Below, one piece after another: positions 1-64,000 of a stretch of 64,000 bases of DNA. The notes under the pieces were generated by a model. It did not search any database. It saw only the letters and a list, made by a program, of their open reading frames with translations, and had not been told where the DNA came from. Source of the stretch: Gammaproteobacteria bacterium (GTDB taxonomy: Bacteria; Pseudomonadota; Gammaproteobacteria; Burkholderiales; Rhodocyclaceae); NCBI GenBank assembly GCA_018828385.1, contig JAHJVE010000008.1:310001-374000 (forward strand), written 5' to 3'. The number at the start of each line of letters is the position of its first letter. Within the stretch, counting starts at the first letter, position 1. A program made the position numbers and the translations under genes.

Positions 1-169
1 GCATCTTCTCGAATGCCGGACGCTGAGACGCAGGCACCTTGCCGCTGATGCCTTCATCGGCAAACCAAAAATCCGGCTCGATCCCGTAGCCGGCTTGCTC
101 AAGCTCAAGCCGTTGGTTGTCTGTCGTCTGCGTTCCGGTTGATACACGTCCGTAACCGAAGGTGGCCAT
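1..169 (-). CDS. Serine recombinase (resolvase/invertase family), N-terminal part, cut by window edge
   Basis: The reverse strand encodes about 56 residues beginning MATFGYGRVST, then a Gln-rich stretch and ADEGISGK, the usual N-terminal layout of small serine recombinases: the Tyr-x-Arg-Val-Ser motif with the nucleophilic Ser near residue 10, and the D-E-G-I-S-G segment near residue 40. Such enzymes resolve cointegrates or invert DNA on plasmids and transposons. The reading frame runs off the window, so the C-terminal HTH is not seen. Two ATG codons are adjacent (172 and 169); AGGAG lies 6 nt before the second, so 169 is preferred. Together with the Rep-like gene that follows it suggests the end of a plasmid-like or transposon-like element. 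Family is confident, exact role is inferred. Confidence 0.75.
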   Translation of the reverse strand, partial: MATFGYGRVSTGTQTTDNQRLELEQAGYGIEPDFWFADEGISGKVPASQRPAFEKM

Positions 170-242
170 CATCTGCTCCTGTGGGGCTGTTAGAAAACGT
201 GGCCAAGAATAGGACGCCGCCATAAAGTCCACAAGGATAGAT

Positions 243-327
243 TTCCGACAGGGTTGAACGTAGAGACAGAAAGGTGCCGGAATCCGGTCGTATTCCGACA
301 GGGAGACCGTAAGGCCAGAAGGTGCGG
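243..327. repeat. Pair of imperfect direct repeats next to the recombinase gene
   Basis: TTCCGACAGGG occurs at 243-253 and 293-303, and each copy is followed by related sequence ending AGAAAGGTGCCGG or AGAAGGTGCGG, giving two imperfect units of about 35-38 bp spaced 50 bp apart. They lie just upstream of the serine recombinase start in an otherwise non-coding stretch (170-612). A recombinase res site or iterons for the Rep-like gene are possible readings. Nothing else supportable was seen in 170-612. Confidence 0.4.
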
Positions 328-612
328 CGCGTTGCACCGCTCCCGGCGAGGCCAACGACAAGAACGACACCACGAGCCGGCGCGGCGATTTTTCATTAAG
401 GATCACCAATGACTGAATACATGGATGTATGTGTAGGGAGTGAGTGGAGGGATGATGTTTCCTTTATTCTTCTGTAGAGAGGTAGATAAAGGGCAAGACA
501 TAACTCAGTAATGAGTTAAAAGGATTGTCCGCCCACATCTAGCATTGGTGCGGCTTGGGCTGAAACTGAGTGACCGGATTTTTGGCAAAACCCGGCCATC
601 GTGGCAGGCCAG

Positions 613-1554
613 TCAGAACCGCCGGCTGAGACCCCGTAGCGCCGACCGGGCCGCCTCAGAGAGTTCAACATCGGTCAGCAGATTGCGACTGACCTTCAGC
701 GACCTGCCCCGACTATCCTTCCTCCCGAACTTGCCGAGCATGCAGGCAGGAGCGTTCTGATCGACGCCAAGCTGCTGGGCGGCGTAAAGCGCGAAGGGGT
801 TGGAGGCGACGACACCGCTGCCGGTGGCGTGGTGACAGAATTTGAAGTAGCCGAGGCTGTAGAGGCGCTGGAACGAGAAGCCTGCGAGGTCCATCGGCGT
901 TGTCAGTCCCAGCAATCCAAGCGCGTCGCCTTGCAGCCGCACCTCCGCACGTGCTCGCCATTTAGACTCCGGGAGCGGCTTGGGGATGCGCTTGCCATCG
1001 TCACCAATGAACGTCTCGTCCGTGCGCTTCCAATACACGCGCCACATCAGGTTGTCAGTGTCATTGCCGATATACAGCGTCCGGTTGGTGTCAATGTTGG
1101 CTCCGGCCGGCAGGTAGGTCGGGGGAGTGTCATCCACGAGACGAGGGTTGTTCAAGACCGGCGGCGCCAGTTCCATCATCAGACGCTTGGTGAGGTCGGC
1201 GGCGGCCCCAAAGTCATTGCTGGTCGGCCAGAAATCGACGGCCACTTCCAAGGCTTCGAGCGTAGGGGTTTCAGAAAGCCCATAGGTGCGCTCCAGGTCG
1301 GTCAGAAGGTCTTGGATGACCCGGTGCTTGTCCGGGTGCTGCAAAACGATCCTGAAGGCATGGGCAGCGCTTCCCAGGCTGGCATCCAACGGCTTGGCGT
1401 GGGATACGCCGATGTCCTCGTATTTGCGTTTCAGGTAGCCACCATGCGAAGCGTTCTTGAGCTTGACGGTGAAGGCAACCCAATCGACGACAGCAACGGG
1501 TTGGAGTTTGGCAGACGGAATTGCGGTGGCGAGTGCAGTAGCGTGAATGGTCAT
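613..1554 (-). CDS. Putative replication initiation protein (plasmid/filamentous-phage Rep-like)
   Basis: A 313-aa protein. The start at 1554 is preceded by GAGGA at 9 nt. It begins with a VDWVAFTV strand, has a central TLYIGN segment followed about 15 residues later by RVYWKR, and then a basic stretch with RARAEVRL. This order (a short TxYxG strand, a basic strand, then an Arg/Glu-rich strand) recalls rolling-circle initiators of filamentous phages and small plasmids, the Rep_trans/gpII-like group. I cannot place a catalytic Tyr with certainty. The gene sits between the truncated serine recombinase and host genes, consistent with a plasmid-like element. It could instead be an uncharacterised element protein. 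Family assignment is tentative. Confidence 0.45.
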   Translation of the reverse strand: MTIHATALATAIPSAKLQPVAVVDWVAFTVKLKNASHGGYLKRKYEDIGVSHAKPLDASLGSAAHAFRIVLQHPDKHRVIQDLLTDLERTYGLSETPTLEALEVAVDFWPTSNDFGAAADLTKRLMMELAPPVLNNPRLVDDTPPTYLPAGANIDTNRTLYIGNDTDNLMWRVYWKRTDETFIGDDGKRIPKPLPESKWRARAEVRLQGDALGLLGLTTPMDLAGFSFQRLYSLGYFKFCHHATGSGVVASNPFALYAAQQLGVDQNAPACMLGKFGRKDSRGRSLKVSRNLLTDVELSEAARSALRGLSRRF

Positions 1555-1933
1555 GGGTGGTTGTCCTCGGTGGTTGATCGTTCTTTTACGATACAAACCC
1601 CAGGCTGGCTCGCCAACCCCTATTATCTACATGATTTTAATGAGTAATTTTTGAAGTGCATGAAAATTGGCCGTGTAAGATCGCGTTCCGGTGGGGCGGA
1701 TTGAGGATTGCAGCACCTTTGAAACTAGCCGAACCGGTTATGACTTCGCTGTCTGCTTAACTTAGGGTTGCAACCCGCTCGGCACCCTAAGTTAGCGCAC
1801 AGTTATATCAAGTGATGGTGACGTAGAATGGCTTCTGGTCCGCGTTTCGACGGGGAGCAAAGTTGGGAGTCTGGAGCGGTTTCTTGTCCCTCCAGTGTCC
1901 CTTTTGACTAACAAAATGAGGCTCAAACAGATG
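1555..1933. other. Non-coding stretch with an 11-bp inverted repeat
   Basis: No convincing gene. TAACTTAGGGT (1758-1768) and its exact complement ACCCTAAGTTA (1784-1794) form perfect 11-bp arms with a 15-nt loop. There is no T-run on either side, so it is more likely a protein-binding or structural site than an intrinsic terminator. The stretch probably contains the junction between the mobile element on the left and the chromosome, but I could not identify a target-site duplication. Confidence 0.4.
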
Positions 1934-1968
1934 AAAAAGGCGGCTCAGGTTGCCCTGTCCGCCTTTTG
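1934..1968 (-). terminator. Rho-independent terminator after the DUF2892 gene
   Basis: On the reverse strand AAAGGCGG pairs with CCGCCTTT and is followed by TTTTTC. It lies 29 nt beyond the stop of the small membrane protein gene and would end that transcript. Confidence 0.7.
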
Positions 1969-1996
1969 CAAAAAGCCTGGAAAGGCTTGTTCTGAC

Positions 1997-2191
1997 TCAG
2001 TCCTTCTTCATAGGGCAGGTCTTGATGCCGAGCAGCGTGTAGGCCGGGCACCAGCCCATCAGGCCGGTGGCCAGCGGCACGATGCCGATGTAGCCCCAGA
2101 CCGGCAGCAGGCCGGCAGCAGTTGCGCCGATCAGGCCGGCGCCAGCAACGATGCGAAGGATTTTGTCGATACCGCCAACATTTGCAGCCAT
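1997..2191 (-). CDS. Small inner-membrane protein, DUF2892 (YgaP-TM-like)
   Basis: 64 aa. The start MAANVGGIDK matches the conserved N-terminus of DUF2892 proteins, followed by two hydrophobic segments (about 11-28 and 32-48) and GWCPAYTLLGIKTCP at the C-terminus, the typical family ending with two Cys. GGAGA precedes the ATG. The family is the membrane part of YgaP-type rhodaneses; stand-alone copies have no settled function. It lies downstream of the Crp/Fnr gene in the same direction with a 71-nt gap, so it may be a regulatory target of that protein. That link is inference. Confidence 0.85.
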   Translation of the reverse strand: MAANVGGIDKILRIVAGAGLIGATAAGLLPVWGYIGIVPLATGLMGWCPAYTLLGIKTCPMKKD

Positions 2192-2215
2192 GGTGTTCTC
2201 CGTTTAAGTTAGGTG

Positions 2216-2251
2216 TACGCCGCCAATGTAACGTTCCGGCCGGGCGGCGTA
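2216..2251. promoter_or_regulatory. Inverted repeat between regulator gene and DUF2892 gene
   Basis: TACGCCGCC (2216-2224) and GGCGGCGTA (2243-2251) are perfect 9-bp arms with an 18-nt loop, placed between the Crp/Fnr stop and the DUF2892 start. No T-run follows, so an operator or an RNA stem attenuating readthrough is more likely than a simple terminator. Confidence 0.4.
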
Positions 2252-2262
2252 TGTAACCTCGG

Positions 2263-2931
2263 TCACACAGAAGCAAGTTTTTGCAGGCCATCCCGGTCGA
2301 CGACCGTCAGTTGCTCGCGGCCCAGCGTGACCAGCCCCTGGGCAGAAAACCCCTTGAGCAGGCGGCTGACGATTTCGCGGACGCTGCCTAGTTCGTCGGC
2401 CAGTTGCTGGTGAGTGACGCCGAGCACCGTTTCATTGCGGGCCAGGATCAATTTGGCCAGCCGCTGATCGAGACGGGCAAAGGCGACTTCCTCGACGAGC
2501 TGCATGAGTTCACCGATGCGGTCGGCGAACAGGTGAAAGACGAAATCGCGGAAGGGCGGATGCTCGACCATCAGCGTGGCGAAGGCGCCGACCGGCAGGG
2601 CGAGCAGGGTGAGCGGCGTTTCGGCAATGCCGCGGGCGTTGTAGTCGGTGTGACCGAGCAGGCAACTCGATGAAATGATGCACGAGCCGCCGGGCGCGAC
2701 GCGGTAGAGCATGAGTTCGCGGCCGCTGGCCGCCAGTTTGATGACCTTGATGCTGCCTTCGAGCAGTAGCGGGAAACCCTGGCAGGGCTGGTTTTCGGCA
2801 AAAACCTGGGTGCCGGCCGGCAGCTGCATGATGGCCTGTGGCGGCAGCAGGGCGGCGAGCCGGTCGGCCGGCAGGCCGCCCAGCGCCGGGTACAAATTCA
2901 GCACTTTTTCCCGGTCGACCGTAGGATTCAT
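2263..2931 (-). CDS. Crp/Fnr-family transcriptional regulator
   Basis: 222 aa. The N-terminal cyclic-nucleotide-binding-like beta-roll has PLLLEGSIKV and RVAPGGSCIISSSCLLG; the long dimerisation helix (about 120-150) has RIGELMQLVEEVAFARLDQRLAKLIL; the C-terminal HTH has THQQLADELGSVREIVSRLLKGF, whose SVREIVSR recognition helix is Fnr/Crp type. There is no Fnr-like N-terminal Cys cluster, so an oxygen-sensing 4Fe-4S centre is unlikely; the two Cys in the beta-roll could be redox active. It starts 2 nt after the stop of xthA, so the two are probably co-transcribed. The start region overlaps a copy of the dispersed TACGGTCAACCGGAAAA-like repeat. Confidence 0.85.
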   Translation of the reverse strand: MNPTVDREKVLNLYPALGGLPADRLAALLPPQAIMQLPAGTQVFAENQPCQGFPLLLEGSIKVIKLAASGRELMLYRVAPGGSCIISSSCLLGHTDYNARGIAETPLTLLALPVGAFATLMVEHPPFRDFVFHLFADRIGELMQLVEEVAFARLDQRLAKLILARNETVLGVTHQQLADELGSVREIVSRLLKGFSAQGLVTLGREQLTVVDRDGLQKLASV

Positions 2932-2933
2932 GC

Positions 2934-3701
2934 TCAACCGCCTATTTCCGCCCACACCGGGGCGTGATCGGACGGCCGCTCGAGCTTGCGCGGCGCGCGG
3001 TCAACACCGGCTGCCGTGCAGTTATCGGCCAGCGGCTTCGAGAGCAGGATGTGATCGATGCGCAGCCCCTGGTTTTTCTGGAAGCCGAGCATGCGGTAAT
3101 CCCACCACGAGAAGGTCTTTTCCGGCTGCTCGAAGAGCCGGAAACTGTCGCTCAGGCCGAGGCTGATTAAACGCTGGAAAGCGGCGCGTTCGGGCGGCGA
3201 AACGAGAATGCAGTCGGCCCAGCGTTTCGGGTCGTGCACATCGCGCTCGTCCGGTGCGATGTTGTAGTCGCCGCACAGCGCCAGCTTCGGGTATTTGGCC
3301 ATTTCCTCGCCGAGCCAGACGGCCAGCCCGTCGAGCCAGCGCAGCTTGTATTCGTACTTGTCGCAGCCGACTTCCTGGCCGTTCGGCATGTAGGCGCAGA
3401 TGACGCGGGTATCGCCGACCGTGCCGCTGATCAGGCGCTTCTGTTCATCCGGAAAATGCGGGTTGCCGCAGACGACATCGGCAATCGGTTCGCGGGCGAG
3501 CAGGGCGACACCGTTATAGGTCTTCTGGCCGGAGAAGGCGACGTGATAACCGGCGGCCTCGATTTCGGCGCGCGGGAAATTGTGGTCTTCGAGCTTCAGT
3601 TCCTGCAGGCACAGCGCGTCGGGTTTGGCTGCAGCCAGCCAGTCGAGCAGGTGCGGCAGACGAACCTTGAGTGAATTTACGTTCCAGCTGGCAATCTTCA
3701 T
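2934..3701 (-). CDS. xthA: Exodeoxyribonuclease III (AP endonuclease)
   Basis: 255 aa, the normal ExoIII length. It cleaves 5' of abasic sites and removes 3'-blocking groups in base excision repair. Motifs in order: MKIASWNVNSLKVRL (metal-binding Asn), CLQELK (Glu ligand), GDYNIAPDERDVHDP (catalytic Asp/Asn), RIDHILLS and SDHAPVW (catalytic Asp-His). The start codon lies exactly at the junction with the integrated element. The ATG used now comes from the element, while the chromosomal sequence at the other junction would give a GTG overlapping the stop of the DUF4124 gene. Expression now depends on promoter and RBS sequence supplied by the element side. Confidence 0.95.
   Translation of the reverse strand: MKIASWNVNSLKVRLPHLLDWLAAAKPDALCLQELKLEDHNFPRAEIEAAGYHVAFSGQKTYNGVALLAREPIADVVCGNPHFPDEQKRLISGTVGDTRVICAYMPNGQEVGCDKYEYKLRWLDGLAVWLGEEMAKYPKLALCGDYNIAPDERDVHDPKRWADCILVSPPERAAFQRLISLGLSDSFRLFEQPEKTFSWWDYRMLGFQKNQGLRIDHILLSKPLADNCTAAGVDRAPRKLERPSDHAPVWAEIGG
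3684..3700. repeat. attL core (17-bp direct repeat)
   Basis: CCAGCTGGCAATCTTCA, identical to 22333-22349. It covers codons 2-6 of xthA. The match stops immediately beyond: T here, C at the right copy. Confidence 0.85.
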
Positions 3702-4062
3702 TTCGCTTCAAGTGCCTTGCAGTTTGGTTGTATATCTTCTTTGGTTCGCATTTTGTGGGTCATCTGTGGGTCAAATCTCGTCCGCTGCTCAACGAGGCTA
3801 AGTATAAATTGCACGACGCTGCACAGCATTTAAAAAATGATGACTGGCGTTTTATCCTGCACTTGCTGATTTGATCTCGATCGCCTTCGGGCGAAGTCTT
3901 ATGACTCGGTGACTGGGTAACGCTGGCAAGCGGCCGAAGCCGAAATGGATATCGATGATATTCGCCGTCGACTGATCTGATTCTAATAAGCCCGCATTTT
4001 CCCCGGGCAAGCACGGGAGCCATTCCGCCCCTCGCCAAAGGGCCGGCTAATGGGGAACGTCC
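3701..4062. other. Left end of the element, no convincing gene
   Basis: Contains the element-supplied start and upstream region of xthA on the reverse strand and GTGGGTCATCTGTGGG at 3755-3770, which recurs at 22195-22210 near the integrase and is probably an integrase arm-type site. A short forward frame ending near 3874 contains protein-like text but has no RBS, and I do not call it. No other feature was seen before the AlpA-like gene. Confidence 0.5.
3755..3770. repeat. Putative integrase arm-type site, left copy
   Basis: GTGGGTCATCTGTGGG, identical to 22195-22210, both in the same orientation and both inside the element (about 55 bp from attL and 123 bp from attR). Related TGTGGCCCAC sequence lies next to the right copy. 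Position and repetition suit integrase/excisionase binding; not shown directly. Confidence 0.5.
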
Positions 4063-4299
4063 GTGAAAAACTCACGCATCAAAGCCGCTACGGCGGCACA
4101 GCATTTCGACAGCCTTCCAGATAGCGCACGCATCAAGTCCACCGTTGCCCTAGTGATCCTTGGAGTCGACAGCCTGTCCACTCTGTGGCGCTGGGAAAAA
4201 TCCGGCCGGATGCCGCCCAGTCAAAAAATAGGTGGATCGCGGTACAAGAGTTGGGCGGCCGAAGAAATACGCCGGGTTCGCGATGCTCGGGGAGGCTGA
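4063..4299 (+). CDS. Small AlpA-like HTH protein, first gene of the rightward module
   Basis: 78 aa from a GTG start with GGGGAA just upstream. The core LSTLWRWEKSGRMPPSQKIGGSRYKSWAAEEIRR is the AlpA/excisionase winged-HTH pattern (helix, turn with a W-R-W recognition helix, beta-hairpin with GG-R-Y/W, final helix). AlpA of P4-like elements activates integrase expression or acts as excisionase. It is separated by 2 nt from the next gene. Here it heads a 12-kb rightward operon containing replication genes. A second AlpA-like gene lies at 16732-16989, so the two may divide excision and activation. Confidence 0.65.
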   Translation: MKNSRIKAATAAQHFDSLPDSARIKSTVALVILGVDSLSTLWRWEKSGRMPPSQKIGGSRYKSWAAEEIRRVRDARGG

Positions 4300-4301
4300 T
4301 C

Positions 4302-4655
4302 ATGGAACAGCTCTCACTCATCCCCAGAAATGACAGCGCCCGCATGGCCGCGGGCGAGTCGGGTAAATCAAGCTCAGTACATCTTGAGCGTAACCTGCCA
4401 GCCATCAACGGCCAATGCGCTCAGGTGCTCGGATTGATCCGCCAGCATCAGCCTTTGCTCTCGTTGGTACTGACTGCCGATCATGCTATTCCAGAGACAG
4501 CTGCCCGGGTACATGACCTTCGGGCCGCCGGCTGGAACATCCTGACGGTGATTCGCCCGATCGTTGTGTTCCGTGGCGTTGAGCGCCGGAACGTCGCTGC
4601 GTATTCTCTCGGCTCTCCGGAATGGCCGGCGCCCGGATTTTTTGAGGGCGACTGA
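4302..4655 (+). CDS. Winged-helix (HTH_39-like) element protein
   Basis: 117 aa. ATG at 4302 is preceded by GGAGG overlapping the end of the AlpA-like gene. The segment NGQCAQVLGLIRQHQPLLSLVLTADHAIPETAARVHDLRAAGWNI, written here only to mark its position (about residues 36-80), is the small helix-turn-helix domain often found in phages and ICEs near replication genes. The C-terminal GSPEWPAPGFF is a common ending in this group. It probably binds DNA or regulates replication; there is no direct evidence for a target. It ends one nucleotide before the next ATG. Confidence 0.6.
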   Translation: MEQLSLIPRNDSARMAAGESGKSSSVHLERNLPAINGQCAQVLGLIRQHQPLLSLVLTADHAIPETAARVHDLRAAGWNILTVIRPIVVFRGVERRNVAAYSLGSPEWPAPGFFEGD

Positions 4656-4656
4656 C

Positions 4657-4815
4657 ATGACCGCCCAAGATCAAGCCGTTATCCCGCTGGTCATCGGCCG
4701 TGGCCAACAAGCCTACGTCGACGCAAAACGATGGATCGAAGCCAAGTATCCCAACCTAACGCCGGAGCAGTACGCACAAGCCTGCCGGCTGGCCGCCAAG
4801 AAGGCTGGGGTGTGA
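4657..4815 (+). CDS. Small hypothetical protein (52 aa)
   Basis: Starts one base after the stop of the HTH gene and ends one base before the next ATG, which is the main reason to call it. The C-terminal part, WIEAKYPNLTPEQYAQACRLAAKKAGV, reads as a short amphipathic helical peptide. Function unknown; similar tiny proteins occur between regulator and replication genes in phages. Confidence 0.55.
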   Translation: MTAQDQAVIPLVIGRGQQAYVDAKRWIEAKYPNLTPEQYAQACRLAAKKAGV

Positions 4816-4816
4816 C

Positions 4817-5494
4817 ATGGCTATCAGGATAAAAGATTTCAGCAAATTCCAGCACTTCAAAGACCGCTCTCCGCCATGGGTCAAGCTTTATCGGGACATC
4901 CTGGACGATCCTGATTGGCATGAACTTGATGGAGAGTCAGCAAAGACTCTGGTCATGTTGTGGCTCCTTGCCAGTGAGGATGAGACAAAGCAAGGATTGT
5001 TGCCTGACGATAGAAAACTCTGTTTCAGGCTGCGAATCGACAATAAGGCTCTGGATCACGCTGTAAGCAAGCTGTCCCATTGGTTGGAGCGTGTTGATAT
5101 CAACGCGATATCAGATCGATATCAACTTGATGCACCAGAGCGCGCGGGCGAAGAGACAGAGGAGAGTAGAGGAGAGACAGAACATAGCTCACCTTTGGCG
5201 AGCGAGTCTGCAGACGATGGCTTCGCCAGCTTCTGGGAGCAGTACCCGAAGAAGGTAGCCAAGCCCCAAGCCATGAAGGCATGGAAGAAGATCAAGCCGG
5301 CCGGCCAAGTCATCGCCGACCTGATGGCAGGCCTTGAGCAGCAGAAGGCTTCCGGCGATTGGCAGAAGGACGGCGGCCAGTTCATTCCGCACCCGGCAAC
5401 CTGGCTCAATGGCCGGCGCTGGGAAGATGAGGCGCCGGCTGCTGGCCAGACGGCAGCACCGTCACGTAATCCGATCTTCGCGGGAGCCGTCTGA
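4817..5494 (+). CDS. Phage-type replication protein
   Basis: 225 aa. The N-terminal DRSPPWVKLYRDILDDPDW and the hydrophobic TLVMLWLLAS segment (about 20-55) resemble winged-helix replication initiators of lambdoid and other phages. A charged linker rich in Glu/Ser (about 110-135) leads to a C-terminal domain with FWEQYPKKVAKPQAMKAWKKI and FIPHPATWLNGRRWEDE, a typical C-terminus of phage replication proteins that interact with the helicase or its loader. It lies two genes upstream of the DnaB-like helicase, so an initiator or helicase-loading role is likely. Assignment rests on motif pattern and context. Confidence 0.7.
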   Translation: MAIRIKDFSKFQHFKDRSPPWVKLYRDILDDPDWHELDGESAKTLVMLWLLASEDETKQGLLPDDRKLCFRLRIDNKALDHAVSKLSHWLERVDINAISDRYQLDAPERAGEETEESRGETEHSSPLASESADDGFASFWEQYPKKVAKPQAMKAWKKIKPAGQVIADLMAGLEQQKASGDWQKDGGQFIPHPATWLNGRRWEDEAPAAGQTAAPSRNPIFAGAV

Positions 5495-5496
5495 TC

Positions 5497-6027
5497 ATGG
5501 CTATCCAACTTCCCTACGGCGCTGCCGAGATTGTCGCCCTGCGTACCGCCGGCAAGCGGCCGGCCGATCTGCTGCTGATTTCACTCGTCGGGCCGCTATA
5601 CGAAACCAACCCGGTAATCATTGCCCAGCCATCACGCTGCTACGACTGGCGCTTCGTGGTCGCACTGCCTGTCCTGATTGTGGCGACGACTGACACGCCG
5701 CACCTCGCCGGCATCGTCAATGCGATCGACAGCGCAGAGCCGGCCACCCTTTCGGTCTGGTTTTCTGATCAACAGGATGGCGTCAATGTTCTGATCGATG
5801 GTTACCGCCACCGGACAAAGACCGGCCGGCGCATGGGTGTAGCGCAGCGCGTGGCACTTGCAGGGCTGGGTTCGAACGACTCGGTAAGTGGTTGCCTGCA
5901 GCAGATTGCCGGCCAGGCGAAGCGCCGGGCCATGGAGAACGCCGACCGATTCGACGCTGTACTGGTCGAGATGGCTACCGCCGGCTTTCGTCGCCTCTTC
6001 GGCGCAGCCTGGGGGGCAGCATCATGA
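5497..6027 (+). CDS. Hypothetical protein in the replication operon
   Basis: 176 aa, ATG two nucleotides after the previous stop; its last codons overlap the helicase start by 4 nt (ATGA), so translation is probably coupled. An initial RTAGKRPADLLLISLVGPL segment precedes a DWRFVVALPVLIV core. No recognised domain. The position between initiator-like and helicase genes suggests a replication accessory function, which is inference. Confidence 0.6.
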   Translation: MAIQLPYGAAEIVALRTAGKRPADLLLISLVGPLYETNPVIIAQPSRCYDWRFVVALPVLIVATTDTPHLAGIVNAIDSAEPATLSVWFSDQQDGVNVLIDGYRHRTKTGRRMGVAQRVALAGLGSNDSVSGCLQQIAGQAKRRAMENADRFDAVLVEMATAGFRRLFGAAWGAAS

Positions 6028-6956
6028 ACGTGATCGACGACACCATAGATTTCGATGCCTACCTGCAGGGCCCCGACGAAGCGGCCAGTATCCGGCCAGC
6101 GGCATCGTGGGCTGATGAGGTAATCGCAGCATTCGAGCGCCCAGCCACCCAGACCGGCGCTGGCTTGCCGTGGAACAAGACCAGCGAGATTGTCCGGCTG
6201 CGCCATGGAGAACTTTCGATTTGGCCGGGTATGAGTGGGCACGGTAAGTCCATGATCGTCGGCCAAGTCGGGTTGCACCTGATGGCCCAAGGCGAAAAGA
6301 TCTGCATTGCTTCAATGGAGATGAAGCCAGCGGCAACGATGCAGCGCATGTGCCGGCAGGCCTTCGGATGTAACGCACCGAACCGCCAGGAGATTCGCGA
6401 CCTGCACACTTGGACGAATGACCGGCTGTGGCTTTACGACCAACAAGGCCAGGTCAGCCCCGAGCGCATGCTGGCAGTTGGCCGGTATTGCCACGAGCAA
6501 CTCGGCATCACTCACTTCGTAATCGACAATCTTCTTAGCTGCGGCATTGCCGAGGATGGCTATGACGCTCAGAAGCAGTTCGTGCTGGCACTGGCCACCC
6601 ATGCCCATGATACCGGCCAGGCGGTTCATCTGCTGGCGCATAGCCGGAAGGGCAAAGACGAACTGACGCCACCGGGCAAATTCGATGTGCGCGGGTCCGC
6701 ATCGATCACCGACTTGGCCGACAACGTTTTCAGCGTCTGGCGCAATCGAGGCAAGGAGTTGGCGCAGGAAGAGGGCGACCACAGCAAGAACAGCGAAGCG
6801 GACGCCCTATTGACCGTCTGCAAACACAGGCACGGCGACTGGGAGGGGCGTATTCAACTCTGGTTCAACCGGAGCAGCCAGAGCTACATGCAAGGTCCCA
6901 ACGATCAACCCAAGGCCATGCGATTGCTGGCCGATGAAGACAAGGTTGAATTCTGA
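6024..6956 (+). CDS. DnaB/gp4-type replicative helicase, RecA-like domain
   Basis: 310 aa. The Walker A motif GMSGHGKS is at residues 69-76, followed by CIASMEMKP (B-strand and switch), HFVIDNLL as Walker B near 170, HLLAHSRKGKDE as the conserved His motif near 210, and DVRGSASITDLADNVFSVWRN as the DnaB H4-like Ser-rich motif. The N-terminal primase-binding domain of full DnaB is absent, so this is a short, single-domain phage helicase. It would unwind element DNA during replication. ATG at 6024 overlaps the preceding stop, and its stop overlaps the next ATG. Confidence 0.85.
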   Translation: MNVIDDTIDFDAYLQGPDEAASIRPAASWADEVIAAFERPATQTGAGLPWNKTSEIVRLRHGELSIWPGMSGHGKSMIVGQVGLHLMAQGEKICIASMEMKPAATMQRMCRQAFGCNAPNRQEIRDLHTWTNDRLWLYDQQGQVSPERMLAVGRYCHEQLGITHFVIDNLLSCGIAEDGYDAQKQFVLALATHAHDTGQAVHLLAHSRKGKDELTPPGKFDVRGSASITDLADNVFSVWRNRGKELAQEEGDHSKNSEADALLTVCKHRHGDWEGRIQLWFNRSSQSYMQGPNDQPKAMRLLADEDKVEF

Positions 6957-7243
6957 TGGCAACCGTAACCCGAAAATTCCGTGATGACTTCGATTGCTGG
7001 GCAGCGGATCGCCTTGCTCGTGGCGAATTCACCGAGGCCGACATGGCCGACTTCAAGGATCTCCTGCGCCGTGATTTGGCGTCCGGTCCTGACCTGTTGC
7101 GTAAGGGTCTGACGGTAATCATCGCGGCCGGCGTTGAGGTGCCAGCAACGATTGATGACCACGAAGCGCGGTATCGCCATTGGGCTGACTTCTTCGATGT
7201 TGAGGCAGAAGCGATCCGCACGCTAAAGCAGAAGGCAGCATGA
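6956..7243 (+). CDS. Hypothetical small protein after the helicase
   Basis: 95 aa. Starts on the last base of the helicase stop and overlaps the next ATG by 4 nt. Rich in charged residues (CWAADRLARGEFTEADMADFKDLL). Predicted helical, with no signal peptide or membrane segment. No recognised family; operon position suggests a replication or modulation role. Confidence 0.55.
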   Translation: MATVTRKFRDDFDCWAADRLARGEFTEADMADFKDLLRRDLASGPDLLRKGLTVIIAAGVEVPATIDDHEARYRHWADFFDVEAEAIRTLKQKAA

Positions 7244-7596
7244 CCGCCGTCGCCCTCAAGCCTCAGCCAGCACCTGACGTGACCGATGCTGCCCGGGCAC
7301 TTGGCCGGCGCGGTGGGCGGCCGAAGGGTTCGTTCTCTTCGCCTCTAGCTGCCTGGCTTCGAAAGGAGGTAAAGCAAAAGCAGCGTGAAGGCTGGGGGCG
7401 CCGTGAGGGATTCAACATCGCAGCCAATACCGAGCGGCCTATCGATGACGATTCGTTTCAACTGACCGAGCGAACCGCAGAAGAAGCGGAAATCGAGACG
7501 GTCGACGAGGAAGGGAATGATCGCCCGGCAACAGTCAGTTGGGCGTACTGGAAAAAAATCTGGCTGGAAGTGCAGAACGGAAACCGCTTTCCGTAG
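7240..7596 (+). CDS. Hypothetical basic protein with AT-hook-like GRRGGRPKGS
   Basis: 118 aa. Near residue 22 it has GRRGGRPKGSFSSPLAAWLRKEVKQ, an AT-hook-like GRPKG followed by a basic helix, a pattern common in phage and ICE proteins of unknown function (DUF5681-like beginnings). An acidic C-terminal part ends in WKKIWLEVQNGNRF. The basic motif suggests DNA binding. The start overlaps the previous stop (ATGA). Confidence 0.55.
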   Translation: MTAVALKPQPAPDVTDAARALGRRGGRPKGSFSSPLAAWLRKEVKQKQREGWGRREGFNIAANTERPIDDDSFQLTERTAEEAEIETVDEEGNDRPATVSWAYWKKIWLEVQNGNRFP

Positions 7597-7666
7597 CCAC
7601 CTGTCCGGAGAATCTGATTCACCAGAGCGCAGGAGTGCTCACAACTCTTATTCGATGGAGCCCGCC

Positions 7667-9475
7667 ATGGCAAAGCAAACCAGAAAATCAACCCCGCGCC
7701 TCAGCTGCCCACCGCCCGGCACCATGGTTTTTGCTGAAGGAGGCAAGGTTGAAACCGCCGACGAACTGATGGCGAGAATTGCCGGCAAGTACGGTGTGAC
7801 AGGTCAGGCGCAAGCGGCACCAGTCCAGCAGCCTGTTCCCCAGCCCCAGCCCCAGCCCCAGCCCCAGCCCCAGCCCCAGCCCCAGCCCCAGCCGAAAGCA
7901 CAACCGCTACCGCAACAGAAAGTACTTGGCGGGATTATCGGCATCATCAAGAGCCGGCAACAGCAGATCGACAAGGCGGCAGAAGGCTACGCCAACGGCG
8001 GCAAGATCGCTGGTCCGGGAACGGCGAAGAGTGATTCCATCCCGGCGAAAATCCGTGAGAGCGGCGAGCCGATCAAGGTTTCGACGGGTGAGCGCATCGT
8101 CAGCGCTGAGCAGGATGCATTCCTCGAGTCAGTTGCTCAGTCTGCAGGATACGAAAGCCTTGATCAGATGCTCGAGGACGGTACGGGGAAGCCAGTTGGC
8201 CCGACGATCAAGGCCGGGAAGAGGGCGGCTGCTACCGGGATGGCGCCGGAGACGGACCCCGATACAGATGGACGCCGCCAGTACAGCGCAGGCTACGGCG
8301 ATTCGTTTGCAAATCGTGGTGCTTCCACCGGAAACCAGCGAGTCGACACGGCAATCGCCGCACCGCCAACCCTTGGAGGTGCTCCAGTGGCACGCACTGA
8401 GCCGGCCGGGACGCTGAGCAATCCGTCTGCGGCTGGCTTGACGATTGATCCATTCGGCCCCAAACCGGAAAAGCTCGGATCTGGCTTGTCTGGCATTGAC
8501 CCGTCATTTGCTCCCGGACAAGCGCAGCAACCGGTTAAGCCCGGCCGCGACTCGTCCGGGATCATCACGGCAGATTCAGCGCAGGCAGCAGCCGGCGCCG
8601 ATATGCAGCGCTCGGGCGGGATATCTGGCGGCATCGATATGGCTGGCGTGAATGGCATCCTTGCCCGGGAAAACAAGGCGCGCGGCGAAATGATCGATCT
8701 ATCGATTGCGGCCAACGGTGGGAACGGGATTGCCATCCTCGGCGACGAGAACGCGGCAGACAAAGCCAATGCCGAGAAAACGCAACGTTGGGCGCTTGAC
8801 GATCTGCGCAGTGGGATCAAGTCGGCTGGTACGCGCACCGAGCGTGCTGCGCTTGGCCAGGCGCTGAACCAGACGATTGCCGGTCATAACCAGCAGGCCA
8901 CCGAAGCTGCCCGACAGGAGGGCATCGCCCGCGGCCAAGACCTCAGTTACGGGGCGCGAATAGCACAGCAAGGCATTACAGCACGCGGTCAGGATCTCGG
9001 CTTGCAGCGGACACAGGAACGGAACGACATCCTGATTCGTGGGCAGGACATTCGATCCGAGAGCACCGACAAGCGCATTGCTTCGAACGAATCGATTGCA
9101 GCGACTCGGAGCGGTCCGACTCTCAGCCAGCAGCGCGGTAATACAGAGATCGACGCTGCACGGCAAACTATCGCAGGCCTGACCCCGGAAGACATTCGAC
9201 GCAAGACGGCAAAGACGACAAATACAGGCCGCGAAAATCCAGACTACGACCCGCAGCTCGAGCGCGCTGCGTCGTTGGCCAATCGCCGCCGTGTTGGAGA
9301 TGATCCGACCTTCGATCAGCGCCTGCAGCAGCAGCAACCGGCCGGCACCGATGGCGATGCGATGACCCGCTTCAAGGCTGACCAGGCAATGCAGGGCCAC
9401 AAGTTGGGCAAGCAGACGCCGAATGGGGTCGAGGTGCTGGATGCTTCCGGCAAGGTCATTGGGCATTATCACTGA
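7667..9475 (+). CDS. Large Gln/Pro-linker element protein, probable partner of the polyvalent protein
   Basis: 602 aa. ATG at 7667 has GGAG 6 nt upstream; an ATG at 7655 has no good RBS. After a Lys-rich start comes a (QP)n linker encoded by a CAGCCC tandem repeat, then a conserved-looking block with YANGGKIAGPGTAKSDSIPAKI and STGERIVSAEQDAFLESVA. Similar blocks (GPGTxxSDSIPAxLS.GEfV) occur in podovirus internal or tail-associated proteins. The C-terminal half is Gln/Arg-rich and helical. It ends 3 nt before the 1590-aa gene, so the two products probably act together, for instance as ejected proteins. The structural role is inferred. Confidence 0.55.
   Translation: MAKQTRKSTPRLSCPPPGTMVFAEGGKVETADELMARIAGKYGVTGQAQAAPVQQPVPQPQPQPQPQPQPQPQPQPKAQPLPQQKVLGGIIGIIKSRQQQIDKAAEGYANGGKIAGPGTAKSDSIPAKIRESGEPIKVSTGERIVSAEQDAFLESVAQSAGYESLDQMLEDGTGKPVGPTIKAGKRAAATGMAPETDPDTDGRRQYSAGYGDSFANRGASTGNQRVDTAIAAPPTLGGAPVARTEPAGTLSNPSAAGLTIDPFGPKPEKLGSGLSGIDPSFAPGQAQQPVKPGRDSSGIITADSAQAAAGADMQRSGGISGGIDMAGVNGILARENKARGEMIDLSIAANGGNGIAILGDENAADKANAEKTQRWALDDLRSGIKSAGTRTERAALGQALNQTIAGHNQQATEAARQEGIARGQDLSYGARIAQQGITARGQDLGLQRTQERNDILIRGQDIRSESTDKRIASNESIAATRSGPTLSQQRGNTEIDAARQTIAGLTPEDIRRKTAKTTNTGRENPDYDPQLERAASLANRRRVGDDPTFDQRLQQQQPAGTDGDAMTRFKADQAMQGHKLGKQTPNGVEVLDASGKVIGHYH
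7841..7894. repeat. Hexanucleotide tandem repeat (CAGCCC)8 plus one variant
   Basis: Eight exact CAGCCC units followed by CAGCCG, in frame, encoding a Gln-Pro linker. Slippage by one unit changes linker length without shifting frame. Confidence 0.85.
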
Positions 9476-9478
9476 GCC

Positions 9479-12400
9479 ATGCCCTTCGTTTCCCTCGATC
9501 AAACCGAAGAGCAGCCGCGCCGTGGCTTCGTACCCTTGGCTGATGCCGAGCCCAAGCGCGGATTCGTTCCGCTGCAGACCGAAGACAAACAGCCGTCGAT
9601 CCTGAAAACGATTGCTCTGGAAAACCCGCTGACTGCCATTGCTGAAACCGGATTGAACCTGGCATCGCAGGCGGTGGCGCTTCCGGTTGCCGGCCTTGCT
9701 GGTCTGGCGACTGAAGCCGGCAACGCTCTGGGCCTGACTGAGAAGAAGGGCGCCGATGTCGTGCACCAGGTGGGCGAGGCGCTTACCTATGCGCCACGCT
9801 CCGAAATGGGCCAGGCAGCTACCGAGATTGCCACGTACCCGTTCCAGAAACTCGCCGAGGCTGGCCAGTGGGTGGGAGACAAGACCTTGGCGGCGACCGA
9901 TAGTCCGCTGGTGGCAACTGCGGTCGACACCGCTATCAATTCCTTGCCGATGCTGATCGGTCCGGCGAAGAAGGGTGCGGTAGCGGTCAAGGATCGCATC
10001 GCCGGCAAGTCTGACGTAACGCCGGAAGCCATCGCGCCGGAGGCTGAGGCTGCCCGGCCTGTTGATAGGGCCTTGGCGCGCGACTCTGTAAATTTGACGG
10101 AAGGATTCACGAATGAGCACAACAGCCCAATTGCCGCCTCAACGAATGCAACGGCCAGCATCAGTGAGGCAACTTCACCCCGTGGAGTGCAACGCCTGGG
10201 AGCACATCAAGGCACTTTGCTCCAACCAAAAACACCGGCACTGGAATCGTTATGGCGGGGCGGGGATCAAGGTTTGCCCGGAATGGCTGAACAGCTTCGA
10301 GACGTTCCTGAAGGACGTAGGGCCGAAGCCCAGCCCGAAGCACCGGCTATCACGCAGGGAGTTGACCAAGGACTTTTGCCCGGACAACGTGGCCTGGGAG
10401 ACAGCGGATTCGTGGGGCGCCCTGAAGAGGCCGTTACCCGCAGGACGGTCGAGGGAGGACGCCCAACTGGTCTCGATGGTCGGGAAGGTTCTCGGAGTGC
10501 GGCCGTCGGCACTTCTGATCATGCTGGACAATGGACTGACCACCTGCGAGCAGCTGCGCAACCGGCTCCAATCCTCGACCCCAGCGCCGGACCGCTGAGC
10601 CGGTCGGCTGCGATCGCACGGCCGGACCTCGTGATCAGGGCCAAGGAGGCAACGCCGGCCGGTCCATTCGGCGAGCTGATACCCGATTCCGGTACCGTCA
10701 GAGAGGCGATGCTCCCGACTGAACCTAAGGCGTGGGTAGGCTTTGCCGATGACTCCGGATCGCTTGGCGTTCCACGCGCCGAGATGCCACAGATCAAAGC
10801 TGAGCACCGCGGCGCCATGACCCAGTTCATGAACGCCCGTGGGGTCAAGCACCGGGCAGAAGAGGTTCGCGCAGATTTGCTCAAGCCGACGCAGGCCGAA
10901 TTCTCGCCGGCCAAGGTCAAGAGCGCACTTGGATTCGAAGGCGGCGAGCGCTCGATTCTGGTTTCATCCGATGGCTACATCCTGGACGGACATCACCAGT
11001 GGCTGGCCAAGCGCGCACAAGGAAAAACGGTCGACGTCATTCGCTTCGATGCGCCGATTGCTGACCTGTTCAAGCTCTCCCATGATTTCCCCAGTTCGCA
11101 GAAGGCGAAGGGGGCAAGTGCCGAACCTGCCCGCGGATTCACGCCGCTTGCCGAGACCCAGCGCGCAGCCCGGCCGGGCACCGAGTATTCCTTCGCGCCT
11201 GGCAACAGCTACACCGGTTTCATCAACGATGCTACGCAGCCCGGCGCAGTCACAACCCAGCCCAGTGCCGTGGGACGTGGCCAGCCGATCCGCCGGGAAG
11301 ACATCCTGATCCCGTTTGCCAAGGAGTTGGGCGCCTCGATCTACACCGGCCGGGTGAATATGAAAAACGCTTTGGGCTACTTCCGGCGCGGCACTGAAGA
11401 GATCAGGATCAAAAAGCATGCTGACTTGGAAACAACCGCTCACGAGATGGGCCATCTTCTCGATAGCCGCGTGCCGGCCATCTCCAAGGAATGGCGGAAC
11501 AATACGGCGCTGCGCAAGGAGTTGAAATCCATCTCCTATGACCAGCAGAAGGTCAGCGAGGGTTACGCCGAGGGGATCCGTCTTTACTTGACTCAGCCTG
11601 ACGTATTGCAGGCTAAGGCGCCGATGGTGTTCGATTGGCTCGAGAACTTTGCCCAGATCGACAAGAAGTACGGACCGACCTTGCGCAAGGCTCAGGAAGG
11701 CATGACCAAGTGGTTTGCGCAGGATTCCATTGACCGGGCCCGCTCCAAGATCGGCGATCACCGGCCATTGTCCGACGCCATGAACGGCGCAATGGATCGT
11801 TTCCGTCAGTCTGTCAGCGATGACCTGCATGGGATCTATCGCATGGAGCGCGAGTTGCAGGGCGGCAAGTTGGAACCGGTGGGCGCCTATGAGTCCGCGC
11901 GTTTGTCCCGAGCCTCGGCATCCATCGCCGACGGCGCCGTGCGCTTCGGCTATCCGGTCAAGAATGCGGACGGCTCATTCACCTACCGCGGCAAGGGTTT
12001 GGAATCCATCATGAAGCCCGTCGCCGAGCGCCTGGATGATGCGCTGCTGTACTTCGTTGGGCGCAGCGCTCAGGAACTGATGCTGCAAGGCCGGGAGCAC
12101 CTTTTCACCAAGGGCGAGATCCGCGGGATGCTGCAACTGGAAACTCCGGAGGCCCGGAAAGCCTTCGCCGAATATCAGCAGTGGAACCGTGGCGTTCTGG
12201 ATTTTGCCGAGGCGCAAGGTGTCCTTAACCCGGAGACCCGCCTCAAGTGGAAGCGGGTGGAGTACCTGCCATTCAGCCGCGTTGAGCAGCCGGGCGGACT
12301 CAAGGGCAAGCCCGGGGACTGGGCCGGCATCCAGGCATTGACCGGTGGTACCGAGAATATCCGCGATGTCCTGGGCAACATGATCGGCAACGCCGCGCAG

Positions 12401-14251
12401 TTGATCGATGTCGCCGTGAAGAACGAGGCGCGAGTGAAGATCGCCGAACTGGCCAGCAAGCCGGGCGGAGGCAAGTTCATGGCCAAGATCGATACCGGCA
12501 GCCGGCCGGTCAAGATTGGCGGTAGCCAAGTATTGGACGAAATGTTCAAGCGCTACGGCATTGCGGTCGACGGCGATGCGCCGGCCTTCTTTCAGTTCAT
12601 GCTGCACAACCAGCCGCCGGCCGGGGGGAATGTCGTTGCGGTGCTTAAGGGCGGCAAGCCGACCTGGTACGAAGTGGGGGATCCCATCCTGTTCCGTTCG
12701 TTGCAGGCGATCGACCGCCCGCCGATGCAGTGGCTGACCAAATGGCTGGGTTATCCGAAGCGGATCGGGCAGATGGCCATCACCCTGACCCCTGACTTTA
12801 TGCTGGCGAATATTGCGCGCGACACCATCATGGGTTCGGTTATGTCGCGATCAGGATTTCGGCCTGTGATCGATTCGCTGCAGGGCATGCGCCTGCGCAT
12901 GACCGAGGATCCGCTGTACAAGGATTACATCGCCAACGGAGGAGGGCTTTCCAGCCTGTACCTGGAAGAAAAGGCGGTGCGCGCCAAGCTTGAGCATTTT
13001 TACGATCGGCAGGGGATCGATTATCGGACGGTGCTGGATACACCAAAGAAACTGATGAATGCGGTGGAGACCATCGCTGACGCGTTCGAGATGTCGACGC
13101 GCCTAGGCGAGTACAAGCGGGCCATCGATGCCGGCGAGCATCCGCGCCATGCGGCCTATCAGGGCCGGGAAGTGTCGACCGATTTCGCGATGCGCGGTGA
13201 TTCCAAGGCGCTGGGCTTCATGTACGACACGGTGATGTTCCTGCGCCCTGCAGTTGAATCCATGGACCGCCTGTACCGAGGCGTTGCCCACGATCCGAAC
13301 AAGGCAGCCATCGGCGCCAAGACGGCCATGCTGGCACTGGCATCGGTCGGCCTCTACCTGCTGAATCGGGACGATCCGCGCTATCAGGACTTGAACGATT
13401 GGGACCGGGACGCGAACTGGCATTTCTTCGTTGGTGATCAGCATTTCCGGTATCCGAAGATCTGGGAAATTGGGGCCGTGGCCAGTACCGCAGAGCGCAC
13501 TGCCGAGAAGCTGATGCAGTCCGACCCGGCAGGGCTGGGCAAAGACTTCGCCCGCATCGTCGGCAACACCTTCAGCCTGAATTACATGCCGCAGATCGTG
13601 GCGCCGCTGGTCGAGCAGGCAACCAACCGAAATAGTTTCACCAAGGCACCCCTGGAAACGCCGGGCATGGAGAACGTGCAGCCGTTCCTGCGGGCCAAGC
13701 CGAACACCTCCGAGACCATGCGGGCGATCGGCATGGCAACCCGCGATCTGCCGGAATCACTGCAGGTAAATCCAGTGCGGGCTGAGGCGCTGCTGCGTGG
13801 CTACCTGAACACTTGGGGCATGTATGGCTTGATGCTGTCTGACAAGGCTTTCTTTGGCGACAAGCAGCCCGAGATGCGCACTGACCAGATGCCCGTGGTT
13901 CGCCGTTTCTACAGTCAGGAACCGCCCCAGCACACCAAGTTCGAGACGCAGTTCTACGACATGCTGGGTGAGGCCAAGCGATTGCAAGGCACGCTCCGCG
14001 AACTGGATCGCCAGGGCCGCCCCGATATCGCCGATCAGAAGGAACTGAGTCCTCTTGCCGGTGAAGCCAAGCCGCTCGAGCGAGCCGCCAAGAACCTGCA
14101 GGGCATCAATTCGGAAATGCGCGACGTTCGCCGGGCGGCTGATCTGTCGCCGGTAGAGAAGCGGCAGCGCCTGGATGGCCTGACGGTCGAGCGGAATCAA
14201 CTATTGAAGGATGCTGTGTTGGCCGCCAAGGCTGCGCAGGCCAACCGATAA
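9479..14251 (+). CDS. 1590-aa polyvalent protein (ParB-like, HExxH metallopeptidase-like, LPD38)
   Basis: Multidomain protein of the kind named polyvalent proteins: large phage or conjugative-element proteins thought to enter the recipient cell with the DNA. Visible parts: residues 1-200 with two RGFVPL repeats and long hydrophobic/helical stretches; about 212-373 low-complexity sequence overlapping a second gene; about 470-520 a ParB-like fold with ILVSSDGYILDGHHQW (503-508 DGHHQW); HEMGH at 655-659 in an MPTase-like metallopeptidase segment; about 760-1480 a large domain ending in NDWDRDANWHFFVGDQHFRYPK near 1307-1327, characteristic of LPD38; a coiled C-terminus. It probably counters host defences or prepares the cell after entry. 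Start is coupled to the previous stop. Confidence 0.75.
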   Translation: MPFVSLDQTEEQPRRGFVPLADAEPKRGFVPLQTEDKQPSILKTIALENPLTAIAETGLNLASQAVALPVAGLAGLATEAGNALGLTEKKGADVVHQVGEALTYAPRSEMGQAATEIATYPFQKLAEAGQWVGDKTLAATDSPLVATAVDTAINSLPMLIGPAKKGAVAVKDRIAGKSDVTPEAIAPEAEAARPVDRALARDSVNLTEGFTNEHNSPIAASTNATASISEATSPRGVQRLGAHQGTLLQPKTPALESLWRGGDQGLPGMAEQLRDVPEGRRAEAQPEAPAITQGVDQGLLPGQRGLGDSGFVGRPEEAVTRRTVEGGRPTGLDGREGSRSAAVGTSDHAGQWTDHLRAAAQPAPILDPSAGPLSRSAAIARPDLVIRAKEATPAGPFGELIPDSGTVREAMLPTEPKAWVGFADDSGSLGVPRAEMPQIKAEHRGAMTQFMNARGVKHRAEEVRADLLKPTQAEFSPAKVKSALGFEGGERSILVSSDGYILDGHHQWLAKRAQGKTVDVIRFDAPIADLFKLSHDFPSSQKAKGASAEPARGFTPLAETQRAARPGTEYSFAPGNSYTGFINDATQPGAVTTQPSAVGRGQPIRREDILIPFAKELGASIYTGRVNMKNALGYFRRGTEEIRIKKHADLETTAHEMGHLLDSRVPAISKEWRNNTALRKELKSISYDQQKVSEGYAEGIRLYLTQPDVLQAKAPMVFDWLENFAQIDKKYGPTLRKAQEGMTKWFAQDSIDRARSKIGDHRPLSDAMNGAMDRFRQSVSDDLHGIYRMERELQGGKLEPVGAYESARLSRASASIADGAVRFGYPVKNADGSFTYRGKGLESIMKPVAERLDDALLYFVGRSAQELMLQGREHLFTKGEIRGMLQLETPEARKAFAEYQQWNRGVLDFAEAQGVLNPETRLKWKRVEYLPFSRVEQPGGLKGKPGDWAGIQALTGGTENIRDVLGNMIGNAAQLIDVAVKNEARVKIAELASKPGGGKFMAKIDTGSRPVKIGGSQVLDEMFKRYGIAVDGDAPAFFQFMLHNQPPAGGNVVAVLKGGKPTWYEVGDPILFRSLQAIDRPPMQWLTKWLGYPKRIGQMAITLTPDFMLANIARDTIMGSVMSRSGFRPVIDSLQGMRLRMTEDPLYKDYIANGGGLSSLYLEEKAVRAKLEHFYDRQGIDYRTVLDTPKKLMNAVETIADAFEMSTRLGEYKRAIDAGEHPRHAAYQGREVSTDFAMRGDSKALGFMYDTVMFLRPAVESMDRLYRGVAHDPNKAAIGAKTAMLALASVGLYLLNRDDPRYQDLNDWDRDANWHFFVGDQHFRYPKIWEIGAVASTAERTAEKLMQSDPAGLGKDFARIVGNTFSLNYMPQIVAPLVEQATNRNSFTKAPLETPGMENVQPFLRAKPNTSETMRAIGMATRDLPESLQVNPVRAEALLRGYLNTWGMYGLMLSDKAFFGDKQPEMRTDQMPVVRRFYSQEPPQHTKFETQFYDMLGEAKRLQGTLRELDRQGRPDIADQKELSPLAGEAKPLERAAKNLQGINSEMRDVRRAADLSPVEKRQRLDGLTVERNQLLKDAVLAAKAAQANR
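10113..10598 (+). CDS. Overprinted HNH-like/YGG-motif protein inside the polyvalent gene
   Basis: 161 aa in the +1 frame relative to the surrounding gene. ATG at 10113 has a strong Shine-Dalgarno, GGAAGGA, 7 nt upstream. Residues about 28-100 read WEHIKALCSNQKHRHW, NRYGGAGIKVCPEWLNSFETF and GPKPSPKHRLSR followed by DFCPDNVAWE. This order (Cys-Asn/Lys, YGGRGI-like, ERWLNSFxxFLxDMG, PSPxHxLDR, NGxYxPxNxRWA) is that of small phage HNH/AP2-like endonuclease proteins. A helical C-terminus follows. The host frame stays open across the same DNA but there looks like low-complexity sequence. It may be an inserted mobile nuclease cassette. The Asp/Asn positions of classical members are partly altered (LSR for LDR), so activity is uncertain. 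Confidence 0.65.
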   Translation: MSTTAQLPPQRMQRPASVRQLHPVECNAWEHIKALCSNQKHRHWNRYGGAGIKVCPEWLNSFETFLKDVGPKPSPKHRLSRRELTKDFCPDNVAWETADSWGALKRPLPAGRSREDAQLVSMVGKVLGVRPSALLIMLDNGLTTCEQLRNRLQSSTPAPDR

Positions 14252-14274
14252 CCAAACCCATCGAGGAGAACACC

Positions 14275-14769
14275 ATGAGCACAGGAAACAGCATCAGCCT
14301 TTCACGAGAAAGTGACGAAGTTCGCGCCAAGAAGTATCTGCCCGCCGATTTCGGAGAAGATGAACCCGAGGTCGTCCAGTTGCGAGAGAAGCAGGCCATA
14401 GCCAAGGCACAACGGGCCAAGGCTGATAATGACTTGGCAGCCTTCGGCAACACGCAGGGCGCCCGGAATCAATCGGTATGGAGTGCCGAAGCCGAGATAG
14501 ATCGTATCGACAGCGGCCGGCCCAAGCTGCTGGCGCGCCTGATCCTGGAAGGTGGCGACTTCACCCAAGACGCGAATCTGCAACGACGCCGCCGCGAACT
14601 GGCGCTGCTGGTAGAACGCTACCGTCTTGCTAGTCCGGTCATCGGTCAGATGCGCAAGGAACTGGAGCAGGAATCGCAGGAGGCTGGCCAGCGTCATCAG
14701 GCCATCTCGAATCAGATTCGCGATGTGTTGGATCGTCTGCGTCTAGAACGGGTGGCTGCACAGCGCTGA
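14275..14769 (+). CDS. Hypothetical coiled-coil protein
   Basis: 164 aa with AGGAGAACACC before the ATG. Heptad-like stretches rich in Arg, Glu, Gln and Leu cover about residues 30-60 and 100-164 (QRRRRELALLVERY, QISNQIRDVLDRLRLERV). No signal peptide or membrane segment. It lies 23 nt behind the polyvalent gene in the same direction. A scaffolding or virion-associated role is possible but there is no specific signature. Confidence 0.55.
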   Translation: MSTGNSISLSRESDEVRAKKYLPADFGEDEPEVVQLREKQAIAKAQRAKADNDLAAFGNTQGARNQSVWSAEAEIDRIDSGRPKLLARLILEGGDFTQDANLQRRRRELALLVERYRLASPVIGQMRKELEQESQEAGQRHQAISNQIRDVLDRLRLERVAAQR

Positions 14770-14784
14770 CGGTAGCCGGACGCC

Positions 14785-15519
14785 ATGAGCACCAAGGAGT
14801 TGCGGGAGCGCTGGAAGGCCTACTGGCAGGAGCAGGAGGCCAACGGCTACCAATATACCGGCGATCCATTGCCTCCGGAATTGGTCGGGATGACCTGTGG
14901 CGGCACGACGAGGGCAGGAACGCCTTGCAAGCAGAGGTCTATCTACAGAAATGGTCGGTGCAAGTTCCATGGTGGCATGGCAACCGGCCCGACCACGGAG
15001 GCCGGCAAAGAGCAGGCGAGGATCAACGGAAGAAAGGGTGGGAGGCCGAGAAAGGCTTCTTGCGTAGATGCTGAAGCATTGACCCAGCAAGGTGCGAGAC
15101 TGTTGAAAGATGTCCGAGTTTCGGAAGCTGCAATAGAAACCGAAATCATAGAGCCTTGGAAAAGTATAGTTTCCAAGCAAATCCCCGGGGAAGAATTGGG
15201 GAGTGTTCCAGGGCACGAAATGTCCACAGATGTCCATGTTTCGGCAGTGCATGAACAGCGGGAAATCATTCCCGATAAACCGAAGTCCATGAACTGTTTA
15301 AAGATGTCAGGTATTGGCGAACCGGAGCCAATAGCTGAAATGTCCAAAGATGCCCATGCTTTGTCCGGTACTTTGCATCGCTGCTCAGACTGCCGAAACC
15401 TGTCGGCCAACTGGATCTGCCAGGCCGCAGCGCGTGGCGAGATCGAGGGCGGTGGCGAATTCCGTCCTGTCCTCTCTGAGCCCCGAAATTGCCAGGCTTT
15501 CAAGCACTGGAAAACCTAA
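14785..15519 (+). CDS. HGG-motif zinc-binding phage protein with internal repeats
   Basis: 244 aa. Residues 38-75 hold C38, C48, C59 and H62 in the order TxCGGTTRAGTPCK-(x)-GRCKFHGG, followed by ATGPTTEAGK. This short Cys3His motif with a HGGxxTGPxTxEGK tail is common in phage and mobile-element genes, often near terminases, and probably binds zinc and DNA. The middle has three related segments (LKDVRVSEAA, STDVHVSAVHE, SKDAHALSGT). The C-terminus has a CSDC pair plus two more Cys, a possible second zinc site, ending CQAFKHWKT. Function unknown. Confidence 0.6.
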   Translation: MSTKELRERWKAYWQEQEANGYQYTGDPLPPELVGMTCGGTTRAGTPCKQRSIYRNGRCKFHGGMATGPTTEAGKEQARINGRKGGRPRKASCVDAEALTQQGARLLKDVRVSEAAIETEIIEPWKSIVSKQIPGEELGSVPGHEMSTDVHVSAVHEQREIIPDKPKSMNCLKMSGIGEPEPIAEMSKDAHALSGTLHRCSDCRNLSANWICQAAARGEIEGGGEFRPVLSEPRNCQAFKHWKT

Positions 15520-15711
15520 GTCATGGAGCGGTAAGGTTTCGGCTAGGGTTTCGGAATTTCTGAGCCCCACCACGCGGGGGAATTTCTTCAGTCCATCACG
15601 CTCGCTCGAGACGTGCAGAATTTTCCGTGTCCATCACACGCGGGAAGCCTGGCGAACTGGATGATGGCTGGTCTCGGAAAATGATGACTGTCCAGACTGC
15701 CAAGCGCCCCG

Positions 15712-16020
15712 ATGACCACTATTCGAGTAACCACCGATACCGCATTGCAGGCCATCAAGAAGCACGTCGACAGCGCCGGAAAAGAGCATTTCACCACGGT
15801 TGAGATCGCTCGAGTCATGGGCGCCGACGAATACCATGTCCGCATTGCGTTCAGTTGGCTGACTAGGTTCAAAGCGATCGAGCGTGTTCCCGGCGTCCGC
15901 AGCGTGCGCTACACCGAGACGCAGGGCGAGAAGTATTCGGCCAGCGTCTACAGGATCCGCGAAGAGGCGGCGCCGGTTGATTTTGCCGCGCTGAATCGGC
16001 TGTTTGGGTATGGGTGCTGA
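15712..16020 (+). CDS. Putative winged-helix DNA-binding protein
   Basis: 102 aa, last gene of the rightward module. TTVEIARVMGADEYHVRIAFSWLTRFKAIERVPG (about 28-62) reads as a winged helix: an HTH with a recognition helix and a following hairpin. The C-terminus ends VDFAALNRLFGYGC. There is no good RBS before the ATG. It probably binds element DNA. The preceding 192 bp (15520-15711) hold no gene I can support. Confidence 0.5.
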   Translation: MTTIRVTTDTALQAIKKHVDSAGKEHFTTVEIARVMGADEYHVRIAFSWLTRFKAIERVPGVRSVRYTETQGEKYSASVYRIREEAAPVDFAALNRLFGYGC

Positions 16021-16021
16021 C

Positions 16022-16101
16022 GGTTACATCAGCCAGGTTACATGGCCAGTTACACCCAAAACGTTGGTTCGCAGAGAAGAGGTTCGCAGCGAGGTTCGCA
16101 G
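16022..16101. repeat. Iteron-like cluster of short direct repeats
   Basis: GGTTACA at 16022-16028 and 16036-16042 with AGTTACA at 16048-16054, spaced 14 and 12 bp, followed by GGTTCGCAG at 16066-16074, 16081-16089 and 16093-16101, spaced 15 and 12 bp. They lie between the last rightward gene and the end of a leftward gene. The arrangement would suit an origin of replication or a regulator-binding cluster. Confidence 0.45.
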
Positions 16102-16158
16102 CAAAGAGTGGGTTGGTCCAAAACTTGACCGACCCCCGACTTGCACCAAATCGCAAAC

Positions 16159-16401
16159 TCAAGCCGTGGCTCGACCGTTCACAAATTTGTGAACCGTGAA
16201 ATCCTGGTCTTCGATAAAGCTGTACTGCTCGATGCGTGCTACAGTCACTGCGCTGCTTTGGCCGCGAACCATGGAAGGCGCCCCATCGGCCTTGGAGGGC
16301 GCACTTGCAAAGTCGGACTGTCCGCCGAGGGCAGAGGCGGGAACGGGTTCCCCGCTCTGAGGCAGTTTCTTCGCCGCACTTATTGATAAACCATTGATCA
16401 A
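16159..16401 (-). CDS. Hypothetical 80-aa protein from a TTG start, coupled to a tiny upstream peptide
   Basis: The TTG directly follows the TGA stop of the 30-aa gene (TGATTG). The C-terminal half, AVTVARIEQYSFIEDQDF, looks protein-like; the N-terminal half is Ala/Ser/Pro-rich. The last codons run through the palindrome at 16177-16194. No recognised family. A forward frame overlaps the same DNA, so the call is tentative. Confidence 0.4.
   Translation of the reverse strand: MINGLSISAAKKLPQSGEPVPASALGGQSDFASAPSKADGAPSMVRGQSSAVTVARIEQYSFIEDQDFTVHKFVNGRATA
16177..16194. promoter_or_regulatory. Perfect 18-bp palindrome
   Basis: GTTCACAAATTTGTGAAC is its own reverse complement. It stands 76 bp from the last GGTTCGCAG repeat, whose GTTCGCA resembles the palindrome's half-site. 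A dimeric regulator or initiator site is likely. Confidence 0.5.
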
Positions 16402-16494
16402 TCATCGTGACGGCTTCGCGGCCAATACCAGGATGCCAAGAAGCCAGTACACAACCTCGGTTGGAATTTGGGTTACCGAAAGCGTGATTTCCAT
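16402..16494 (-). CDS. Tiny 30-aa membrane peptide
   Basis: MEITLSVTQIPTEVVYWLLGILVLAAKPSR: a single hydrophobic segment (about 14-26) with a basic tail. GAGGAG lies 8 nt before the ATG, one of the best RBS sites in this stretch. The stop abuts the TTG of the next gene. It could be a leader for coupling, a small membrane toxin or a holin-like peptide. The 237 bp upstream (16495-16731) hold only a short GTAAGC/GCTTAC inverted repeat and the terminator of the neighbouring operon. Confidence 0.45.
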   Translation of the reverse strand: MEITLSVTQIPTEVVYWLLGILVLAAKPSR

Positions 16495-16682
16495 TTGAAT
16501 ACTCCTCGTGGTTGCAGTGACGTCATGGTCTAGCAGCAGCACCGATAACGTCAGGGGGAAGTGCTTCGGCGGTAAATCTGGAATCGCCAAAGCATGCAAC
16601 CAGTCTCATGGATGGCATCCTGCAAATAAAGGGTTGGAAGATGTAAGCGGGAGGCTTACACCCAGAATATTTGACCAGGCGT

Positions 16683-16705
16683 AAAAAACCCGCCTCGTGG
16701 GCGGG
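16683..16705 (-). terminator. Terminator of the leftward five-gene operon
   Basis: On the reverse strand CCCGCC-CACGA-GGCGGG is followed by TTTTTT, 27 nt past the stop of the AlpA-like gene. Confidence 0.8.
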
Positions 16706-16731
16706 GTGGGGGGGGCTGAGATTCCGGATAC

Positions 16732-16989
16732 TCAAGGTTGACCATCACCTTGGTTTCTGCGCCCTGTGTTTGCAGGCGGAAGCAGATCAGAAACCGGGCG
16801 CGCTGCTGCCCAGGCTTCAAGTTCCGATACGAGGTAGCCAGTGCATTTAGCAGATATCTTCCGGATTGGCGGGAATCCGGTGGTCGCACGCTCCCGGGTG
16901 AGCTTTTCGACGGTCGATTTGGAGATGCTGCCGAGCATCTTTCCTGCTGTCTCAGAATCGACCATGAGCGGTTTAATCGTCACATTCAT
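16732..16989 (-). CDS. AlpA-like excisionase/activator
   Basis: 85 aa. DSETAGKMLGSISKSTVEKLTRE is the HTH, followed by the hairpin and GYLVSELEAWAAARP, the standard AlpA/MerR-like ending in which Tyr-Leu-x-Ser-Glu-Leu-x-x-Trp contacts DNA. The family activates integrase expression or assists excision in P4-like elements. It is the last gene of the leftward operon and overlaps the preceding one by 4 nt. Confidence 0.75.
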   Translation of the reverse strand: MNVTIKPLMVDSETAGKMLGSISKSTVEKLTRERATTGFPPIRKISAKCTGYLVSELEAWAAARPVSDLLPPANTGRRNQGDGQP

Positions 16990-17225
16990 GACTTCGCTCG
17001 AGATCCGTTGAGATGAACATCAAGGGCGCTGGCGCAAGCGTCAAGAATCAGGCTTGCGCCATCGGCCGCATTGGTGTTGCTGCCCAGATCAAGACCATCG
17101 CGAAAAGCAAAGGCCATGAAGGTCAGCACGTTGCGCACGTTCTCTGCCGTCTCTTCCGGCTGGTCTTCGTAGGCGATCAACGGATTGATGGCCGACAGGC
17201 TGGGGGTGGTGGTTTCGGTGGTCAT
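16986..17225 (-). CDS. Hypothetical small acidic protein
   Basis: 79 aa. After a Thr-rich start it has a helical part, VRNVLTFMAFAFRDGLDLG, and ends with an LILDACASALDVHLNGSRAKS segment. No recognised family. It overlaps both neighbours by 4 nt, so the whole block is translated as a unit. Confidence 0.55.
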   Translation of the reverse strand: MTTETTTPSLSAINPLIAYEDQPEETAENVRNVLTFMAFAFRDGLDLGSNTNAADGASLILDACASALDVHLNGSRAKS

Positions 17226-17563
17226 GACTTCGCCCCTTTGTTGGCGGCCTTGGTTTCGGACTCACGCAGGCGATAGCCGGCCTCGGCGCTCAGCCGAAAA
17301 AGGCCGTTGATGTAGTCGATCTGTTTCGAGATCGAGAACAGCAGCGTAGATACGTCGTCAGCGTTGGTGAAATTGCCAGCCTTGTTTCCGGGGCGATCAT
17401 CTGCCATCACCATGCAGCCGATATCTTCGACAATATCCGAGAGATTGCCTGCCAAAAATGAGGCGTGTTCATCCAGATTGGCAATGTCCTTCAGCTCGCC
17501 TTCGTCCAGATGATCCGCGGCCTTCTCCCAAAGCATGGTCAGGGTGTCGAAATCTTTGCTCAC
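17222..17563 (-). CDS. Hypothetical small acidic protein
   Basis: 113 aa, acidic and helical (FDTLTMLWEKAADHLDEGELKD at the start), with GCMVMADDRPGN in the middle and a Lys-rich C-terminus. No signal or membrane segment. It resembles in style, not in clear sequence, its operon neighbours. Function unknown. It overlaps the genes on both sides by 4 nt. Confidence 0.55.
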   Translation of the reverse strand: MSKDFDTLTMLWEKAADHLDEGELKDIANLDEHASFLAGNLSDIVEDIGCMVMADDRPGNKAGNFTNADDVSTLLFSISKQIDYINGLFRLSAEAGYRLRESETKAANKGAKS

Positions 17564-17907
17564 AGTTCACCTCCTTCGCTATCGGTGATATTTACGGCAT
17601 TCTGCCTGCCAAGGCTGTAGTTAAAGCGTGGCCCCGTTTCATCGCAGGCCCGGGCGAGGGCGTGTCCGATGACTTCACAGAAGCCACCCAGGCGGGCGCC
17701 GCATTCCTCGACACGGTTCTCGACAGCCAGGGCGATGATCTCCCCCATGGAGTCGCTCATCAGTTCGGCCGGGTTATCGCCTTCCTCCAAGTTGCTGATT
17801 GCGACCAGGAGGCCGACTGCTTCTAGGTTGCCGGCCTTGTGCGCTTCGGGCAGTGATTGCAAGCGCAGGCGCTGGGTGTTGCCAGAGCGGGTTATGGAGG
17901 TGTTCAT
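17560..17907 (-). CDS. Hypothetical small protein
   Basis: 115 aa. ATG at 17907 has AAGGAG 7 nt upstream. A basic N-terminus (SGNTQRLRLQSLPEAHKAG) is followed by helical LEAVGLLVAISNLEEGDNPAEL and a Cys-containing VEECGARLGGFCEVIGHALARACDETG. No recognised family. It overlaps the preceding gene by 4 nt. Confidence 0.6.
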   Translation of the reverse strand: MNTSITRSGNTQRLRLQSLPEAHKAGNLEAVGLLVAISNLEEGDNPAELMSDSMGEIIALAVENRVEECGARLGGFCEVIGHALARACDETGPRFNYSLGRQNAVNITDSEGGEL

Positions 17908-18200
17908 GCTGACGCTCCTTCGGATTGTTCTGCGTCGTTCATTACTTGGATGACTTTCCGGAGTTGCTTGATCTCCTGAATAAACGAGTCGCACGCACCC
18001 ATGAATGAGTCCTGAAGTTCGTCGTTGAGCATCCTGAATGTCTCGCCTTGTTCGCCGGTCGTCATGCTCAGCATGGCATTGAGTTGGCGAACGCGTGCGT
18101 TTAGCTGGTCTTCGAGATCCAGGCGATCGCCGACAATGGCATAGGTGCCGGGTGCGGCGGTGAATTCTGACGTGATCTGGTCGGTGTTCGTGTTTTCCAT
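17904..18200 (-). CDS. Hypothetical coiled-coil protein, first gene of the leftward operon
   Basis: 98 aa from ATG 18200 with GAGGAA upstream. Helical throughout (LDLEDQLNARVRQLNAML, MGACDSFIQEIKQLRKVIQVMND), acidic overall. It is driven by the leftward promoter in the 18201-18318 intergenic region. Function unknown; placing it at the head of an operon ending in AlpA suggests an early regulatory or anti-host role. Confidence 0.6.
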   Translation of the reverse strand: MENTNTDQITSEFTAAPGTYAIVGDRLDLEDQLNARVRQLNAMLSMTTGEQGETFRMLNDELQDSFMGACDSFIQEIKQLRKVIQVMNDAEQSEGASA

Positions 18201-18251
18201 GGTCGTTTCCTCAAGGTTGCCGCCGTCCGGGAGTGGATCGGATTGATGTGC

Positions 18252-18303
18252 AATATAGAGTGCGCTATAGTGTATTGTCAAGCGCTGTATAGAGCACTAT
18301 ATT
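18252..18303. promoter_or_regulatory. Overlapping divergent promoters with operator half-sites
   Basis: Rightward: TTGTCA (18275-18280), 17-bp spacer, TATATT (18298-18303). Leftward: TTGACA (18281-18276), 18-bp spacer, TATATT (18257-18252). The -35 boxes overlap. The spacers contain TATAG-6 nt-CTATA and TATAG-4 nt-CTATA inverted repeats. This looks like a switch region controlling the two early operons, probably bound by the HTH protein encoded at 18319. Confidence 0.75.
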
Positions 18304-18318
18304 AAAGCGAGGAAACAA

Positions 18319-18531
18319 ATGGATCTGGAAATGAGCAAGACACAAGACGCACTGCGATTGATGCGGGAAAAAGGACTGACTCCCTACGCCGCCGCGAAGG
18401 AGGTGGGAATCACGCCGACCACGCTTTACGCTGCGATCAAGCGAGAGGAGGCAAAAGGCGTGATTACCAATTGCCCCTGCTGCGGCACGCTGGTGCCTGG
18501 CGAGAAGATCAATCGGGACGTGCTGAAGTAA
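18319..18531 (+). CDS. Small HTH regulator with CPCC motif
   Basis: 70 aa. LMREKGLTPYAAAKEVGITPTTLYAAIKRE (about 13-42) is a clear helix-turn-helix, followed by NCPCCGTLVPG, which may bind zinc as a dimer. GAGGAAAC lies just before the ATG. It is transcribed from the rightward divergent promoter and is the best candidate to bind the TATAG/CTATA sites there. Its stop overlaps the next start (TAATG). Confidence 0.7.
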   Translation: MDLEMSKTQDALRLMREKGLTPYAAAKEVGITPTTLYAAIKREEAKGVITNCPCCGTLVPGEKINRDVLK

Positions 18532-18761
18532 TGTTCCTGACCAAGGAAGAGGTTCACGAACTGACGGGTTACGTGCGCTCAGCCGATCAATGCCGATGGC
18601 TGAAACAACGTGGCTGGAAGTTTGAAGTGTCTCGTATTGGCCGGCCGGTTGTTCTGCGTAAACATGTTGAGGAAATGCTCTCACTTCCCGTGACCACGAA
18701 AGAGGCAGTCAGGCCCGAACCTAAGCTGAATATGGATGCATTCCGCAAGAAGTCAAAATGA
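18531..18761 (+). CDS. DUF4224 family protein
   Basis: 76 aa: [20 protein letters not shown], then [20 protein letters not shown] and LRKHVEEML match the DUF4224 pattern (FLTxEELxELTGYKR, QxxWLxxxGIxxxxxxxGRPxV). These proteins are common in prophages and are thought to bind nucleic acid; no function is proven. The start shares a base with the preceding stop, and the end overlaps the next ATG. Confidence 0.8.
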
Positions 18762-19120
18762 CCCGATCAGAACTGATTGCCCTACTTGCCCAGCGCTTCC
18801 CGCAACTCGTGCAGAAGGATGCAGAACTTGCCGTTGCCGAGATTCTTGGTGCGGTAGGTAACGCGCTCAGCAGGGGTGGGCGTGTCGAGATCCGTGGGTT
18901 TGGGAGCTTCAGCGTGAATTACCGGCCGCCCAGGATCGGGCGTAATCCGAAGACCGGCGAGAGTGTCTGCGTGCCGGCAAAACGAGTGCCGCACTTCAAG
19001 GCAGGGAAGGAATTGCGCGAGCTGGTTGATCAACAAATCAACATTCCAGGCTATGAGCCTGATTTCGGTTGCGTCACGTCAACTTATGGGCCTGAAACCG
19101 TTGGTCAGGTTGCGCCATGA
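18758..19120 (+). CDS. IHF-beta-like DNA-bending protein encoded by the element
   Basis: 120 aa. The first 92 residues follow Ihf[57 protein letters not shown] (the DNA-binding arm with Asn-Pro-Lys), [18 protein letters not shown]. It carries about 25 extra residues at the C-terminus that chromosomal IHF lacks. It probably bends DNA at the attachment site, the origin or the switch region, replacing or competing with host IHF. Overlaps the DUF4224 gene by 4 nt and ends before a strong terminator. Confidence 0.85.
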
Positions 19121-19189
19121 GACCAGCGTAGTGCGTAGCGCTTGAAGTGATGATTAGCTGGAGATGTTCGCGGAAATATTCTGCAAAAG

Positions 19190-19220
19190 AAAGGAGCCTC
19201 AACTAAATGAGGCTCCTTTT
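19190..19220. terminator. Bidirectional terminator
   Basis: AGGAGCCTCA-(6 nt)-TGAGGCTCCT with A-run before and T-run after; it serves the IHF-like operon and the convergent 38-aa gene. Confidence 0.85.
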
Positions 19221-19267
19221 GCTTCCGGAATGCGCCATTACTACATTCCATGGCTCTGCTTACTGGA

Positions 19268-19384
19268 TCAATCTTCGACCCAGAAGCGGAAGAAACGAGC
19301 TTTTTTCGGATAGATCACGCGCCCATTCTTGCGAATGCAACGCGCGAACACCCAATGTCCGCCCTTCGTCTTTTCAGTGGTCAT
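19268..19384 (-). CDS. Small basic 38-aa protein
   Basis: Reverse-strand frame MTTEKTKGGHWVFARC, then IRKNGRVIYPKKARFFRFWVED. CAGGAG lies 7 nt before the ATG. Aromatic and basic composition with GGHWVFA and FRFWV recalls short phage proteins of unknown function. Convergent with the IHF operon, it ends before the shared bidirectional terminator. Confidence 0.55.
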   Translation of the reverse strand: MTTEKTKGGHWVFARCIRKNGRVIYPKKARFFRFWVED

Positions 19385-19452
19385 TTTCTGACTCCTGTAG
19401 AAGGGTTGCCGGGATGTTGCTATCTACCCAAACGAAATAGCAGGCGTATAAT

Positions 19453-19552
19453 TTTGCCTTGTCTGACTAGGACATTGTCTGGGGGAGTTGGTCAAACCCG
19501 CTTCACCGACTCCAAGCCCTCGAAGTGTTAGCGCACTTCGTGGGCTTTTTCT
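19453..19552 (+). ncRNA. Candidate small RNA with two hairpins
   Basis: TATAAT at 19447-19452 is followed by GGAGTTGG/CCGACTCC (stem, about 19484-19513) and then a terminator hairpin AAGCCC-x-CGAAGTG / CACTTCG-x-GGGCTT (19514-19547) with a T-run. No reading frame with an RBS fits. It is transcribed toward the 3' end of the ImmA gene. No good -35 is seen, so transcription is unproven. Confidence 0.4.
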
Positions 19553-20122
19553 TTATGAGTTGTCGCTGTTTGAATTCTCCTTCGAACCCGCGATTGATTG
19601 GGGCTCGGCCTTCGGTTGGTATTTGGATTTCTTTACGCGGTTAATTGCCGTTTGAAGCGAAACACCACACCTCTTGGTTACGTCCGCAGCAGTTTTCCCG
19701 ATGATGATATGTGTTGGCGCAAGCAATAACCCAGAAAACTCGTCTGCTTGCCATTCACTGTCCATCAACGGGCCAGTAACCGTAATGGTGCTGGAGCGTG
19801 CCAAGCTGGTGCTTCGATGCAATAGGAAGTGCCCCAACTCGTGCGCCAACGTGTCCCTGGCGCGTTCTTCCCCTTTGCAGGCAGCATAATAGACGTCTTC
19901 TCGGACCTGGATTATTCCTCGGTCCGGGTAGGTAAGTCCTTCGTTGTTTCCGATTTCGTCACTCGACACAACCTGGAAGCCTTCTCCCGCAATGCTCTCG
20001 ACCATTTTGACAATTGGAACAAACTCCATATCGTCAATTTGGCATTGCTTTCGCAATGCCTGGGCGATTGCTTCTATCTCCCAGTAAGTACGAGGCTTCA
20101 CTTTTGCCCCTCGAAAAATCAT
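19553..20122 (-). CDS. ImmA/IrrE-type metallopeptidase
   Basis: 189 aa. HELGH at 94-98 within RARDTLAHELGHFLLH, with a downstream EWQADEFSGLLLAP that supplies the third zinc ligand (Glu), is the ImmA/IrrE (COG2856) signature. In ICEBs1-like elements ImmA cleaves the partner repressor upon DNA damage. It overlaps the XRE gene by 4 nt, the classic repressor/anti-repressor arrangement. A disordered Ser/Asn-rich tail follows. Confidence 0.85.
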   Translation of the reverse strand: MIFRGAKVKPRTYWEIEAIAQALRKQCQIDDMEFVPIVKMVESIAGEGFQVVSSDEIGNNEGLTYPDRGIIQVREDVYYAACKGEERARDTLAHELGHFLLHRSTSLARSSTITVTGPLMDSEWQADEFSGLLLAPTHIIIGKTAADVTKRCGVSLQTAINRVKKSKYQPKAEPQSIAGSKENSNSDNS

Positions 20123-20481
20123 TCACACTCTCCTTTGGAAATCATTACATCCAATATTCTTGTCAGTGATTCATGGTCCATGGCGCCCACTTTTCTTGCG
20201 AACATAAGTGCGGTTTCTCGGCGTAAGTCGTCAGCATCCCTCGGGACTTCGACTTTAAATTCTGGCTTCGATAAATCGGCCAGATGTTGAAGGTCTCTGA
20301 TGTCAACTAGGCTGTACTGTCGGCCTAGAATCGGAACCCAGGAATCAGGGACAGCCTTCTTGCCAATTTCGACTGCGCTAAGGAAAGATGCTGTGACTTG
20401 CAACTTCTCAGCCATGTCCTTCATTATTTCCCCACGGTCAATGCGTAGCTTCCGCAGAAAGCGGCCAAACGGTGTAAGCAT
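20119..20481 (-). CDS. XRE-family repressor paired with ImmA
   Basis: 120 aa. FGRFLRKLRIDRGEIMKDMAEKLQVTASFLSAVEIGKKAVP (about 5-46) is a Cro/CI-type HTH with FLSAVEIGKK as the recognition region. The C-terminal part is helical and probably mediates dimerisation and the interaction with ImmA. Overlap of 4 nt with the peptidase gene. Likely binds the AATTCAACCAA palindrome upstream and controls this and neighbouring promoters. Confidence 0.8.
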   Translation of the reverse strand: MLTPFGRFLRKLRIDRGEIMKDMAEKLQVTASFLSAVEIGKKAVPDSWVPILGRQYSLVDIRDLQHLADLSKPEFKVEVPRDADDLRRETALMFARKVGAMDHESLTRILDVMISKGECE

Positions 20482-20541
20482 GGGTTTCTCCAGTTATGTA
20501 GGTTTATTTGGTGATTTGAAATGTACCAGAACAAAAGATGT

Positions 20542-20565
20542 AATTCAACCAAAATTGGTTGAATT
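20542..20565. promoter_or_regulatory. Operator palindrome and leftward promoter of the XRE gene
   Basis: AATTCAACCAA and TTGGTTGAATT are perfect 11-bp arms with 2 bp between. On the reverse strand TTGAAT within the arm, a 17-bp spacer and TACATT form a promoter for the XRE/ImmA operon, so a repressor bound here would autoregulate. Confidence 0.65.
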
Positions 20566-20610
20566 TATCAATCGTCAGTCAAGTTTGCTCGCGATATTGC
20601 CCCCATTGCC

Positions 20611-20899
20611 TTGCTAACTAAACGTGGCTTCGACGCATTGGCGAATGAGCGCGCCGGCAAGCAGACGCTACGCACGCACAAGGTTGAGGTTCAGCCATTG
20701 GCGGAGGTTACGGCGGAAGAACCGGTGACATTGCGTGAGCGCCTGCATCTGTCGCACCCGGTGTTTGCTGGCTACCTGCGGACAAACCCGAGGACGCTGG
20801 AGAACTGGGGGCTGGGCCAAGCCGAACACCCAAGCCTCGCTACTGATTCGCCTAGTCGAGAAGTTTCTGGACACGGTAGATCGGCTTGCCGCGGTTTGA
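20611..20899 (+). pseudogene. Frameshifted NadS/HigA-like XRE antitoxin remnant
   Basis: The first frame reads GFDALANERAGKQTLRTHKVE, PVTLRERLHLSHPVFAGYL and RTNPRTLENW, the core of XRE antitoxins of the HigA/NadS kind. Close to 20815-20835 the frame breaks: the family ending (QASLLIRLVEKF, DTVDRLAAV, stop at 20897-20899) continues in another frame. The N-terminus is also shorter than usual, and no partner toxin gene is present upstream. It is an orphaned, inactivated antitoxin. Confidence 0.75.
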
Positions 20900-20926
20900 T
20901 TGCTTTCCAATAGCAACCTACATTTC

Positions 20927-20958
20927 AGGCCCTGCCGAGAGGTGGGGCCTTTGCTTTT
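20927..20958 (+). terminator. Terminator after the antitoxin remnant
   Basis: AGGCCC (20927-20932) pairs with GGGCCT (20945-20950), followed by TTGCTTTTT; convergent with the integrase gene end. Confidence 0.65.
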
Positions 20959-20962
20959 TGGG

Positions 20963-22162
20963 CTAGGAAGACTTGGCTGTGCCTATCGGCACAATCTTCG
21001 CACCTTCCTTCAAGGCCATAACGTAGCCGCCCCACGCCTGTAGCATTTCTCTGCGCTGATCAAGGTATTCGGCTTTGTTGTAGATTCCACGGACACCCCT
21101 CATTGTGTGATTGAGGGCCTTCTCGATCACATCGCTATTCCATCCCTGTTCGTGAAGGATGGTGCTCGCAGTTCTCCGGAAATCGTGGGGCGTGAAGGCA
21201 GCGATGCCGAAGCTACTGTTACGCTTCATGGATTCGTGAAGCGTCCCAGTCGAAAGCGGCTTGCCTGAAGTGCGGCCGGGTAGGACTAGGCCCATGCCGC
21301 CGGTGTTTTCCTTCTGCTCCAGAAGAATTTCGACGGCCTGCGATGACAGCGGGACAACGTGCGCTTTGCCGTTCTTGGTGCGCTCGCCGGGGATCGTCCA
21401 AAGCGCCGAATCAAGATTGAATTCAACCCAGATGGCCTGGAGAAGTTCTTCACGCCGGACCATGGTCAGGAGCAGCAACCGAAAAGCGTTGATCGTTTCG
21501 GCCTCACCCTTGGCGCTGTCCAAGGATCTGAGCAACTGCCCAATCTCGCGGGGATCCAGTGCCCTGGTGCGTGCCTTCTTCTCCCCCACTGCCCGTGATG
21601 GAATGGCAGCGGCAGGGTTGATGATCATCACCTGGCGCGCAATAGCGAAATCAAACATCCGCTTCAGTGTTCCATGAACTGCGATTGCTGACGCCGGCGC
21701 GGTTCCTTTTATGCCGTCAAGGAACCGCAGAACGTCGGTGGGAGTGATGTCGACCAGTGGATACCGGCCGATTTTCGGGATGATGTAGGCGTCAAATATC
21801 CAGCCGCGGCCAGCGTCAGTGTTTTTAGATCGTTGACTGAGGTCAGCACGGTAGAGCTTCGCCAGTTCCTCAATGGTGCGCGCTTCATCGGCGCGTTGCT
21901 TTTCCCGCTCTTGTTCCCTAGCCGGCGACTTCCCCTTGGCGACCATCGCTGCCAGGTCAAGATGCCTGGCGTTTGCGTCCTTGAGCCCAATTGCTGGATA
22001 CGGGCCGATTGTCACCTTCTCCCGTTGGCCGTGCAGACGGTACCGAAAGCGCCATATCTTGGAGCCGGTCGGTGTGACATCTAGATACAGGCCATTGCCA
22101 CAGGTGATTTCGTATCGTTTGCCCGTTGCCTTGAGGGCTTTGATCTGCAGATCGTTGAGCAT
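20963..22162 (-). CDS. P4-type tyrosine integrase
   Basis: 399 aa from ATG 22162 (AGGGG upstream). N-terminal DUF4102-type arm-binding domain (MLNDLQIKALKATGKRY, LYLDVTPTGSKIWRFRYR, IGPYPAIGLKDA), SAM-like core-binding domain (about 100-180), and a catalytic domain with Arg in LTMVRREEL, the HxxR in TPHDFRRTAS, His in KALNHTMRG and the nucleophilic Tyr in GIYNKAEY. It catalyses site-specific recombination between attP and the xthA start. It sits directly beside attR with its promoter in the attachment region. Confidence 0.92.
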   Translation of the reverse strand: MLNDLQIKALKATGKRYEITCGNGLYLDVTPTGSKIWRFRYRLHGQREKVTIGPYPAIGLKDANARHLDLAAMVAKGKSPAREQEREKQRADEARTIEELAKLYRADLSQRSKNTDAGRGWIFDAYIIPKIGRYPLVDITPTDVLRFLDGIKGTAPASAIAVHGTLKRMFDFAIARQVMIINPAAAIPSRAVGEKKARTRALDPREIGQLLRSLDSAKGEAETINAFRLLLLTMVRREELLQAIWVEFNLDSALWTIPGERTKNGKAHVVPLSSQAVEILLEQKENTGGMGLVLPGRTSGKPLSTGTLHESMKRNSSFGIAAFTPHDFRRTASTILHEQGWNSDVIEKALNHTMRGVRGIYNKAEYLDQRREMLQAWGGYVMALKEGAKIVPIGTAKSS

Positions 22163-22194
22163 TGCTTGCCCCTTCTGTGGCCCACTGCGGTTTG

Positions 22195-22210
22195 GTGGGT
22201 CATCTGTGGG
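22195..22210. repeat. Putative integrase arm-type site, right copy
   Basis: GTGGGTCATCTGTGGG, identical to 3755-3770; it lies between the integrase start and attR, preceded by related TGTGGCCCAC. Confidence 0.5.
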
Positions 22211-22332
22211 ACATTTTATTCGCAATGCCGTGCAACATCAACAAACTAAGCGTTGATTCAATTCGTTGAAAACTAAGTAATTTTTGTTCTGTACTTTGAT
22301 TGCTGCAATGCCGTGAAATGCTGGTGAAGATA

Positions 22333-22349
22333 CCAGCTGGCAATCTTCA
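22333..22349. repeat. attR core (17-bp direct repeat)
   Basis: CCAGCTGGCAATCTTCA, identical to 3684-3700. The last three bases are the stop codon (reverse strand TGA) of the DUF4124 gene. Confidence 0.85.
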
Positions 22350-22826
22350 CTTGCTGTCGCCGCCCGTGATCCTGGCTGCGCTCTTCGGATAGCCGGCGAG
22401 GTCGAGCAGGTTGTTGTAGGCACCCGCTTCAAAACCCCGGAAGCTCTGTTTGCCGACCTTGAGCGATGGAAGGAAAACGTCGCCGACCAGTTGCTTCAGT
22501 TCCTCGAAGTCTTCCGGCTTCTGCAGCATTTTTTCGGTGAAGGGCGTGCCGCGTCCGTTCAGCAGGTCGCGCGCATTCTTGCACTCGGCGACGCAGTCGG
22601 CCGCGGTGTACAGCGTGACCGGAAACAACTCCATTGCCCGCTTGGTGGCAAAGGAAAGGCCGTCGCTGGCTTCGGGTTTGCCGCCAAGTTTGACGACGCC
22701 TGTTGCTTTGCCCACCGGCGGGGTATCGGAAACGACGGTGCGGCCCGCCGAGTCGGTCCACCGATAGGTGTCGGCCTGGACGCCGGCGGCGGCCAGGACC
22801 AGGCACAAGGGCAGCAGATAACGCAT
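22347..22826 (-). CDS. Periplasmic DUF4124 protein with glutaredoxin-like domain
   Basis: 159 aa. Signal peptide (MRYLLPLCLVLAAAGVQA), then DUF4124 (TYRWTDSAGRTVVSDTPP), then a thioredoxin-fold part with VTLYTAADCVAECKNARDLLNGRGTPF and SLKVGKQSFRGF. Glutaredoxin-like members usually have Cys-x-x-Cys; here the two Cys are separated by three residues, which may weaken redox activity. Before the element inserted, its TGA overlapped a GTG start of xthA (GTGA), so the two genes were a coupled pair now split by 18.7 kb. Confidence 0.85.
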   Translation of the reverse strand: MRYLLPLCLVLAAAGVQADTYRWTDSAGRTVVSDTPPVGKATGVVKLGGKPEASDGLSFATKRAMELFPVTLYTAADCVAECKNARDLLNGRGTPFTEKMLQKPEDFEELKQLVGDVFLPSLKVGKQSFRGFEAGAYNNLLDLAGYPKSAARITGGDSK

Positions 22827-22846
22827 GGTTTTTCTCCCTGAACGAC

Positions 22847-24901
22847 TTAGGCGGCAATCATACCGCTATGACGAAGCAGTGCATCGACGCTCGGCTCCCG
22901 ACCGCGGAAAGCCTTGAACGATTCGATGGCCGGGCGCGAGCCGCCGACCGACAGGATCTCGTCGAGAAAGCGTTTGCCAACCGTGGCATCGAACGGGTTG
23001 CCGGCTTCTTCGAAAGCCGCATAGGCGTCGGCCGACAGCACTTCGGCCCACTTGTAGCTGAAGTAGCCGGCACCGTAGCCGCCGCCGAAAATGTGCGAGA
23101 AGCTGTTCGGGAAACGGTGCCATTCGGGCGGCAGCAGCACGGCGACTTCCTTGCGCACGTCCTTGAGCACGTCCATTACGGTCAACCCGGATTTCGGGTC
23201 AAAATCGGAATGGATCAGCATGTCGAAGAGCGAGAACTCGATCTGGCGCACGGCCATCATGCCGCTCTGGAAATTCTTGGCGGCCAGCATCTTGTCGAAC
23301 AGCTCGCGCGGCAGCGTGGCGCCGGTATCGACGTGGGCCGTCATGCCTTCGACGACTTCCCATTCCCAGCAATAGTTTTCCATGAACTGCGACGGCAGTT
23401 CGACGGCATCCCATTCGACGCCATGGATGCCCGAAACGCCGAGCTCTTCGCCACGCGTCAGCAGGTGGTGCAGGCCGTGGCCGGTTTCGTGGAAGAGCGT
23501 CGTGACGTCGTCGTGCGTGAAGGTGGCGGGCTTGCCGCCATTCGGGCGCGAGAAGTTGCAGTTGAGGTAGGCAATCGGTTTCTGGATGCCGTTGAGCACC
23601 CGGCGCCGCGAGCGGGCTTCGTCCATCCACGCCCCCCCGCGCTTGGTTTCGCGGGCGTAGAGGTCGAGGTAGAACTGGCCGACCAGATCGCCGGCCGGCG
23701 TTTCCAGCCGGTAGAAGCGGACATCCTCGTGCCAGACCGGCGCCGTGTCCGGCTTGACCTTGACGTTGAACAGGCTCTCGATGACCTTGAACAGGCCGCC
23801 GAGCACCTTAGGCTCGGTGAAATACTGCTTTACCTCCTGCTCGGAGAAGGCGTAGCGGGCCTGCAGCAGCTTTTCGGAAACGTAGGCCGCATCCCAGGGC
23901 TGGAAGTCGGTCAGGCCGAGTTCATCCCTGGCGAAAGCGCGCAGTTCGGCGATGTCCTTGGCGGCGAAGGGCTTGGCCTTGGCGGCCAGTTCGCGCAGGA
24001 AAGCGAGCACCTGGGCCGGCGTGTCGGCCATTTTCGGGGCCAGCGACACTTCGGCGAAGTTGTTGAAGCCGAGCATTTTGGCGTCTTCGACGCGCAGTTC
24101 CAGCATGCGCTGGATGATCGGCGTGTTGTCCCATTCCGGCTTGCTCGAACCATCGTGGAATTCGGCAGCGCGCGTCGCGTAGGCGCGGTACATGCGGGCG
24201 CGCAGCTCGCGGTTGTCGGCATACTGCATGACTGGGCCGTAGGACGGGGCCTGCAGGCTGAAACGCCAGCCCTCGACGCCGGCCTTTTCGGCGGCGGTTT
24301 TCGCCGCTTCCTTGGCATCGTCGGGCAGGCCGGCGAGAACGGCTTCGTCGGTGACGACTTCGGAAAAGGCGTTGGTCGCGTCGAGCAGGTTTTCGGCAAA
24401 CTTGGCCGAGAGTTGCGACAGTTCTTCCATGATGGCCTGGAAGCGCGGCTTCTGGTCATCCGGCAATTCGGCGCCGGACAGGCGGAAATCGCGCACTTCG
24501 TTATTGACGACCTTCTTTTGCTCAATGCTCAGCGTGGCGTATTCGGCGCTGTCGCGCAGCGCCTTGTACTTCTCGAAGAGCTTGAGGTTCTGGCCGAGCT
24601 CGGCGTAGAAGCGCGAGACCTCCGGCAGCATCTCGTTGTACGCCTCGCGCCAGGCGGGAATGTCATTGACCGAATGCAAATGGCCGACGATGCCCCAGGC
24701 GCGGCCGAAAGGCTCCAGACCATCGGACAATGCGCCGGCGAAATCCTGCCAGGTGGCCGGGGTGGTGTCGGCGGTCAGGCGTTCGATCAGCTCGCGGCCG
24801 GCGGTCAATAGCGATTCGATGGCCGGTTTGACGTGTTCGGGCTGAACGGTGTCGAAACGGGGCAGGTCGGAGAAGTCGAGGAGGGGGTTGGCGGTCGTCA
24901 T
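22847..24901 (-). CDS. prlC: Oligopeptidase A (M3 family)
   Basis: 684 aa, the usual length. Zinc motif HETGH (near residue 473, in TLFHETGHGLHHLL) with the downstream Glu ligand region GVEWDAVELPSQFMENYCWE is the M3 thimet-peptidase core. The N-terminus NPLLDFSDLPRFDTVQPEHVKPAIE is typical of PrlC. It is a cytoplasmic metallopeptidase that degrades peptides including cleaved signal peptides. It lies 20 nt from the DUF4124 start; the two are co-directional. Confidence 0.95.
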   Translation of the reverse strand: MTTANPLLDFSDLPRFDTVQPEHVKPAIESLLTAGRELIERLTADTTPATWQDFAGALSDGLEPFGRAWGIVGHLHSVNDIPAWREAYNEMLPEVSRFYAELGQNLKLFEKYKALRDSAEYATLSIEQKKVVNNEVRDFRLSGAELPDDQKPRFQAIMEELSQLSAKFAENLLDATNAFSEVVTDEAVLAGLPDDAKEAAKTAAEKAGVEGWRFSLQAPSYGPVMQYADNRELRARMYRAYATRAAEFHDGSSKPEWDNTPIIQRMLELRVEDAKMLGFNNFAEVSLAPKMADTPAQVLAFLRELAAKAKPFAAKDIAELRAFARDELGLTDFQPWDAAYVSEKLLQARYAFSEQEVKQYFTEPKVLGGLFKVIESLFNVKVKPDTAPVWHEDVRFYRLETPAGDLVGQFYLDLYARETKRGGAWMDEARSRRRVLNGIQKPIAYLNCNFSRPNGGKPATFTHDDVTTLFHETGHGLHHLLTRGEELGVSGIHGVEWDAVELPSQFMENYCWEWEVVEGMTAHVDTGATLPRELFDKMLAAKNFQSGMMAVRQIEFSLFDMLIHSDFDPKSGLTVMDVLKDVRKEVAVLLPPEWHRFPNSFSHIFGGGYGAGYFSYKWAEVLSADAYAAFEEAGNPFDATVGKRFLDEILSVGGSRPAIESFKAFRGREPSVDALLRHSGMIAA

Positions 24902-24917
24902 TTTTATATTCCAAACA

Positions 24918-24945
24918 AGAAAAACGGGCGGTCAGGCCGCCCGTT
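24918..24945 (-). terminator. Terminator after the DUF2189 gene
   Basis: AACGGGCGG/CCGCCCGTT stem, followed on the reverse strand by TTTTTCTT. Confidence 0.8.
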
Positions 24946-24964
24946 GAATCTGGGGGCAGAACCC

Positions 24965-25738
24965 CTATTCTACAAGCTCGCGGTAGGCATGCCACGAGGC
25001 ATGGCCGAGAATCGGCATGATCAGGACCAGGCCGAAGAGCAGCGAAGCGAAGCCGAGCAGGGTCAGGCCGACGAGCATGGCTGCCCACAGCAGCAGGGGC
25101 GCAGCATTGCGCACGAAGGCGCGCAGGCTGGTCATCATGGCCGTGGCCACGTCGGCGTCGCGGTCAAGCATGAGCGGCACCGCAACGACGCTCAGCGCAT
25201 AGACGAAGAGCGCCAATACGCCGCCGAGCAGGAACCAGGTGGCGGTGAACGCGAGGTGCTGGCCGTCGAAGAGGATTTCGTTTAGGTAGGCGCTGGCCAT
25301 TGGCGCCGAGGTGGCGTCGATCAGGGCGAAGGCAACGGCGGAAAAACGCTCCCAGAGCAGCGTGATGAGGGCCAGGATCAGACCGAAAAAGGCCAGCGAC
25401 TGGCCATTGCGCTGGAAGCATTTGAGCGAGTCGATGAACAGGATTTTCTCGCCGGCTTCAGTGCGCCGGCTCAACTCGTAAAGCCCGGCCGCAAGCAGCG
25501 GCGCGACGAGGAAGAAGCCGGAGATGGAAACCGAAAGCAGATGCGGACTCTGGAGCAAGGCGAGGATGATCAGGTCGCCGCCCAGCGCAAAGAGCAGACC
25601 ATAGGCCAGCGAAGGCAGCGGGTTGGCCGTGACGTCCTGCCATCCGGCGCGCAGCCAGTGCAAGGGGCGGTCGGCGGCAATGCGCCGGATGTGGGGCAAA
25701 GGCACCCCTTGCGCATGGAAATCGGAAAGCGGGTTCAT
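24965..25738 (-). CDS. DUF2189 integral membrane protein
   Basis: 257 aa; ATG at 25738 has GGAGG upstream. The N-terminal RIAADRPLHWLRAGWQDVTANPLPSLAYGLLFAL is the DUF2189 hallmark, followed by about six hydrophobic segments and the ending LPILGHASWHAYRELV-type motif (MPILGHASWHAYREL). The family is found near cytochrome oxidase genes or alone in proteobacteria; its function is not established. Ends with its own terminator before prlC. Confidence 0.85.
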   Translation of the reverse strand: MNPLSDFHAQGVPLPHIRRIAADRPLHWLRAGWQDVTANPLPSLAYGLLFALGGDLIILALLQSPHLLSVSISGFFLVAPLLAAGLYELSRRTEAGEKILFIDSLKCFQRNGQSLAFFGLILALITLLWERFSAVAFALIDATSAPMASAYLNEILFDGQHLAFTATWFLLGGVLALFVYALSVVAVPLMLDRDADVATAMMTSLRAFVRNAAPLLLWAAMLVGLTLLGFASLLFGLVLIMPILGHASWHAYRELVE

Positions 25739-25890
25739 GGCAGCCTCCTCTGTCAGGGTCACGGGGGTTTGACCGGGGAGGAGGGGGCTGGGTTCAGTCG
25801 AAGGCTGGTCCGGGATCAGCCAGGAGCGGTCAATCGTTATGCGATATGATTGCTGCGTTCAATATCAAGGTTATTTTTAGGATTTCGCAC

Positions 25891-26484
25891 ATGTCGGACG
25901 ACAGAAAAAATTTTCTTAGCCAGTTAATGACCCATTCAGCAAAATACATGGGCATCGTGATAATTGGGCTATGTCTCAGTGCCTGTTCTGAAAGCTGGAA
26001 AGAGGAGGTTCAGTTACAGGATGGTCGGATTCTGGTTGTCGAAAGAGAGCTGATTTCGGAGGGAGGAGGGGACGAATGGGCAAGCAACCGTTCAGGCACA
26101 AAGCCAAAGGAATATGTCATTAGATTCGTAAATCCAGATCAATCGGGAAAGGAAATCGAGTGGCGATCGATAAAAAAATCTCCGCAAACTTGGCCTGAAA
26201 TACCCCTGGTTCTTGACATGGCATCCGGCAAGCCTGTCATCCTTTCGATAGTGGCTATCTCGCCTGGTTGTGAGGTTTATTCAAAATACGTTCATCAGGA
26301 TGGTCGATGGATTGAAGAGCCGCTCCCCGAACAATTTGCTCAGCGCACAACGAACCTTCTTTTTGGAAGCCACAAAGAAATGCCGGCGTTCGTCAGTTTG
26401 AAAGATAAACACATCAGAAATAACTACGTAGGCGTCAGAAATAAGCACTTGCAGGTAGGTCCAAACCACAAGGTTTGTGGTTAA
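25891..26484 (+). CDS. Putative lipoprotein, hypothetical
   Basis: 197 aa. ATG at 25891 has AGGA 8 nt upstream. The hydrophobic stretch YMGIVIIGLCLSAC ends in a lipobox (LSAC), with an unusually long cytoplasmic-side N-terminus of about 20 residues before it. The mature part has WKEEVQLQDGRILVVEREL and a KHLQVGPNHKVCG ending. Base composition is visibly more AT-rich than the flanking genes, suggesting transfer. No partner genes. Function unknown. Confidence 0.65.
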   Translation: MSDDRKNFLSQLMTHSAKYMGIVIIGLCLSACSESWKEEVQLQDGRILVVERELISEGGGDEWASNRSGTKPKEYVIRFVNPDQSGKEIEWRSIKKSPQTWPEIPLVLDMASGKPVILSIVAISPGCEVYSKYVHQDGRWIEEPLPEQFAQRTTNLLFGSHKEMPAFVSLKDKHIRNNYVGVRNKHLQVGPNHKVCG

Positions 26485-26606
26485 TTTAGCAATAAATGTT
26501 GAATTTGCCTTTCTTGGCACCGAACGTCGCCTTCGGGTACAACCCAGCCTCTAAAAATATCCCATCGCCCCGCAGCTTTTCTCTTCCCGGTCCGGAGTCG
26601 CAAAAC

Positions 26607-26635
26607 AAAAACGCCCGCATTGCGCGGGCGTTTTT
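26607..26635. terminator. Bidirectional terminator after purC
   Basis: AAAAACGCCCGC and GCGGGCGTTTTT are perfect arms with a 5-nt loop; it ends purC on the reverse strand and could end the lipoprotein transcript. Confidence 0.9.
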
Positions 26636-26652
26636 CTTGAAGCGACGGTCGT

Positions 26653-27585
26653 TTACAGCGTCTTGCCGGTGAGCTTCTCGTAAGCCTCAATGTACTTGGC
26701 GCTGGTCTTGGCGATGACGTCGGCCGGCAGCTTCGGGCCGGGGGCGACTTTGCCCCAGTCCAGGGTTTCGAGGTAGTCGCGGACGAACTGCTTGTCGTAA
26801 GAGGGCGGGTTCTTGCCCTCTTCGTACTGGTCGGCCGGCCAGAAGCGCGAGGAGTCCGGGGTCAGGGCTTCGTCGATCAGGTGTAGGGTGCCGGCGGCGT
26901 CGATACCGAATTCGAACTTGGTGTCGGCGATGATGATGCCGCGGCCCTTGGCGTAGGCGCAGGCTTCTTCGTAGAGGCGGATGGCGGCGATGCGGGCTTC
27001 GTCGGCCAGTTGGGCGCCGTTCTTGCCGGTGCCGGCCAGCGCTTCTGCCAGGTCGGCGGCGCAGTTGGCCTGGGCGACGGCGAAGGAGACGTTTTCGTCA
27101 TGATCGCCGACGGCCGCCTTGGTGGCTGGCGTGAAGATCGGGGACGGCAGCTTCTGGGCCATTTTGAGGCCGGCCGGCAGGGCGATGCCGCAGATGGCGC
27201 CGGTTTCCTGATAGTCCTTCCAGCCGGAACCGATGACGTAGCCGCGAACGACGGCTTCGATGGGCAGCGGCTTGAGGCGCTTGACGACGACAGCGCGGCC
27301 ACGGACCTGCTCGCGCTCGTTTTCGGCGACGACGGTTTCCGGATCGATGCCGGTCAGCTGGTTCGGAACAATGTGGCCGAGCTTTTCAAACCAGAAATCG
27401 GCGACGGCGGTGAGCACTTCGCCCTTGCGCGGAATCGGGTCCGGCAGGATGACGTCGAAGGCAGAGAGGCGGTCGGTCGTAACGATCAGCAGCTTGTCGG
27501 CGTCGACGGCGTAGATGTCGCGGACCTTGCCCTTGTTGAGCAGGGGCAGGCTGGTGATGGAGGACTGGAAGAGCGGAGTGGTCAC
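26653..27585 (-). CDS. purC: Phosphoribosylaminoimidazole-succinocarboxamide synthase
   Basis: 310 aa. The GTG at 27585 has AGGA 7 nt upstream; the frame is open far beyond it but the upstream sequence is not PurC. Motifs: [14 protein letters not shown] (ATP-binding), [49 protein letters not shown] and [15 protein letters not shown]. It joins aspartate to CAIR in purine synthesis. Its length fits the longer betaproteobacterial form. Confidence 0.95.
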
Positions 27586-27623
27586 GGCAGATTTCCTGAA
27601 GGCGAAAAGGGAAGGATTATAAA

Positions 27624-28940
27624 TTAATGCGGTGTTTCGCCGGCTTCGGCAGCGAGTTTCTTGCGCATCTGGCGGGTGCCCCAGAACACCAGCCCGGCGA
27701 TCACCGGAATTGAAATCGCGGTGATCACGTCGGTGTTCAGGTGGTGCAGTTCCTTCGTGCCCTTGGCCAGATACTGCACGAGCTGCGAGCCGTAATAGGT
27801 GAGGACGACGACGGAGAGGCCTTCGACCGTTTCCTGCAGACGAAGTTGCAGGCGTGCCCGCTGGTTCATCTGGCCGAGGATTTCCTGGTTCTGGTGCTCG
27901 AGTTCCATGTCGACGCGGGTGCGCAGCAATTGGCTGGTGCGGGCGACGCGGCCGGAGAGTTCTTCCTGCCGGCGGCTGATCGCTTCGCAGGTGTTCATGG
28001 CCGGCAGCAGGCGGCGCTGCATGAATTCGTAGAACGTGGGCAGGCCGGAAATGCGGCTTTCGCGGAGTTCCTCGATGCGCTGCATGACCAGGCCGTGATA
28101 GGCGCGGGCGGCGCCGAAACGGAAGGTGGTGCGCGAGACGGAGTTTTCGACGTCGGCGGCGAGGCGCGACAGCTTGTCGAGGACGACGCGTTCGTCGGCC
28201 GGCGAACTGGTCTTGCCGATGTTTTCCATGAGTTCGGCCAGTTCCTTTTCGCCGCCATACAGCCAGCGGCCGGTTTCCTTGGCGACGGGCAGGCCGAGCA
28301 GGGCCATCATGCGGTAGGTTTCGATCTCGACCAGGCGCTGCACGGTGCGGCCGGTCTGGCGTTGGGTCATGCTGGCGTTGAGGACGAGAAAGCGGGAGAA
28401 GCCGTTGTCGATCTTGAAGTCGGTGAAAATCCACGCGGCGTCATCGGCCACCCTGGCGGCAACGATGGTCCGGCCGTTTGGCGTCAGGGTGGCGAGTACC
28501 GAGTCGGGCGTGATGTCGCTGGTCGAGCGCAGTTCGACGTGGGTGGCAACCATGAGCTTGCCGGGGATGCCGGTGAACCACTCGGGATGCACGGCGTCGA
28601 AAGCGGTGACGTCCGGGTGCAATTCCTCGCCGCTGGTCAGCGGGCGGAAGAAGGTGTAGCTGGAAAACTCGGTGTGCAGCTCCCAGCGCATGCGGAAGGC
28701 GCCGGTGTCGAGCATGAGGTGGGAATCGGAGCTTTCAATCGAATTGCAGACGTGCCCCTGGCAGAGCTTGGCGAGGTTGTCGCGCGCCTCCTGCGCCTTG
28801 GTCGCAGCGTGCTTGAAGACGAGGTGCGAAATGAGCACGGCGCCTTCCAGCGGCACCGGCGGGCGGGCGTGGAATTCGTTGTTGAGGCGCTGGCGGAGCG
28901 GATGCTCCTCGAGCTTGGAAAGGGTCAGGCGTGGGTGCAT
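27624..28940 (-). CDS. DUF3422 family membrane-anchored protein
   Basis: 438 aa from ATG 28940 ([28 protein letters not shown]). That N-terminal motif, SYTFFRPL near 105 and the C-terminal pair of hydrophobic segments ([18 protein letters not shown] and [19 protein letters not shown]) after long coiled stretches (300-370) identify the DUF3422 family of proteobacteria. The end with two membrane segments resembles CorA-like or bestrophin-like topology, but no function is established. An ATG at 28973 is possible without an RBS. Confidence 0.85.
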
Positions 28941-29015
28941 GATCGATGTCGATTCGTCATTGTTGCGGCGCAAAAGATTGTAGCCCAGGCGTCGGGCAAT
29001 GCCCGAAAAAGCCGC

Positions 29016-29552
29016 TCAGAAGTCCAGCGATTTGATCAGGGCGAAGAGCCGCTCATAGAAGCCCGGCGTCGTCACCGTTTCTTCGCCGACCTTGACCAGC
29101 GTGTCCTTGTCGATCGACCACGGCAGCGAAACCGAGCCGAGCGCGGCGACGCTGACCCCGGCACTGCTGCCGTTCGATTTCATTTCATACTGGGTTTCCA
29201 GTGCGTTGGCGTAAATGACGGCGCCGAGCGAACTGGGCAGGCAGACAAGGGTGATCGTCAGGCGCGTGACCTCGTCCTGCCGGGGGCGAAAAAATTTCTC
29301 GGCGCGTATGCTCAGCGGCTTGCTGTCATCGAGCAGGTAGCCCTGGCTGAGCAAGGCCCGCTTGCCGATTTCGCAGGCCGCCTCCTGGTCGCGGTTGCTG
29401 TAGTACTGGAAAGGCGTCTCGCTGGCAAAGCTTTCCGATTGATACGGACGCGGCCCTTTGGTGGTGACGCAAGCGCTCAGTACGAGGCAGCCGAGTACGG
29501 CGAGCGTGGCGGAGCGGCAAACGGCGAGCGGGGATTTCAGGGCGGCAGTCAT
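29016..29552 (-). CDS. DUF2242 lipoprotein
   Basis: 178 aa. LAVLGCLVLSACVTT is a lipoprotein signal with lipobox LSAC; the mature part has FQYYSNRDQEAACEIGKRALLSQGYLLDD and FFRPRQDEVTRLTITLVC, characteristic of DUF2242 (betaproteobacteria). Likely anchored in the outer or inner membrane, function unknown. The upstream region contains a copy of the dispersed repeat. Confidence 0.8.
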   Translation of the reverse strand: MTAALKSPLAVCRSATLAVLGCLVLSACVTTKGPRPYQSESFASETPFQYYSNRDQEAACEIGKRALLSQGYLLDDSKPLSIRAEKFFRPRQDEVTRLTITLVCLPSSLGAVIYANALETQYEMKSNGSSAGVSVAALGSVSLPWSIDKDTLVKVGEETVTTPGFYERLFALIKSLDF

Positions 29553-29630
29553 CGCTGCGTATTCTAAGGAATTTGTGTGTCGGCCGCATTGCCGGTGACG
29601 GTCAGGCCTCAGCCGGGCCGCGCCGGCGAT

Positions 29631-29673
29631 TGCTACGGTCAACCGGAAAAAATGGCTAAAAATGAAATCGGCC
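29631..29673. repeat. Dispersed repeat, copy A
   Basis: GCTACGGTCAACCGGAAAA followed by AATGGCTAAAAATGAAATCGG. Near-identical copies lie at 53452-53495, 56201-56243 and 60590-60631, with partial copies at 36565-36592 and 39161-39220. Confidence 0.8.
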
Positions 29674-29810
29674 CAGGTGCCGGCAACGTCGTCGCGCCGC
29701 CGATTTTCTTCCGAACTTTGTGGCGATTTGCAGTCTAAGGTACGCCGAGAGCATTTCATTCCCCGGTCCTGTTTGCGCTGCACTCCTTCGACTTTTCACG
29801 GAGACCCACC

Positions 29811-30068
29811 ATGCCGAAATGGATCAACCTGCTGTTTCTCTCCTTCTTTACCGCCGTTGCCGGCGAAGCCTTTTTCTTCACCTTCATCGACCCGAAACTG
29901 CTCTACCTTTTCGGCGAGCCGGTGTACTGGAGCCCGATGGTCGTCTACTCGCTCGGCTTCTTCATGTTCTGGGCGCTGACCGGCCTGACCGCAGCACTGG
30001 TGGCGTTGATGCTGAAACCGGGCGATGAGGTGAACCGGGAAGGGGCGCAGCGGACCCATGCGGCCTGA
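29811..30068 (+). CDS. Small two-helix membrane protein
   Basis: 85 aa with GGAG before the ATG. Two hydrophobic segments (about 5-25 and 42-66) flank LFGEPVYWSPMVVYS; C-terminus basic and hydrophilic. No recognised function; similar small proteins occur in Rhodocyclales and Burkholderiales. Confidence 0.65.
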   Translation: MPKWINLLFLSFFTAVAGEAFFFTFIDPKLLYLFGEPVYWSPMVVYSLGFFMFWALTGLTAALVALMLKPGDEVNREGAQRTHAA

Positions 30069-30109
30069 GGTGGCCAGCGTCAGTCGGTGACTGACGCAGC
30101 CGGCTGCCC

Positions 30110-31150
<1,041 letters not shown>

Positions 31151-31151
31151 C

Positions 31152-34100
31152 TCAACTGCCTTGCCCCGGTAACGACAACAATTCACGCAGACTCGCCAGC
31201 CGGCTTTCCGCCAGTGGGTAGTCATAGCGGTCGATGGCCTGGCTGACGCCATCCCAGGCCTTACGATGAGCCGAGCTGGCAAAGGATGGCGAAATTTTTT
31301 CGGCCAGGTCGTCAGCCTCCGTGTCATGCTGTTTCAGCATTTCAGCCAGCCTGGTCAGCCAGGCACAAAGGTTTTCCGCATCGTCGGCCGAAGCTTCCGA
31401 TAAAGCATTGCCGGCGTCAATCTGGCTATCCAGTTCGGCCAGCCCGCTCGTCACCTGCGTCAATAGCGCCAGAAGCATAGGGAGTTGCGCATCGCATTTT
31501 TCCGCGTCGCCGGCCGCTGCTGCCCGTTCCAGGACCTCGGCCGATTCACCCAGATCGGTGGCGCCGATGGTGTGCGCAACGCCCTTGATCGAGTGCGCCA
31601 GGCGCGAGGCCGTCAGCCAGTCGCCAGCCGCTTGCGCGGCCCGGAACTGCCCTGCGAAACTCAGCCCCTGGGTGTCGCGGAACTGTTTCAGTATGCGCAA
31701 CAGCAAGGGCAGTCGGCCGCCGACATGGGCCAGCCCGATCGCCACGTTGATCCCGGGAAATGCCGGCAGGGCGTTTTCTGCCGACGGCGCGTGGCGGCGC
31801 TTTGCTTGATTTGTCGTGGTGGCCGGAATGTCCGGAAAACACTGGGCAATCCGTTCGTACAGGACATCCATGCGCACCGGTTTGGGTACATGCGAATTCA
31901 TGCCCGCAGCCCGGCAGGCCTCCTTGTCTTCAACCATCGCATTGGCAGTCAGGGCAATCACCGGGATATTCTCCCAGGCCGGGTTTTCACGAAGTTTCCG
32001 GGTCGCCGTATAGCCATCCATTACCGGCATCTGGCAGTCCATCAGGATCAGGTCCGGCACCTGGCGCGAAACCGCGTCCAGCGCCTCCGCGCCATTCGAG
32101 GCCAGGCGCAAAGTGATCCCGACATCGGCCAGCAAGGCGCAGATGACCTCCTGATTCACCTCGATGTCCTCGACCAGCAAAATGTCCAGGTTGCGGAATC
32201 TCGACCATTGCCGATCCGCTGCCTTGCGGCGGTCGGGTTTGGGCGCCTCCTGGGCGGTTACCCCCAGGCAACGCGCCAGTTCAACATAGACGTGGCGCGC
32301 GCTGACCGGTTTGGCAAGCAGGCTGTCGATCTCATGACTGATCTCGTGCAATTCTTCCTGATGGCTGTAGGCGGTCACCAGGATCATTGGCGGTGGCGCC
32401 GAATTACGCAATGAGAGCGCATCACGCAAGCGGCGTATGGTCTCTATCCCGTCCACGCCGGGCATCCGCCAGTCGACCAGGCAGGCCAGGTAGCGGGGGC
32501 TATCGTCGGCAGCCAGGGCGAGGGCAGCTTCAGCGGAATCGGCCATGCGTACCTTGAGGCCCAGTCTTCCGATGATCTGCTCGAGAAGTCGCCGCGCTAT
32601 CGGGCTGTCGTCGACCACCATCACCGGCCGCTCGGCATTTTCGGCCAGACTTTCTGCCAGGGCGGCGACCCCGGAGCGCCGGTCCAGCCCGAGGTTGGCA
32701 AATCTGGCGGTGAAATGGAAAGTGCTGCCTTCGCCGGGGGCGCTGACCACCCATATTCGGCCCCCCATCCTTTCGACAAGGTGCCGCGAAATGGCCAGGC
32801 CCAGCCCGGTGCCGCCGTAGCGTCGCGTGGTCGAGATGTCGGCCTGGGTGAACGGCTGGAACAGCTTGTTAACTTGTTCCGGCGACATGCCTATGCCTTC
32901 GTCGCGAACGGCAAAGTGCAGTTCTGCCCGGTTTTCGTCCGGGAAGGTCGTTTCAACCGATACGACGACGTTGCCGCCGGCAGAAAACTTCAATGCATTG
33001 GTGACCAGATTGGTGAGCACCTGCCCCAGTCGCAACGCATCGCCTCCCAGCAGGTGCGAGTCATTGTCGATGTCGTAACTCAGTTCAATGCCCTGGTTCT
33101 CGGCGCGCAGTGCGGTGACGGCGGAAAGCTGGTCGAAAACGGTTTCCAGGACAAACGGAACGTTTTCCATCTGCAGCATGCCGGCCTCGATCTTCGAGAA
33201 GTCGAGAATGTCGTCGATGATGTGGAGCAGGGCATCCGAGGCCGTCTTGATCTTGGCCAGATAGTTCCGCTGACGTCCATTCAAGGCAGTTTCGAAGCAC
33301 AGGTCGGCCATCCCGATAATGGCGTTCATGGGCGTCCGGATCTCGTGGCTCATGTTGGCGAGGAAGGAGCTCTTGGCCTGCGTGGCGGCCTCCGCATCAT
33401 CGGCACGGCGCGCCAGTTCGGCTTCCATCTGGCGCTGGGGCTTGATGTCCCGCGAGAATCCGACGGTACCGATGACGGTCATGTCGGCATCGAGAATCGG
33501 TGCCCTGAAGGTCTCGAAGCAGGTGTCGGGATCGTTCTGGAGGGCGCCTTCGGTCGTCTTCTGGCCACGACTTTCGATCACTTTCAGATCTTCCGCGCGA
33601 TAGCGCTCGGCAGCCGCCCTCGGCCACACGTCAAAATCGGATTTGCCCAGCAACTGCTCTTTGCTCAGGCCGGTCGCCTGGGCGTAGGCCTCGTTGACCG
33701 CCATGAAATTTCCCTCGGCATCCTTGAGCCAGGCCATGTGCGGAATGGTGTCGATCATCGCCTGCAAGGATTGCGTCTGGTAGCGCACTTCCCGGGTTTG
33801 GGCCTCGACCAGCTGCTCGAGGTGCTGGCGGTGGAGTTGCAACTCCTCGGCATTGCGTTTGAATTCGGTAATGTCCTGTTGCACCGCGACGTAATGGGTG
33901 ATCGAGCCATCGATCTGGCGAATCGGGGCAATGATCGAAAATTCGATGTATTCGCTACCGTCCTTGCGCCGGTTGAGGAGTTCTCCCCGCCAGATGGCGC
34001 CGCGCTTGAGTGTTCCCCACAGATTGGCATAAACCTCGGGGGCGGTTTTGCCGGAACCCAGCAAACTCGGTTTTTGCCCCAGCGCTTCGTCGCGGCTGTA

Positions 34101-36320
34101 ACCGGTTCTTTGCACGAAGGCGGCGTTTACATACTCGATTTCAGCATCGAGATTGGTGATGATGATGGTCTCCGGACTCTGCTCGAGTGCCAGCGAGAGC
34201 TTGCGCAGCATGAAGTCCTTTTCCCGTTGCGGGCGGACATCGAGATAGCTGACGACGTAGCCCGATAGCCAGCCCTGCCCTACTTTGATCGTTCCGACAT
34301 TGGCGATGACGGGAATGCGCTGGCCATCGCGGCTGAGTCGCTCGACTTCGCCGCTCCATGTCCCGGTTGTCCGCGTCTTTTCGATGGCCTCGGCATGAAC
34401 TTGTTTCTCGACTTCTGTCGGCGGTACCAGGCAACTGATCGGTTTGCCGAACAGATCGTCCAGTTGGTAACCGAAGAGCTGGCTGAAGGCCGGGTTGATA
34501 TAGGTGATGCAGGTATCGGTATCGGCGATCAACAGCGGTTGGGCCGACTGACGCACGGCTTCGCTGAAGAGATAACGTTGCGATTCGGCGGCCTTGCGCT
34601 CGGTGATGTCGAAGAATGAGGCGAGAAATCCGCCATCGGAGATGATTCCGGAAATGACGACTGAGCGAATTTCGCCGCTCTTGCTGGTGATTTCATATTC
34701 GGCGGCCGGAATATCGGCGCCTTCATTGCGGGCGTGGTCGAGCGCCGCACCCCAGTTCGAACGAACCCAGGCCGCATAGGCGGGATCCGGATAAGCCAGT
34801 TGCCACCAGGCATCCAGCGTCGGGATGTTGGCTATGGTATAGCCGAAAAGTTGGCTGAAGTGCTCGTTGATATCGAGCACCGTGCCCTCGGCGTCGACCA
34901 GCGCCATGGGCACCGGGGCGTGTTGGAACAAGGTTCGGAAACGCTGCTCGCTAAGGCGCAGCCTTTCCTCCGTGAGTTTGCGCTCGGTAATGTCCTGGAC
35001 CGTACCGTGCAGGTTGATGATGTTGCCGTCAGTGTCGCGCAGGGCCTTGCCGCGGGCGGTGATCCAGCGGTGACTTCCGTCCGGACGGACGACTTCTGCA
35101 TCGCATTCGTAGGAATCTCCCTCAGCCAGGCCTTTCTCGACGCTGGCCGAAAGCAGTGCCCAGCTATCCGGGGTGAAGTACATCTGGACTTCCGGGTAGC
35201 TGGCCGGTGGCAAGCTGCAATCGCGGCCGTAGATCGAATAGATTTCTTCCGACCACCAGTGGATGCCCGTTTGCAGATCCCAGTTCCAGGAACCGATCTT
35301 GGCCAGACCCTGCGCTTCCCTGAGCGCCGCCTCGCTTTCCTGCAGGGTGGCTTCGGCCTGCGCTCGTGCTGTGACATCCCTTGATATTCCGAACAATCCG
35401 ACGATTTTCCCCGAGCTGTCGAATACCGGCCCCTTGGTTACCTCGAAGACCAGATTCCTGCCTTCGTGCGTCGTCACGCATTCCTCATGGGTTTGCGTGC
35501 GGCCTGCGGCGAGGATCGCCTGGTCGACTTCGATAATGGCGCGGGCCGAGCTTTCCGGGAAAAGGAAGTGGTCGTCGCGGCCGATGATTTCCTTGATTGA
35601 CCGGCCGACGAATGCTGCCGCCGAGCCATTGATCAGCTGGTATCGCCCCTTCGTGTTCTTGACGAAAATCGCATCCGAGGTTCCGGAAACGACCGCTCCG
35701 AGCAGGCGACGATCGACCTCGCCGGTTGCCAGCGAGCGGCGCAAGGCTTCGCTGAGCAGGCTGACAGCAACACCATTGATGATCAGGAAGATCCATTGAA
35801 CCAGATACTGCTCGCTCTCGATGGCAAAACTGCCGATCGGCGGGATGCCCTGGTGGTTAACGCTCAGCGCACCGAGGCCGGTCGCCAGCAGGCCAGGGCC
35901 AAGGCCGCCGAGCAGGGCGCTGAGGATGATCGGAAGCATGAACAGGACCATCATCGGCCGATCGCCGAGGGCTTGCACCAGGCTGCCACGCAGCACCAGC
36001 ATGGCCAGCGTGATCACGATCGCAAAGGCGTAGGTCAGCCAGCGCGGCCGCCGGCCGGGTGTTACCCCGCTGGCGAAAGTCTCCAGCAGCGAGTCGGTGC
36101 CGATTGCCCGCGCCGCTGGTACGGCGCGCAGGGCGAAGAAAAGAAAGGTCGCGGTGACAATGACAAACAGCACGCCTTTGGCGGTCGACAGCCAGACGAT
36201 AGACTCGATGTCGGCAAATAACGAGAGCAGCTGGTCAGAGAGAAATATCCAGGCTGTAGCGAGAACGGCGTAAGCCGCAGTGGCGACCAGGATGAATCTG
36301 TCTCGAGCCGTGTTGTTCAT
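31152..36320 (-). CDS. Multi-PAS hybrid sensor histidine kinase with two receivers and HPt
   Basis: 1722 aa from ATG 36320. Five hydrophobic segments in the first 190 residues, including a DUF4118-like [22 protein letters not shown]; then six PAS domains (openings [79 protein letters not shown]); HisKA with the phospho-His near 992 ([15 protein letters not shown]); HATPase with GTGLGLAI; receivers with Asp near 1283 (VDWRMPG) and 1428 (LMDCQMP); HPt with His near 1576 (AHSIKG). A phosphorelay feeding the adjacent HD-GYP regulator is likely. The signal is unknown. Confidence 0.9.
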
Positions 36321-36545
36321 TGGTCTGCCTGTGGAAACGTGCTGATTCGAGCATGTTAGCAAGCAAATGGAAAAATGCGCCAATCCGGATTTGCCGGGTA
36401 AGGCCAGCGCGATGCACCTTATTCAAAATGGCTTAAACGCCTGTCATCAAAGCCGTTTTTGCCGATCGTTTGTCTATTGAGTTGAGGACAGGACGGTTGG
36501 TTCCTGAGGCCTTTGTCTGGTCGAGCAAAGGCACTTTTCACACGC

Positions 36546-36570
36546 AAAAAAGCCGCCCGCAGGCGGCTTC
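36546..36570 (-). terminator. Terminator after fba
   Basis: On the reverse strand AAGCCGCC-TGCG-GGCGGCTT is followed by TTTT; adjoining a partial dispersed repeat at 36565-36592. Confidence 0.8.
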
Positions 36571-36593
36571 TACGGTCAACCGAAAATTTCGGC

Positions 36594-37658
36594 TTATTTC
36601 ACAATCTGGTTCAGCTCGCCCTTGGCGTAACGCTCGGCCATCTTTTCCAGCGGCATGGCCTTGATCTGGCTGGCGCGGCCGGCGCAGCCGAAAGCCTCGA
36701 AGCGGGCCAGGCAGATTTTCTTGGCGGCTTCGCGGGCCGGCTTGAGGTAGTCGCGCGGGTCGAACTTCGACGGGTTTTCAAACAGGTAGCGGCGGATGGC
36801 GCCGGTCATGGCGAGACGGATGTCGGTGTCGATATTGACCTTGCGCACGCCGTGGGCGATGCCCTTGACAATTTCCTCGACCGGCACGCCGTAGGTTTCC
36901 TTCATGTCGCCGCCGAATTCGCGGATTTCGGCGAGCAGTTCCTGCGGCACGCTGGACGAGCCGTGCATGACGAGGTGGGTATTCGGGATGCGGGCGTGGA
37001 TTTCCTTGATGCGGTCAATGGCAAGGATGTCGCCGGTCGGTTTCTTGGTGAATTTGTAGGCGCCGTGGCTGGTGCCGATGGCAATGGCCAGCGCGTCGCA
37101 GTTGGTCTGCTTGACGAAGTCGGCGGCCTGGTTAACGTCGGTGAGCAGTTGTTCGCGCGTCATGTGGCCGTCGGCGCCATGGCCGTCTTCCTTGTCGCCC
37201 TTCATGGTTTCGAGCGAGCCGAGGACACCAAGTTCGGCTTCAACCGAGACGCCGATGGCGTGGGCGAACTTGACCGTTTCCTTGGAGACGGCGACGTTGT
37301 AGTCGTAGGAGGCGACGGTCTTGCCGTCGGCTTCAAGCGAGCCGTCCATCATCACCGAGGTGAAGCCGGAGCGGATGGCGCCCATGCAGACTGCCGGGCT
37401 CTGGCCGTGGTCCTGGTGCATGACGATGGGCAGGTGCGGGTAGGCTTCGAGGGCGGCCAGGATCTGGTGGCGCAGGAAGGGTTCGCCGGCGTATTTGCGG
37501 GCACCGGCCGAGGCCTGCATGATGACCGGAGCGTCGATCTGGCTGGCTGCTTCGCAGATGGCCCAGACCTGTTCCATGTTGTTGACGTTGAAGGCGGGCA
37601 GACCGTAGCCGTTTTCGGCGGCGTGGTCGAGCAATTGGCGCATGGAGACGAGCGGCAT
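36594..37658 (-). CDS. fba: Fructose-bisphosphate aldolase, class II
   Basis: 354 aa. Class IIB pattern: [20 protein letters not shown] (zinc His and catalytic Asp), [23 protein letters not shown], and [16 protein letters not shown]. It interconverts fructose-1,6-bisphosphate with dihydroxyacetone phosphate and glyceraldehyde-3-phosphate, and with fbp and tkt nearby would also serve gluconeogenesis or the Calvin cycle. Start ATG with CAGGAG upstream. Confidence 0.96.
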
Positions 37659-37700
37659 GGGAACTCCTGTTCGATTTCGTGTTTAGTTGATCTGAGTAGT

Positions 37701-39134
37701 TTAAAGGATTTGATGTTCGCCGACGCGGACGATCTTGAGTGTGTTGGTGCCGCCGGTGGTGCCGATCGGCTCGCCGATGGTCAGGGCGATGAGGTCGCCT
37801 TTTTCTACGACACCGCGATCGATCAGGAGTTGCTCGGCTTCGGCCAAAAGCAGGTCGCGGTCGGTGTGTTGCTGATTCATCAGTAGCGGGCAGACGCCGC
37901 GGTAAAGGACCATGCGGCCGACCGATTCGGCGTCGGGCGTCAGCGCATAGATTGGCACGCCACAGTTCAGGCGGCTCATCCACAGGGCCGTCGAGCCGGA
38001 TTGAGTCAGGGCGGCGATGGCCTTGACCTTGAGGTGGTGCGCCGTCCAGATGGCAGCCATGGCGATCGACTGGTCGATGCGGGTGAACACGCGGTCGAGG
38101 AATTCGCGGTCGAGCGTGATTTCGGCCGAACGTTCCGCTTCGACGCAGATGCGGGCCATTGATTCGACGACTTCGACCGGATATTTGCCGGCTGCCGTTT
38201 CAGCCGACAGCATGACCGCATCGGTGCCGTCGAGCACGGCATTGGCCACGTCGGAAACTTCCGCCCGGGTCGGCACCGGCGACTGGATCATCGATTCCAT
38301 CATCTGTGTGGCAGTGATGGTCAGCTTGTTCTTGTCGCGCGCCATGCGGATCATTTTTTTCTGCAAGGCGGGAACGGTCGCATCACCGACTTCGACGGCC
38401 AGATCGCCGCGGGCGACCATGATGCCGTCCGAGGCATCGAGGATTTCAGCCAGATTGGTGATCGCTTCGACGCGCTCGATCTTGGCGATGAGCACGGCAC
38501 TGCTGCCGGCAGCCCGCAACAACTGGCGGGCCATGTACATGTCGGCGGCGCTTTTCGGGAAGGAGACGGCAACGAAATCGACGCCGATCTGCGCCGCCGT
38601 CTTGATGTCGTCCATGTCCTTGGCGGTCAGTGCCGGCGCGGTCAGGCCGCCGCCCTGGCGGTTGATGCCCTTGTTGTTTGACAGTTCGCCGCCGACCAGC
38701 ACGCGGGTATGAATCTCCTGGCCACGCACGCCGGTGACTTCGAGTTTGAGCCGGCCGTCGTCGAGGAGCAGGATGTCGCCGAAGACAACGTCTTTCGGCA
38801 GATCCTTGTAATCGAGGCCGACACGCTCCTGATTGCCGAGCTTGCATTGCGCGTCGAGGATGAAGGCTTCGCCAACGACGAGCATGATCTTGTTGTTCTC
38901 GAACTTGCCGACGCGAATCTTCGGCCCCTGCAGGTCGCCGAGGATGCCGATGGTCCGGCCGAACTTGGCGGCCGCCGCACGAATGCCGTCGGCGCGCGCC
39001 TTGTGGTCTTCGGCCGTGCCGTGCGAGAAATTCATCCGGACGACGTCGATACCTGCCTGCACCATGCGCTCCAGTACTTCGGGGGAGGATGAGGCGGGGC
39101 CCAGCGTGGCAACGATCTTGGTGTGGCGTGACAT
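37701..39134 (-). CDS. pyk: Pyruvate kinase
   Basis: 477 aa from ATG 39134 ([15 protein letters not shown]). Motifs: [36 protein letters not shown] (catalytic Lys/Glu), [23 protein letters not shown]. Transfers phosphate from phosphoenolpyruvate to ADP, giving pyruvate and ATP. An in-frame extension to 39173 would cover part of a dispersed repeat and is not used. Followed 42 nt later by fba. Confidence 0.96.
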
Positions 39135-39160
39135 GTCTTCTCTACCTCTTCTTGTTATTT

Positions 39161-39220
39161 GGTTTTTGGCCATTTTTTCCGGTTGACCGTGAGACTGCCA
39201 CGGTCAGCCGGAGTTTTGCC
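39161..39220. repeat. Two facing partial copies of the dispersed repeat
   Basis: A reverse-strand copy (39161-39193, CGGTCAACCGGAAAAAATGGCC on the reverse strand read in two parts) and a forward copy (39197-39220, CCACGGTCAGCCGGAGTTTT) lie between the pgk stop and the pyk start. The pair could form a hairpin through the CGGTC/GACCG cores. Confidence 0.7.
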
Positions 39221-40405
39221 TTATTTTGCGGCGCGCTCTTCAAGAACAGCGATGGCCGGCAGCGTCTTGCCCTCAAGGAATTCCAGGAAGGCGCCGCCGC
39301 CGGTCGAGATGTAGCCGACGTCGTCATGGATGTGGAACTTGGCGATGGCGGCCAGGGTGTCGCCGCCGCCGGCAATCGAGAAAGCCTCGGAGTGGGCGAT
39401 GGCCGAGGCCATCATCTTGGTGCCGCCGGCGAATTGCGGCAGTTCGAAGACGCCGACCGGGCCGTTCCAGACGATGGTGCCGGCGTTGGCGATGATCTGC
39501 GACAGCGCTGCGGCGGTTTTCGGGCCGACGTCGAGAATGCGGTCGTGCGCAGCAACGTCATCGACCGAGATCTTGTTGGCGCGGGCCAGCGCCGAGACTT
39601 CGTCGGCGACGACGACGTCGGTCGGCAACGGCACTTCGGCGCCGCGTTCCTTCATGATGTCCATGATGGCGTGGGCTTCCTTGACCAGGTCGGCTTCGGC
39701 CAGCGAGTCGCCGATGCGCTTGCCGGAGGCGAGCAGGAAGGTGTTGGCGATGCCGCCGCCGACGATGAGTTGGTCGACCTTGCTGGCCAGCGATTTGAGG
39801 ATGGTCAGCTTGGAGGAAACCTTGGAGCCGCCGACGATGGCGACGAGCGGACGTTTCGGGTTGGTCAGGGCCTTGGTCAGAGCGTCGATTTCGGCGCCCA
39901 TGAGCATGCCGGCGCAGGCCACCGGGGCGTACTTGGCGATGCCGTGGGTGGTGGCTTCGGCGCGGTGGGCGGTGCCGAAGGCGTCGTTGACGTAGACATC
40001 GCAGAGCTTGGCCATCTTTTGCGCCAGCTCGTCGTTGTTCTTCTTCTCACCCTTGTTGACGCGGCAGTTTTCGAGCAGGACGACTTCGCCCGGCTTGACT
40101 TCAAAACCGCCATCGACCCAGTCCTGGATCAGGCGAACTGACGTGTGCAGCATCTGGCCGAGGCGCACGGCAACCGGCATCAGGCTGTCTTCGTGGGTCA
40201 GCTCGCCTTCGGTCGGACGGCCGAGGTGGGAGGTGACCATGACGGCGGCGCCCTTTTCCAGGCAATACTTGATCGACGGCAGCGAGGCGCGGATGCGGGT
40301 GTCCTCGGTGATGTTGCCGGCTTCGTCCTGCGGCACGTTCAAGTCGGCGCGGATGAAAACGCGCTTGCCCGATACGTCGAGGTCGGTGAGTTTGATGACG
40401 TTCAT
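39221..40405 (-). CDS. pgk: Phosphoglycerate kinase
   Basis: 394 aa. [66 protein letters not shown] and [10 protein letters not shown] are the PGK signatures. Converts 1,3-bisphosphoglycerate and ADP into 3-phosphoglycerate and ATP. It stands between epd and pyk, 19 nt from epd, so probably co-transcribed with it. Confidence 0.97.
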
Positions 40406-40424
40406 GGATATCTCCTGATTTGGC

Positions 40425-41471
40425 TTAAGTAATGGATTCTTGCGTCCAGTGTTGTGACCAGTAGTCGGCCACTTCGAGCATGCGGTTGGCGAAGCCCCAT
40501 TCGTTGTCGAACCAGACGAAGAGGTTCACCAGATGTGTCCCGGCGGTCCGTGTCTGGCTACCGTCGACAATGGCCGAATGGGGGTCGTGATTGAAATCGA
40601 TCGAGGCATGTGCTGCCTCGGAATAGGCCACCAGCTTTTTGAGCGGGCCACGCGCCGCGTCGGCGAGCAAGGCGTTGATGCTGTGCGCCGAGACCGGGCG
40701 CTGGGTGCTGATCGTCAGGTCGATGGCCGAGACGTTGAGGGTCGGCACGCGGATGGCCTTGGCCTGCACCTTGCCGGTCAGTTGCGGCAGCAGGCGTTCG
40801 ATGCCGCGGGCCAGCCCGGTCGATACCGGGATGATCGACTGCATGGCCGAACGCGTCCGGCGCAGGTCGTCATGGTGATAGCCGTCGATCAGCGGCTGGT
40901 CGTTCATGACCGAATGCAGCGTCGTGAGCAGTGTCTGGTCGACGCCGACTTCGCGGTCGAGCAGGTCGAGGATCGGGACGATGGCGTTGGTCGTGCACGA
41001 GGCGGCCGAGACGAGGCGCTCGTTGCCAGTCAGCGTGTGCTGATTGATGCCGGCGACGATGGTTGCATCGACATCCTCCGCGCTGGCGCCGGGGTGCGAG
41101 AGCAACAGGCGCGGGCAGCCGGCGTTGATGAATTTGGCCAAATTTTCCCGTTGACCGTAGGAACCGGAACATTCGACGACGAGGTCGATGTCGCGCCAGT
41201 CAACGGCCTCCGGCGTGCGGGCGTGGCTGATGCGGATGGCCCGGCCATCGATCAGCAGTTGACCATCGGCAACGTCGACGCTGCCGGGAAAGCGGCCGTG
41301 CGTCGAATCGAAACGGGTCAGGTAGGCCATGCTTTCCAGATTGGCCGGCTCATTGATGGCGACCACCTGGAGATCGTGGGCGACGCTGGATTCCTGGAGC
41401 GCCCGCAGAAAGCAGCGACCGATACGGCCATAGCCGTTGATGGCAAGACGCAAGGGGAGTTTTTGGGACAC
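40425..41471 (-). CDS. epd: Erythrose-4-phosphate dehydrogenase-like GAPDH homologue
   Basis: 348 aa from GTG 41471; a TTG at 41507 lies inside the gap terminator. NAD-binding [10 protein letters not shown], catalytic Cys in [12 protein letters not shown], and [15 protein letters not shown] plus [17 protein letters not shown], the last being diagnostic for Epd rather than GAPDH. Epd oxidises erythrose-4-phosphate for pyridoxal phosphate synthesis; activity on glyceraldehyde-3-phosphate cannot be excluded. It follows gap directly. A copy of the dispersed-repeat core lies inside the frame at 41134-41166. Confidence 0.75.
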
Positions 41472-41505
41472 TTTCGGAGCCGGCAGCTTTCTTGGCGAGT
41501 GAAAC

Positions 41506-41529
41506 AAAAGGGGCCTTGCGGCCCCTTTT
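41506..41529 (-). terminator. Terminator after gap
   Basis: AAAAGGGGCC-TTGC-GGCCCCTTTT; on the reverse strand followed by GTTTC. It lies between gap and epd, 16 nt past the gap stop. Confidence 0.75.
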
Positions 41530-41544
41530 CATGAAACAAACAGC

Positions 41545-42573
41545 TTACTTGGCGGCCATCCAGGCGCGGGCGGCGTCGAGCATGCGGCAGGAGTAACCCC
41601 ACTCGTTGTCGTACCAGGCCAGAACCTTGACCAGCGTGCTGCCGTCTTCGCCCTGAATCACACGTGTCTGCGTTGCATCGAAGGTCGAGGACACGGTGGT
41701 GTGGTTGAAGTCGGAAGAAACCAGCGGCTCGTTGTTGACGTCCATCACACCCTTGAGCGGGCCGTTGGCGGCGGCGGTCATCAAGGCGTTGATTTCTTCC
41801 TTGGTGGTGTTGCGGCCGGCGGTGAAGGTCAGGTCGACCAGCGAGACGTTGATGGTCGGCACGCGCAGCGCGAAGCCGTCGACCTTGCCCTTGAGTTCCG
41901 GCAGCACCAGGCCGACGGCCTTGGCGGCGCCGGTCTTGGTCGGGATGATGTTGGCGGCAGCGGCGCGGGCGCGGCGCAGGTCCTTGTGACGGACGTCGAC
42001 GGTGACCTGGTCGTTGGTGTAGGCGTGGATGGTGGTCATCAGGCCCTGCTTGATGCCGATGCTGTCGGACAGGATCTTGGCGACCGGAGCCAGGCAGTTG
42101 GTCGTGCACGAAGCGTTGGAAACAACGGTCATGTCGGACTTGAAGAGGCCTTCATTGACGCCATAGACGATGGTGGCATCGACGTCGTCACCACCCGGGG
42201 CGGAGATCAGCACGCGCTTGGCACCCTGTTCGAGCAGCGGCTGGGCCTTGGCCTTGGAGGTGTAGGCGCCGGTGCACTCGAGCACGATATCAACGCCGTG
42301 GTCGGCCCAGTTGATGTCCTTCGGGTTCTTGGTCGAGTAGAAGGCGATCTTCTTGCCATCGATGATGATGCAGTTTTCACCTTCGGTTTCGACGCTGGTG
42401 CGGAAACGGCCGTGCGTGGTGTCGTACTTGAGCAGGTGCGAGTTGGTCGCCAGATCGCCGGCGGCATTGATGGCGACGACGTCGAATTCGTTTTGCAGAC
42501 CCTGCTCGTAGATGGCGCGCAGCGTGCAGCGACCGATACGACCGAAACCGTTGATTGCAACCTTGATAGCCAT
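41545..42573 (-). CDS. gap: Glyceraldehyde-3-phosphate dehydrogenase
   Basis: 342 aa. [29 protein letters not shown] with the catalytic Cys, [21 protein letters not shown] and [13 protein letters not shown] are the GAPDH signatures. Oxidative phosphorylation of glyceraldehyde-3-phosphate in glycolysis or the reverse in gluconeogenesis. Preceded by tkt, 24 nt away, and followed by a terminator. Confidence 0.97.
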
Positions 42574-42597
42574 GAAACTAACTCCCTCTCTAAAAAA

Positions 42598-44604
42598 TCA
42601 GGACAACAGCGCCTTGGCCGTCTTGACGACGTTGGCCACCGTGAAACCGAACATGTCGAACAGCTGGCCGGCCGGTGCCGACTCGCCGAAGCGGTCGATG
42701 CCGATCACGGCGCCATGCAGGCCGACGTACTTGCGCCAGAAGTCCGGGTGAGCGGCTTCAATGGCGACGCGTTTCTTGCAGCCGCCGAGGACGGAGGCCT
42801 TGTATTCGGCGCTCTGGCGGTCGAAAACGTTGGTGCAGGGCATCGAGACGACGCGCGTCTGGATGCCTTCGCCGGCCAGCGCAGCCTGGGCGTCGAGCGC
42901 CAGCTTGATTTCGGAACCGGTGGCAATGAAGGTGATCTGCGCTTCGCCATCGGCTTCGGACAGCACGTAGCCGCCCTTGGCGATGTCGGCGTCGGCAACG
43001 TTCTGCGTCACGGTCGGCAGATTCTGGCGCGACAGGGCGAGCAAACTTGGGCCATTTTTCCGGTCGACCGCAGCAGTCCAGGCGATGGCCGTTTCGGTCG
43101 CATCGGCCGGGCGCCAGACGTCGAGATTGGGGATGAGGCGCAGGCTGGGGATGTGTTCGACCGGCTGGTGCGTCGGGCCGTCTTCGCCGAGGCCGATGGA
43201 GTCATGGGTATAAACCATGATCTGGCGCTGCTTCATGAGCGCGGCCATGCGGATGCCGTTGCGGGCGTAATCCGAGAAGACCAGGAAGGTCGCTGTGTAG
43301 GGCACCAGGCCGCCGTGCAGGGCGAGGCCGTTGGCAATGGCCGTCATGCCGAATTCACGCACCCCGTAGTAGCAGTAATTGCCGCCCTCGGTGCGGGTGA
43401 CGCCCTTGCTGCCCTTGACGAAGGTCAGGTTGGAACCAGCCAGGTCGGCCGAGCCGCCGAAGATTTCCGGCACGGCCGGGACCAGCGCCGCGATGGCGTT
43501 CTGCGAAGCCTTGCGGGTGGCGATGTTCTCGGCCTTGTCGCGACAGGTGGCGAGGTAGGCGGCCTTGGTCGCTTCCCAGTTGGCCGGTAGTTCGCCCTTG
43601 ATGACGCGCCGTTCGAACTCGGCGGCTTCAGCCGGGAAGGCAGCGCGGTAGGTGGCAAACCGGTTGTCCCAGTTTTCCTGATAGACAGCGCCACGCGGCT
43701 TGCTGTTCCAGGCAGCGTAAATCTCGCCCGGGATTTCAAACGGCGGGTGGTGCCAACCGATGTATTCGCGGGCGGCAGCGATTTCATCCTTGCCGAGTGG
43801 TGCACCATGGCAGTCGTGCGAGCCTTGCTTGTTCGGCGAACCGGCGCCGATCGTCGTCTTGCAGCAAATCAGGCTGGGCTTGTCGGTAACCGACTTGGCC
43901 TCGAGCAGGGCGCGTTCAATGGCGTCGCTGTTGTGTCCGTTGACGCCGGCAATGACGTGCCAGCCATAGGCTTCAAAACGCTTCGGGGTGTCGTCGCTGA
44001 ACCAGCCTTCGACATGGCCGTCGATGGAAATGCCGTTGTCGTCCCAGAAAGCGATCAGCTTGCCGAGGCCGAGCGTGCCGGCCAGTGAGCAGGCTTCGTG
44101 CGAAACGCCTTCCATCAGGCAACCGTCGCCGAGGAAGGTGTAGGTGTGGTGATTGACGATTTCATGGCCGGGTCGGTTGAACTCGGCAGCCAGCACCTTT
44201 TCGGCCAGTGCGAAGCCGACGGCGTTGGTGATGCCCTGGCCGAGCGGGCCGGTCGTCGTTTCAATGCCCACGGTGTAGCCGAACTCCGGATGGCCGGGTG
44301 TTTTTGAGTGCAACTGGCGGAAATTCTTCAGGTCATCGATCGACAGATCGTAGCCGGTCAGGTGGAGCAGCGCATAAACCAACATCGAGCCGTGACCGTT
44401 CGACATGACAAAACGGTCGCGGTCGGGCCAGTGCGGGTTGGCCGGGTTGTGACGCAGGTGGCGACGCCAGAGGACTTCGGCGATTTCGGCCATGCCCATC
44501 GGCGCACCAGGGTGCCCGGAATTGGCCTGCTGGACTGCGTCCATGGCGAGGGCGCGGATGGCGCCGGTCAGGGGAGAAAACTTGGGGAGATTGCTGACGC
44601 TCAT
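42598..44604 (-). CDS. tkt: Transketolase
   Basis: 668 aa. [21 protein letters not shown], the thiamine diphosphate motif [16 protein letters not shown]...WDDN, and [19 protein letters not shown] are standard. Transfers two-carbon units in the pentose phosphate or Calvin pathway. It begins the tkt-gap-epd-pgk-pyk-fba series. At 43050-43077 the coding sequence ([10 protein letters not shown]) matches the dispersed repeat with only a few differences. Confidence 0.97.
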
Positions 44605-44680
44605 GATCCGGAAATCCAGCCTGCTGAAAAGGTGAAATTATCCGGGAAAACCCTCTTTTTGGGTAGGGTGGAAGGCCAAT

Positions 44681-44706
44681 AAGGCAGGCTTTTCAGGCCT
44701 GCCTTT
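44681..44706 (-). terminator. Terminator after the BamE-like lipoprotein gene
   Basis: AAGGCAGGC (44681-44689) pairs with GCCTGCCTT (44697-44705); on the reverse strand a short T-rich run follows. Confidence 0.7.
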
Positions 44707-44714
44707 GATCACTT

Positions 44715-45368
44715 TTACTGAATCTTGGGGTCAAAATTAATCATCATCAGGATGCCCTGGCCGCCGCCAAAGCTGCCGCCGGTGTAGGCAACGCTACCCT
44801 GGCCGGCATAGACCGCTTCGTAGCGATGGCTGTCGCCGCCAAAGTAGAAGGGAATCCAGGCCTTGGCTGTGACGTAGCCTCGAATATTCGACGTCGTACC
44901 AAGGATGCGCTCGACTTCGGACTGATGCATGCCGATCTGTAGTTTTGCCCACTTGCTGCCCGGAGGAATGCTGCCGTAAACCTCGCCGTCGAAAGTGCCG
45001 TCCTTCGATTTCACTACGCACGGATTGCAGGTCTTGCCAGCGGTATTTTCCTTTGTCGCCGGAGCCGGTGCGGCAGCCGGTTCGGCTGGCTTGGCTGCGG
45101 TCTGCGGTTTGGCCGGTTCGCAATCGACGGGAACCGGCTTTGCGTTCTGGGAAGCTTTTTTGCTCGTTTTCTTGGTCTTTTTGCTGGCTTTCTTCTTGGC
45201 CACAGGTTCCGGCGGACACTCCGGCTTGGCAGCGACCGGGGCGGCGGCAGGGGTGCTTGCCGTTGCCTGAGGCTCGGGCGCTGGCTCTGCCGGTTTCGGC
45301 TCGTTGCTCTTACAACCAGCCAGCAGGGCGCCGGTTACCAGGAGAAGTGCAATGCTCAATTTTTTCAT
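44715..45368 (-). CDS. Lipoprotein with Pro/Ala/Lys linker and SmpA/BamE-like domain
   Basis: 217 aa. Lipobox LLAGC at residues 15-19; residues 22-110 are Pro/Ala/Lys-rich disordered linker with a KKKASKKTKKTSKK block; the C-terminal part has WAKLQIGMHQSEVERILGTTSN, the SmpA/BamE fold signature, then IPFYFGGDSHRYEAVYAGQG. Probably attached to the outer membrane with a long tether, perhaps contacting peptidoglycan. Function not established; the BamE-like fold alone does not imply Bam function. Confidence 0.75.
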   Translation of the reverse strand: MKKLSIALLLVTGALLAGCKSNEPKPAEPAPEPQATASTPAAAPVAAKPECPPEPVAKKKASKKTKKTSKKASQNAKPVPVDCEPAKPQTAAKPAEPAAAPAPATKENTAGKTCNPCVVKSKDGTFDGEVYGSIPPGSKWAKLQIGMHQSEVERILGTTSNIRGYVTAKAWIPFYFGGDSHRYEAVYAGQGSVAYTGGSFGGGQGILMMINFDPKIQ

Positions 45369-45410
45369 CGCTAAGTCCTATGGCGGTGTCGGGTTTGTGA
45401 ATGTATCAGT

Positions 45411-46424
45411 TCAGTCGGCGTGATAGCCAGTGACGCGGTCTACTTCATTTTTGGATCCGAGGATGACCGGCACCCGCTGGTGAAGTCTCTCCGGCTGGAT
45501 GTCGAGTATGCGCTGGCGCCCGGTGGTTGCCGCTCCGCCAGCCTGCTCGATGAGCATGGCCATCGGGTTGGCTTCGTACATCAGGCGCAGTTTGCCGCCC
45601 TGCGCCTTGAGCTTGCTGTCGAGCGGATACATGAAAATGCCGCCGCGCGTCATGATGCGGTGCACATCAGCCACCATCGAGGCAACCCAGCGCATGTTGT
45701 AGTCCTTGCCCAGCGGGCCTTCCTTGCCTGATTGCATTTCGGTGACGTAGCGCTGGACCGGCGCTTCCCAGAAGCGCTGGTTGGCCATGTTGATGGCGAA
45801 TTCCTTGGTGTCGGCCGGGATCTGCACGTTTTCCTGGGTCAGGATGAACTGCCCCTGCTCGCGATCAAGGGTAAATACGGCAACGCCGTCGCCGACGGTG
45901 AGGACGAGCAATGTGGTCGGGCCGTAAACCGCATAGCCGGCCGCAACCTGCGCCGTTCCCGGTTGCAGGAAGGCGGCTTCGGCCGCTTCGGGGGTCGACA
46001 GGTCGGCGCCCTCGGGGCATTTGAGTACCGAGAAAATGGTGCCGATCGAGACATTGACGTCGATATTCGACGAGCCGTCGAGCGGGTCGAAGGTCAACAG
46101 GTACTCGCCCTGCGGATAGCGGTTGGGGACCAGGTGCGGCAGGTCCATTTCCTCGGAGGCCATGGCGGCAAGGTGGCCGCCCCATTCGTTGGCATCGAGC
46201 AGGATGTCGTTGGACAGCACGTCGAGCTTTTTCTGGGCTTCGCCCTGCACATTGTCGCTGCCGGCTTCGCCAAGCACGCCGCCCAACCCGCCCTTGCCAA
46301 TGGCGATGGAAATGGCCTGGCAGGCGCGCGAAACAATTTCGATCAGGAACTTGAGGTCGCCGGTGATGACGCCCTTGCTGCGTTGCTCTTCGGTGAGATA
46401 GCGTGCCAGCGTGCGCTGTGCCAT
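45411..46424 (-). CDS. fbp: Fructose-1,6-bisphosphatase, class I
   Basis: 337 aa. [20 protein letters not shown] is the metal-binding and catalytic segment, AMASEEMD supplies the Glu ligands, and [37 protein letters not shown] completes the substrate site. Irreversible gluconeogenic or Calvin-cycle step. Co-directional with the tkt series about 1 kb away. Confidence 0.96.
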
Positions 46425-46457
46425 GAGAACCCCTGCTTCAATGACAAAAGCGCGATT

Positions 46458-48560
46458 TTACTCTGCCGGGCTCATGGCGTGCAGGAAGCTGAAGGCGGCA
46501 GCGCTATACAGCGGCTTGCTGAACAGGTAACCCTGAACTTCGTCGCAACCGTTGGTGCGCAGGAGTTCAAGCTGGTCTTCGGTTTCGACCCCCTCGGCGA
46601 TGACCTTCAGGCCGAGCGAATGGGCCAGGGCGATGGTGCCGAAGGCGATGGCCCGGTCGTTGAGGTCAGTCTCGATGTCGGCGACGAATGAGCGGTCGAT
46701 CTTGAGGTGATCGATCGGAAACAGCTTGAGGTAGGCCAGCGAGGAGTAGCCGGTGCCGAAGTCGTCGATGGCCAGGGTGACGCCCATGCCACCGAGACGC
46801 TCGAGGATGTGAATGGCTTCCTGCGGATTTTCCATGACCGAACTCTCGGTGATTTCGAGTTCGAGCAACTCAGCCGGCAGGCCGGACAAGGTCAGCGCAT
46901 TGGCGACGGTTTCGCAGAAATCGCGGCGGCGCAACTGCCGCGCCGAGACGTTGACGGCGATGCGCATGGGCTTGAGTCCGGCATCGATCCACCTTTTCAT
47001 TTCACGACAGGCGGTAGCGAGTACCCACTCACCGATCTCGATAATGATCCCGGTTTCTTCCGCCACCGGGATGAAGCGGTCGGGGGAGATCATGCCTTCG
47101 GTGGGATGATGCCAGCGGATCAGGGCTTCGACGCCTGTCGGGCGCCGGTCGCCGGCGAGAAACTGTGGCTGGAAGCAGAGTTCGAGTTCGTTGCGGGAGA
47201 TGGCGTGGCGCAACTTGTGCTCGATGTTCAGGCGCTCCGAGGTGATCAGGTTCATCTCGCTGGCGAAAAACTGGAAGTTGTTTCGGCCGGCTGCCTTGGC
47301 GTGGTACATCGCCGTGTCGGCATTTTTCAGGATGGTGTCGCCATCCGGACCGTCGTCGGGAAAGACGCTGATGCCGATCGACGGGCTGGTATGCAGCTCG
47401 TGGCCGTTGGCCTCGATGGCCGAGGACAGCGCACTGATGGCTTTGCCGGCAACGATGGCGGCGTCGGCGGCAGAGGCGATGCCGGGCAGGATGATGACGA
47501 ATTCATCGCCGCCCAGGCGGGCCACGAAATCGGTTTCGCGGACGACAGCAGACAAGCGGCAGGCCACCTCGCGCAACAACTCGTCGCCGATTTGGTGGCC
47601 GAGGGTGTCATTGATGATCTTGAAGCGGTCGAGGTCGAGAAACATCATGGCGATCTTCCAGCCATGGCGGCGGGCCTCGGGCAGCAACTGGGCGAGGCGC
47701 GTGAGCAGGGACATGCGGTTGGGCAGGCCGGTCAGCGCATCGTGCTGGGCGATGTGCCGCATGCGCTCCTCGGACTGCTTGCGCTCCGTGATATCAGCGA
47801 GGATCCAGACGTAGTGGGCCGGCAAGCCGCTTTGCGGGTCATCGACGCGGTTGACCCGGGTTCCGGCAGGAAAACTGTCGCCATTTTTGCGCGTGACTTC
47901 GAGTTCGCCCTGCCACGATGCGCTCAGGACGAGATCGCGCTCGAAGGCGTCCTGAGGGTGTCCGTCGTCCAGGGTAATCAGCCCGTAGACGGTTTGTCCC
48001 ACCAGTTCGAAGGTTTCGTAGCCGGTCATCTGGGTGGTGGCCGGATTGATCGACAGGATGCGGTGCGCCTCGTCGGTGAAGATGATGCCGGCCGGGGTGT
48101 GGGTATAGACCTTTTGCGCCAGTTGTTCGCGCTCGGCACTGGCGCGCTGCTCCGAAATATCGGTGTAGGTGGTGATGAATCCGGCCGCCTGCCCGTCAAT
48201 GAACAGGGGTTCGTTCTGGATCAGGTAGGAGCGCCCGTTGGGGCGGATTTCTTCGAAATGCTGGGCCTCGAATTTGCCGATCCGCGCGGTAATTCGGTTG
48301 ACCAGATCTTCGCAATCGCCTTGCCCGTAATCGCCGCGTTTGACCGGGATACGGATTATGTCGGAGAAATGAATGCCGTCGTGGACGGAGTCCGGCGGCA
48401 GGGCAAGGGCCTCGATGAAGCCCCGGTTCCAGACGCGCAGGTGCAGGCTCTCGTCGAATACGCTGATGCCTTGGGGCATGCGGGATACGACAGACTGCAG
48501 GTAGGTCAGCTGGCGTCGCATGGCGACGGTTGGTTGCGAGGAGGTGTCCGATGTATTCAA
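46458..48560 (-). CDS. PAS-PAS-GGDEF-EAL c-di-GMP signalling protein
   Basis: 700 aa. Two PAS domains (VVSRMPQGISVFDESLHLRVWN, HTPAGIIFTDEAHRILSIN), diguanylate cyclase domain with intact GGDEF near residue 353 (ARLGGDEFVIIL) and phosphodiesterase domain with EALIRW near 478, IDDFGTGYSS and AEGVETEDQ. Both activities may be present. No membrane segments, so it probably senses a cytoplasmic or redox signal. The start is uncertain: TTG at 48560 or ATG at 48521, neither with a good RBS. Confidence 0.88.
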   Translation of the reverse strand: MNTSDTSSQPTVAMRRQLTYLQSVVSRMPQGISVFDESLHLRVWNRGFIEALALPPDSVHDGIHFSDIIRIPVKRGDYGQGDCEDLVNRITARIGKFEAQHFEEIRPNGRSYLIQNEPLFIDGQAAGFITTYTDISEQRASAEREQLAQKVYTHTPAGIIFTDEAHRILSINPATTQMTGYETFELVGQTVYGLITLDDGHPQDAFERDLVLSASWQGELEVTRKNGDSFPAGTRVNRVDDPQSGLPAHYVWILADITERKQSEERMRHIAQHDALTGLPNRMSLLTRLAQLLPEARRHGWKIAMMFLDLDRFKIINDTLGHQIGDELLREVACRLSAVVRETDFVARLGGDEFVIILPGIASAADAAIVAGKAISALSSAIEANGHELHTSPSIGISVFPDDGPDGDTILKNADTAMYHAKAAGRNNFQFFASEMNLITSERLNIEHKLRHAISRNELELCFQPQFLAGDRRPTGVEALIRWHHPTEGMISPDRFIPVAEETGIIIEIGEWVLATACREMKRWIDAGLKPMRIAVNVSARQLRRRDFCETVANALTLSGLPAELLELEITESSVMENPQEAIHILERLGGMGVTLAIDDFGTGYSSLAYLKLFPIDHLKIDRSFVADIETDLNDRAIAFGTIALAHSLGLKVIAEGVETEDQLELLRTNGCDEVQGYLFSKPLYSAAAFSFLHAMSPAE

Positions 48561-48656
48561 CGAAGGTGGCAGACAAAAAAACGATTGCGAATCATAGCCC
48601 AGGCTTCAAGGTATGGCCATTGATGCAGGTGATTTTTCCATTTTGATAATTTTTTG

Positions 48657-49211
48657 CTATATCTGCCATTTTATCGAGCAGCCAATTGATGCCGTCTGCT
48701 CGCCTGGGCCATTGCCGCTACGGGCAATTTCGCACATCGCTTCATAAAGTTCGCGTCGGGCCTCGGCTGGCGCGGGGTTTCTGCCGGAGGCATCGAGGCG
48801 GCCGCGGTATTGCAGTTCGAGACTGGCGTTGTAGCCGAAGAAGTCCGGGGTGCACACGGCGCCGTAGGCCCGGGCGACCGCCTGGGTTTCGTCGTAGAGA
48901 TAGGGAAACGGAAAGGCCAACTCGGTTGCCCAGTGCGCCATCGATTTTGGCGAATCTTCCGGGTAGACCGTGACATCGTTGCTCATGATCGCGACGCAGC
49001 CTATGCCTTCCGCGGCAAGGTCGCGGCAATCGCGGATCAGGCGGTCGATGATCGCCTTGACGTAGGGGCAGTGGTTGCAGATGAACATCACGAGCAGCCC
49101 GTTCGGGCCGCGGCAACTGGCCAGCGTGTGGCGTTTGCCATCGACGCCGGGCAGATCGAAATCGACGGCCGGTCGGCCAAAATCACAGACGGGTGGGTTC
49201 AAAGCGACCAT
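48657..49211 (-). CDS. Thioredoxin-fold peroxiredoxin-like protein (AhpC/TSA or TlpA-like)
   Basis: 184 aa; GGAG before ATG 49211. The fold is marked by FDLPGVDGKRHTLASCRG, VMFICNHCPYVKAIIDRL with a CxxC pair, SNDVTVYPEDSP, AYGAVCTPDFFGYN. The family (thioredoxin-like, often called alkyl hydroperoxide reductase-like) lacks a signal peptide, so it is cytoplasmic. The disulfide pair CNHC suggests a reductase function. Divergent from rsmE, sharing a 41-nt promoter region. Confidence 0.82.
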   Translation of the reverse strand: MVALNPPVCDFGRPAVDFDLPGVDGKRHTLASCRGPNGLLVMFICNHCPYVKAIIDRLIRDCRDLAAEGIGCVAIMSNDVTVYPEDSPKSMAHWATELAFPFPYLYDETQAVARAYGAVCTPDFFGYNASLELQYRGRLDASGRNPAPAEARRELYEAMCEIARSGNGPGEQTASIGCSIKWQI

Positions 49212-49252
49212 GTTTCTCCACTCCAAAACGCATTTCGCCCATAATAGCACCG

Positions 49253-49990
49253 ATGAATTTGCCTCGTTTTTACTGCCGAGAAGCCCTCTCTCCGGGGGCT
49301 CATGTCGAACTTCCCGAACCCGTGGCGCGCCATGCGGTGCGCGTATTGCGCCTGCCACCCGGGGCGCCGATGGTCCTTTTCGATGGCCGCGGTGGCGAGT
49401 ATCCGGCGCATATCGAACGCATCGAGCGCGACCGGGTGATGGCCGTGCTCGGTGCCTGGAAAGAAACCGAGCGCGAGTCGCCGCTGGCCATTACGCTGGT
49501 TCAGGCCCTGCAGGCGGGCGACAAGATGGATTTCACCATTCAGAAAGCTGTCGAGCTTGGCGTTCGCCACATCGTGCCGGTCGAGAGCCGGCGCAGCGTT
49601 TTGCGTCTAGCCGGCGAACGGGCCGGTAAGCGTGTGGCGCACTGGCAAGGCGTGGTGGCATCGGCTTGCGAGCAATGTGGCCGCAATCAGGTCCCCGTGG
49701 TGGCGCCGCTGGAAAAGCTGGAAAACTGGCTGGCCAGGCCGGCGCCGGGTGCCATGCGCCTGATGCTGGCGCCGGATGCCGAGCAGACGCTGGCTTCGAT
49801 TCAGCCTGCTGGCGAGGTTCAATTGCTGATCGGGGCCGAAGGGGGGCTTGATCCGCAGGAGATGATCGCAGCGCAATCGGCCGGTTTTCAGGCTGTCCGT
49901 ATGGGGCCGCGCATTTTGCGGACAGAAACGGCAGGCCTGGCTGCGCTGGCTGCGATGCAGGTGCTTTGGGGTGACTTCAGGGGGGAATAA
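49253..49990 (+). CDS. rsmE: 16S rRNA (uracil-1498-N3)-methyltransferase
   Basis: 245 aa. N-terminal PUA-like part (LPRFYCREALSPGAHVELPEPVARHAVRVLRL), SPOUT domain with QKAVELGVRHIVPVESRRSV, LLIGAEGGLDPQEM and GPRILRTETAGLAALAAMQ, the RsmE knot motif. Methylates U1498 of 16S rRNA. Followed 2 nt later by the PPK2 gene. Confidence 0.93.
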   Translation: MNLPRFYCREALSPGAHVELPEPVARHAVRVLRLPPGAPMVLFDGRGGEYPAHIERIERDRVMAVLGAWKETERESPLAITLVQALQAGDKMDFTIQKAVELGVRHIVPVESRRSVLRLAGERAGKRVAHWQGVVASACEQCGRNQVPVVAPLEKLENWLARPAPGAMRLMLAPDAEQTLASIQPAGEVQLLIGAEGGLDPQEMIAAQSAGFQAVRMGPRILRTETAGLAALAAMQVLWGDFRGE

Positions 49991-49992
49991 AA

Positions 49993-51501
49993 ATGTTCGA
50001 ATCAGCAGAACTTGGCCACAAGATCGACAAGGAAACCTTCAAAAAGGAAGTGCCGCTGCTGCGCGCGGCCTTGCTTGATGTGCAGTACGACATGCTGGAG
50101 AAGAAGGAATTCCCGGTTGTCATCCTGATTTCAGGGGTCGATGGCAGCGGCAAGGGCGAGACGATCAACCTGCTTTATTCCTGGATGGACCCACGCCATA
50201 TTTCGACGCTGGCTTTCTCGGCGCCTTCTGACGAAGAACGGGCTCGCCCCTACATGTGGCGCTACTGGCGTGCCCTGCCGCCCAAGGGCAAGGTCGGCAT
50301 CTTTGCCGGCTCGTGGTATTCGCAGCCGATTACCGACCGGATTACCGGCAAGATGCGCCGTTCTGAAATGGATGAGCGTCTTGACGACATCAACCGCTTC
50401 GAGGCGATGCTGGTCAATGAAGGCGCGCTGGTCCTCAAGTTCTGGTTCCATCTTTCCAAGGATGGCCAGAAGACGCGGCTCAAGGCGCTGGAGAAGAATC
50501 CCAACACGGCCTGGCGCGTCACCAAGGAAAGCTATGATCGCCTGAAGACCTACAACAAGCTGCAGGAAGTGGCTGGTCATGTGCTGCGCGTCAGCAATAC
50601 GGCCCATGCGCCGTGGATCATTGTCGAAGGTACCGACGACGAATATCGTTCGCTGACCGTCGGCCGCATCGTGCTCGACGCCATGAAGCGTCGCCTGCTG
50701 CAGGAAGGTCGTCAGCAGGTGCCGGTGGCACCGCCTATCGTCCATTCCATCGACCAGAAAAACGTGCTCAGCGAGCTGGATCTGACGCAGAACCTGGCCA
50801 AGAAGGATTACGAAAGCCAGTTGGCCAAGTACCAGTCGCGCCTTTCCGAATTGGTGCGCGACCCGCGCTTTGTCGGCAAGCGTTCGCTGGTCCTGGTTTT
50901 TGAAGGTTCGGATGCGGCTGGCAAGGGTGGCACCATCCGTCGCATCGGCGCCTCGATGGATGCCCGCCAGTACCAGATTGTGCCGATTGCTGCGCCGACC
51001 GAGGAAGAGCGTGCTCAGCCCTATCTCTGGCGATTCTGGCGGAATTTGCCGCGCACCGGGCGGGCGGCCATTTTCGACCGTTCGTGGTACGGCCGCGTGC
51101 TGGTCGAGCGGGTCGAGGGGTTTTGCACCGAGGCCGACTGGTTGCGCGCCTACGCTGAGATCAACGATTTCGAGCACCAGATGGTCGATTCCGGGGCCAT
51201 CGTCGTCAAATTCTGGTTGCAGATCAGCGCCGACGAGCAGTTACGCCGCTTCAAGGAACGTCAGGACACCGAGTTCAAGCGCTTCAAGATCACCGACGAA
51301 GACTGGCGCAACCGCGAAAAATGGGACGACTACGTGTCCGCCGTTTGCGACATGGTGGACCGTACGTCAACCGGGCTGGCGCCCTGGACGTTGGTTGAGG
51401 CCAACGACAAGAACTTCGCCCGGGTTAAAGTCTTGAAAACCCTGTGCGAGCGCCTTGAAACAGCTCTCAAAGACGACGACGGAAAATACACGGACAAATG
51501 A
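49993..51501 (+). CDS. pap: Two-domain PPK2, polyphosphate:AMP phosphotransferase
   Basis: 502 aa with two tandem P-loop kinase domains: Walker A GVDGSGKG at 48-55 and GSDAAGKGG near 303-311, each followed by the PPK2 RPYMWRYW/QPYLWRFW and SWYSQP/SWYGRVLVERVEG lid motifs. The duplicated layout is the class II PPK2 that phosphorylates AMP to ADP with polyphosphate. GGGGGAATAA lies just before the ATG. It overlaps argA by 4 nt. The polyphosphate link fits an organism that stores phosphate. Confidence 0.92.
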   Translation: MFESAELGHKIDKETFKKEVPLLRAALLDVQYDMLEKKEFPVVILISGVDGSGKGETINLLYSWMDPRHISTLAFSAPSDEERARPYMWRYWRALPPKGKVGIFAGSWYSQPITDRITGKMRRSEMDERLDDINRFEAMLVNEGALVLKFWFHLSKDGQKTRLKALEKNPNTAWRVTKESYDRLKTYNKLQEVAGHVLRVSNTAHAPWIIVEGTDDEYRSLTVGRIVLDAMKRRLLQEGRQQVPVAPPIVHSIDQKNVLSELDLTQNLAKKDYESQLAKYQSRLSELVRDPRFVGKRSLVLVFEGSDAAGKGGTIRRIGASMDARQYQIVPIAAPTEEERAQPYLWRFWRNLPRTGRAAIFDRSWYGRVLVERVEGFCTEADWLRAYAEINDFEHQMVDSGAIVVKFWLQISADEQLRRFKERQDTEFKRFKITDEDWRNREKWDDYVSAVCDMVDRTSTGLAPWTLVEANDKNFARVKVLKTLCERLETALKDDDGKYTDK

Positions 51502-52817
51502 GCGATACCCCTTACGACGAGCACTTCGTCTCCTGGTTCCGGGCGGTAACGCCCTACATCAACGCCTTTCGCGGCAAGACTTTCGTCATTGCCTTCGGCG
51601 GCAAGGCGGTGGCCAGCGAGTTCGCCAAGACGCTGGCCTACGACGTCAATCTGCTGGTCAGCCTGGGCATCCGGTTGGTCCTCGTGCATGGGGCGCGACC
51701 GCAGATCGAGGAAGAGCTGCGCGAAAAGAATCTGGAATCGGTCTATCACCGCGGCTATCGGGTGACCGATGCCGAGGCGCTCGACTGCGTGCTTGATGCC
51801 GTCGGTAGCGTTTATCTCGAAATCGAGGCAATGCTGTCGCAGGGCTTGCCCAATACGCCGATGGCCAACAGCCGCATCCGGGTCATCGGCGGTAATTTCA
51901 TTACCGGCCAGCCGATCGGCGTGCTCGACGGCATCGACATGCAGTACGCCGGCAAGGTGCGCAAGGTCGATAGCGAAGGCATCAACGCCCAGTTGGGCCT
52001 CGGCAACATCGTGCTGCTCAACTGCGAGGGGCCATCGCCAACCGGCGAGATTTTCAACCTGCAGATGGAAGAAGCGGCCGAAGCCGTGGCCATCGCCATC
52101 AAGGCGGACAAGCTGGTGTACCTGACCGACAGCCGCGGCGTCACCGACAAGGATAGCGAGTTGCTTGATGCGATGACGGCCGACGAAGCGTCGCAAATGC
52201 TGCGCGACGCCGACTGGCTGTCCGCCGACATCAAGCGCTACCTGCCCTGCGCCGTGCGGGCCAGCCGGACCGGCGTCGGCCGCGTGCATCTGATCGGTTT
52301 CGAGCAGGATGGCGCGCTGTTGCGCGAGCTGTTTACGCACGACGGCGTCGGCACCGTGGTGACCCGCGAATCGCTGGAAAACATCCGCGAAGCCAAGCCG
52401 GATGACATCGCCGCGCTGATTGCGCTGATCGAGCCGATGGAGCAGGAAGGCATCCTTGTCCATCGGCCGCGCGAATTGCTCGAACGCGAAATCGACCGTT
52501 TCTCGATCATGCTTCACGACGGCATCATCGTCGGATGCGCTGCGCTCTATCAGCATTCCGAGCAGGAGGCCGAGCTGGCCTGTCTGGCCGTCAGCCAGGA
52601 ACACCGCGAATGGGGCTACGGCGAACAGTTGATGTTGCGCATCGAGCAACGCGCCCGCAAGGCCGGCATCAAACGGCTCTTCGTGCTGACGACGCGCACC
52701 GAACACTGGTTTGTCGAGCGCGGCTTCAAGCTTGGCTCGGTTGACAGCCTGCCGGCCAATAAGCGCGATATGTACAACTATCAGCGGCGTTCCAAGGTGC
52801 TGTTCAAGACTTTATAA
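51498..52817 (+). CDS. argA: Amino-acid N-acetyltransferase (N-acetylglutamate synthase)
   Basis: 439 aa. N-terminal amino-acid-kinase domain (FVIAFGGKAVASEFAKTL, LVLVHGARPQIEEEL) and C-terminal GNAT domain (EHREWGYGEQLMLRIEQRA, FVLTTRTEHWFVERGF). First step of arginine biosynthesis, usually feedback-inhibited by arginine through the kinase-like domain. Start overlaps the PPK2 stop (ATGA). Confidence 0.95.
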   Translation: MSDTPYDEHFVSWFRAVTPYINAFRGKTFVIAFGGKAVASEFAKTLAYDVNLLVSLGIRLVLVHGARPQIEEELREKNLESVYHRGYRVTDAEALDCVLDAVGSVYLEIEAMLSQGLPNTPMANSRIRVIGGNFITGQPIGVLDGIDMQYAGKVRKVDSEGINAQLGLGNIVLLNCEGPSPTGEIFNLQMEEAAEAVAIAIKADKLVYLTDSRGVTDKDSELLDAMTADEASQMLRDADWLSADIKRYLPCAVRASRTGVGRVHLIGFEQDGALLRELFTHDGVGTVVTRESLENIREAKPDDIAALIALIEPMEQEGILVHRPRELLEREIDRFSIMLHDGIIVGCAALYQHSEQEAELACLAVSQEHREWGYGEQLMLRIEQRARKAGIKRLFVLTTRTEHWFVERGFKLGSVDSLPANKRDMYNYQRRSKVLFKTL

Positions 52818-52847
52818 TTCCCCGCATCAACCCCCACGGAGTTTCAC

Positions 52848-53120
52848 ATGGCACGTACCGTCAATTGCATCAAGCTCGGCCGCGAGGCTGAAGGCCTCGA
52901 TACGCCACCTTACCCGGGTGCGCTCGGCCAGCGTATTTTCGAAAATGTTTCCAAGGAAGCCTGGCAGCAGTGGATCAAGATGCAGACCATGCTGATCAAC
53001 GAGAATCGTCTGAACCTGGTCGATGCCAAGCATCGCAAGTACCTGACCGAGCAGCTCGAGAAGCATTTCTTCGGCGAGGGTGCCGACAAGATTCAGGGTT
53101 ACGTTCCGCCGGCTGCCTGA
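52848..53120 (+). CDS. yggX: Fe(II) trafficking / oxidative damage protection protein
   Basis: 90 aa. [70 protein letters not shown]: full YggX match including the conserved Cys7. Protects Fe-S clusters. ACGGAG before the ATG; followed by a strong terminator. Confidence 0.95.
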
Positions 53121-53137
53121 GCGACCGGACGTTCATG

Positions 53138-53163
53138 AAAAATCCCGCTACGGCGGGATTTTT
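53138..53163 (+). terminator. Terminator after yggX
   Basis: AAAAATCCCGC-TACG-GCGGGATTTTT with a T-run, 18 nt past the stop. Confidence 0.9.
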
Positions 53164-53167
53164 CTTT

Positions 53168-53338
53168 TCAGGCGATCTTGCTCAGCGCGTAGAAAATCAG
53201 CATGCCGCCGCCCATGGCGGTGACGGCCAGGATGGCGCTGGTCCGCTTGAGGCCGCTGGCCTGTTCTTCGATAAATTGCTCCAGCCCGTCGAACATGTCG
53301 GGAAAGGCAGCAATGTCGCTTTGGTTTTGCTTGTCCAT
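53168..53338 (-). CDS. Small single-pass membrane protein (56 aa)
   Basis: Reverse-strand frame MDKQNQSDIAAFPDMFDG, LEQFIEEQASGLKRTS, then a hydrophobic AILAVTAMGGGMLIFYALSKIA tail (about 35-54). AAGGAA stands 5 nt before the ATG at 53338. A cytoplasmic acidic head and one C-terminal membrane segment. No recognised family. Confidence 0.6.
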   Translation of the reverse strand: MDKQNQSDIAAFPDMFDGLEQFIEEQASGLKRTSAILAVTAMGGGMLIFYALSKIA

Positions 53339-53451
53339 GGTTATTCCTTGATGCGCCGTTGGCCGGCTTGGCTACTAACGGCTCAACTATCGCCAGCCAA
53401 TATTGCAGGGGCGTGACGGATTTTTTGTGTCTTGGTTGCGGTTCGCGAGGA

Positions 53452-53495
53452 CTGCTACGGTCAACCAGGGAAAATGGCCAAAAATGAAATCCGGC
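53452..53495. repeat. Dispersed repeat, copy B
   Basis: CTGCTACGGTCAACCAGGG followed by AAAATGGCCAAAAATGAAATCCGG, ending at the stop of the GNAT gene. Confidence 0.8.
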
Positions 53496-53944
53496 TAGAA
53501 CTTGCGAAGCAGCAAATGCCGGCCGTCGATGGCGCTGTTGCGGATTTCGACAAAGCCGAGGTCGCGGAAATGCTTTTTTCTGGTGGCAGAGACCAGGATG
53601 CGCCCGGACTTGAAGGTTTTTTCCAGCCAGTCGATGCGCGCCTGGATCAGGGCGCGGCCGATGCCTTGGCCGCGACGTTCCGGGGTGACCGCCGAGAGGT
53701 AGAGGATGTGCGTGCGCGAGGCCCAGTCGGCAGCCTTGACGCCGCCGACGGCGATGATTTCGCTGGCATCCATGGCGACGAAAAAACGTCGGTAAAACAC
53801 CGGATCGTCCTCGCGCAGCGCCTTGCCCAGGCGTTCGGCGCTGTAACGCTCGGGTTCGGCGAAGGCGTTGAAGAGCAGGGTGACGCTCGCTTCGACGAGT
53901 GGCGGGCTGCTGGTGTCCAGCGTGTCGATGCGAATTTTGCCCAT
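53495..53944 (-). CDS. GNAT-family N-acetyltransferase
   Basis: 149 aa from ATG 53944. LYLSAVTPERRGQGIGRALIQARIDWLEKTF is the acetyl-CoA-binding motif A (RRGQGIG), preceded by an AVGGVKAADW strand and followed by FRDLGFVEI. Substrate unknown. An upstream in-frame extension is Arg/Pro-rich and not supported. It follows the small Cys-rich gene by 8 nt, so they are probably one transcript. Confidence 0.8.
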   Translation of the reverse strand: MGKIRIDTLDTSSPPLVEASVTLLFNAFAEPERYSAERLGKALREDDPVFYRRFFVAMDASEIIAVGGVKAADWASRTHILYLSAVTPERRGQGIGRALIQARIDWLEKTFKSGRILVSATRKKHFRDLGFVEIRNSAIDGRHLLLRKF

Positions 53945-53952
53945 CGTCGGAC

Positions 53953-54192
53953 TCAGGGCGAGAAGGGCTGGAGCTGACGTAGCTGCCGGCCGAGTTCGGC
54001 GGCCTGGCGGGCGGCTTGGCGATTGATCTCTGATTGTTGCTGGCCGAAGGCGTCGCGCTCCCGGCGACTGCTCGCCGCCGCCTCGATGCTGCGCAGGCAG
54101 CGCCAGCGATAGCCCTGGCGGGTCGGGAAAAGGCGCATCTGGGTCTTGTCGTGGTGAACTCGGCAGCAGTAGCAAAAAGCGGTTTCAGTCAT
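53953..54192 (-). CDS. Small Cys/His-rich hypothetical protein
   Basis: 79 aa from ATG 54192 (GGAGG 5 nt upstream). MTETAFCYCCRVHHDKTQM carries CYCC and HH, a possible zinc site; then RWRCLRSIEAAASSRRERDAFGQQQ and a helical tail. A second ATG at 54225 also has a strong RBS (GGAGGGG) and would add 11 residues. No recognised function; divergent from the EAL protein gene. Confidence 0.6.
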   Translation of the reverse strand: MTETAFCYCCRVHHDKTQMRLFPTRQGYRWRCLRSIEAAASSRRERDAFGQQQSEINRQAARQAAELGRQLRQLQPFSP

Positions 54193-54325
54193 CACAGCCT
54201 CCGGATCGAAGATGAAGCCCAGCATGTCCCCTCCATGTTTCGGGAAGATGACTGCGCTTGGAAGACTGTCACAGCGCTGCAACACAGCATTCCTAAACTG
54301 AATGGATGGTTACCTCGGAAAAAGA

Positions 54326-56158
54326 ATGATGATTGTCCTGGTCGATGATGACGTCGCGGAGTTGTCGCGGATCATGTCCGAGGGGCTGCTGTACCCGGTC
54401 TTTCAACCGATTCTCGATTTTCGCGTGCGGGCCATTCTTGGCTACGAGGCGCTGATCCGGGGGCCGGAGGACAGCCCGCTGCATCGGCCGGATCGGCTGT
54501 TCAGCGTGGCGGCGCGCAACGACCTGACGCAGGATCTCGAGCACGCATGCCGCGAGGCCAGCCTGCGCGCCTTTGCCGCGCAGCGTTTGCCCGGCCGCCT
54601 GTTTCTTAACGTGACGCCGGGCTGCCTGCTCGACGAGCGCCTGATGAACGGTCATACCCGTGCCTTGCTCAACGAACTGGGCATCACCCCGAACCGCATC
54701 GTCATCGAACTCACCGAGAACCAGCAGATCACCGACATGCCGGGCATCCTGGAGGCCTTGCAGCACTACCGCGGGCGCGGTTTCCAGATCGCCATCGACG
54801 ACCTTGGCGAAGGCTTCGCCAATCTGCGCATGTGGTCGGAACTGCGCCCCGAGTTCGTCAAGATCGACAAGCATTTCATCACCGGCATTGCCGACGACCG
54901 GATCAAGTTCCACTTCGTCCGCGCCATGCAGGATCTGGCCGAGATCTGCAACGCCTCGCTGGTCGCCGAAGGCGTCGAGCGTAGCGAGGATCTGGTCTGC
55001 CTGCGCGACATGGGCATCGCCTGCAGCCAGGGCTTTTTCATCGCCCGGCCGGAAAGTCACCCGATTCTCCAGTTGTCGGCGCCGACGCTGGCGGCGCTCG
55101 ATCAGCAGTCGCTGGCCTTGTCGCCGATGACCGGCGGCCCGGGCAAGTTGCCGACGGCGCGCAACCTGGCGCGGCTCATCGAGCCGGTGCCGATCGACGC
55201 CAACAACGTCACCGTCATCGCCCGCTTCGAGGCCGATGCCGACCTTGATGTGCTGCCCGTCGTCCATGGCACCCTGCCGGTCGGCATGATCAACCGGCAC
55301 AGCATGATCGACCGCTTTGCCCGGCCTTTCCGCAAGGAGCTGTTCGGGCGCAAGAGTTGCGAGCTGTTCATGGATCACGCGCCGCTCGTCGTCGATGAGC
55401 ACGCCACCATCCAGGAACTGGCGATGATGCTGTCGCTGGCCCCCAAGCACTATCTGTTCGACGGCTTCATCGTCACCGCCCAGGGAAAGTACATCGGCGT
55501 CGGCAGCAGCCACGACCTCATGGGGACGATCACCGAAATGCAGATCAGCGCTGCCCGCTACGCCAATCCGCTGACCCAGCTACCGGGCAACGTGCCGATC
55601 AACGAACACGTGGACCGCATGCTGGCTGCCGATAATCCCTTTGTCGCGGCCTACATCGACATCGACAATTTCAAGCCCTACAACGATGCCTTCGGCTACC
55701 GGCGCGGCGACGACGTGATCCAGATGCTGGCCCGCCTGGTTTGCGAGGCGACCGATCAGCAAATGGATTTTGTCGGCCACATCGGCGGCGACGACTTTTT
55801 CGTCGTCTTCCGCAGCGAGGACTGGGAAGTCCGTTGCTGGCAGATCATCAGTACCTTCTTTCAGGCCATGGGCAACATGCTCGGCGTCGAGGAACGCCTG
55901 CGCGGCGGCTACATGGCCGAAAACCGCCGCGGCGAACTGAGCTTCCAGAGCTTGCCGACCCTCTCCATCGGCGCCGTGCGCGTCGGGCCGGGCGATTGCG
56001 AGTCGCACCGCGAAGTCGCGGCGGCCGCCTCGGCGGCCAAAAAGCAGGCCAAGAAAAAAGCCAAGGACGCCGCCAACGAACCGCTCGGCGGCAGCTTCTT
56101 TGTCGAGCGCCGGCGTATCGGCAGTCAGGATGCGCAGCCAATGCGCTACGTAAACTGA
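54326..56158 (+). CDS. EAL-CBS-GGDEF protein with altered GGDDF
   Basis: About 610 aa. EAL domain first (YEALIRGP near 40, ELTENQQITD, IAIDDLGEGFANL, VKIDKHFI, AEGVERSED): catalytic Glu and Asp pair present though the DFG is DLG. A CBS-like pair follows (LVVDEHATIQELAMML, FDGFIVTAQGKYIGVGSSHDLM), then a GGDEF domain whose signature is GGDDF near 486, a change usually reducing cyclase activity but able to bind GTP. A Lys/Ala-rich KKQAKKKAKD tail near the C-terminus. Start: ATG 54326 or 54302, both weakly supported by RBS. Confidence 0.85.
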   Translation: MMIVLVDDDVAELSRIMSEGLLYPVFQPILDFRVRAILGYEALIRGPEDSPLHRPDRLFSVAARNDLTQDLEHACREASLRAFAAQRLPGRLFLNVTPGCLLDERLMNGHTRALLNELGITPNRIVIELTENQQITDMPGILEALQHYRGRGFQIAIDDLGEGFANLRMWSELRPEFVKIDKHFITGIADDRIKFHFVRAMQDLAEICNASLVAEGVERSEDLVCLRDMGIACSQGFFIARPESHPILQLSAPTLAALDQQSLALSPMTGGPGKLPTARNLARLIEPVPIDANNVTVIARFEADADLDVLPVVHGTLPVGMINRHSMIDRFARPFRKELFGRKSCELFMDHAPLVVDEHATIQELAMMLSLAPKHYLFDGFIVTAQGKYIGVGSSHDLMGTITEMQISAARYANPLTQLPGNVPINEHVDRMLAADNPFVAAYIDIDNFKPYNDAFGYRRGDDVIQMLARLVCEATDQQMDFVGHIGGDDFFVVFRSEDWEVRCWQIISTFFQAMGNMLGVEERLRGGYMAENRRGELSFQSLPTLSIGAVRVGPGDCESHREVAAAASAAKKQAKKKAKDAANEPLGGSFFVERRRIGSQDAQPMRYVN

Positions 56159-56200
56159 CTCGCGGGGGCGAGCGCCATCGAATCGGACGGTAAACGCCAT

Positions 56201-56243
56201 TCCTACGGTCAACAGGAAAAAAGCCCAAAAACGAAACCCGGCC
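56201..56243. repeat. Dispersed repeat, copy C
   Basis: CCTACGGTCAACAGGAAAA followed by AAGCCCAAAAACGAAACCCGGCC, between the EAL/GGDEF gene and the end of the convergent kinase gene. Confidence 0.75.
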
Positions 56244-56264
56244 CCTGTGGGCGGCGGAGGGCCT

Positions 56265-58307
56265 TTAATCGGAGCCCGATTTGCCGATTAGCCCGGCGAT
56301 CAATGCGTACAGTTCGGAAGCCTTGATCGGCTTCGAAATGTAGTCGTCCATGCCTGCGGCGACGCAGTTTTCGCGGTCGCCCTGCATGGCGTTCGCTGTC
56401 ATGGCGATGATCGGCAGGTGCCCGCCGCCGCGGCCTTCTTCGAATTGTCTGATTTGCCGGGTTGCTTCGAGACCATCCATGACCGGCATTTGCATGTCCA
56501 TCAGGATGATCCCAAAAGAGGTAGTACCGGCTTTCACCATTTCCAGCGCCTGGGCGCCATTGTCGGCCAGGGTGACGTGATAGCCGCGGCGTTCGAGCAA
56601 GGTGATGGCCAGTTTCTGGTTGACCCGGTTGTCTTCTACGAGCAGGACTTCGGCATTGCCGCTGGTGCTGTCCGGCAACTCGCCCGGCACGGGGTCGGTG
56701 GCGATCTTGGTCGGTTCGTCGGCGATCGGCAGCTCGATGGCAAACTGGAAGGTGCTGCCTTTGCCCGGCGTGCTATCCAGCCACATCCTCCCGCCCATGA
56801 GTGTCACGAGCTGACGGGAGATCGAGAGACCAAGTCCGGTGCCGCCAAAGCGCCGGCTGGTCGAGCTGTCTTCCTGGGCGAAGGCTTCGAAGATATGCGC
56901 CTGCTTGTCGAGCGAAATACCGACACCGGAATCGCGTACGGCAAAGTGCAGGCGCGCGACATCGCCCGGCAGGTTTTGCGATTGGACGCTCAACTCGATT
57001 TCGCCGTGATCGGTGAACTTGATGGCATTGCCCAGCAGGTTGAGCAAGACCTGGCGGATGCGCAGCGGATCGCCGCTGACCAGCGTCGGCACCTCGCTGT
57101 CGATGCGGCAGTTGAGTTGCAACTGTTTTTCTTCCGGTGGGAGGGGCAGTGTTCGCAAGGTCTCCTCGACCATAGCCGGAAGATTGAACGTGATGGCTTC
57201 GATGCCGAGTTTTCCGGCCTCGATCTTCGAAAAATCGAGGATGTCGTTGATGATGCCGAGCAAGGCGTTGGCCGACGATTTGACAATGCTCAGATAATCG
57301 CGCTGTTCGGCGGAAAGTTCAGTGTCGAGCGCCAGATCGGTCATGCCGATGATGCCGTTCATCGGCGTCCTGATTTCGTGGCTCATGTTGGCCAGAAACT
57401 CACTCTTGGCCCGGTTGGCCGCTTCAGCCGCGTCCCGCGACTGCGCCATGGCGAGGCGAATCACCTCACGCTCATTGACCAGGCGAGAAATGGTCGCCGA
57501 CAGTTCGGCAATGTCGCCATCGGTGACCGGCGCGTCACCCTCATGAAGATCGGCCATGTCGGAGAGTAGTTCGCGCAGCGCGATCAGTGCCTTTTCTCGC
57601 GAGGCGAGTTCATCGCGCAGGCTGCCCGCAGTCCGGCTCAGCAACTCGAAGGTGGGGCGAAATTCGAGCGGCACATCGGCCGGCGAGAGCGCCTCGACAT
57701 CACCTTTTTCCGCCGAATACTGTTCGAACAGCCGGATGCGGTCGAGGGCGCTGAGCCAGCGTTTGAGTGGAAACCAGATGAGCAGCAGGCCACCGGCAAA
57801 GCCGGCAACGGCCAGCCAGGCTGCCGTTACCAGCAATTCCCAGATGGCGCCGGCAATGCCGTCGACCCCGAAGGTCAGGCGCACCACGCCGTAATCGATT
57901 CCGCCGGCAGAAATATTGCGGTTCACGTCATACAACTGGCTGGCGATGCGTTCTCGCAGCCAGGCCGGCGGCGTGGCATGCGAAGTGGGCGGGTTGCTGA
58001 TCCGGATGGCCCCGCCATTGAGATCGATAAAGGCGGCCGACTCGAATTGCGAACGGGCGATGGCGCGCTCCAGCGTGCGGTTGATCGTGTCGTAATCGCC
58101 GATCACGGCGCTCTCCGATAACACCTGGGCAACCACCTCGATCAGCATGGTGGAGGAATCCTGCGCATCCTGAACGCTTATTCTGATCTGTGCCTGATAG
58201 AACAAGGCGAGCCCGATGCCGATAAAGAGCAGTAGGGTCGCCGAGTAAAGCAAATAGACACGGGCAACCAGTGTCTCAGGCAGCAGGCGGGAGAGGAGCA
58301 ATTTCAC
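56265..58307 (-). CDS. Hybrid sensor histidine kinase
   Basis: 680 aa. Two membrane segments (about 15-38 and 162-190) bracket a periplasmic sensor of about 120 residues; a coiled stretch; HisKA with phospho-His near 310 ([15 protein letters not shown]); HATPase with [11 protein letters not shown] with Asp near 600 ([11 protein letters not shown]). No HPt of its own. It begins 18 nt past the stop of the PhnD-like binding protein gene, strongly suggesting that the binding protein presents a ligand to this sensor. Confidence 0.9.
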
Positions 58308-58325
58308 GTTGGCTGGCGCCGGTCC

Positions 58326-59165
58326 TTAGCGCAGGACAGCCGGGGCAGACTGGTAAAATTTGCGGTAGCTGGCGTAGTCGGCGTTGCTGGCCGGAATGAA
58401 AAAGACATCCTCTTTGAGGCCGGCGTTCTGGCTTGCCTGGTGAAGGATGTCCCTTCCCTTGGGGTCTCGAACCATGCCGTAGAAGGCCGCTGCCACCGCC
58501 TTCAAGTCCTTTTCGGGAACCTTGCCCGAGGCCATCAAGGCAAGGTCGTTAAAGCCCTCGGACGACCACAGAACGCGAAACGCCTTGTTCTCGCGCAGAG
58601 CGTAGCCATCGATCAGCTGCGAATTGCTACCCACGGCCTTGACCCTGCCGGCAAACATCTGCGCAAACGCGCCGTTCTGGTTGCCACCAAAAACGACCTT
58701 GACGTCGATGCCCTTCGCCAGCAGATGGCCGTAGGTGACCTTGTAGCCGATGAACGCCTCGGGGCCGGCGAAGGCGACTTCTTCACCTTTCAACTGCTCC
58801 AGTCGGGTGATCGGCGAATCGGCCGGAACGGCTATCTGGCCGTGTAGCGCCGGCGCCTGACGCCGGCCGAAGACGCTCCAGCCGAGCCTCTCCCGTTCCG
58901 GGCTGAAGAGATGGTTGCTAAAGACAAATTCGACTTCCCTGGTCAGGACGTAACTCGTGGTGTCAGCCGAGGTGCGGCCGATCTTGAGCTGCAATTTGAC
59001 GCCGCTTTTTTCCGAAACGTAGTTGATGATCGGGTTCCAGTAAGCGGCCGTTTTGTTGATATCCCATTGGTTGACCGGGGAGAAGCGGTAGCTGGGGGCT
59101 TCGTTGGCCAGCGCTGTGGCCGACAGGGAAAGGGCGGCGACACAGGCGAGAAGTAAGCGATGCAC
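58326..59165 (-). CDS. PhnD/PhoD-like periplasmic substrate-binding protein
   Basis: 279 aa from GTG 59165 (GAGGGGGATC upstream); the first residues HRLLLACVAALSLSATALA form a signal peptide. The mature part has YRFSPVNQWDINKTAAYWNPIINYVSEKSGVKLQLKIG (family PhnD, phosphonate/oxyanion-binding type) and AFAGPEAFIGYKVTYGHLL, VFGGNQNGAFAQMFAGRVKAVGSN. No ABC permease or ATPase gene is beside it, so it probably feeds ligand information to the adjacent hybrid kinase. Confidence 0.82.
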   Translation of the reverse strand: MHRLLLACVAALSLSATALANEAPSYRFSPVNQWDINKTAAYWNPIINYVSEKSGVKLQLKIGRTSADTTSYVLTREVEFVFSNHLFSPERERLGWSVFGRRQAPALHGQIAVPADSPITRLEQLKGEEVAFAGPEAFIGYKVTYGHLLAKGIDVKVVFGGNQNGAFAQMFAGRVKAVGSNSQLIDGYALRENKAFRVLWSSEGFNDLALMASGKVPEKDLKAVAAAFYGMVRDPKGRDILHQASQNAGLKEDVFFIPASNADYASYRKFYQSAPAVLR

Positions 59166-59225
59166 AGGATGATCCCCCTCAAAATTAAAAATTATCGTAT
59201 TTACGAATTTTAGCAATTTATGTGG

Positions 59226-59560
59226 TCAATACAATGCAAGGCGGTCGGCTGCCTTAACGCTACGCATGTGTCTGCTCGATCTGCCTGGATTTTTCGTCGA
59301 TCCCAGTGTCGTGTGCATATTCATGATCTCGAACTCTTCTGGCGTGAACCGCCCTGGCTTAAGGAGAACATGGTCGGGAATGCCGACTTTGCCGATGTCG
59401 TGCAGCGGCGCCGATTTGAAGAGCAGCTTGATCGCGTGCTTGGTCGGGAATGCGACGAAACGCGGATGGTCACGCAACTTTTCGGCCAGCGCTCGAACGT
59501 AGAACTGGGTGCGGCGAATGTGGTTGCCCGTTTCGTTGTCGCTGGCAATCCGCTGTAGCT
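59226..59560 (-). pseudogene. HD-GYP domain remnant
   Basis: The reverse-strand frame reads ASDNETGNHIRRTQFYVRALAEKL, LLFKSAPLHDIGKVGIPDHVLLKPG, EEFEIMNMHTTLG and then stops resembling the family. This is the first third of an HD-GYP domain, with HD present but the GYP half and the receiver domain missing. The 5' end joins the patatin gene end abruptly. It is a deletion product of an RpfG-like gene. Confidence 0.75.
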
Positions 59561-59565
59561 GTGGC

Positions 59566-60582
59566 TCAGTAGAAAACCCGTTCCAGATCGAGCGTTGCGC
59601 TGCTGCCGACCTGGTTTCGATGGGCATCCAGCCAGGCTTGCGCGTGTTCGCGGCCGCTGTCGCGCAGGCTCTCGAAGAACGGCAGGTTGACGGCCAGCTT
59701 GCTGCCCGGAGGCAACTCGCCGAGCAGGGCGTCGGCCGTGATGGCGTGGAAGCGCAGCTGGCCGATGCGCCGCTCCAGGCGACCGCCGGGCAGCCACTTC
59801 GACAGCCACGAAGCGCCGGCTTCCTCGCGCAGGTGGGCGAACATGCGCATTTCGCGGAGGAAGGTCGAATTGAACGACAGTTCGAGCAGGCGCTGGCGGA
59901 TGTCTTCGGCCGAGACCGGCGTCTCCGTGTAGCGCAGCGGCGTCAGCAGGACGAGCAGGATGTCCGGCGAAGCGCACTGCCAGGCCAGCGGAAAGACCGC
60001 CGGGTTGGCGCTGTAGCCGCCGTCCCAGTATGGCTCGCCGTCGATGACGATGGTCCGGTGAATGGTCGGCAGGCAGGCCGAGGCGAGCAGGGTGTCGACC
60101 GACAGTTCATGGTTGCGGAACAGGCGCAGCTTGCCCGAATTGGCGTGGGTCGCGGCGATGAACAGCTTGACCGGCGAGGCGCGGCGCAGGCGGGTGAAAT
60201 CGAATTGCTCGCTCAGGATGTCGCGCAGGGGATTGAGGTCGAAAGGGTTGAGTTGCTCGGGGCTGAGGTGATTGGTCCATTGCAGCATGAGCTTGAGCGC
60301 CGGACTCACGCCGGCGCCTTTTTCGCCGGACGGGGTAAACGGTGAGCTGGCTGCCACGCTGGTCCAGAAGCGGGCCAGCGCCTCGCGGGCGCCATCGCGG
60401 CCGCCGGTCATCAGCCCGTGGGCCAGGCATAGCGCGTTCATGGCGCCAGCACTGGTGCCGCTGACGCCGTCGAAGTCGAAATCGGCGTCTTCAAGCAGGG
60501 CGTCGAGGACGCCCCAGGTAAACGCGCCGTGGGCGCCACCGCCCTGCAGGGCGAGGTTGAGCGGGGTGGTCTTGGCGGTCAT
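59566..60582 (-). CDS. Patatin-like phospholipase
   Basis: 338 aa. LALQGGGAHGAFTWGVLD (oxyanion hole), GTSAG at 42-46 with nucleophile Ser44, and DGGYS with the Asp near 187 form the Ser-Asp dyad of patatins. Probably cleaves membrane phospholipid acyl chains; a polyhydroxyalkanoate-related role is possible in PHA-storing Rhodocyclales. No signal peptide. It stands downstream of the DUF4239 gene with a repeat between. Confidence 0.9.
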   Translation of the reverse strand: MTAKTTPLNLALQGGGAHGAFTWGVLDALLEDADFDFDGVSGTSAGAMNALCLAHGLMTGGRDGAREALARFWTSVAASSPFTPSGEKGAGVSPALKLMLQWTNHLSPEQLNPFDLNPLRDILSEQFDFTRLRRASPVKLFIAATHANSGKLRLFRNHELSVDTLLASACLPTIHRTIVIDGEPYWDGGYSANPAVFPLAWQCASPDILLVLLTPLRYTETPVSAEDIRQRLLELSFNSTFLREMRMFAHLREEAGASWLSKWLPGGRLERRIGQLRFHAITADALLGELPPGSKLAVNLPFFESLRDSGREHAQAWLDAHRNQVGSSATLDLERVFY

Positions 60583-60589
60583 GGCAGGC

Positions 60590-60631
60590 CTGCTACGGTC
60601 AACCCGGAAAAATGCCCAAAATTGAAATCGC
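60590..60631. repeat. Dispersed repeat, copy D
   Basis: TGCTACGGTCAACCCGGAAA followed by AATGCCCAAAATTGAAATCG, between the patatin start and the DUF4239 stop. Confidence 0.8.
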
Positions 60632-60640
60632 TCGCCGAAC

Positions 60641-61417
60641 TCATGGCCGGTCGGCCACCGCCTCGACGATCGGCAATGGTGTCACCGAGGTCGGCTGCTG
60701 GAAGGGGTTGCCCTGGATCAGGACGATGGCCGCCGTCGGCGCCGCGGCGAGGGCAAAAAGGATCACCGCGACCATCGCCGCCCGTGGCTTGTCGACATGG
60801 ACGACGGAAACCGAGAGCAGGGTCAGGAAGCCGAGAAAGGCCATGCCCAGCCACTTGAGCGGATTGACGTGGGTCTGGCTGAGGCCGATGCGCAGGTCGC
60901 GCTCGTCGCGGATTTCGACCGCCTTGCGCAGCATCAGCGCCTGCACGTTGTCGCCGGCCACGGCGGCAATCTGCGGGCTGGCCAGCAGGGTGAGCAACTG
61001 GTCGGCCAGGGCCGTGACTTCAGCGCTCGACTGGCGGGCCGCCAGCATCGGCCATTCGCCAGCGCTGGCCCGGCCGTAGCGCACCACGCCGCCACGCACT
61101 TCGCTACGCAGCGGTTCGGGCAGTTGCGCGGCGAGCACGGCAATGCTGCGCAGCGAATCGGCTTCCTTGAACACGGCATTCATCGCCCGGTCGTGGGCGC
61201 TCCACGTGTCGTTGGCGAGAAAGGCCAGGGTCAGCCCGAAGAGCACGCCGATGATGTTGATGAACGGCGGCGCTACGCCCTGCAGCGAGGCCAGCCAGCC
61301 GGCCCAGCGCGGCCGGTGCAGTGCCCATTGGACGGTGGCGACGGCGACGAAAGTGCCAGCGACGGCAAGGAAGGCATAGCCGTAGTGATCGTAAATGTGC
61401 CAGTTGTGGGTCGGCAT
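60641..61417 (-). CDS. DUF4239 membrane protein
   Basis: 258 aa with about four hydrophobic segments (18-32, 52-68, 191-210, 214-236). The middle segment HDRAMNAVFKEADSLRSIAVLAAQLPEP and GGVVRYGRA match the DUF4239 (bestrophin-like) pattern. Function is not established. Located between rpiA terminator and patatin gene, same direction. Confidence 0.8.
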   Translation of the reverse strand: MPTHNWHIYDHYGYAFLAVAGTFVAVATVQWALHRPRWAGWLASLQGVAPPFINIIGVLFGLTLAFLANDTWSAHDRAMNAVFKEADSLRSIAVLAAQLPEPLRSEVRGGVVRYGRASAGEWPMLAARQSSAEVTALADQLLTLLASPQIAAVAGDNVQALMLRKAVEIRDERDLRIGLSQTHVNPLKWLGMAFLGFLTLLSVSVVHVDKPRAAMVAVILFALAAAPTAAIVLIQGNPFQQPTSVTPLPIVEAVADRP

Positions 61418-61503
61418 GGCCGGGTGTCCGCTTTCTCGAATTAACCGGCGGAGTCTGGGCGATGCTGCGGCCGGGCGTCAATGCCCGGCCCCGCCGGCAG
61501 ACG

Positions 61504-61530
61504 AAAAAAATCCCGGCGGGCAGCCGGGAT
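61504..61530 (-). terminator. Terminator after rpiA
   Basis: ATCCCGGC-GGGCA-GCCGGGAT, followed on the reverse strand by TTTTTT; about 90 nt past the rpiA stop. Confidence 0.75.
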
Positions 61531-61619
61531 GGAAGGGAGAGATTGCTTTCTGCCATTCGTTTGAACGATGTCTACAGAAGCGGGCAAAGTCTAGTCTCCC
61601 CGTGTGACAGGCCGATGAA

Positions 61620-62288
61620 TCAGCGAATGGTGCGCACGCCGTCGGCCGTGCCGAGCAGCAGCAGATTGGCCGGGCGGACGGCGAACAGGCCGTTGGTGAC
61701 GACGCCGGTGATCTGGTTGATCTGCGCTTCGAGGCCCTTGGGGTCGGTGATGCTCAGCCCTTTGACGTCGAGGATCAGGTTGCCGTTGTCGGTGACGAAA
61801 CCCTCGCGCAGCACCGGGGTGCCGCCCAGTTTGGCCAGTTCGCGGGCGACGTGGGCGCGCGACATGGGGATGACTTCGACCGGCAGCGGGAACTTGCCCA
61901 TGGTGTCGACGAGCTTGGAGGCATCGCAGATGCAGACGAATTCGCGGGCCACGGCGGCAACGATCTTTTCACGCGTCAGCGCGCCGCCGCCGCCCTTGAT
62001 CATGTTGAGGCCGGCGTCGATCTCGTCGGCGCCATCGACGTAAACCGGGATGTCGTCAACGTCGTTGAGGTCGAAGACCGCGATGCCATGGCCTTCCAGG
62101 CGCTGGCGGGTGGCTTCCGAACTGGCTACGGCGCCCTTGTATTTGTCCTTGAGCGGGGCCAGGGCATCGATGAAAAAGTTGGCTGTCGAGCCGGTGCCGA
62201 CGCCGATGATGCTGTCGGCCGGCGCGATCTGCGCCACGTAGTCGGCGGCGGCCTGGGCTACCGCTTGCTTGAGTTCGTCCTGGGTCAT
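61620..62288 (-). CDS. rpiA: Ribose-5-phosphate isomerase A
   Basis: 222 aa. [46 protein letters not shown] and [15 protein letters not shown] are the RpiA motifs, with the catalytic Glu in the [11 protein letters not shown] loop. Isomerises ribose-5-phosphate and ribulose-5-phosphate, complementing tkt. Separate transcription unit. Confidence 0.96.
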
Positions 62289-62418
62289 GCGCTTGCTCCT
62301 GAATTGGCTTCAGCGCATTTTACCCCGCCGCTTTAATCGGGAACTGTCATAAAAGCTTAACCTTGGCGTGCTCTCATAATGGCTAAACTAGCCATACTGT
62401 TTTTTTGAGGGAGAACTT

Positions 62419-63048
62419 ATGAGCGAAGCTGCCAAGAACAAGAAGGCACCGGCCGTCAAGCCGGCTGCTGCTGCCAAGCCGCCGAAAAAACTCGTGCCGC
62501 GCCCGGCCCCCAAGGTCGAGGCAAAGCCGGTGGCCGCCGTTGCCGAGCCCGTCGTCGCGCCGACTGCCAAGCCAGCCGCCAAGCCTGTCGTCGCGCCCGC
62601 CACCAAGCCGACCGAGACTGCATCCGCGGCGCCCGCCGCACAGCCCGCGCCGGTGGCCCCTGTCGCCAGCAAGGCCAGGGCGGCGCGCAAGCCGACCAAG
62701 GTCGAGGAGACCGTGGCCAAGCACCAGAAGGTCCTGGCTGATGCCTTGGTCAAGGCCCAGGCGATCAAGTACGACCAGCCCCAGGTCATGAAGCAGGCGG
62801 CGGCGAAAGCCGCGAAACCGGCCAAGGCAAAGAAAGTGAAGCTGGTTCGCGACAGCTACGCCATGCCCGACACCGAGTACGCCCAGATCGGTGCGCTCAA
62901 GAAACGCCTGAGCGGCCTCGGCAATGACGTCAAGAAGAGCGAATTGCTGCGCGGCGGCATCGCCGTCCTGGCGGCACTCAACGATGCCGAGCTCAAAGCG
63001 GTGATGGGGCGCGTCGAGCGCATCAAGACCGGGCGTCCGGCCAAGTAG
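62419..63048 (+). CDS. H1-like Lys/Ala/Pro-rich DNA-binding protein
   Basis: 209 aa. Residues 1-95 are composed of Lys-Pro-Ala repeats (AAKPPKKLVPRPAPK, TAKPAAKPVVAPATKP) typical of bacterial histone H1-like proteins; then VAKHQKVLADALVKAQAIKYD and a compact C-terminal part, DTEYAQIGALKKRLSGLGNDVKKSELLRGG, probably folded. It likely binds nucleic acid non-specifically. GAGGGAGAA precedes the ATG. Role in nucleoid or stress regulation is inference. Confidence 0.75.
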   Translation: MSEAAKNKKAPAVKPAAAAKPPKKLVPRPAPKVEAKPVAAVAEPVVAPTAKPAAKPVVAPATKPTETASAAPAAQPAPVAPVASKARAARKPTKVEETVAKHQKVLADALVKAQAIKYDQPQVMKQAAAKAAKPAKAKKVKLVRDSYAMPDTEYAQIGALKKRLSGLGNDVKKSELLRGGIAVLAALNDAELKAVMGRVERIKTGRPAK

Positions 63049-63068
63049 GTCAAAAGTAATAGTTTTTT

Positions 63069-63106
63069 CCGATTGTTACGGCTTGTCATTTAGCTGTAAC
63101 AATCGG
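63069..63106 (+). promoter_or_regulatory. Pho box upstream of pstS, framed by an inverted repeat
   Basis: CTTGTCATTTAGCTGTAACA (63082-63101) matches the Pho-box pattern CTGTCAT-4 nt-CTGTCAC well. It overlaps perfect 11-bp arms CCGATTGTTAC (63069-63079) and GTAACAATCGG (63096-63106). PhoB control of pstS under phosphate limitation is expected. Confidence 0.75.
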
Positions 63107-63155
63107 CCGGTAACCTGAGTTCTGTTGCCCACCAACATCATTCAGGAGTTACCTA

Positions 63156-64000
63156 ATGTTCAAGTATTCCAAGCTCGTTTCCACCATGGCTGTGGCCGGT
63201 GTCGCCCTGTTCGGCGCCCAGGTTGCCCAGGCCCAAATTATCAAGATTGACGGTTCTTCCACCGTTTACCCGATCACCGAAGCCGTTGCTGAAGACTTCC
63301 AGAAGGCCAAGAAGAACGCCGTCAAGGTGACGGTTGGCATCTCGGGTACGGGCGGCGGCTTCAAGAAGTTCTGCCGCGACGAGACTGACATCTCCGATGC
63401 GTCGCGTCCGATCACCACCAAGGAAATGGCTGACTGCAAGGCTGCCGGTGTCGAATACATCGAAATGCCGGTTGCCTACGATGCGCTGACCGTCGTTATC
63501 AACCCGAAGAATGTCTTCCTCAAGCAGGCTACTGTCGAAGAAATGAAGACCCTGTGGGAACCGGCTGCCCAGGGCAAGATCACCAAGTGGAACCAGGTCA
63601 ACCCGGCCTGGCCTGATGCCCCGGTCAAGCTGTTCGGCGCAGGTGCCGATTCGGGTACCTTCGAATACTTCACCGAAGCCATGGTCGGCAAGGCCAAGTC
63701 CTCGCGCGGCGACTACACCGCTTCCGAAGACGACAATGTGCTGGTTCAGGGCGTCTCACGTGACGTCAATGCCATCGGCTACTTCGGCTACGCCTACTAC
63801 GCTGAAAACACCGCTCGCCTGAAGGCGCTGCCGATCGTCAATCCGAAGACCGGCAAGGCCGTCGAGCCGTCTGCTGCCAATGTCGAGAACGGTTCCTATG
63901 CTCCGCTGTCGCGTCCGATCTTCATCTATGTCAAGGCCAAGTCCCTGGAGAAGCCGGAAGTTCGCGAATTCGTCGAGTTCTACATGAAGAACGCCGACAA
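63156..64000 (+). CDS. pstS: Phosphate ABC transporter substrate-binding protein, C-terminus beyond window
   Basis: At least 281 aa, open at the window end. CAGGAG stands 6 nt before ATG 63156. Signal peptide [48 protein letters not shown] and [28 protein letters not shown] form the phosphate site; [16 protein letters not shown] is the second. It captures periplasmic phosphate for the PstCAB transporter, whose genes should follow. The Pho box upstream supports phosphate control. Confidence 0.93.

Follow-up and report, generated by a model that had tools for sequence, protein, structure and literature searches.

In the window analyzed here, a stretch of 64,000 nucleotides from a gammaproteobacterial contig (JAHJVE010000008.1, Rhodocyclaceae), a phage polyvalent gene appears to have a phase-neutral HNH cassette overprinted on one of its linkers. 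The probability of this reading, which is drawn from sequence comparison, is put at about 85%. One stretch of DNA would probably yield two proteins, neither of which spoils the other. Homing genes are usually said to hide in host genes by RNA or protein splicing. Out-of-frame HNH elements have been described in the relevant passages of PMC11855218 (Genes 2025), namely the ShiLan domain and the Pacc40 gp60 insertion, which lie in mycobacteriophage methylase genes. The features of the window on which the argument turns are the following.

9479..14251, plus strand: host gene, encoding a 1590-aa polyvalent protein (open reading frame list, Pfam and relatives).
9521..9574, plus strand: stretch close to the N-terminus of the host protein with two RGFVPL linker repeats (sequence).
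10099..10105, plus strand: Shine-Dalgarno-like GGAAGGA, 7 nt upstream of the nested ATG.
10113..10598, plus strand: nested gene, encoding a 161-aa HNH(YGG)-family protein (open reading frame and PHROG 3377).
10188..10412, plus strand: YGG/HNH core of the nested protein, residues 26-100 (PHROG 3377 match and alignment).
10341..10400, plus strand: motif stretch HRLSRRELTKDFCPDNVAWE of the nested protein, residues 77-96, aligned with HWLGRLDVTGNYSPENCVWT of locus L012.

The host protein belongs to the LPD38 polyvalent proteins, its LPD38 domain occupying residues 1299-1474 of the 1590-aa product (Pfam PF18857, E=5.8e-47, 160.7 bits against a cut-off of 27), and in PHROG it matches several families of large phage proteins. 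A 652-aa protein is encoded upstream of the host gene, and in its coding sequence an array of repeats spaced 12 nt (window 7829-7900) codes for a Pro-Gln repeat. The nested open reading frame comprises 161 codons from an ATG start, lies wholly within the 1590-codon frame in the +1 phase and covers host residues 212-373, and the GGAAGGA before it also codes in the host frame, as TEG of LTEGFT. This arrangement was claimed in the first-pass annotation and is borne out by the sequence. Length alone is weak proof, since the same polyvalent gene holds a second +1 open reading frame of 158 codons from stop to stop.

The family assignment made at that time, a recognizable HNH/YGG-type protein, has likewise proved right. 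The nested protein matches PHROG 3377, an HNH endonuclease family, at E=1.9e-22, as well as families 8790 (E=2.4e-20) and 374 (E=1.4e-16), and three endonuclease families besides PHROG 3377 match it at E<1e-9; in sequence family it agrees with HNH homing endonucleases. The Pfam scan of the nested protein returned no match, and the PDB sequence search returned designed repeat proteins only. The lack of any homologue elsewhere had been named as evidence against the proposal; homologues do exist, with tblastn matches in 504 phage records. A chance open reading frame is rejected on the combined grounds of this homology, the conserved phase and the codon shuffles described below.

Relatives of the polyvalent protein were collected from genomes of the same genus (5 of 76 with a match), species genomes (7 loci) and viral contigs (10 loci, and 34 with a profile), these lists overlapping. 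The screen covered 39 rows, from which repeats recognized by contig had been left out and in which the look-alike pairs L148/L151 and L144/L145 were kept. An HNH gene is nested within the polyvalent frame in 14 of the 39 rows, always in phase +1 and always with the large frame open, and a second polyvalent copy (L029) is present in the window's own genome. The other 25 rows include 6 flagged as cut off on the left, one (L016) that starts at the contig start and 18 that reach the region without a nested HNH gene; these 18 consist of 4 close relatives (L134, L137, L138, L147) and 14 distant ones. In L148 and L151, an HNH gene lies on the opposite strand elsewhere in the locus. A search of viral contigs for relatives with the window's nested protein alone as query gave no confirmed case, and the polyvalent protein had no match among plasmids. 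A Staphylococcus phage match and Pseudomonas phage MR12 were inspected and set aside: each has an annotated CDS for the HNH match, in the same frame as the match.

The proposal that an HNH cassette entered a linker in such a way that both frames survived therefore stands in part: the gene is out of frame, both frames are open, the arrangement recurs, and it is absent from four close relatives. The clean insertion at residues 212-373 that an alignment had been expected to reveal did not emerge. An exact empty site was sought among the HNH-less relatives and none was usable; the linkers without the gene are too different for the ends of an insertion to be defined.

In 12 of the 14 loci, the sequence ahead of the nested start matches a Shine-Dalgarno site over at least 4 nt, compared with 17% of the 1164 control ATGs elsewhere in these genes. 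This comparison is biased toward the result because the nested starts were chosen manually and with some regard to the Shine-Dalgarno match. In L012 and L024, the match is only 3 nt. RGFVPL-like repeats directly precede the nested start in several relatives, and in several loci the Shine-Dalgarno site lies in the codons for the last residues of an RGFxPL-type linker repeat (for example PLKEA in L031, PLKEV in L032, PLEEV in L132). The nested stop coincides with the start of the next unit, which is a GFQPL repeat in L029, L030, L031 and L032 and the RYAL(I/V)EA start of the downstream module in L012, L132 and L135. Since start and stop both fall at unit edges, the cassette fills a linker between two modules in those loci.

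Helix-turn-helix families were recognized in some of the relatives, with Sigma70_r4 matched by 4 of 12 members (best E=1.6e-08). In the alignment, the window's nested copy lacks much of the second helix-turn-helix part; it is also divergent at the motif stretch and is the most divergent copy overall (end branch 1.99), and all other polyvalent copies apart from L135 exceed it in length. Given this divergence and the reduced second helix-turn-helix part, the window copy may be decaying. Past the nested gene, host residues 405-547 form a module like part of a 3506-codon open reading frame in a genome of the same genus (G062), with 73% identity over residues 419-546, and the match breaks off there in many aligned relatives. 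The idea that this shared module had replaced the 3' end of the window's nested gene was dropped, as convincing similarity begins near host residue 420, past the nested stop.

As far as codon positions tell, substitution in the overlap follows the HNH frame, and the large frame is only kept open. The third position of a nested codon is the first position of a host codon, and it differs at 0.35-0.49 of sites in the 11 pairs listed; in the same pairs, the wobble position of host-only sequence differs at 0.18-0.52, and no nested position diverges less than the second. For instance, L029 and L030 differ at 0.24, 0.17 and 0.44 of nested codon positions 1, 2 and 3, and at 0.14, 0.07 and 0.41 in the host-only C-terminal part. 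When all pairs are pooled, the values for the nested positions are 0.46, 0.42 and 0.51, a weaker contrast that is attributed to saturation of sites. Moreover, when L012, L014, L021 and L036 are compared with L022, the nested proteins are 62-68% identical and the overlapped host frame 42-44%. Identities and position data together thus indicate that the host frame is held open and its sequence hardly held. In the pairs of the codon-position comparison, the nested gene also evolves faster than the C-terminal domain, with amino-acid differences of 0.31-0.60 versus 0.06-0.30. Conservation of large-frame residues 212-373 among homologues had been named in the first-pass annotation as a point against nesting. 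Those residues do align between relatives, but they are not conserved in the sense intended there; their alignment looks like a shadow of HNH conservation, since host first positions in this part diverge like wobble sites or faster.

The openness of the large frame exceeds what codon usage predicts. In the shuffle test, the nested HNH protein was kept, its own synonymous codons were shuffled, and stops were counted in the host frame (L135 was shuffled with a GTG start; the ATG chosen for the start-site comparison gives 149 codons). Such shuffles predict 1.0-5.4 host-frame stops per polyvalent locus, and none is observed in any of the 14. In the window locus, 2.7 stops are expected and the probability of none is 0.039; the 14 loci share ancestry, so that these per-locus probabilities are not simply multipliable. 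When codons are resampled according to their usage elsewhere in the host gene, the expectation rises to 2.4-8.2 stops, again with none observed in 14 of 14. The remaining forward frame over the nested gene contains 3-11 stops in the 14 polyvalent loci.

Controls were provided by HNH relatives from viral contigs. Among the 80 that were kept, 10 are stop-free in the host-like frame, all of them within a long open reading frame (7 polyvalent, 3 with inteins), and the other 70 have 1-26 stops. In a second set of 80, the five stop-free relatives are four in intein-bearing terminase genes and L210, which has a 173-codon open reading frame only. A free-standing relative of the same WLGRLD type, in another prophage-like place, has 3 stops in the host-like frame. 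As 70 of the first 80 relatives are not open there and neither is the free-standing WLGRLD copy, the open second frame goes with nesting and not with the family. Open reading frames in other frames over the first 80 HNH relatives comprise one in the other sense frame (L076, 208 codons), 19 antisense frames of 150-307 codons and one antisense frame of 629 codons (L109). The last of these spans the HNH match at 7001-7363 of L109 and may be a mere mirror frame of GC-rich DNA.

Beyond the polyvalent group, ten further phage loci carry an HNH gene out of frame inside an intein-like insert, with no host-frame stop in any of them. The hosts are DNA polymerase genes in L087, L106, Shewanella phage SFCi1 (L127), APSE-7 (L243) and Salmonella phage vB_SenS_S532 (L244), and terminase genes in L100, L163, L177, L178 and L211. 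The phase is +1 in nine and +2 in S532. Own-codon shuffles expect 3-12 host-frame stops, and none of 2000 shuffles was stop-free in 8 of the 10 loci, the stop-free fraction being 2.9% in L087 and 1.2% in SFCi1. The seven lower-GC cases (GC 0.46-0.55) are open too, with 6-12 stops expected. Six of the ten hosts were scanned with Pfam: L106, SFCi1, L244 and L087 match a polymerase family, L163 matches a terminase family, and L100 gave no match; an intein splicing family was matched strongly in L106, weakly in L163 and in none of the other four. The remaining intein and terminase labels were given by eye from the sequence pattern, that of S532 also from the annotation of its record. The GenBank records of SFCi1, APSE-7 and S532 annotate no HNH gene at the positions below.

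L127 3797-4471 (KX196154.1, SFCi1): unlisted HNH gene in a DNA polymerase insert.
L243 3489-4157 (LR794149.1, APSE-7, 46% GC): unlisted HNH gene in a DNA polymerase insert.
L244 3345-4091 (NC_073188.1, S532): unlisted HNH gene in a DNA polymerase insert, in the +2 frame.

No paper on out-of-frame HNH genes in inteins was recognized among those listed, and a bioRxiv preprint on actinobacteriophage inteins cited by PMC11855218 may cover such cases. The inteins and homing endonucleases of Jerseyvirus phages are treated in PMC8425127, in passages that do not mention frames.

Whether the polyvalent-borne protein still cuts DNA is doubtful. Among distinct parsed motifs, an acidic residue (Asp or Glu) precedes the conserved Arg in 120 of 123 free-standing relatives and in 6 of 7 intein copies, whereas all 6 polyvalent copies have Gly or Ala there (parsing of the motif failed in 11 of 160 loci). 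By alignment, the window copy has Ser at this position and the other polyvalent copies have Gly. In I-HmuI, the residue taken as equivalent, an Asp, is a metal ligand. The doubt about cutting follows from this loss of the acidic residue throughout the polyvalent group, whose protein may bind DNA without cutting it. The loss is not tied to nesting, since the free-standing L123, which lies outside the motif count, also has Gly before the Arg. The first-pass claim of a nuclease can be upheld with respect to the HNH(YGG) family but not clearly with respect to activity, Gly, Ala or Ser having replaced the Asp or Glu that is usual in free-standing relatives.

The trees of the nested proteins and of the polyvalent C-terminal domain disagree. 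The HNH clade of L012, L014, L131, L132 and L136 has a support of 100/100 and is rejected on host data (p-AU 0.0005), and the host clade of L014, L132 and L133 is rejected on HNH data (p-AU 0.0001), the clades for these topology tests having been picked after the trees were inspected. The L031+L032 group is rejected at 0.014, and the L029-L032 group of four is not rejected. This conflict implies that the cassette was exchanged. In the pair L024/L140, the nested third position differs more than the host wobble (0.35 against 0.18), an excess that hints at exchange. Both homing and ordinary phage recombination fit the conflict of the trees.

An active homing element of the ShiLan type, in which empty polyvalent alleles are still cleaved by the nested protein and gain the cassette during repair, is possible but considerably less probable than a cassette maintained by overprinting. 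It would account for the patchy presence (14 loci with the cassette, 4 close relatives covering the region without it), for the conflicting trees and for the occurrence of HNH genes of the same family in inteins, a classic setting of homing. It is weakened by the Gly or Ala before the conserved Arg in the 6 parsed polyvalent copies and the Ser in the window, where 120 of 123 parsed distinct free-standing motifs have Asp or Glu, a residue with a presumed catalytic role, and by the fact that no cleavage site and no empty allele with matching flanks were found.

Two simpler explanations concern the reading frames themselves. The nested frame is open for 33-56 codons upstream of the chosen start in 4 of 12 loci, and strand and +1 phase are identical in 14 of 14, as would be expected if the nested protein were a +1 frameshift extension of the polyvalent N-terminus whose own start is unused; in 8 of 12 loci, however, the frame opens only 0-5 codons before the ATG, which leaves little room for a shift site, and Shine-Dalgarno matches precede that ATG, making a frameshift very unlikely. 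It is hardly credible, moreover, that what reads as one polyvalent gene is a pair of genes with an ordinary HNH gene between them, the large frame lacking stops over the overlap only as an accident of GC-rich sequence. The own-codon probability of no stop is at least 0.05 in 6 of 14 polyvalent loci (up to 0.33 in L131), and conserved N-terminal and C-terminal parts do surround a variable middle. Nevertheless, not one stop occurs in the 14 loci although their nested third positions differ as much as noted in the pairs listed, the seven lower-GC intein cases are open as well despite the 6-12 stops expected, and among the 80 HNH relatives of the first set the 10 that are open in that frame are the nested ones.

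An intron was rejected since Rfam gave no match in window 9000-12000 at E<=1, group I and group II intron RNAs included, and no intron match in L029 and L132 at the gathering score; an intein in the window's polyvalent protein was rejected since no Hint or intein family was matched by Pfam at E<=1. Under the overprinting reading, the nested protein would be translated separately, from the internal Shine-Dalgarno sequence and ATG on the polyvalent mRNA, and ribosomes from the polyvalent start would read through the same stretch, producing a loose linker rich in Ala, Gly and Arg that the large protein tolerates. Neither product would require splicing. A homing HNH gene is the probable origin of the cassette, which would later have been exchanged between related elements, and with its HNH-like core and helix-turn-helix repeats the polyvalent-group protein may now be a DNA-binding protein rather than a cutter.

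The polyvalent gene may be carried by integrated elements that are small, 17-19 kb in size. In L132, exact 51-nt repeats corresponding to the 3' part of tRNA-Asn (433-483 and 18149-18199) lie 17.7 kb apart and enclose the polyvalent gene together with an integrase and a small-terminase match. The window region 3684-22352 contains an integrase (20963-22225, minus strand) and replication genes, as well as repeats of 20-23 nt that nearly match each other and are separated by about 18.5 kb. In the second element of the window's genome, an int-alpA RNA (Rfam RF02996, L029 1979-2046) adjoins the integrase. Our guess is that the element carrying the polyvalent gene is a phage satellite.

On balance, we lean toward regarding overprinting in a stop-free phase as a general route by which HNH genes lodge in phage genes, in tolerant, unspliced linkers as well as in mini-inteins with which the nuclease is out of frame, in unrelated hosts and, among the present cases, mostly in one phase, with one branch domesticated into a non-cutting DNA-binder. 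The hosts counted here are the polyvalent protein, DNA polymerase and terminase, together with the published methylase. A nuclease-family gene would then persist within host genes because it is writable in such a way that the other frame has no stops. Long same-strand overlapping phage genes become testable on many homologous pairs, and annotation can miss such genes, as the records of SFCi1, APSE-7 and S532 illustrate. Additionally, the copies form a natural series that starts with intein copies bearing the usual motif and ends with one that has probably been domesticated.

Among known systems, the closest are ShiLan and Pacc40 gp60. As described in the relevant passages of PMC11855218, these share with the present cassette an HNH gene of about 160-200 codons, out of frame in a phage gene, a stop-free host frame and no intron or intein signature, the last being true here of known introns and inteins at the sequence level. 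The differences from ShiLan, according to the same passages, lie in the host gene (LPD38 polyvalent here, methylase there), the phase (+1 against the third frame), the starts (ATG, mostly with Shine-Dalgarno matches, against GTG with no site found) and the motif, which is altered in the polyvalent group. The place differs as well: ShiLan occupies a conserved site, between two of its codons, whereas the polyvalent cassette sits in a variable linker with no matching empty site. The distribution of ShiLan is described there as disjunct; here, presence is patchy and the trees conflict, for which recombination also accounts. Among the papers listed, those recognized as dealing with out-of-frame HNH genes are PMC11855218 and the genome announcement PMC12613952, both as far as their relevant passages go. 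On that basis, an out-of-frame HNH gene in a phage gene is known from PMC11855218, and what is new is the host gene, the phase, the ribosome-site matches and the probable loss of cutting.

The other comparisons are with the two partners of the overlap. The LPD38 domain of the window's host protein is common to the polyvalent proteins of PMC5512222, whose main text contains neither "overlapping" nor "intein". The nested protein is of the same family as the YGG-type phage HNH endonucleases of PHROG 3377, 8790 and 374, from which the polyvalent copies differ in having no Asp or Glu before the conserved Arg. Inteins with in-frame homing endonucleases likewise keep a homing-type gene within a readable host gene; the polyvalent cassette differs from them in having no splicing domain, and in the ten intein-like cases the HNH gene is out of frame with its host, unlike in-frame intein endonucleases.
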